In this document: piece after piece, positions 1 to 64,000 of the stretch | Numbering within the stretch: position 1 is the stretch's first letter | Layout: every line of letters starts with the position of its first letter | Source of the DNA: Tubiluchus corallicola | Taxonomy: Eukaryota > Priapulida > Priapulimorpha > Priapulimorphida > Tubiluchidae | Length of the DNA stretch: 64,000 nt | Direction of reading: 5' to 3' | Assembly (NCBI GenBank): GCA_030141605.1 | Contig: JAQGDQ010000045.1 | Coordinates: forward strand, 620,001 to 684,000 | Notes under the pieces: model-generated | What the model was told of the DNA's origin: nothing | Seen by the model: the letters and a program-made list of their open reading frames with translations, nothing else | The model's database searches: none | Made by a program: the position numbers and the translations under genes

Positions 1-1857
1 ATATAATATAATGTTGTGCATTCATTTACTTTCTTGTTTTGATAAAGAACTGTTCACAGTTCATACTAATATCATTTTCTTTTTACTATCTATTTGAATT
101 TCATCCAATGTTTACTGCTAAACCCATGCTGGTAGTGGTGATCAAGCGAATTTTAAACTCAAGTTAGTATTTTTTCTTAGCTTGGTTCTGCTGCACTGAC
201 CATAAGCAACAACCGGCCATCATTTTCTTGCATATTACATTTTTCAAAACAGAATTGCATGTTGAAAAGTATATGGTGCCTAACTGAATTGAAAAAAAAC
301 AGTAAAAGGTATTTGACCTTTAAAATTAGATTCTAATCGAATTTTATCCTGTGGACCAAGCTTTTTCCTACTGTAGATTTTCCTCCAAGCTGTGGATTCA
401 GTAGCCATTAGCCAGTACCTTTTCATATGCTCAATAGTATGATTATTTGTTTAGCTAAGTGGCCTCACTATTTTTTACCTTTTTGTCTGTTTTGAAAGTG
501 TCTAATCTACTTGTGTGTCAAACGTCTAGCAAAATGTAACAAACTGTGCTTGATCATTTTTGTTCATCAATTGACTAACAATTCTATCATAAAGATAAAC
601 CTAATCTGGATTTATCAAATGCCGACCTAAAATATATACCTTGTTTGCATTCAGACAGACAGTCATATCCAATACTGTTTTCAATATGCACTGTTTTGCC
701 AAGTATATTTATCAGTACGTTAAACTAGTAGAATGTCTTTAATGCGGTCAGTCACGAAAACACTTCAATGAGCCATTGGTTTACCACCTTCACTAACACT
801 AATTTAACGGAAATAATTGATCGCTTGTAAGCCTTAATTATCGTACAAGCAGATTGACACATAATCTGTTGTTGTCTTCTTAGTTCTTACTGTTTTTAAT
901 TTTAGAGCATTAATTATTCTGTCAATTTTCTAGGCCACTGTGAATTTAATGATTCTTTCAATCTCAAATATATATTTGTAAGAGAGACCTTTTATCTTGA
1001 GACCAAATTTCCATAGATCAAAAATTACTTTACTGTGGCAAGAATGTTAGTAATACTGTATAGACAATCTAGTTTAGAAACTGTTGTTTTTCTGTTGTTA
1101 GGAACTATATGAAATTGCATTTTCATTTTTTGAAGTTTAGTTTAACATTTATATTATTTATATTATGTTGTATTCATATTAACATTGCCAAAAAGTTTAA
1201 CTTTTTGTCCCTTCACTGGCAGGTTTCATTCTTGTGAATTTCATTAACTGTGGAAATAATGACAGACTAGCTCATGTTTTTTATTATGCTATGCAAAATA
1301 CCACTTAATTTAGTAGTGGCAAGACTGCATAGCAGAGAAATGTTTTGTGCAAAAATTTCTGTGTGATATGTAATAGCCATTGTCTAGGTTAAGATTAAAA
1401 AGTTTGAGACTATGCCTGCTACAGGAGATATTTGTGCCTGATGGTTAAACAAGTCCAAGTTTTTCTGACTTAAACTAATTTTTCAAAAATCATGGCGTTT
1501 AATGCCCTAGGCAATACTGCTTAAAATAATAATAATATCAATAGCAATATATTAATACTACTACTAATAAAATAATAATAACATGATCCATAATTTGATT
1601 TTATATTTCATTTAATTTTCTGTGTATAAATTAATAAGGATTAGCTATGCATATTTTGTCAGTTAAGTTAAACATCGTGCAGGTGGAAACTTTCACGAGA
1701 GTCTTTGTATTAAGGCAAGCAGTTATCAGCAGTTACCATTCTTCAGATGCGGGGCTTAACTGGACTCTCTGCATCATGCCCTAATAACCATAATGTTAGA
1801 TATTGCATCTTGCCTTAACACAGAGATTTTTACGAAGGTTTGTCAATTGTTTAAAAT
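1..1857. other. gene-free flank
   Basis: AT-rich sequence with no long open frame, recognisable domain, RNA gene or repeat family that I can support. It lies beyond the 3' end of the minus-strand sterol reductase. A short run of TAA/TAC trinucleotides is present near 1525-1580. Confidence 0.6.
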
Positions 1858-1863
1858 TTTATT
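1858..1863 (-). terminator. poly(A) signal of the sterol reductase gene
   Basis: TTTATT on the plus strand is AATAAA on the minus strand, about 30 bases past the TAA stop at 1891-1893. The position is right for the cleavage signal of the minus-strand gene, with a very short 3' UTR. Confidence 0.5.
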
Positions 1864-1890
1864 TGATAGTAACATTAGTACAGAAGATTT

Positions 1891-3411
1891 TTAATATATC
1901 CCTGGGATTAGTTTATATGGCACTAAATTGCAGTAGTCTTGCCAGTAGTTCTGGTACTTTTTTCTGCACTTTCTATCATCTCTCAAACTTCTGTTCAAAA
2001 GGAAAAATATTAAATATACAGGATATAGAAATGGTACCCAACTAGAGCTCACGGGGCACATTACTGCAGGTAACGTCCAAGTTATGGCAACCAGAATTTC
2101 GAATGCATAGTTCATGTGGCGACTCAGCCCCCACCAACCTGATGCTAAAAGTATATTTTCTACTGATGATCCACTTGATAAACGAGTGGAAACAAATAAC
2201 AGTCTTGGCAGTGCACCCCAAATAATAATGGCTCCATGCAGGTCTCTAGTTTTTTGCTTCTGGTAATCCACCCAATAGTTCAGACCTACTAAACAGAGGC
2301 CTACAAGTCCTATCACTAGTGTTAATAAGCTCCATGGATATGCGACATCAGGCACATTCTCAGTCAAGTAAACACTTGCGATAGAATGAAATGTTGGCTT
2401 GAGACAAACGTGTAGCCACACATTGTAAAATCCTGCTTTATCCATGGTGATATCGATACCTCTCATGTATCCATCCTCCCACAAAAAGAACTTGGCAATG
2501 TAAATACTTTGAATAGCAGTTGTGCAGGTCATTGTCCAGTTACAGTTTCTTTGCTCTATTTCTGCCTTCCAGCACAGTAACACAATCAATTGCCATAGCA
2601 TCATGGAGAAACGCGAGTATATTGCCATTTTAATGTCGATTTTGTCAAAAAGCATTCTTGGGTGCAGTTCCAACCCCCAGTAAAAGTCAAACACCTGGCT
2701 TCCTGATGTTCCTGATCCAGCCCCGGGAGACGGATGTAGACCACCTTTTAAGTACAACATTATGCTAATGATGAAAGCATATGTGTTCAAAGCCCCAGTA
2801 ACTGCTGGCAACATTCGGTAAACGGTGTATGCTGTAAAAGTATCGAAGCCAATGGCCAAGGCTGCCAAAATAACAGTAATGACATAATAACGTACTCCCG
2901 AACGTCTGTAAATAGGCACATAACCAAACCTTGTTGGTTGTCCTTTGTACTCCTCTCCTCCTAACAAACCTTGCGAAAGCAAAGCCCAGAGTGAGAATAT
3001 TCCAATAAATATCCATATTCTTGTATCACCAACCATTTCTAAATGTTGCTCTAAAGGACTGTTGAAAGGTGCAATACACCCCTGCTCCTTATTTTCAGAA
3101 ACATTCACTTCCTTGTATTCTAATGGCGACAAAGATGGTCGAGGTGCTGAGCTACTGGTATTTTTTGGTTGAAATCCTGCAAGGGCTGCTTCCCAGGCTT
3201 TTAAGTAAAACCTAAACCATCCTTCAGACATGGCCAGCCCATGATCACAGCGGTATAGCACAATGAAGCAATGTAACACAATGACGATGTTGGGCCATAC
3301 CATCAGGTATGCGATTGGTCCTCCAACATGATGAAAGTTTCGGGCTAGTTTTTTTCTAAATGATGGTTCACGTTCTGCTCTCTCTAGTCTTCTGATCTGC
3401 ATCCGTGTCAT
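1891..3411 (-). CDS. ERG4/ERG24-family sterol reductase, DHCR7-like
   Basis: Predicted integral ER membrane enzyme that reduces a sterol double bond with NADPH in late sterol synthesis. The single open frame gives 506 residues from the first ATG (3411); the frame also runs five codons further up without an ATG, and a second ATG sits at 3402. Family landmarks are visible in order: a KGQPTRFGYVPIY segment near 155, FDFYWGLELHPRM near 235, IDITMDKAGFYNVWLHVCLKP near 320, LLASGWWGLSRHMNY near 425, and the C-terminal RSLRDDRKCRKKY...VPYKLIPGIY, the classic end of the family. Several hydrophobic segments fit 8-10 membrane helices. The middle and C-terminal motifs look closest to 7-dehydrocholesterol reductase; the N-terminus (HHVGGPIAYLMVWP) recalls ERG4-type C-24(28) reductases. 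The usual Asp after the RHxNY motif is Glu here (NYAFEIL). A Ser/Pro-rich insert near 95-120 is unusual. The gene is intronless, unlike its intron-rich neighbour. Family is firm; exact sterol position is not. Confidence 0.88.
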   Translation of the reverse strand: MTRMQIRRLERAEREPSFRKKLARNFHHVGGPIAYLMVWPNIVIVLHCFIVLYRCDHGLAMSEGWFRFYLKAWEAALAGFQPKNTSSSAPRPSLSPLEYKEVNVSENKEQGCIAPFNSPLEQHLEMVGDTRIWIFIGIFSLWALLSQGLLGGEEYKGQPTRFGYVPIYRRSGVRYYVITVILAALAIGFDTFTAYTVYRMLPAVTGALNTYAFIISIMLYLKGGLHPSPGAGSGTSGSQVFDFYWGLELHPRMLFDKIDIKMAIYSRFSMMLWQLIVLLCWKAEIEQRNCNWTMTCTTAIQSIYIAKFFLWEDGYMRGIDITMDKAGFYNVWLHVCLKPTFHSIASVYLTENVPDVAYPWSLLTLVIGLVGLCLVGLNYWVDYQKQKTRDLHGAIIIWGALPRLLFVSTRLSSGSSVENILLASGWWGLSRHMNYAFEILVAITWTLPAVMCPVSSSWVPFLYPVYLIFFLLNRSLRDDRKCRKKYQNYWQDYCNLVPYKLIPGIY

Positions 3412-4550
3412 GCTGCTTGTTTTCACTTTTTCTGCGTTGCGCCTACAGAGACTCAGAGAGTGAGTGCCTCTACAGTACTACATTAGTTTCTTCCTGCAAT
3501 AAACAGTAAACACATCACTAAAGTGCAAGCTTAAGTTCACAGTCACTGATCTTCATAATCAAGTATGCTACTGCTGCTGCTGTCACATGGCTTTTTATAC
3601 ATGTTGTCTTGTTCTGCCAGAAGCCTCTGAGCCAGATAAAAATAGATATTTACAACGCACTGTCTTGGTTTCACTCTCAGTACTTAGCAGCTTTTGGCTT
3701 CATTGCCTGATTTTGTGCTTACCAGAATAAATCTGCCCTCCAGTGTAGGATAAGTGTATAACAAAAGTTTGCTGAACAATAATATTAACTCAACTGCCAA
3801 ATAAAGTATTAAGTCACAATTTCAAAAATGAACCAAAAAAGGAAGGATGTGAAACAATTTATAGCAAACAAATGTCCGTAAAATTAGGTGAAAATTAACA
3901 TTTGCTTAACATTTTGTTGCTCTAAGAATGCATTTGAGACTGTTCATTTAATGTTGATAGGTGAACAGTGTCTGTTGAGAATTCCTCGCTTGTAATATAT
4001 TATGGGATAGATAAGTACCAGTAGTAAAATTTACAACACAATTAAAATCTACAACTTTTAGTGTAACTTTGGGCTTTGAAAAAAGTTCCTTTATAAAGTC
4101 AAAAATGGTAACAAATTAGAAGCCCAAAAAATTACAAATCTTTGTGAAAAAAATTGAAACAGTTAAATAAAATATTCCACAGTGCTTTTCTTTGTTGCAT
4201 TTTAATTATTAATTTGCTGTACTGTATGTTTTTCACCAACCAGCATTTGTCTTCCAGTTGCAAGAACCTTGCTAACCATTTTAAATCAAGTGGGCATGTG
4301 ACTAAAATATTTCTGAAGAGTTTTTCATTAGAAGAGAACAAATGTGAAGTGATGCAAAATTATGTAGTGATCTATTTTTATGTTTATGTACACAAAAATG
4401 TTCATTGGCATGCTCATAGCCAACATCAGCCAAATAATCATAAATCTATGAAATTTTTTTGCATGGCTAAGTGTACTTAACACTTGCTGTTCATTTTAAA
4501 AAATAAAAAAAACTTGGTAATATGATGCCATTAAATGTCGGCTTATCTAG
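3412..4550. other. intergenic region between divergent genes
   Basis: Contains the promoter side of the minus-strand sterol reductase. I see no TATA box I would defend and no coding frame with recognisable content; small open frames near 4132-4480 are AT-rich chance frames. Confidence 0.5.
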
Positions 4551-4554
4551 TAGC

Positions 4555-5277
4555 CCAAAAAATAATAAAACGTGGAATAACTAATTTGATGGCTGAACTT
4601 CAATAGCTAGCATTCAAAAAGTACTGAGCCTTCTACCAATTGTTCTTTTTCCTCTGGGGAGGCTGTAGTTAGGAAACTGGAGATAGAATTGTTCTAGAAA
4701 ATTAGGGATGACACTGTTCTTAACATTTTAAAAGTTATTGTATATTTTTTCTCTGAAACGTTAGCTCATTTATGCATTCATGTATACATATAATATTAAT
4801 GTAATTATGCACTTGTGATTATGAACTATGCAGCGATGGTCGCAAAATATAGAGAATATTGATGTTTTTGTGAAGGGTATAATCCGCCGTTGCTTGGCAC
4901 TGTCGGATTGGCACTGGCACTGTCAAAAATAATAAAACGTGGAATAACTTATTTGATGATTGAACTTCAATAGCTAGTATTGAAAAAACACTGAGCCTTC
5001 TATCAATTGTTCTTTTTCCTCTGGGGAGGCAGTAGTTAGGAAACTGGAGATAGAATTGTTCTAGAAAATTAGGGATGGTACTGTTCTTAACATTTTAAAA
5101 GTTATTGTATATTTTCTCTCTGAAATGTTAGCTCATTTATGCATTCATGTATTCATATAATATTAATGTAATTATGCACTTGTAATTATGAACTACGCAG
5201 CGCTGGTCGCAAAATATAGAGAATATTGATGTTTTTGTGAAGGGTATAATCCACCGTTGCTAGGCACTGTCGCATTT
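4555..5277. repeat. 366-bp tandem duplication
   Basis: Two copies, about 4555-4910 and 4921-5277, agree almost base for base over 350 bases, including the landmarks CGTGGAATAACT, TTTTTCCTCTGGGGAGG and TTTTTGTGAAGGGTATAATCC, offset by 366-367 bases. They differ by scattered substitutions, so the duplication is not brand new. It sits upstream of the putative first exon of the Kazal/acidic gene. Confidence 0.9.
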
Positions 5278-5287
5278 TGGCGACAGT
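5266..5287. repeat. perfect 8-bp stem hairpin
   Basis: ACTGTCGC and GCGACAGT are perfect inverted copies separated by six bases (ATTTTG). It lies at the 3' edge of the second tandem copy. In the first copy only part of the motif is present (CACTGTCGG), so the hairpin is specific to the copy nearer the gene. Confidence 0.7.
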
Positions 5288-5289
5288 CT

Positions 5290-5738
5290 TTTTGCAATTG
5301 TAACCTGTTGTCATAGCTGCGGTGACGAACATTTCCTCTGTCTTCTGTAAGGTTGGTATAGTTATTTTCTTGGCGCCAGCAGTGTGATCAATTTCGCCTT
5401 GGTGATCTTTTTGTCTTGGCAGCTTGCGAATAATGGTCGCTTAGTGAGGAACATCGCAACGACACCAGCTTGGTTCTTGTTTGTCATTTGAGATTTTGTC
5501 AATATTGTCTTTGGAGTGAAAGTTGTTCAATTGCTGATAGTGAAAGTTAACAGAGAACTCAAAGAACCAAGGGAAAGAAGTCTATGTAATAAAGAACTCA
5601 AAGAACCAAAGAAGTCTGCTTAATAGAGAACTCGAAGAACCAAGGGAAAGAAGTCTGTTTTAGAACTGTGTTCTCCGACCAAAAAGGGATTGGCTTTCTT
5701 TATAGTTATCAGTGGAATTCATCATCAATAAATAGTGG
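5290..5738 (+). other. putative 5' untranslated exon
   Basis: The coding exon with the signal peptide is preceded by a strong acceptor (TTTGTTTTTGCCTAG at 6029-6043), so a non-coding exon should lie upstream. A consensus donor, TGG|GTAAGA, occurs at 5739. The region before it is less AT-rich than its surroundings and holds the triple repeat. The start is arbitrary; transcription start was not identified. Confidence 0.4.
5552..5660 (+). repeat. triple repeat in the putative 5' UTR
   Basis: Three imperfect head-to-tail copies of a 40-48 base unit built around GAACTCAAAGAACCAA and AAGAAGTCT. They lie just upstream of a good donor at 5739 and so probably in an untranslated first exon. Confidence 0.75.
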
Positions 5739-6043
5739 GTAAGAATGATTTTCTTGTCAGGTAAATACACAACCTTCCAATCATGACTTGTAAATTTAAA
5801 TACCTGTAGTATTCAAATAGTAGATATTAAGGTAGTTTTAGAATAGATTTTAATATTTTCTTATTTGGTATCATTGCTTAATATTGATTTTTTTTCTATA
5901 GCTTTCAACTCATTTTTAGCCTTGCACAGCTGCTCCTGCATTCAGTGTAAATTTGTAAATAGCTAATACTGCAGCACTGTTAAAAGGCTTACGTTTTCTG
6001 TTGTTATTGCTACTTTCATCTTTTTTAATTTGTTTTTGCCTAG

Positions 6044-6155
6044 ATACAGAAGTCGCTTAGGCACAGAAGCATGGAGTTGCTTCAATATGCTTTTCCCGTG
6101 ATTTGTGTGCTCTTTATAGTCTCTGAGGTTATGGGGACCACTGATCCTGATGCAG
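6044..6155 (+). CDS. exon with start codon and signal peptide
   Basis: Acceptor TTTTTGCCTAG precedes 6044 and the donor G|GTGAGA follows 6155. Translation from ATG at 6071 gives 28 residues beginning MELLQYAF, with a hydrophobic core (FPVICVLFIVSEV) and small residues before TTDPDA, a typical cleavable signal peptide. The exon ends in phase 1, matching the Kazal exon acceptor. The region was too short to stand out as a long open frame. Confidence 0.75.
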
Positions 6156-9100
6156 GTGAGATTATGTAAATCATGGTATGACAAAGAATGACAAACTTGT
6201 TACAGAACTCTCTCTCAACTGGCCAGAGCTCTTTCAAAAAATCCAAATAATTACGCTATTCACTCTACATATCATAAACTAAGGAAAATGCATAAAAAGC
6301 TTTTGAAGAAAAAACAAAAGCAAGCTAGAAACGAACTTTTATCTATTCTGGAAAACACTAGTCATGACGACCCAAAAATGTTATGGAAGACTTTAGAAAA
6401 AATTGACGGAACTCCACACAATTCAAATTCTATTACCAATGTGACAAAATTTCATAAATATTTCAAGTCGCTGATGACTAAAAATGAAAAGTATCAATTA
6501 TCAATTAGAAATATTGAAAATCATGTAAAAGAGATTAATCAAGCATCCTTTACAAAATTAGACTATTGTATTTCCGAAAATGAAGTCCGAGAAGCAATAA
6601 TTTCATTAAAAAATCCTAAGGCGCCAAGCAAAGATGGAATAATAAATGAAATGATCAAAAGTGGAATTACAGTACTAACACCAACACTAACATTATATTT
6701 TAATTCGGTTTATTCACTCGGAAAATTTCTAGTGGGCTGACTGTCTAATCACACCTATATTAAAGAAAGGAGACCCAACAGATCCCTCAAACTATAGAGG
6801 TATCTCTATTAGTAGCAATCTCGGGAAAGTATTTTGTAAAATTATACATAAAAGACTGGAAAACGACCTAATCGAACCTAACGTAATTAAGAAAGAACAA
6901 ATTGGATTTGGGAAATCGTCACAAACGTCAGATCATATACTTATCTTGAAAACTGTAGTTGATAAATATATTAACCAAGCACGACGAAAATACATATATG
7001 CATGCTTTATTGACCTTAAAAAAGCCTTTGATACTATTTACAGACCTTTTTTATTTTACAAATTACTAAAATATGACTTTGGCGCTAAATTTTACAACAT
7101 AATAAAAAGCATGTACGCCTCCATGATGTGCAACTTAAAATCTCGAATAATAATTTATCTGATTCTTTTCCAGTAAATGTCTGCGTTAAACAGGGATGCG
7201 TATTAATTCCAAATTTATTTAATTTGTTTATAAATGACATCACAACGATTTTTAATGATAAATGCGACCCACTCATATTAAATAACAACTACTTGCAATT
7301 ACTAATGTATGCTGACGATACTGTGGTCTTATCTACTTCCCAGAACGGTTTGCAGAATAGTTTAAATAGCTTAAAACAGGACTGTGATGACTGGTTGCTA
7401 GATATTAACCTAGAAAAAACAAAAGTAATCATTTTCAACAAAGGCGGTCACAGAAATCCAAGCAAAGATTTACTATAGGCCAGGAAAGTATTGAAATTGT
7501 TCAAAATTATAATTACTACGGGATAAACTTTAATGCAAGCCGGTCATTTACCAAGGCAAAAAAAAGAATTATGCAACAAAGCAAGAAAAGCTTTTTTCAA
7601 ATTCAAGCAAAAATTCTGGTGGGATAATTTAAGCTGTAAAATATTAACGCACTTATTTGATAATAAACCAATCGCATTATATGGTTCCGAGTGTTAGTCC
7701 CTGTTGTCGTTTAATAGTAGGAAAATATCAAAAAATAATCAAATTACAGTTGAAAACATATACGATGATTTACCCATGGAATTACTTAACATAAAGTTAT
7801 GTAAGTTCGCTCTTGGCGTCAATAAATTTTCCGTTAATCATGCGGTCAATTGAGAGTTGGGTCGTTTCCCTCTACACGTAGACGTTATAATTAGGACAAT
7901 AAAATACTGACTTAAAATACTGAACTCTCCACAAAATACATTGGTATACCAAACCTACAAAGAAAATAAAATTCTTCTTAACCAAAATACGGGATGTTGG
8001 TTGCAATTTGTAAGAAACATTTTACGTCATTTGGGCTTTTCTCATATCTGGGAACACCAAGGGGTCGATCAAACCAAATCTTTTCCACATGCTTTAAAGG
8101 AGAAACTACAAACAAATTATAAAATTTACTGGAAAGAACGTGTTACAAAAGAAACATGCAAAACAGGCGGAACTAAAAAACTACTAACCTATTCAAAATT
8201 TAAGCAAGAATTTGAAGCCGAGAAGTATATTTTTTTATACATAATCATGTACTAAGATCAAACTTTACTAAACTGCGTATCAGTTCTCACAACTTGTATG
8301 TAGAAAAAGGCCGACACTCGAATATGTAAATACTGCAATGAAGGAAAAATTGAAGATGAAATGCATTTTGTACTTGACGGTAAAAATTACTGCGATTTAA
8401 AGTTAAATTTATTCAGTTCTATTGCGAAAATTTATCCTGCTTTTATTAATCTACCCATGGACCAAAAATTTATTTTGCTGTTAAGAGGTAGTGATTGTGA
8501 AATGACAAACTTAGTGTCAAGATATATTACTGAGTTTTTTTATAAAATGAAATTTGCAAAATTGAGCTTACCTGTTGTTCTATTTAATAGTGCAAGATCT
8601 TCATTATATACAATAATTCTAACGCTTCACTTTAAATGTATGTTACCATTTTGTAAAATGTAATTTTAATATAGTATACAGTATATATTATTTAATTATA
8701 GTTCTACAGTATAAATTTGTTGGACGACGTAATTGCAATTCTAAAATTGTACTAAATTTTGTGTATTAAACTTTGTAAATATCTTAACATAATATAATAT
8801 AATTGAAATATTTAACCACTGTAAATACCGTTTGCTATTATGATTATTATTATTATTATCATTACTGTGTTTTATTGTGTATTGTGTTGACGATTATATC
8901 CCATGTGTGGAATTTTATCTGGGTTTTTATCTGATGCTTTTTTTCATTGTAATGTATTGCATTGTTTATGTAATATTTTGTAACTTGTAATGGCTTGCAA
9001 ATCGTCTATAAATATATTATCTGTAATCTTAATACTCAGAATAGTAACCATACCAGATGCGCAACCCTTAAATTTTTTTATTACCTTTACTTACTATGAA

Positions 9101-12100
9101 GATGGCTAGTAATGTTATTTATGAATGAATAATTAATTCAGTTGGAGTTTTGCACAATTAGAGAAAATGACAGGAAATAGCCACATTGTCGTTCGACTTG
9201 CAATGAATCTATGTAGTGATCTGAAAAAGATGATTAAGGGAGGGTACTTTAAAAAGACTCAAACTATTTGTCAAGGGCTGACTGATCTCAGCTCAGGGAC
9301 AGATCAAAACTTTGACTCTATTAATAGATGCAAAATTTGTTTCAGTATATTCTTTCACTGAAGCCTTCATTGTTCAACAACTATATTGTATACTGTGAAT
9401 AATAGCGATAATCTCAATTATTTCTATAAAGGTTCTAGCTGTACTAGCACCAGTGGTCTCAATTCATTCGCTTCAGATGGCAACGTTCAACTTAATAGAG
9501 AAGATATTGAAAGAGGTGACTTAGAAACAAATGATGATAATAGCAATCCTGGTGGAAGCAATACATACAACAATGATTTCAATCACAATGTCAGTGCAGC
9601 AGGACATGAGGAGGGAGGTGTATCAAATTTGGGTACAAGTTTTATTGGGAGTTCTGATGTGGAAGAGAAATGGAATAATGACGATACTTCCAACCGCGGC
9701 TCAAATGATAATGTGCAACATGCTCCTGACACTTTTAGTCATGATCATAATGATGGTGAACAAATTAGTCCAATTAGTGAGCTTGAAAAGAGTGGTGCAT
9801 ACAACACTGGTGGAAGCACTGATGGTAGTTCTTATAGCTTTGGCAGTGACAACAATAACGGAAATGATGGGAATGGTAACCTTATCAGTTGGAAAGAAGA
9901 GGACACTAAAATTAATGGTAGTAGAGAAGCTGAAGATGATGCAGCCAGTCATAAAGATACATCATCTGACCGTTCTGACGAAGAAGAAAAATGGAATAGT
10001 GAGACATACTCAAGTGGTATCATAAACGAAATTACTGAAGGTACTGACCCAAATGAAGGACAATATGAGAATAGCAAATATAACAGTGATGGAGGTGCTG
10101 ATGATGGTGGTGTTGGTGACAAAGAAGTCAGAACTGATGCAGAACAGAATTTGAATAACGGAGATGTTTCTATCATCGATTTAATTGATGATACAGGCGA
10201 CAGTTCGAGCATTCTTGGGACGGTTGATGGCAAAGAAACATTGCCCAATGCTGCTCAATATGAAGATGTTGAGACTGAGATTAACGTAGAAACAAATAAT
10301 GGTCCTAACAATGGTAATAGCGATGCTGGAACTGTTAATGAACAGGACGAAAGTAATACTAATGACAGTTTCAATGGTGATGGGACTCATAACAAAGAAA
10401 CTGTCCCAAATTCAGAACAGGGGGAGAGTGATGGAGAGATGATGTACACCCATTTAGATGGTAACACGGGTGATAGTCGGCAAATCACTAGTGGAAATAA
10501 TAGTGACAAAACCCAGGTTGCTAATGAAGAGGATTTGAGTGGTAATGATAATAACAAACACAGAAATGGCAGTTCTAACCAGGATGAGATTGGTGAAGAA
10601 ATGCTTAATGTAAAACAGGTAAATGGCGAAATTAACAGTAACTTCAATGAAAAGATGGAGGCAAATGATAGTCTTGATAATATTGATGCTGTTAATGAAT
10701 GGGATAAAAGTGATACTGATAGCAAAGGTGCAAACAGTGATGGTGGTACTGATAGCAGAGAAAATATACCTAACCCAGAACAGGAGGAGAATGACGGAGA
10801 TATGTTCAGCAACAATTTGAATGAAAACAGTAGTGGTTCCGATACTTCTATTCATAAAGACGGTGACAAAACTCAATCAAATAATGAACGTGAAGAAAGT
10901 GGCCATGATAATAACGAAGATGTAAATGGTGGATTCAGTGATGGCAGCACTGATCAATCCCAGGAAGAACAAAATGAGAATAGCCGAGATATGCCTAGCA
11001 GCAGTCCAGATGACAACAAAGGTGATCATTACGATGTTTATAGTGATAATAATGCTCACAAAAGTTATCCACCTATTAGTGTTGAGGATGAGAGCAAAGA
11101 AACAAATGGCAGTACCAGTGATAGTGATCATGAGATTGATAATAACGAAGCTTTCAAAGCAGAACAAGAGCAGAATAGTGGAGACATATCTAATAGTAAC
11201 CTGAATGGTAACACAGATGCTGATTCTAATGCTTCTAGGGTTAATAATGATGACCAAACTCAGCCTATTAATGAACATGATAAGAGTGGTGAGGATAACA
11301 TCGATGAAGGCATTAATGTCTCCAGCGATCATGAAAGTTATAACGAGCAAACTAGATTCAACACAGAACAGAAGCCGAGTAATGGAGATACATCTAAGAC
11401 TTATTCAATTCATAATGAAGGAGATGCTTCCCATGCTTCCAGTGCTGATGGTGATGATGAAAGTGATAATAAAAAAGATATAGAGGAAGATGAACTAATA
11501 GAATCAGCAATGGGACAAACTCAGAATGGTGAGACAAACGTTGGTCTCGACAGTTCAGTGGAAAAAAACAGTAGTGGTGATAATGCTGAAGTTGAAGTTG
11601 ATGCTGGTGATAATTCAAGTTTTGAAGAAGGAGGTAACGATTCGCAATCCTGCGTGCTTTGCAAGGTTTTTAACCTACCATTGCATGAACATTATATTTA
11701 TCCAGTCTTGCTTTGTTCTTGCAACTGTTTTGTTAGTGAATGGCTAGCACATTTTTGGCGAAAGTGAATGGGTAGTAGGTGTTTAGCGTGGCATTGTAGT
11801 TTTGTAGTTTTAATTGTGGCATGCTTTAATAGTATAAATCCTGTAGACTAGTAAGAATAGAAGTCTGTAGAGTGGAGAGGAAATTTTTAAGATCCTTTAA
11901 ACAATTTGCAGAAAAAAGATATTATTCCTTAACTTTTCTTCGATTTATGTCTTGGTTGGTTATTCGATTGCAAACTGATCACTTGATTAATTTCACTACT
12001 ATTTCTTACTCCTCAATAAAAATTGCATAGAGATCCATAAAATTTGTTTTCTATTCAAAGTAATTTTCAGCTTGCACTAAAGTTATCAATAAATAATTGA

Positions 12101-14196
12101 TTGCTATTGAATTCACATTGTTTCCTCATCTTCTAATAATGGGAAAAGGTTTTGTAGAGAATTTTGGTTTTATAAAGAAATGTTATTTCTTAGTATTTTT
12201 TTATTTCAACCAGGAAGTCAAAATGAAAATAAACCAAAACAAAATTATTGCTTTGTAATTATTACTATTAAACTCAAAGTTTTGTATGGAAAGATTCATA
12301 TTTTGGTTTTTCCATGCTAAAATAGCTGCTTAAATGAATGACTGTACTTTGCTAGTTTGCCCTTGTTTAGAATAATGGCTTAAGATGAATGCTTTACTTT
12401 CCCAGTATGCCCTTGCATAGATTACTTTGTTTTCCAGTATGTCCTTATTATTACTTATATTTTGCTAGCACATGTTTTGTAAAAATGTGTGACTCGCAGT
12501 TAACAACTATATTGTATACTGTGAAGTCAGTTTTTGATCACACTTGTGTAATTTGGACCTAGAACTAGCAGTCTTATTTTAATGAAAATTTTATGATTTT
12601 GGCTGAATTTGGTTTTCAACATTTAAGTGACAGAGTATAGCAGTGAGTGCATGCTTATTTTAATTTGTCAACTAACTGATGAACTTGGAAAGACAAACTC
12701 ACATTACAATGTGTTACATTACAGATTACCTGACGTCATAGTCACTTTCACTTGAAATGTAATGTCATATTTATCATTGCTCTGGTTTTCCTCTTATTGG
12801 TAGTGTTTATATAGTTTGGTACTTTGAATTGAAAACCAGTATCTGGCCTGAATGGCACGGACTTCTATATGTAAGTGGTGTAGAGAACTTGCCCATTTGT
12901 CAAAGCCAATCTTTTAAAATAATTATTAGTGTGCTAAATAAATCCTAGCCAGTTTCGTGTCATGATGACTGTCATCGCCCTAATTCTTAAAATAGAAAGG
13001 CAAAATTTAAAAGGCACAATGTAGCAGGAGCTTGATTGAAAATATTTGTTGACTTTCCCTGTCATTGCAATGTTCCATTGTCACAGAAGGCCATGCTGAA
13101 TTCCTCAGATGTTGGTTGGCCCATTAATCACCAGTGCATCACCCAAAATGTGTAGAGAAGGGAACTATGCTGTCAGGCGTAGGCTTTTTTGGCCAATTAA
13201 ATATGTGATGCAGAAATTAGCTACAAAGTCTCTGCACAGTGGAAATGGCAGTGGCAGTGGCATGGTGGGTCTGATTTCACACAAGTAGACCCGACCAAAT
13301 TTTGCGCGTCTGCTGTCATCCCTTACCCCACAACAAAATTGCAGCATTATTCACTAGACCTCAACTTTGTTAAGTTTAAGATTGTCTGTTAAACTGAATT
13401 ATAAAGAAGTATGCATTGTAGTACACCAAGTAATGACAGATATTCAAAATTATGCTTAGTTAAGAATTTAGTTGTTCAATATCGCTCACTTATAGCTTGC
13501 TAGAAAAGCTAGTGACCAAACATCTAATTTGTAAATTATAATAATTATGTGCAAATATAACAACATTTTGTTGAATTTTATCCATTAAGTAAGTAAAGCC
13601 CTTAAGTTCTTGAGGTAGGCCTACAGTTTGTGTTTTTACTGTGCTACTTATGAGTAATTAATTTCTGTCTTTTTCACATTTTAGTCTGCACATTTAGCAC
13701 CATCCTGTGCTGCAAGCATCCCTCTACATTTGTAAGCCTGCCACTGCTGTCACTTTTAACCGGAAAAAGCTGAAACTTACTGCTGTGCCTTTGGCCCTGA
13801 GATTGCGTGGGAGACACAGACAATCACCTGAATTAAAGTCATTGCATTTATGCAAAAGCCTTTTTTGAACTGTGCAGTTCCTAAAACTAAAACGCGCTAC
13901 AGCAATGTTTAGACTCAAATGAGCAGTATGGCTTTATCTGAAACGTTTTTTTTTATTAAAATAGTTATACTAAAACAATAATTATCATTGCAAAGTTGCA
14001 GAAAAAATTCTATCGTAATTCGGTGGCCTCTAACCTTTGTTGAATACAGTTGCCCTGAAATGCAGCCAGAATCGTTAATGATATCTTACTGTACATGTAT
14101 TAACCCTAAAAGTTGTGGTAAGCAGCTATTCCAGTTTTGATAATAATATTTACTTAGTGTAGATCACAGATATGTATATATATATATATATGCTAT

Positions 14197-14266
<70 letters not shown>

Positions 14267-17200
14267 ATAGCATATATACTTATTTACTGAAACAAACAGT
14301 ATCATGCTTAAGAGTGATAATCACAGTTTTATGTGTTTTACAATTACAATCACTTTTTATGTAGGCTCAGATCTGTGTGTCTGCACACAAGAATATGATC
14401 CAGTCTGTGGAGAAGATGATAAGACTTATGGCAACATATGCCAACTACAATGTGAAACAACGGTAGCTATTGCGTACTCGGGTGAATGCAGAAAAGGTAA
14501 AAATAATAATTTTGCAAATTGCAACAGGTAATCTAGAAATATGTTATAATGCTTCTTTTAAAAAAGATATTCATGCATTTTAATTAAGCGTAACAACACT
14601 AACTCCAACTACTGGTCGAGGGACCTCTGTCAATTGATACAGAAATTGTTCTAGTACATTCACATAAAGTTTCATTATGATCCTTTGCAAATTTGCAGAT
14701 CTTTAGGGTTTTTTTTGAAAATGATCATTATTGCCACTACCTTAATTTCAAAATGGCAGATTGAGAATCTTGCTCCGTTAATCAATGCAGAATATATTCT
14801 AGTATATTCTCATGAAGTTACATGACAATCCATTTGAAACTTGTGGAAACTTTTTTCAAAAGTTTATTCCCCAACAAGAAGAACAATATCCAGGTGAGTG
14901 GCAATTAGGTCTTTAACCAAAGAAAGGCTGGTGCCTCTCATAAAATTATTAGGGCAATATGTGATACGTAATTTGTTCTTCTAGAGACTTAGATGTGCAC
15001 TATTATTAACTTTTTTACTTTGTTTAGAAAATTCGTAGTAAACATTGATCGAAATTATTAGCAAAGTAAAAGAATTAATTATTTTTCTGCTTCCAGGAAT
15101 TCATTAATGTACGTTTTAGACTGCATAAACAAATTCAAAAAGTGTTATCCGAATTCCTGAGCATTGAAATGCACACACATATTTTTTAAACTTGTCAAAC
15201 AGCAAAACACTATACTGCGATACTACTATAAACAAAAGGGAAATTGTTGTGTGAAAAAGCGCTTATGCAGCTTTCGCGAATAATGTCAATTTATTTTCAG
15301 CTTTTGGATTGATATGACCAGTTGGGGTGGTCGAAAAATTTCCACATTTTTAAATAGGTGCCAGATGGCACCATGTTTATCACATTGGTGATTTTGTATT
15401 TAAGTTGATTCGTATTTTCATTGTTTTATTATAAATATGTCTTTATAAATCGCTTCAGGTCTTCATGCAACTTAAGTGCAGTAAACAGCAGCATACCGCA
15501 TCACACTGAGATCTTTTGCTAGAGCTCATTGCAGGAGCTCCCCTGTAGTTAATAGTTATCTGGCACATTATTCATACTATAATACCTGCTAATGAGTGAT
15601 AAAAAACTTAGTAACAGTAAATATACAGGAAGGCCTGATCCGCTACTGTATGTTTTTGTTTTAGATGAAGTTTTTGAGGATGCTGCAGGTAGCAGTGTCC
15701 ACGATCAACAAGTTTTATATGGTAGTGATGTTGGCAAAATACCTTTATATGTTGCTGACTCTAAACATATTGCAACCAATCAAAGCATAGATTTGGTCAA
15801 TGAATATATAAGTGCAAACACAAATGAGGATGGTTTTGGCATTCATACTTTAACAGATGAACCTTATATTTTAAAACATTTGCATGATGGTTATACTGCT
15901 GGTAAAAATGAAACTAACATAAGTAGCATCACTAAAGATTTTGAAAAATATCATTCTCGTGATTCCTTTTCTGGAAATGTTGCTACTGGAATGCATGAAA
16001 CTTATTTAAATCATAGTTTATACGATACTACTGTCAGAAAATTTGAAAATGCTTTTCACTCTACTGACCCTCATTACCGTCAAGGCACTTTGGGTATTGA
16101 TTCAATCACTCAGAAAATCAATACTGACAATTTTAATTCTCAACCCTACTTTAATGGATATGGTGCTGCAGTGGAGACTGAAATTCCTTTATATGGCAAT
16201 ACTTTTCAACGTCACGAGAACTACCACACTAAGGATTCTAATATTAGTAATATTGATGTTAGAATAAATGGGAGTGTTTTCAAAGCTAATGTTCCAATTA
16301 GTGAAACCGATCTTCGAAAATCTTTGCATGATACTGATAATGGTGAGAAACCTGGAATTGCTCAAAATTCTGATTTACATGGGAGCTATGATCCTAATTT
16401 CTTTGGCGCTGAAAGTATTAATGCAACAGCAACCAAAGATGGTTTAAGAGCAGCTGTTTATATGGATGAAACCAATTCTGATGCTGAAAATGTTTATACA
16501 TCAGTACATGCAGGTGATTATAGTTCTGGCATGTCTTTGGAAAAAAATAGTTATCAGGGAAACATGTACAATGCAGCCATTTCTGAGCATGAGAAATCTT
16601 ACATTACTAGTTACGATGATTTGACCAAAACTGGAAGTACTGTTAAACAAAAATGGAATGTTTATATTTTCGATCATAACCACACCTCAAGTACTACTGC
16701 TGCATATATTAAAACTGTGACAGATGTCTTTGATGCTCACATTGATAAATTTGAGAAATTTACTGAACAGGTTGATGGTAAAGCAGATATGAGTAATTTA
16801 GAGGATCATGGGTATGATTCTTATGTGACATATGGTGGGGATGCTAATGCAGCAAAAAAATTTCATGTTGATGCTGATCGTTTAAGAGATGAAAACTTTG
16901 ATCAAGTTAATTTATATGGTACGGAAGATACAAATCCATATTTCGTTGATGATACAGATAAACAAAGTGCTTTGAAACCTGCTGAAGAAGAGAGGCACTA
17001 TATTAATGCTAGTGCAGAAGACAGATATCCATATACTACTGATGATGCAGAAAAACAAACTGGTACAGAAATTACTGAAAAAGAGTGGTATGATGTTAAT
17101 GTTGGTGCAGAAGGCAAACCTTACTATATTATTGATGATGCAGATAAACAGACTGCTTCTAAAATTTATGAAGAAGAGTGGTATGATATTTATACTAGTG

Positions 17201-20118
17201 CAGGAGGCAAACCTTACCATATTATTGATGATGTAGATATACAAAATACTTCAAAATTTGCTGAAAAAGAGTGGTATGATTTTTATGCTAGTGCAGAAGG
17301 CAAACCTTCATATATTATTGATGATACAGACAAAGAAAGTCCTAGAATGGTGGATGAAAAAGAGCTGTTTCTATATGTAAATCATAATAATCACACTGCT
17401 GGTGTAATTGGTGCTAGGGGTGATAGTGCGCTAGAGGGTTATCATGACAGTAATGTTGATACACAAGGTAAACATTTTCATATAATTTTTGATACAGATA
17501 AAACTAATGTTGCAAAAGTTGTTGAACAAGAGTGGCATGGTATTAATTTATCTCTAAACATAAACTACCACAACCACACTTCATTTTCATTTGCCAGAGA
17601 TAATTCCACAGCCACTATAACTTATACTGCGAATAATTTGAGTAGCACTACTTATAGCTTTAAAAATAATACAGAAAAAAAGTCTGAGTATGGTTTTGTG
17701 AACGATATTATTGGTATAAACAAAAACAATGACAGTACAAATTTCCAATCTGATATTTTAGGTGAGAGCACTAACGGCATAGTAAATACTGGTCAAACTG
17801 AAAATCATTATTTTAATGATGGTAAGAAAAGTGAAAGCGATAATCTCAATTATTTCTATAAAGATTCTAGCAGTACTACCACCAGTGGTCTCAATTCATT
17901 CGCTTCAGATGGCAACGTTCAACTTAATACAGAAGACATTCAAAGAGGTGACTTAGAAACAAATGATGATAATAGCAACCCTGATGGGAGCAATACATAC
18001 AACAATGATTTAAATCACAATGTCAGTGCAGAAGGACATGAGGAAGGAGGTGTATCAAATTTGGGTACAGGTTTTATTGGGAGTTCTGATGTGGAAGAGC
18101 AGTGGAATAATGATGATACTTCCAACCGCAGCTCAAATGATAATGCGCAAGATGCTCCTGACACTTTTAGACATGATCATAATGATGGTGAACAAATTAG
18201 TGAGTTTGAAAAGAGTGGTGCATACAACACTGGTGGAAGCACAGATGGTAGTTCTTATAGCTTTGGCAGTGACAACAATAATGGAAATGATGGGAATGGT
18301 AACCTTATCAGTTGGAAAGAAGATGACACTAAAATTAATGGTAGTAGAGAAGCTGAAGATGATGCAGCCGGTCATAAAGATACATCATCTGACGAAGAAG
18401 AAAAATGGAATAGTGAAACATACTCAAATGGTATCATAAACGAAAATACTGAAGGTACAGACCCAAGTGAAGGACAATATGAGAATAGCAAATATGACAG
18501 TGATGGAGGTGCTGATGATGGTGGTGTTGGTGACAAAGAAGTCAGAATTGACGCAGAACAGAATTCGAATAACGGAGATGTTTCTAGCATCGATTTAATT
18601 GATGATACAGGTGACAGTTCGAACATTCGTGGGACGGTTGATGGCAAAGAAACATTGCCCAATGCTGCTCAAAATGAAGATGGTGAGACTGAGATTAACG
18701 TAGAAACAAATAATGGTCCTAACAATGGTAATAGCGATGCTGAAACTGTTAATGAACAGGACGAAAGTGATACTAATGACAGTTTCAATGATGATGGGAC
18801 TCATAACAAAGAAACTGTCCCAAATTCAGAACAGGCGGAGAATGGTGGAGAGATGATGTACACCCATTTAGATGGTAACACGGCTGATAGTCGGCAAATC
18901 ACTAGTGGAAATAATAGTGACAAAACTCAGGTTGCTAATGAAGAGGATGTGAGTGGTAATGATAATAACAAACACAGAAATGGCAGTTCTAACCAGGATG
19001 AGATTGGTGAAGAAATGCTCAATGTAAAACAGGAAAATGGTGAAGTTAACAGTAACTTCAATGAAAAGATGGAGGCAAATGATGGTCTTGGTAATAGGGA
19101 TGCTGTTAATGAATGGAATAAAAGTGATACTGATAGCAAAGGTGCAAACAGTGATTTCAGTGATGGTGGTACTGATAGCAGAGAAAATATACCTAACACA
19201 GAACAGGAGGAGAATGACGGAGATATGTTCAGCAACAATTTGAATGAAAACAGTAGTAGTTCCGATACTTCTATTCATAAAGACGGTGACAAAACTCAAT
19301 CAAATAATGAACATGAAGAAAGTGGCCATGATAATAACGAAGATGTAAATGGTGGATTCAGTGATGGCAGCACTGATCAATCCCAGGAAGAACAAAATGA
19401 GAATAGCGGAGATATGCCTAGCAGCAGTCCAGATGACAACAAAGGTGATCATTACGATGTTTATAGTGATAATAATGCTCACAAAAGTTATCCACCTATT
19501 AGTGATGAGGATGAGAGCAAAGAAACAAATGGCAGTACCAGTGATATTGATCATGAGATTGATAATAACGAAGCTTTCAAAGCAGAACAAGAGCAGAATA
19601 GTGGAGACACATCTAATAGTAACCTGAATGGTAACACAGATGCTGATTCTAATGCTTCTAGGGTTAATAATAATGACCAAACTCAGCCTATTAAGGAACA
19701 TGATAAGAATGGTGAGGATAACAGCGATGAAGGCATTAATGTCTCCAGTGAGCATGAAAGTGATAACAAACAAACTAGTTTCAACACAGAACAGAAGCCG
19801 AGTAATGGAGATACAACTAAGACTTATTCAATTGATAATGAAGGAGATGCTTCTTATGCCTCCAGTGATGATAGTAATGATGAAAGTGATAATAAAGAAG
19901 ATATAGAGGAAGATCAAGAAATAGAATCAGCAATGGGGCAAAGTGAGAATGGTGAAACAAACATTGGTGTTGACAGTTCAGTGGAAAATAACGGCAGTGG
20001 TGATAATGCTGAAGTTGAAGTTGATGCTGATGATAATTCAAGCAGTGAAGAAGGAGGTAACGATTCACAATCCTGCGTGCTTTGCAAGGTTTTTAACCTA
20101 CCATTGCATGAACCTTAA
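6071..20118 (+). CDS. secreted Kazal / giant acidic protein (gene-level model)
   Basis: Model by joining exons 6071-6155 (signal peptide), 14365-14496 (Kazal) and 15665-20118 (acidic, ends in TAA). All three junctions are GT-AG and all are phase 1, and the joined frame is open, giving about 1,556 residues. The product would be secreted: a cleavable signal, one Kazal-type domain of the serine-protease-inhibitor/follistatin fold, then about 1,480 residues with almost no cysteine and extreme Ser/Asp/Asn/Glu content. An alternative last exon (21195-23845) with the same phase would give about 955 residues. Acidic secreted proteins of this type are often extracellular-matrix, mucus or mineral-associated; that role is inference from composition only. 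No database family was recognised for the acidic part. The transcript may also continue into the REJ receptor exons downstream instead of ending here. Confidence 0.6.
6165..8700 (+). mobile_element. decayed non-LTR (LINE) retrotransposon A
   Basis: Open pieces in shifting frames read as a LINE ORF2 from just before reverse transcriptase to the C-terminus. Visible are a pre-RT segment (MLWKTLEKIDGT, about 6380), LKNPKAPSKDGIINEMIK (about 6607), a palm motif IDLKKAFDTI (about 7010), VKQGCVL (about 7187), the catalytic YADD box in LLMYADDTVV (about 7308), and a C-terminal Cys/His-like region (MHFVLDGKNY, about 8361). Several frameshifts and stops make it inactive. It begins within about ten bases of the donor of the signal-peptide exon, so it occupies the 5' end of that intron. 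No terminal poly(A) or target duplication was clearly found. Confidence 0.9.
8701..9375. other. intron sequence, possible LINE 3' tail
   Basis: AT-rich with short ATT/ATG repeats near 8840-8865. It may include the untranslated 3' tail of LINE A up to about 9020. No coding signal was recognised. Confidence 0.5.
9376..9399 (+). repeat. 24-bp direct repeat, left copy
   Basis: Begins AACAACTATATTG and ends TACTGTGAA. An identical 24-base copy lies at 12502-12525. Between them is a block matching 17836-20928. The pair therefore looks like a target-site duplication around an inserted duplicate. The first two bases could belong to the source homology, so the true length is 22-24. Confidence 0.85.
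9400..11767 (+). pseudogene. displaced 3' duplicate of the acidic exon (copy 1)
   Basis: From about 9404 this is nearly identical to the second part of the large acidic exon (from 17836). The frame is open for about 790 codons with no stop. It lacks its own ATG near the start: the first in-frame ATG is hundreds of codons inside, and no phase-1 acceptor with a convincing pyrimidine tract precedes it. The stop used by the parent (TAA after HEP) is lost (HEHYIYP...), so the frame reads on 28 codons to 11767. Length differences from the parent are multiples of three (for example three codons each near EQIS, SSD and SD). It lies in the intron before the Kazal exon. Best read as a partial duplicate without its 5' half; a transcribed exon joined by an unusual acceptor cannot be excluded. 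Confidence 0.75.
11768..12503 (+). repeat. duplicated 3' UTR of copy 1
   Basis: Matches 20119-20928, the sequence after the stop of the large acidic exon, with scattered substitutions and small gaps. The parent's AATAAA at 20692 is changed here (ACTATTAAAC), while a different AATAAA is present at 12015-12020. Homology stops at the right-hand 24-bp direct repeat. Confidence 0.85.
12502..12525 (+). repeat. 24-bp direct repeat, right copy
   Basis: Exact second copy of the 24 bases at 9376-9399, located precisely where homology to the parent 3' flank ends. Confidence 0.85.
12526..14160. other. intron sequence without recognised content
   Basis: AT-rich, with no domain, splice-bounded exon or named repeat that I can support. 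Short minus-strand frames near 13165-13347 and 13724-13918 have no recognisable content. Confidence 0.5.
14184..14279. repeat. long perfect inverted repeat of TA/CATA microsatellite
   Basis: TGCTATATAC at 14191 is mirrored by GTATATAGCA at 14263-14272, with ACAT repeats on the left arm mirrored by ATGT repeats on the right and a TA run at the centre. The arms are about 48 bases each, centred near 14231. It ends about 85 bases before the Kazal exon acceptor. Confidence 0.9.
14365..14496 (+). CDS. Kazal-type domain exon
   Basis: Acceptor TTTTTATGTAG, donor AAAAG|GTAAAA, phase 1 at both ends, 132 bases. With the G of the previous exon it encodes 44 residues. The cysteine pattern is C-x-C-x7-C-x10-C-x3-C-x13-C with the signature PVCGEDDKTYGNICQLQC, a single Kazal fold as in serine-protease inhibitors and follistatin-like proteins. 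The segment between the second and third cysteines, which normally carries the reactive site, reads TQEYDPV. A symmetrical 1-1 exon is a classic shuffling module. Inhibitory activity is not proven by the sequence. Confidence 0.9.
14497..15664. other. intron between Kazal and acidic exons
   Basis: Ends in a good acceptor, TGTATGTTTTTGTTTTAG. An in-frame ATG occurs at 15592, 73 bases upstream of the acceptor, so an alternative unspliced start is formally possible, but no signal peptide would then be encoded. Nothing else recognised. Confidence 0.55.
15665..20118 (+). CDS. giant acidic exon (copy 2), likely terminal exon
   Basis: A 4,454-base exon entered in phase 1 and ending at TAA. The frame continues uninterrupted for 1,484 codons including stop. 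The first half (to about 17835) is Asn/Asp/Tyr/His-rich with many NxS/T sites and contains about five 31-residue repeats (16915-17350) built on EWYD...GKPYYIIDDADK. The second half is Ser/Asp/Asn/Glu/Gly-rich with recurrent motifs such as NSGDxSxSNLN and DNNKGD. It ends in the only cysteine cluster, SQSCVLCKVFNLPLHEP. No membrane segment or known domain was seen. The second half was the source of the duplicate at 9400-12503, and it is homologous to the next acidic exon. If the upstream ATG at 15592 were used, the protein would be 1,508 residues without a signal. Confidence 0.75.
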
Positions 20119-21194
20119 TTTTATCCAGTCTTGCTTCGTTTTTGCAACTGTTTTGTTAGTGAATGGCTAGCACATTTTTGGTGAAAGTGAATGGGTAGTA
20201 GGTGTTTAGCGTGGCACTGAAATTTTTGTAGTTTTAATTGTGGTATGCTTTTAACAGCATAAATCCTGTAGACTAGTAAGAAAAGAAGACTGTAGAGTGG
20301 AGAGGAAATTTTTAAGATCCTGTAAACAATTTGCAGAAAAAAGATATTATTCCTTAACTTTTCTTCGATTTATGTCTTGGTTGGTTATTCGATTGCAAAC
20401 TGATCACTTGATTAATTTCATTACTATTTTGTACTCATCAATAATAATTGCATAGAAATACATAAAATGTGTTTTCTATTCCAACTAATTTTCAACTTAC
20501 ACTAAGGTTATCAATAAGTAATTGATTGCTATGGAATTAATATTGTTTCCTCATCTTCTAATAATGGGCAAAGGTTTTGTAGAGAATTTTGGTTTTATAA
20601 AGAAATGTTATTTCTTAGTGTTTTTTATTTTAACCAGGAAGTCAAAATGAAAACAAACCAAAACAAAAATGATTGCTTTGTAATTATTACTAATAAACTC
20701 AAAGTTTTGTATGGAAAGATTCATATTTTGGTTTTTCCATGCTAAAATAGCTGCTTAAATGAATGACTGTACTTTGCTAGTTTGCCCTTATTTAGAATAT
20801 TGGCTTAAGATGAATGCCTTACTTTCCTAGTATGCCCTTGCGTGGATTACTTTATTTTCCAGTATGTCCTTATTATTACTTATATTTTGCTGGCACATGT
20901 TTTGTAAAAATGTGTGACTGGCAGTTAATACTGTTTTTATATTAACTATTCTAGATTAGAATATTTTGTTTAACATAGCGTGGTGCAATGTTGTCAGGAC
21001 AAAGATTGAATTAATGCTTCTGATTTGGTGTACCAATGCCGAACAGTAAAAATAGTCTGTCTTTTTTTAATTAATATTGTGTGGTTTTGCTATATTTTTT
21101 GGATTGTGTGCCCATACCCTCTGGGTGTTTGTTTTCCTGTGTATAGGTGCATAATGCAGTTCTAGAATCACTAACTTAAAGATTTAAGTTGTAG
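20119..21194 (+). other. 3' UTR of copy 2 and intron to copy 3
   Basis: The first 570 bases fit a 3' UTR ending at the poly(A) signal near 20692. The rest is AT-rich and ends in an acceptor for copy 3, with a branch-site-like CACTAAC at 21171. Confidence 0.5.
20692..20697 (+). terminator. poly(A) signal after acidic exon copy 2
   Basis: AATAAA about 575 bases after the stop; supports the view that copy 2 is a terminal exon. The equivalent site in the displaced duplicate is mutated. Confidence 0.45.
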
Positions 21195-23845
21195 ATACAT
21201 CTAACAATTTTAATGATAACACAGGTGATGGCTTTGATACTTCTGTTGGCAATAATAGTGACAAAACTGTGCCTATTATTGAACGGGGGGAGAGTGGAGA
21301 GGATAATAGCAGTGGAACCATTAATAGTCTCAGAGATGATGAGATTGTTGACAAAATAACTATACCAAATGCAGAACAAAATGCAAATAGTGAGAATATG
21401 TCTATCATTGATTTGAATGATAATGAAGGCGATAGTTATCGTGCCTCTGGCAACGATGTTAGTGGTGAAAGTGATGATGAAGAAGGTGATAAAGATAAAG
21501 ATGACGAAGATGTAAATGACAAAGAAGATGATAATAAAAGGGATGGTTCTCATGTTTCTGATGGTGATGATAATGAAGAAAGTGATAAAGATAAAGATGA
21601 CAAACATATAGATGAGAGAGCAGATACTAACAAAGGGGATGAGTCTCATGCTTCTAGTGACGATGATATGGATGAAAGTGATGACGAAGAAGATAATAAA
21701 GAGAAAAATGACAAAGGTATAGGTGACAGAGAAGTTGATAACAAAGGAGATGGTTCTCATACTTCTAGTGGCAATGATAGTGAAGAAAGTGATGTTGAAG
21801 AAGGCGATAAAGATAAAGATGACAAAGAAGGTGATAATAAAGGACATGATTCTCATGCTTATGACAGTGATAAAAATGATGATGGAGAAGATAATAAAGA
21901 TGAAAATGGTAAAGATATAGATGTCAAAGAAGGTGATAATAAAGGAGATGGTTCTCATACTTCTAGTGGCAATGATAGTGAAGAAAGTGATGTTGAAGAA
22001 GGCAATAAAGATAAAGATGACAAAGAAAGTGATAATAAAGGAGATGATTCTCATGCTTATGACAGTGATGAAAATGATGATGGAGAAGATAATAAAAATG
22101 AAAATGGTAAAGATATAGATGTCAAAGAAGGTGATAATAAAGGAGATGGTTCTCATACTTCTAGTGGCAATGATAGTGAAGAAAGTGATGTTGAAGAAGG
22201 CGATAAAGATAAAGATGACAAAGAAGGTGATAATAAAGGACATGATTCTCATGCTTATGACAGTGATGAAAATGATGATGGAGAAGATAATAAAAATGAA
22301 AATGGTAAAGATATAGATGTCAAAGAAGGTGATAATAAAGGAGATGGTTCTCATACTTCTAGTGGCAATGATAGTGAAGAAAGTGATGTTGAAGAAGGCG
22401 ATAAAGATAAAGATGACGAAGATGTAAATGACAAAGAAGATGATAATAAAAGGGATGGTTCTCATGTTTCTAATGGTGATGATAATGAAGAAAGTGATAA
22501 AGATAAAGATGACAAACATATAGATGACAGAGCAGATAATAACAAAGGGGACGAGTCTCATGCTTCTAGTGACGATGATATGGATGAAAGTGATGACGAA
22601 GAAGATAATAAAGAGAAAAATGACAAAGGTATAGGTGACAGAGAAGTTGATAACAAAGGAGATGGTTCTTATACTTCTAGTGGCAATGATAGTGAAGAAA
22701 GTGATGTTGAAGAAGGCGATAAAGATAAAGATGACAAAGAAGGTGATAATAAAGGACATGATTCTCATGCTTATGACAGTGATAAAAATGATGATGGAGA
22801 AGATAATAAAGATGAAAATGGTAAAGATATAGATGTCAAAGAAGGTGATAATAAAGGAGATGGTTTTCATACTTCTAGTGGCAATGATAGTGAAGAAAGT
22901 GATGTTGAAGAAGGCGATAAAGATAAAGATGACAAAGAAGGTGATAATAAAGGACATGATTCTCATGCTTATGACAGTGATGAAAATGATGATGGAGAAG
23001 ATAATAAAGATGAAAATGGTAAAGATATAGATGTCAAAGAAGGTGATAATAAAGGAGATGGTTCTCATACTTCTAGTGGCAATGATAATGAAGAAAGCGA
23101 TGATGAAGAAGGTGACAAAAATAAAAATAAAGATGACAAAGAAGGTGATAATAAAGGAGATGATTCTCATGCTTATTACAGTGATGAAAATGATGACGAA
23201 GAAGGTGAAAAAGATAAAAATGGCAAAGATATAGATGAAAAAGGTGCTAATAAAGAAGATGGTTCTCATACTTCTAGTGGCAATGATAATGAAGAAAGCG
23301 ATGATGAAGAAGGTGACAAAAATAAAAATAAAGATGACAAAGAAGATGATAATAAAGAGGATGATTCTCATGTATCCAATGGTGATGGTAATGAAGAAAG
23401 TGATAAAGATAAAAATGACAAAGATATAGATGATAATAAAGGGGATGGTTCTCATGCTTCTAGTGATGATGACAACAATGATGAAAATGACGATGAAGAC
23501 AATAATGACAAAGATGGTAAAGATGGTAAAGATAAAGATGATAAAGGTGAGAAGGAAGATGGTAACAAAATTAATGGTTCTTATGCCTCTAATGATAGCG
23601 ATAGTGGTAAAAATGGTAATGAAGGTGAAGAAACAGATAAAGAAAGGAAAAAAACGAAGGAACAGAAAGAAAAAGGTGAGACTAACTCTGTTGAAAAATA
23701 TCATAATAGTCATAATGACAAAGTTGAAGTTAACGCAAATTCAAGCATCAAGGGAAGAAGTAATGGCTCGCTGTGCATCTGCAAAATCCTGCATGTTGTG
23801 CAAAGTTTCTGTACATACCCTTGCATGAATATCATTGTTATTTGA
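21195..23845 (+). CDS. second giant acidic exon (copy 3), likely alternative last exon
   Basis: Acceptor GATTTAAGTTGTAG gives a phase-1 entry reading DTSNNFNDNTGDGF, homologous to the acidic repeats of copy 2. The exon is 2,651 bases and open for 883 codons including stop. It is dominated by Asp, Glu, Lys, Asn, Ser and Gly, made of 66-residue (198-base) units containing SHTSSGNDSEESDVEEGDKD and HAYDSDENDDGEDNK. These units sit inside a 912-base higher-order repeat (21723-22634 and 22635 on). The C-terminus reads SLCICKILHVV...NIIVI; relative to copy 2 it is out of frame, because the +1 frame holds KSCMLCKV followed by a stop. Joined to the signal and Kazal exons it would give about 955 residues. 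The pyrimidine tract is weak, so usage is less certain than for copy 2. Confidence 0.65.
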
Positions 23846-24545
23846 GCTTAACTTGCTTTGTTCCAACAATGATTGGCTATTTATTGTGTGGAAAACTTTT
23901 CTGCAGTTTGATTTGTGGCATACACTTAATAATATAATAATTTTTTAGCAGATTAGCATAATTATAGTATGTTATACCTATTTTCTCGTAATTGTCTCTT
24001 AATAATTTGGTTTATTTTATAAATCCCTTTTACTTGAAGTTGATCATGTTTGCACCCTTTTTACAGCATACAGATTGACAGAATGCTTGTGTTTTAGGAT
24101 ATTAATGTAAGAGTTTGACAAATATACATCATATGCGTTGCACAAGGAAAGCATTACACTGTCAAAAGGAAGCAATTAAACTGATTTTTTGTTTTGCAGA
24201 TTTTCAATCTGTGTTTGTGTTTAATATGGTGTTAAGGCTGATGTTTGAATTTTACCCAAACTTTTGATTTCAATCGGATGAGGTAGTATAAATTGTGTGA
24301 AAATGTCTGTGGCTACTATATAGATTAATTTTGCTGCTCTGTTTGAATATATATAAATTGATTTTACCACTTTTTTAGAATGTGTACCTCTGCCCATTGA
24401 ATGTTTGCTTTCCGTTGTTAAATATATGTAACTGCAAACTTGCATGCTGCCTAATGTAGTGCTAGATCCCTAACCCACGCCGCTAATTTATGCACACATG
24501 TATAATAAAAGCATAACTTATGCTAGTATTATTACAATAGATGTA
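23846..24545. other. region between the acidic exons and the receptor exons
   Basis: AT-rich, no recognised exon or named repeat. If the receptor is a separate gene, its promoter should lie here; if it shares upstream exons, this is intron. Confidence 0.5.
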
Positions 24546-53848
<29,303 letters not shown>

Positions 53849-54874
53849 AAAATGGTTTTGGAAAAGCAAGCCCTGACTTGCCTGAGTTTTGGATTTTCTG
53901 TTCAAATGTAGACGTGTTTCTACAAACTGAAGTTTTGTTTGAATTTTATGTGGATTCGTATTAGAATCTACATTTGATGATAATTCATAGTGTCGTGGCA
54001 ACACATATTTATCTTGTTTGAGTTTTAAAATTATTAGTAACTGATGTGTGGGTGTATTTTATTTTACCCTGTGTATAATTTGCTTTCGTGTTTGTGAATG
54101 AATATTGAATTATATTTTTTAGCTTAACAAATTAGGATCACTAATTTGCGTAATTAAATAGGATGATTAGCTTGCTAAAACACATTGCAATCTGCGTAGT
54201 GTATACCAATAAAATGGTAACTGTAGACTTTGCAGAGTAAAACTGATTATTCTAGAATTTTCAGAGCAAATCCACTTAGCATTAAAATTTGCATTGAAAT
54301 GTAAAATGCAAATCAAAATCAAGAAATCAATGAAAATACTGTGAGCACAAGTTACAAAATACAATTGAGGAAATTGCTACTAAAAGAATTTTGATATACA
54401 TACTGTCTTGGCATGGAAAGTTTGCTTTGCTTTAGTTTTTAAAGCTAGTTCTGAATCTCTTGTTATATATGAATGCAACTGTGAGTTTGTGATATTCATA
54501 ATAGTACTATTTTATTTTATTACTAAATCTTTGTGATATGTTGCTCACATTGTAATTTTGTAGATGCAGCGTGTGATAGATTTGAGAAATGCAGTGGCAG
54601 ATGGAAAGATTCTGTCTATGTAAAAGACCTAATTTACACGTCTTGTTGAATAGAGTTATGCTTTACTGTACCTTATAACATTGCACATATAATGCAGTCA
54701 ATAAAATTGACTGTTGTGATCAATTATCACTAGTGCTCAAATTTGGATATAAAGTAAATATCCATTCACATTCAAAATGTGATTATGGTATTCATTATGT
54801 GCAATGGTATAATGTTAAAAATAAATGACCATTCGCCTTTCATTTAATGATATTTTTTGGTGTTTGTTCATTCA
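53849..54874 (+). other. 3' UTR of the receptor
   Basis: AT-rich untranslated sequence with AATAAA at 54700-54705 and another near 54208. The whole block is repeated downstream. Confidence 0.6.
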
Positions 54875-56332
54875 AAAGTCTGGGGAAGCGGTTGTTCATT
54901 CTATGACTCTACAAATTTCCTTATGGTACCATCAAATAAATCTCCCCAGATACTCCAGTCAGCATCACATCAACAACTCAGATCCTTTGCTCCAAACAAG
55001 TAACTCTGTCGTGTAAAAAAGATCGTTGAATAGCAATGGTGAAGCTTGTATTCAAATTTGGCAAATTTGCATAAAAATGAAGTGTTTTACAGGATTGTTA
55101 GAAACGTTGAAATAGTATTTGATGCTTTTCCCCATATAATCGTTCCTTTTAAAATTTTTAGTTTATTACTGTTACAAATATACCTAAGTTTTGGATTTTT
55201 TGTTTTAATGTTAGACGTCTTGCTATAGGATGAAGTTTTGTTTGAGTGTTATGTGGATTCTTATTAGAATCTACATGCATTTCATGATCATTCATAGTAT
55301 AGTGGCAACACATATTCGTTTTGTCATAATTTTGAAATTATTAATAACTGCAGTGTGGGTGTATTTTATTTTAACCATGGATATAATTTACTTACATGTT
55401 TGCAAATGAATATTGAATTATATTTTTAATAGCTTAATGAAATAGAACCACTAACTCGCATAACTAAATAGAATGTTTCACAAAACACACTGCATAGTGC
55501 GCACCAAAAGTAGTTATGCTTCAAATGCCCAGTGATTATGACCCCAGTTCCAGTAAAACTGGTAACTGTAGACTTTTGCAGAGTAAAGCTAATGTTAGAA
55601 TTTTACACAGCAAATCTACTTAGCAATAAATGTCTTTGCATTGAAATGTCAAATGAAAATTAAAATTCTAAAAAAATATTAATAAAACCATTAAAGAAAT
55701 CAGTGAAAATACTGTGACCACAAGTTGCAAAGCCAGATTGAGATAATGGCTACTAATGGAATTCTAAAATGTATAATATCTTGGCATAGAAAGTTTGCTT
55801 TCTTTAGTTTTTAAGACAAGTTCTTAATCTCTTCTTATATATGAATGCTACTGTGAAGCTGTGATATTCACCAGAGCACTGTTTTAAATCTCTTCTTATA
55901 TATATGAATGCTACTGTGAGGCTGTGATATTCACTAGAGTACTAGAGTACTATTTTATTTTATTACTAAAGTTTACATTGTCGTATCTTGCTCACACTGT
56001 AATCGTACAGATGCATCATATGATAGGTTTAAGAAGTGCAATGACTGATGGAAAGGTTCTATCTACATGAAAGACTTAATTTACTCGTATACCTGTGATA
56101 TGCTTTGTAGTTTACAGCTATGCTTTATTGTACCTTATAACATTGCACGTATAATGAGTCAATAAAATTGACAATTGTGATCAATTTTCATCTCGTGCTA
56201 AAATTTGGATATTAAGTAAACATCCATTCACATTCAAAATGTAATTATAGTATTCATTATAGTGCAATGGTATGACGTTAAAAATAAATAGCATTAATGA
56301 TATTCAATGACATTTTTAATGATATTTTTTGT
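54875..56332 (+). pseudogene. tandem pseudo-copy of the receptor 3' end
   Basis: Matches 53697-54860 with an offset of about 1,180 bases at the start. The coding part is degraded, but the last codons survive as SDPLLQTSNSVV followed by TAA, against SDTDPLLKTNDSVV in the gene. The 3' UTR copy contains its own small tandem duplication at 55815-55940. No transmembrane segment is included. Confidence 0.85.
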
Positions 56333-59150
56333 CTGCCTGCCTTGTCTGTTGCAAATCTGAAAAACATTTTCTAGAACATCAGGACATTTTCACCTTCATT
56401 CAAGTCTACTGAATAGGTCTAGGTTAGATAGAATATAAAAGTTGAGCAAAGAGTTGAGAAATGCAATTTGACCCAAATTTAATGAAATGTGTGTCATGAA
56501 TAAAAATTAAAAAGAAGGATGATAAACATGTTACCTTAACTCTATAAAATTATAGTGGGTACACATAACATTCGCTTAGTCAGTTTTGTTTATTGCACTA
56601 CACTATATTTCACTCTTTTTGGGATTACTTAATAGGTCAACAGTAACACATCACAGTGATAAAGAAATAATGAGAATTTGAACATGTAACGATAAGCAAA
56701 AACAACTGACACTCTTGTCTAACGAATAACATAACTTTCATGAAAGAAATCAGAACCTGGCGAAGGGAGTTTATGGCTGATTCAACTCGAGAATAACAAT
56801 TTATCACATTTGATACTGATATTTGTCATCATGAGCACAGTGTCAGCCAGTTTGCACACTTTCATTTTTTCAAACATCATCCAATCAGTTCCTTAGCCAT
56901 ACGCACATAAACACCTAAGCATGTGACTGTCCATGTAAGTACTAAATGTTCCACTTAAAAGGAACAAAAAACTAAACTTAATTTAAATTAGTTAACTCTC
57001 TATAAATTCACATGACATGCTAATAAAAATACCTATGTACTTCACGGGGTTGTTACAAAGAAAAGTTTGTTTTACTTTTTTCTTAGCAATACATCTCAAC
57101 TTGACAGTTTGAAAATAAGCCACCTGGTATTCCAGTAGCTCAGAAGGCAAAACACTAGAGTAGTTTTGAGCCACTAGAGACAGTAGCTCAGTAATGTCAA
57201 AATACTAGAAAAGCAAATTAGAAATTTAATGGTCTTTACAGTTATAATGATCTATCTTTACATAATACCACTCTATTGCGAAAATGAAAGAGCGAAAAAT
57301 TATACATTCTATAAACATGTTTTGTTGCTAACTAAAATCATACATGATTGCAGCATACTATTTAATACAATTTAGCATTTCTTCTGATGCATGCATATTT
57401 CCATACTTACTCAATACCTAACTATAATATAACTATGCTTTAGAAATAAATATTGACTGTATACACTCAGACCACCTATTATTTGATTGTCTGCAAACAA
57501 GCTACAAAATAAAATTTTTATTCTTAAACCATGTGCCACTTTAATTCGATGTTTTTTCTGCATACTTTGCAAATATGACTTTATAGCTGTAAAGTAGTGT
57601 AAAGACGATGTCAAATTTACAGGCAAATTTGTTTCCATGTTATGCCTGTAATCAACTAGTAACGGTCTGCAAACAAAGCAGTACAATAAGTACTCGATTA
57701 ATGATACTTATGTGTTCCAGCAAAATGTGAAGTTAAGCTAAACGTTCTTAAACAAAGCCAAGACTTCGACGGAAAGTAATGAAAAAGAATTGATATATGT
57801 TCCAGAGCCAGAAATCAATGCTGCTTAAATCATATAAATTAAACCATTTATGAGTTCTATTCATATTTCTACTGATTAATTTATTTTTGCTTGCTTGAAA
57901 TCACGTATCCTTACCAATGCCTAGCTAGCAATTTCTTTTCCGTTAACGTCGAAGCCTAGGCAGCAGTTGAATAATAAGCTTTGTCACAGTCAAGGCTGCA
58001 TGTCTACATAGTCAAACTAAGTCCTGGGGTGACCTTGGAACAATTTCATCTAGATACTTTCATCTGTTTGCTATAGCAACAGCTTGCAGACAAAATTCAA
58101 TCCGGAAAAGTTTGCACCCAGCTGCCTGTAAATCAGAAGCAATCAGATCTCGCTCGGTGCAAGTGACTAGCATTTAGTAATCAGTCGGGAAGCAAATGCA
58201 TACAGAGTAAACTACGTATAATTCAAACACCCTGGGACTGGAAATTTTGTTAACCAAAAATACAAGTTAGACAGGGTTCGTAAAAAAGCAAAAAGGAGTT
58301 ACTCATCAATGTAGAACAAAACACTAGTAACACTACAGCCTGAGAAAATGAGAAACTGGGCCTTTAATATGACATCAAACAACAATTTTTATGAATAATT
58401 AAAAATAAAATGACTGGTCCACCTTTACTGTAGTCTGAGTAGCATAGATAATAGAATTCGGCAATAATAATGTTGTGATCTACATTGAACCATGTCTGCT
58501 AAGCCATGTTGTGTGCATGTTCTGTTAAGGTAATGCAATGCAATAATCTTGCAATTTTTGCTGAAAGAAGAAGTCAAAATCATAATGCGGTGCACACTTT
58601 CACGTAGCACTTCTCGCTTTTAAGGCTGTTCGAAATAGGCGAGGTAATTTCAATCAGATTCTTAAGAATTGTACCGGGAATTTGGTTCAATTTATGCCAT
58701 AATTCGAATAACACGTTTCTTAAAGGTTAGAATGAAAGGGAAAATCTGTTCGACGAGATCTGTTCGAGATATGCAAGATTCCGAGTTATACATAGTTTAC
58801 TATATAATAATTTTACTGTTTTAATTTCTAGTGCATTTTTAGAATAGAATGATGAAATACGTGCTATTTTAATACTCTAAAGCAAAAATGTTTTTGATAA
58901 AATAAAAATTAGCTTTAAGAAAATGTTAAGATGAATTGAGTGTCATTAAGTGGAAAAGGGTGGAGAAATGTTCAGCACTGTTATAACAAAACGTAGCTAA
59001 ACGGGAAATCATTAAGTGAGAACTTACTGTAATTCAAGCACTCGGGCCTATATAAAATCATGATGACAGTTTGACACTTTAACTATTCAAGAAACCAGCA
59101 CTATAATCTTTACCAGAAGTAAATATCCAGACAGTTTACTAGCCAAGTTT
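56333..59150. other. intergenic region
   Basis: No supported gene. Short frames near 56992-57174, 57411-57686 and 58425-58610 (minus) have no recognisable domain. It would include the 3' UTR of the minus-strand aldolase at its right end. Confidence 0.55.
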
Positions 59151-59357
59151 CTAAGACAATGGAAACTCATGTTCTGCTGCATAGCGTCCATATACCCAGT
59201 GGTATAACTGCCTTTCTATGTCAATTAGTAGGCCACTTGCACCAATGCGGAACAAGTCTGCTTTCAGCCATTCTTCTCCCAGTTCTTCCTTCATCATTGA
59301 CATCCAGGCAAGTGAATCTTTTGCACTCCGAATACCACCAGCTGCTTTAAAACCAAC
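59151..59357 (-). CDS. DERA: DERA last exon
   Basis: 207 bases, phase 0 entry with acceptor GTGTTTTTTAG, stop TAG at 59153-59151. Encodes VGFKAAGGIRSAKDSLAWMS (active-site lysine) and FRIGASGLLIDIERQ, the phosphate-binding GAS loop. Confidence 0.93.
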   Translation of the reverse strand, partial: VGFKAAGGIRSAKDSLAWMSMMKEELGEEWLKADLFRIGASGLLIDIERQLYHWVYGRYAAEHEFPLS

Positions 59358-62283
59358 CTAAAAAACACACAATCTCTATAAGTGCATTTAAGTTATGTAT
59401 TTTTCAAAAAGCTACTGGAAGTTTCACAGCTGTAGTTATAAATTGAAATTTTTACCACACTATTTGCAGAAATAACATATTGTATTGAAAATCTTCAAAA
59501 AAGAACATGTTGGTGTCAAAATTGAAGATCAGATCACTTAAACAAAATTTTTTTTATAAAGTATCTGCAACTTTCTATTCGTAATAAATGCATTTAAAGA
59601 AAAGGACAAGTCGTATAATATGTTGGGTTCATTTTCCTGTTACCACTTAAACTTAGAAAAATTGAACAGAGAAATTTGCAAAAAAATTGTCTATAACTCA
59701 TAAAGAAATTTTCATGCATGGCAGTTGCTGCCATTCACTTTAAAATTATGACATAAATTTTGGACTTCCTGATTTTTCAAAAGTGCATTGTAGCATATGT
59801 GTTAGCACAGCGGTGAACTTGAAATTTAAGTTTTTAAACTTAAATTTGCCAAGTTTTGTGTATCAAAGATTCAAAGTTGCACAGCAGCACTGTATATTTT
59901 TCGCAAACATGTACAATACACTCATGAAAGTTCATGCTACTACAAAATTATGTTCAGGTGTGACGTCATCACTTCTTGCATTCAGTGGCCATTAATTAAG
60001 TTTTGAAGCCATTATTTAATTATTAGAAACACTTTGGCAATATTGTAGGGGTTCAAATGTTTCCTTGTTACTGTACTTCAAAGTAAGTTAGGATATGGAA
60101 AATTATCAGGTTTCCCTTTAAGTTTAATGGCAAGAATGTTCAAACCGTGACATATCCGGTTGCATGGATAGCTTCCAGACTTGTAGTATTCTTTAAGAAA
60201 GGTTCTCGATTGCGCTGTGGAAATGATAGTGGTACAGCCTTTATGGACACATTCGCTAAGCTATTTAATTTTAATGTTGTGTCGGAGACTAGAACTATCG
60301 TTTCAACCGGGAATAGAACAGGCAGGCGCGCAAAAAAGACATGGATGTACGGAGAATATAGTAGGATTAGGACTTTTAATTGATTACGCAAAACACAAAG
60401 GTTGTCAACTGTGTATCATTTACGTAGATTAAAGTGCCTAGACATGCTCTCATTAGATTGTTAATTAGCCTAGGATGCAGCTATTTGATACTCGCTGCAA
60501 TATCGGCTCTTTATACGGATACAAAACTTATTTTGGGAGCTGCAATAATATCTACGGCTATTGGTGTCCGCCAAGGTTCCCCCACTAGTTGTTTTCTTTT
60601 ACGGTCTAGGTAAATGAACTTGTATGGGATCTGAAGCGCCTTTTATCACCCGATGATTTTCTTGACCAGTTACATTGTTTATTACTCATGGACGACACTG
60701 TTTTATTCGCTTATAATCGCCAGCAATGTGAGGTCAAGCTCAGCATTCAGTACAACTTTTGTAAAAGCTCGAGTATGGAAATTAACCAGAGTAAAACAGC
60801 ATTCATGGTCATAAATGGAATAGAGTATGATAAGATACCGCTGCGGTTTCAAGATTTGACTGTCAAAAACTGTAACTCTTATGTCTACTTGGGAGCAGCG
60901 TTCACCCAAGTTGGTTATGTAGAATCATCATAAAAGAACACTTTGTAATTAAGCAAAGTCATGTGGCCAAATTTACTGCTTTTGGTGCTAAGAATGTGGA
61001 CTTGCCTTTTTGGGTAAAAAAGAAAGTGATAGAAGATGCTATTTTATACAGTTCAGTAGGATGGATACTGAAAAGTTTCCATGCGGCACAATCAGCGTAC
61101 TTAACAGTGATCAAAGCATTGTTAGGAGTTCGCCTTCAGACGGCAAACAATCTTGTGCTGAAAAAGTTTTTGCAAAAAATATATGCAGAGAGAAGAGACA
61201 TGAGGAATGACCCTTTTATAAACATTTGGTCATGGTGTAACACCGAACAAACACCAGGTGCTAGATTATTACCTTAATTTGCTTTTTGTAGCAAATACAT
61301 ACACACGCACGCATGCACGCACACACACACATATATATAAATATATACATATATAGGTAATACAGGGTACCTTTTTTCCAGTTCTCTGATAGTATTCACG
61401 TATTGCTCGAACCATGACTAGTCCAACAGGTAATATAGCATTTACACCTTCTTTACCCGTGGAAGTTTTAATGAAATCAGCACCTTTGAAAAGAATTTTA
61501 ATGTTTGTCATATCAAAACATCTGGGAATTAAGACATAAAAAATGCCAATGAACATAAATTTTAAAAGAGTTGAGTCACTAAAATTAATTTTTGACAAAT
61601 AGTGTCAAAAATTTGATAAATTTCTGACAAGTAATCAGATCCTAAAATCTTTGTTAATTAATGGCAATACTAGCTGTAGGAATGCTGCTAAAGCAACATA
61701 GACATAATTATGCTCTGCAAAAGTATTTTGCCCATAACACTAATTGAACTGAAGTTGCTGTTCTAGCCAATAAAGTGCTAATAGCCCACACACTGTTGCA
61801 TACTTACTATGCTTAACCCATTTAATAGAATTACATACATTAAAATCAACTACTAGGCAAGAATGAAACAGAATATCATCGATGATTAAAAAACCATAGC
61901 TAAGCATCCAAGAACTAATCATTCGTAAAAAATTGTCGAGAGCAACAAAAATGATGTTTTTTCCTGCCCTACATTTTCTAGACAGAAATGACAGATTTTC
62001 GTTTCCTGTTTTTAGCTAGGAAATACACTATTGATGGTTTCAACTGTGAAGTCACAGAAGCTCTAGTGGTGGAAACACCAATCTCTCTATGAAGCCTTAC
62101 ACCAGCAATTTTTTTTAATATGAACAATATAGACAACTTTGACAAAGAACTTACCGGCAAACATAGCTGTAATGCTAGCTCTATAAACATTTGTGAGAGA
62201 GGCTAATTCACCGGTAGCCAAAATTACTTTGAGGTGAGCCTCTCCACAGGCTTCCTTCATTTGTCTGACTTCTTCATAAACAC
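59151..62283 (-). CDS. DERA: deoxyribose-phosphate aldolase, 3' part
   Basis: Class-I aldolase that cleaves 2-deoxyribose-5-phosphate to glyceraldehyde-3-phosphate and acetaldehyde in cytosolic deoxynucleoside breakdown. Three minus-strand exons join in frame: 62283-62155, 61484-61371 and 59357-59151, about 150 residues, roughly the last half of the usual 310-320. The Schiff-base lysine is in DFIKTSTGKEG and the second active-site lysine in GFKAAGGIRSAKDS; both are intact. The protein ends GRYAAEHEFPLS. Closeness to animal DERA is obvious along the whole stretch. The 5' exons are not found between 62284 and 64000 and presumably lie beyond the window. The last intron holds an antisense LINE. 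Confidence 0.93.
59358..60124. other. DERA intron sequence
   Basis: AT-rich, no recognised feature before the LINE insertion. Confidence 0.5.
60125..61262 (+). mobile_element. decayed LINE retrotransposon B, antisense in DERA intron
   Basis: Pieces in changing frames read as a reverse transcriptase: FFKKGSRLRCGN (about 60190), DTFAKLFNF, IDYAKHKGCQLCIIYVD (about 60380), IGVRQGSPTSCFL (about 60560), LLMDDTVLFAYN (about 60685, the YADD box as MDD) and the post-RT block YVYLGAAFTQVG (about 60880). Frameshifts and stops show it is dead. It is a different family from LINE A, judged by these motifs. Confidence 0.88.
61285..61357. repeat. CA/TA microsatellite
   Basis: ACACGCACGCATGCACGCAC and CA repeats followed by TA repeats, immediately beyond LINE B and 14 bases from the DERA donor region. 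Confidence 0.85.
61371..61484 (-). CDS. DERA: DERA penultimate exon
   Basis: 114 bases, phase 1-0; donor AAG|GTACCC. Encodes ADFIKTSTGKEGVNAILPVG with the Schiff-base lysine, then MVRAIREYYQRTGKK. Confidence 0.93.
62155..62283 (-). CDS. DERA: DERA third-last exon
   Basis: 129 bases, phase 1-1; acceptor TGTTGATTAG, donor GCCG|GTAAGT. Encodes VYEEVRQMKEACGEAHLKVI and LATGELASLTNVYRASITAM. The next upstream exon must end in phase 1. Confidence 0.92.
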
Positions 62284-63214
62284 CTAATCAACAGAAAACA
62301 ATAATTTTCAAATGGTAATGTAAAATTTATTTATAAATATTAACAATTAATAGTAAGATACACTAAAATTAGGGCAAATTTATGATTTTGCTGGGAGAAC
62401 TTGAAATGAAATTCAAAAACCAAAAAAAAATTATAACTTACAGTAGTTTAAAATACAAATAGCATATATTTATTACAATAGTTTAAAATACAAATAGCAT
62501 ATATTTCAGTACTTTAAAAAATACAATTTAAACAACACATCACAATTTATTTAAATAACAGCATTTAAAAGAATTTTAATGAGTTGGCTAAATGTGTAGT
62601 AACAGATAAGCTAACCCAGAGAAGAACAGACAGAAAAAGTTCTTTCACAGTAGAATACTGCATTTGGGAATGGTTGACATATCAGAATGAAGTGATGACA
62701 CAAACACATTTAGTACCATCACTAATAATAATCTTGACATTAAGATTATAATAATTATAACGAAGTGCTCAATCTACATTACGACATACCAAAATCCTGA
62801 TATCTACCAAAATATTTGCTCCTGATAGCCTGTAATACTCCACTACAATGCAGTAAACGTTATATACCAGACATATTTTTAAGCCGTCACATGCCAAAAT
62901 GTCAATATCTGCGATTAATATTGGATATTTTGCAGGGAGCATTTAAAAAGCGGAGTTAGAATGATTTTTAGGATTTTATAATTAGATGTTACAGAATTAA
63001 ACAATTAGAACCAGAGTGAAATTATCTGCAAATGAAGGAAGTTCTTTTAAAGTTATTACAAACTACAGCAGCTCAGTAAGGCAGATCAAACAACAAGATA
63101 TTGACTTATGAAAATGGATACCCATTAACAAACTTTTTGTAAATCTTTTATTACATAAACAAGAATTATAATAAGTATATGTGCAGATTTATGTGCAAAA
63201 TTATGCAGATTTCT
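62284..63214. other. DERA intron, short duplication
   Basis: Contains two head-to-tail copies of a 36-base unit (TAGTTTAAAATACAAATAGC...TTTATTACAA) at 62443-62510. No upstream DERA exon could be identified. Confidence 0.5.
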
Positions 63215-64000
63215 TTTGAATGTCGATAATAAATCAAGCAAATAAGAGACTAGGGCAGAACTGGGCTATTTCCCCATTTGTTAAAATAATTAAAGATACA
63301 ATCCGTTACTGGATACATATTGTTAGTCAACCTTATGATAGTTATGTATACCAACCTTATAACGAAAACCGAAACTTAGCTAAGAAGTGCTTTTGTTGGA
63401 CTATTTTTGTTAAGTATATATTATGTGCATATGGCTTTGGACATGTTTGGAATCACCAGACAATATTTTCACCTAAGCGACTACTTAATAAATTAGAAGA
63501 AAAAATAAAAACTGATTATACTCTATTTTGGAAAGAAGAAATCCATAATGATAACAAACCTGATGGTCGAAACAAACTGCGAATGTAACGAACCTTCAAA
63601 AAACAATATCAACTAGAAAACTATTTACTTTCTGGCTATTCCAAATATGCTGTAATAAAATTTACAAAACTGAGAATCAGCTCTCATAGTTTGTGTATTG
63701 AAAGGAGGAGGTACGTTAAACCTAGAAAAACTGCAGCTGCGAATCGTATATACTCATACTGTTTAAGAAATGAAATCGAAGACTAATTACCCTTTGTTAT
63801 AAAATTCACATATTACAATGAACTTAGAGAAAAATTATATAATCGCATCAATGTAATTATCCTCATGAGCGATGCTGATAAATTTTTATTCTTGATGGGA
63901 AGTAATAATTCAGAAGTAATTAAGGCATTTATTGATTATGTTGAAAAAGTGCTTTTAAGACATGATGAACAGCATCATGCAATGATCATATCATTGAAAA
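63215..64000 (+). mobile_element. LINE C fragment, related to LINE A, runs off the window
   Basis: Open from 63220 for 122 codons, then continuing in another frame. It matches the C-terminal part of LINE A: GFGHVWNHQTIFSP and LEEKIKTDYTLFWKEE here against GFSHIWEHQGVDQT and LKEKLQTNYKIYWKER there, then LRISSHSLCIERRR against LRISSHNLYVEKGR. It is the same family and carries stops. Confidence 0.85.

Follow-up and report, generated by a model that had tools for sequence, protein, structure and literature searches.

Which proteins are made from a signal-peptide exon and a Kazal exon that are followed by multi-kilobase acidic open frames is the question raised by this locus, analyzed here within a window of 64,000 nucleotides, i.e., the whole stretch of DNA under study (Table 1). 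In a preliminary description, the head encoded by these two exons had been proposed to serve two secreted acidic proteins, conceivably of matrix or mucus, terminating in alternative last exons, here termed A and B. The building blocks of this proposal, i.e., the signal exon, the Kazal exon and the frames A and B, were all confirmed, and the phase-1 borders of the signal donor, both Kazal ends and the A and B acceptors can indeed be joined in frame. Frame D and the gene beginning at 24610 had been missed. As the most likely reading, held tentatively and at slightly less than an even chance, we propose that a REJ membrane-protein gene gives rise to acidic secreted isoforms through alternative 3'-terminal exons (intronic polyadenylation) and that the acidic exon has spread by local duplication. 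Frames, phases, domains and duplications are read from the sequence itself and the downstream exons from a model.

Table 1. Features of the locus, with positions referring to the window.
Feature	Position	Strand	Remarks
Signal-peptide exon	6071..6155	+	Encodes MELLQYAFPVICVLFIVSEVMGTTDPDAG; strong donor CAG/GTGAGA, phase 1
Broken LINE-type element, intron 1	6192..8663	+	Extent from frames; RVT_1 E 9.8e-16 and 1.5e-16 in two separate frames
24-nt direct repeat, left copy	9376..9399	.	Flanks insert D
Insert D	9400..12501	+	94% copy of A's 3' half and following sequence (A 17836-20928)
24-nt direct repeat, right copy	12502..12525	.	Flanks insert D
Kazal exon	14365..14496	+	Phase 1-1; 44 aa, six Cys (translated exon)
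Acidic exon A	15665..20118	+	Acceptor TTTTGTTTTAG/AT, phase 1; TAA stop
Possible phase-1 donor near A's end	20057..20058	+	AAGGAG/GTAACG, 3.9 bits
AATAAA after A	20692..20697	+	574 nt beyond A's stop; basis of the terminal-exon reading
Acidic frame B	21195..23845	+	20 tandem units (28-43 aa each) before a final stretch of 54 aa; weak acceptor; TGA stop
Exon C	24610..24756	+	Phase 1-1, rich in Cys; first detected exon of downstream membrane-protein gene
Further modelled exons, same gene as C	25429..53848	+	30 modelled exons counting C; model approximate
REJ domain	exons 37585-42485	+	Pfam PF02010
Last exon	53232..53848	+	Transmembrane segment and Pro-rich tail

The Kazal head and the downstream REJ gene

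Scanning the plus strand of window positions 1-24600 for signal-type exons with a phase-1 donor (criteria: a hydrophobic start and a donor score exceeding 1.5) resulted in a single candidate, the exon at 6071. The Kazal exon matches the Pfam profiles Kazal_1 (PF00050; E 3.2e-7, 30.7 bits versus a cut-off of 21) and PF07648 (24.1 bits versus a cut-off of 22.8), and its acceptor, with a score of 1.3, belongs to the top 12% of the AGs at window positions 25-53 kb used as reference. In the 343.5-Mb assembly, the exon itself is the best of 70 matches, the runner-up being 69% identical, and no close second copy is present among these matches.

Exon C opens an exon model trained on pieces picked by eye, for which phase 1 (first exon at 24610) is the best start phase, narrowly (396.1 versus 390.7 and 386.8). 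An 898-aa and a 214-aa segment of the spliced model match the REJ profile PF02010 at 44.6 bits (E 9.8e-12, profile positions 12-217 of 452) and 42.1 bits (E 6e-11), respectively, the cut-off being 25 bits. Scanning the full 1687-aa model as one sequence gave only Kazal matches and no REJ match even at E up to 10, presumably due to a filter effect. Neither the 523-aa second segment nor the full model contains a GPS domain detectable by Pfam at E up to 10, PLAT was found neither in the 898-aa and 523-aa segments (E up to 10) nor in the full model, nor at E up to 0.1 in the last exon, and the model shows no WSC or PKD-repeat Pfam matches. A multi-span membrane part is absent from the model, in which exons may be missed, and visual inspection shows one hydrophobic span ahead of the stop at 53848. 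Searching the PDB by sequence with the 523-aa second segment returned one match at E 0.56. An additional Cys-rich exon suspected near 26420 was rejected on frame check.

For exon C and the exons following it up to 30.0 kb, all five assembly matches are located at this locus, with no close second copy among them. In tblastn comparisons of the model, A and B with 14 loci (L001-L014, L001 being the window itself; 60 rows), matches outside the window were confined to the Kazal region (model residues up to 116) and none was found for A or B. A presumed Kazal/REJ paralogue on contig C1805 was dismissed, its Kazal exons belonging to a multi-Kazal gene with a stretch that is ZP-like by eye. Rfam and tRNA scans of the window as well as a phage protein search with Kazal and exon C found nothing, and of 147 pattern matches to exon C in bacterial and archaeal contigs none was confirmed.

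Since exon C is phase 1-1 and the exon at 6071 is the sole signal-type exon found in the scan, A, B and C are all possible partners of the Kazal donor. The donor and the three acceptors share phase 1, an agreement that is uninformative for B, and between Kazal and A, A and B, or B and C no coding exon of phase 1-1 passed the cut-offs. A head dedicated to the acidic exons is hence improbable, and the earlier claim of a head for two acidic exons is not supported in that form, as the only head found in the scan would also be that of the downstream membrane-protein gene.

Acidic exon A and its 3' end

The open frame of exon A begins at the AG at 15663-15664 and runs to the TAA at 20116-20118, and that of B extends from the AG at 21193-21194 to the TGA at 23843-23845. 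Stop to stop, they comprise 1511 and 885 aa, compared to longest plus-strand frames of 131 and 104 aa, respectively, in 100 first-order Markov simulations per stretch, which confirms them as real large open frames. Both are devoid of Cys up to their tails (0 in 1,463 and 0 in 847 residues) and without Pfam matches at E up to 0.1. The label acidic is appropriate for B, with a D+E content of 38.5%, and for the second half of A (25.1%), whereas the first half of A is only moderately acidic (16.6%). This N-terminal half contains Tyr and 93-nt repeats (16917-17381), and the C-terminal half is rich in D, E, N and S. AlphaFold, run without alignment on the N-terminal half, gave a mean pLDDT of 30.2, a value indicating only the lack of a confident fold.

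The acceptor of A is T-rich and scores 1.7 (top 9.6% of the reference AGs). As the open frame reaches 82 nt further upstream and this extension includes an ATG, the acidic frames might alternatively have a promoter of their own and constitute an independent gene nested within a REJ-gene intron. Such a gene would leave the T-rich acceptor unused, no signal peptide is discernible by eye after this ATG and no other signal-type exon was found in the scan of window positions 1-24600, so that nesting is very improbable.

A stronger competitor of the terminal-exon reading arises from the GTAACG donor at 20057, about 60 nt ahead of A's stop. With this fair phase-1 donor, whose score lies inside the range of modelled donors, A could be internal, i.e., A and perhaps B would be huge cassette exons of the REJ protein (15665-20056, phase 1-1, then to B and/or C), inserting a disordered acidic stretch into the ectodomain between its Kazal and Cys-rich parts. 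In line with this, exon C accepts phase 1, the A-B alignment gaps just before the donor measure 15 and 6 nt while the first one after it is 13 nt, shifting the tail of B relative to A, and the stop codon is unconserved between A and D. However, the 4.4 kb of A harbor eight further donors in phase 1 with scores of 3.9 bits or more, which renders the one near the end unremarkable, and the corresponding GT of B (23760) is below the score cut-off of 0. Moreover, a 48-nt block beyond the donor (A 20066-20112) is 79% alike in A and B, exceeding the 68% at the collinear coding start. Since up to 82% is reached by short repeat stretches within the coding part, the block is weaker support for a terminal exon. 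Internal exons of 4.4 kb are rare. Altogether, internal cassettes appear rather unlikely, and A is preferentially read as a terminal exon.

Hexamers such as the one following A are common by chance here, with eight AATAAA/ATTAAA at 12000-15664 outside the acidic frames, and those after B (ATTAAA at 24175, AATAAA at 24504) likewise lie in a region where they are frequent. The structure fits the alternative last exons of the preliminary description, and the sequence is compatible both with A and B ending the protein and with splicing onward to C.

Frames B and D as copies of A

The AG border of B aligns with coding sequence inside A. B originated as a diverged tandem copy of the 3' part of A, truncated at its 5' end, and subsequently grew by internal unit duplication; its repeat spacings (families D1 and D2) are all multiples of 3. 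Given this origin, its phase agreement is inherited from coding sequence. In addition, phase 1 is shown by 98 of the 130 GTs and by 177 of the 254 AGs (70%) within B, i.e., composition yields this phase almost automatically, and phase agreement alone was consequently rejected as support for B. The acceptor of B is average as well (score -1.4, with 49% of the AGs at window positions 25-53 kb equal or better). Thus, shared phase, previously put forward as evidence for both exons, counts for little in the case of B; the acceptor of A is good. Where collinear, A and B have diverged by about 32%. Downstream of the 48-nt block (comparison started at B 23741, offset from the corresponding GT at 23760), similarity scores of 71 and 60 versus shuffle maxima of 82 and 61 are suggestive at most. 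No match was obtained on comparing the intron preceding A with that preceding B (z -0.8), nor for those preceding C and A (z -0.6).

Between the signal and Kazal exons, frame D is open at 9362-11767 (801 aa). It is a recent third copy of the acidic exon upstream of Kazal, in which A's stop codon is lost; the tails of A, B and D are not conserved. Hence, one head for acidic exons is retained from the preliminary description, but their number is extended to three frames (D, A and B). Substitutions between A and D are evenly distributed over codon positions (35, 36 and 33; dN/dS 0.74), as are the A-B differences (31, 37 and 35 in 102 codons), leaving room for no more than weak purifying selection, if any, on the acidic sequence.

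Accordingly, A might be the sole working exon, with B and D being non-functional truncated copies whose frames are still open owing to their recent origin or repetitiveness. Neither copy has the acceptor of A, both start inside A's coding sequence, the acceptor of B is average, and of 2000 simulations introducing 104 random substitutions, 121 kept the frame of D by chance. On the other hand, all three A-D indels inside the coding stretch are 9 nt while all four after it are 1 nt, and B, despite its divergence, is still open over 880 codons with units of codon-multiple length. Non-functional copies are therefore considered unlikely, somewhat more so than internal cassettes.

Proposed isoforms and comparison with known systems

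In the preferred reading with terminal acidic exons, one animal gene would provide a signal peptide and one Kazal domain as common head for competing continuations. Full-length transcripts would proceed from Kazal to exon C and about 30 exons encoding a membrane protein with a REJ domain and a single span. Other transcripts would instead connect the Kazal donor to exon A within the same 10.1-kb intron, and A's own stop and poly(A) site would result in a secreted protein in which the Kazal head is followed by an acidic, probably disordered tail of roughly 1,480 residues. B may act as second alternative terminal exon. Every splice join, poly(A) use and the translation of B and D are what we infer here, as is a function as secreted polyanion (calcium or matrix binding) with inhibitor-like head.

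A more far-reaching version, possible but rather doubtful as a whole, assumes two unlike products from one head, i.e., a REJ membrane receptor and, from intronic terminal exons, between one and three giant acidic proteins that are secreted and disordered. The acidic family would be spreading in the gene, with the border of B being former coding sequence and D bearing a 24-nt target duplication, and polyanion and receptor would have a binding head in common and be subject to opposing regulation through terminal-exon choice.

If the joins are real, the locus represents a route to new secreted acidic proteins of the skeleton, mucus or egg-coat kind, in which a low-complexity intronic exon borrows the signal peptide and inhibitor-like head of a membrane-protein gene and then multiplies, and a testable case of receptor and soluble polyanion with one common head. 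Unless downstream exons and head are read jointly, it resembles two or three genes. Among the literature matches listed, titles and abstract beginnings mention neither a gene combining Kazal and REJ nor such an acidic exon pair; two papers containing both receptor for egg jelly and Kazal are, judged by their titles, unrelated.

With its six Cys, the Kazal domain resembles the non-classical inhibitors among its PDB matches, i.e., elastase inhibitor 1y1c, tryptase inhibitor 1an1 and silk protease inhibitor 2 (2m5x), and we take its C-x-C start to be typical of this group. The core CTxEYxPVCGxDxKTYGNxC is common to this exon and ovomucoid. Under the numbering customary for Kazal domains, P1 would be Gln, a residue with which trypsin- or chymotrypsin-type proteases are not expected to be strongly inhibited. 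As in REJ/polycystin-1-type membrane proteins, the REJ domain is part of a large ectodomain. Unlike these, the model has Kazal and Cys-rich exons N-terminally and one hydrophobic span, and is without PLAT, WSC, PKD-repeat or GPS matches and a multi-span part; an HLTDF motif near the membrane, not a Pfam match, resembles the GPS end at motif level only.

A REJ skeletal-matrix protein is listed for Acropora digitifera (PMC4890752), and coral skeletons are described to contain the secreted acidic Asp-rich proteins SAARP, SAP and CARP (PMC4890752, PMC7853314). The latter are comparable to the predicted acidic products of this locus in being secreted, D/E-rich and of low complexity, a likeness by composition, whereas the acidic parts here are also rich in N, S and G (in B also K) and follow a Kazal head. 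Membrane versus secreted IgM (IGHM), given as an example of alternative last exon use by intronic polyadenylation (PMC5928244), likewise employs one upstream head, with an intronic terminal exon leading to the secreted and the full-length transcript to the membrane form, as is proposed here. In contrast to IGHM with its truncation adjoining the transmembrane domain, the candidate terminal exon of this locus is a multi-kilobase acidic repeat far upstream of the membrane part and present in two or three copies.

A probable shared head and acidic frames

All exons of the preliminary description, in which one head made of a signal and a Kazal exon feeds two alternative acidic last exons (A and B), are present, and the locus is real and somewhat unusual. 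The window corresponds to C1048:620001-684000 in a 343.5-Mb assembly, and its genes and introns suggest animal DNA. The Kazal exon passes the Pfam cut-off, and its sequence matches in the PDB include small Kazal inhibitors and ovomucoid. In the genome, the Kazal query yields 70 matches at E-values up to 0.001. A multi-Kazal gene lies on the minus strand of C1805:60001-80000 (L011, L012), with later exons that by eye resemble a ZP domain and a membrane span.

Features of the locus and its surroundings (window positions)
Feature	Position	Remark
Signal exon	6071-6155	
Kazal exon	14365-14496	
Acidic frame A	15665-20118	
Acidic frame B	21195-23845	
Exon C	24610-24756	Cys-rich, phase 1 at both ends
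Acidic frame D	9362-11767	between signal and Kazal exons; 94% copy of A 17836-20928
Perfect 24-nt direct repeat	9376-9399, 12502-12525	flanks D
REJ domain	37585 to 42485	spans exons
Transmembrane/tail exon	53232-53848	last modelled exon
300-nt direct repeat (94%)	4558-4857, 4925-5224	upstream of signal exon
AT/GTAT palindromic microsatellite	14175-14270	immediately 5' of Kazal exon
Minisatellite	40562-41406	period 39 nt, 21.6 copies; inside intron of modelled REJ gene
Broken LINE-type element	6192-8663	intron 1; two reverse-transcriptase pieces (RVT_1 matches)
Broken LINE-type element	60087-63999	recognised by eye only
ERG4/ERG24 sterol reductase family frame (-)	1894-3477	single, 528 aa, E 5.2e-48; directed away from Kazal gene

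The open frames of A and B are far beyond chance, as in first-order Markov simulations, 100 per stretch, the longest frames reached 131 and 104 aa, respectively. On one common splice score, the acceptors of A and the Kazal exon are good and that of B is average. Asp and Glu make up 16.6% of the first half of A (721 aa, containing 93-nt repeats), 25.1% of its second half (Asn 15.4%) and 38.5% of B (Lys plus Arg 13.3%), and up to the tail neither frame has a Cys. The charge-hydropathy line classes both halves of A, and likewise B, as disordered and a control enzyme as ordered. Pfam gave no match for A or B at E-values up to 0.1, and single-sequence folding of A's first half returned no confident part. 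Among the neighbours, the sterol reductase-family frame presumably resembles animal DHCR7, and a plus-strand frame starting at L014 9732, downstream of the window, is one we take to be ribosomal protein L15-like.

A modelled downstream REJ gene

Exon C opens a gene of 30 exons in a simple exon-chaining model combining codon and splice scores, which is biased towards its training pieces, picked by eye. Segments of the spliced model score 44.6 and 42.1 bits for the REJ domain (cut-off 25). Scanned as a single sequence at E-values up to 0.1 and up to 10, the full 1687-aa model gave Kazal families only and no REJ, which is presumably a filter effect since identical residues score well when scanned alone. 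The minisatellite leaves long chance frames (218 aa) because 39 is divisible by three. Within the 343.5-Mb assembly, all five matches of the part from exon C to 30.0 kb are at this locus.

On the plus strand of positions 1-24600, a scan for exons that begin with ATG, encode a hydrophobic start and end in a phase-1 donor found one signal-type exon, at 6071. As exon C requires a preceding phase-1 exon, signal and Kazal exons would be its natural head, and the acidic exons would thus sit in a would-be intron of a membrane-protein gene. The earlier argument from shared phase is useful for A and C but empty for B, a frame in which 70% of AG and 75% of GT dinucleotides fall in phase 1.

Position of A and origin of B and D

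A is somewhat more likely a last exon than an internal one; its stop is followed 574 nt on by AATAAA, and large size is usual for last exons. That A is instead internal and spliced onward is a somewhat less probable reading, consistent with a phase-1 donor of fair score about 60 nt before A's stop, the absence of this stop from D, and, in B, an indel of 13 nt that breaks the frame shortly beyond the point matching A's donor (preceding gaps 15 and 6 nt). A 48-nt block around the tail still matches at 79% between A and B, which mildly favours its being more than intron, albeit coding stretches are equally alike. With A as last exon, intronic polyadenylation would yield secreted versus membrane isoforms from one head, and such putative shared-head isoforms are the central claim.

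B most likely arose from the interior of A, as a copy truncated at its 5' end that inherited no acceptor, because its first 320 nt match A 19602-19920 (68%), short repeat stretches match A 19830-19920 (73-82%), and its AG|AT border is aligned to GGA-GAC of A's coding sequence, from which the border's phase most likely follows. B would then have grown through tandem units, of which it has 20 (28-43 aa) plus a last stretch of 54 aa, with all repeat spacings multiples of three.

D looks like a DNA-type copy and not a retrocopy, as it begins within A's coding sequence, passes A's stop and does not end in a poly(A) tract. A and D differ at 104 of 2217 coding, 3 of 62 tail and 46 of 809 later sites; with two terminal alignment gaps of 6 nt set aside, indels inside the coding part number three, each of 9 nt, and those after it four, each of 1 nt. 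Given this pattern, even substitutions over codon positions (35, 36, 33), a dN/dS of 0.74 and a frame staying open in 121 of 2000 simulations with an equal number of random substitutions, the reading frame seems to have been kept, but amino-acid constraint is weak.

Comparison with known systems

The exons of the two-acidic-exon locus were correctly described, and its meaning is changed by the REJ membrane gene, the third copy D and the duplication history. According to PMC4890752, coral skeletons contain secreted acidic proteins alongside a REJ membrane protein, which by analogy only makes a matrix role for the locus products reasonable. For the putative shared-head isoforms, the closest comparison is IgM, whose membrane and secreted isoforms arise through intronic polyadenylation, as described in PMC5928244.
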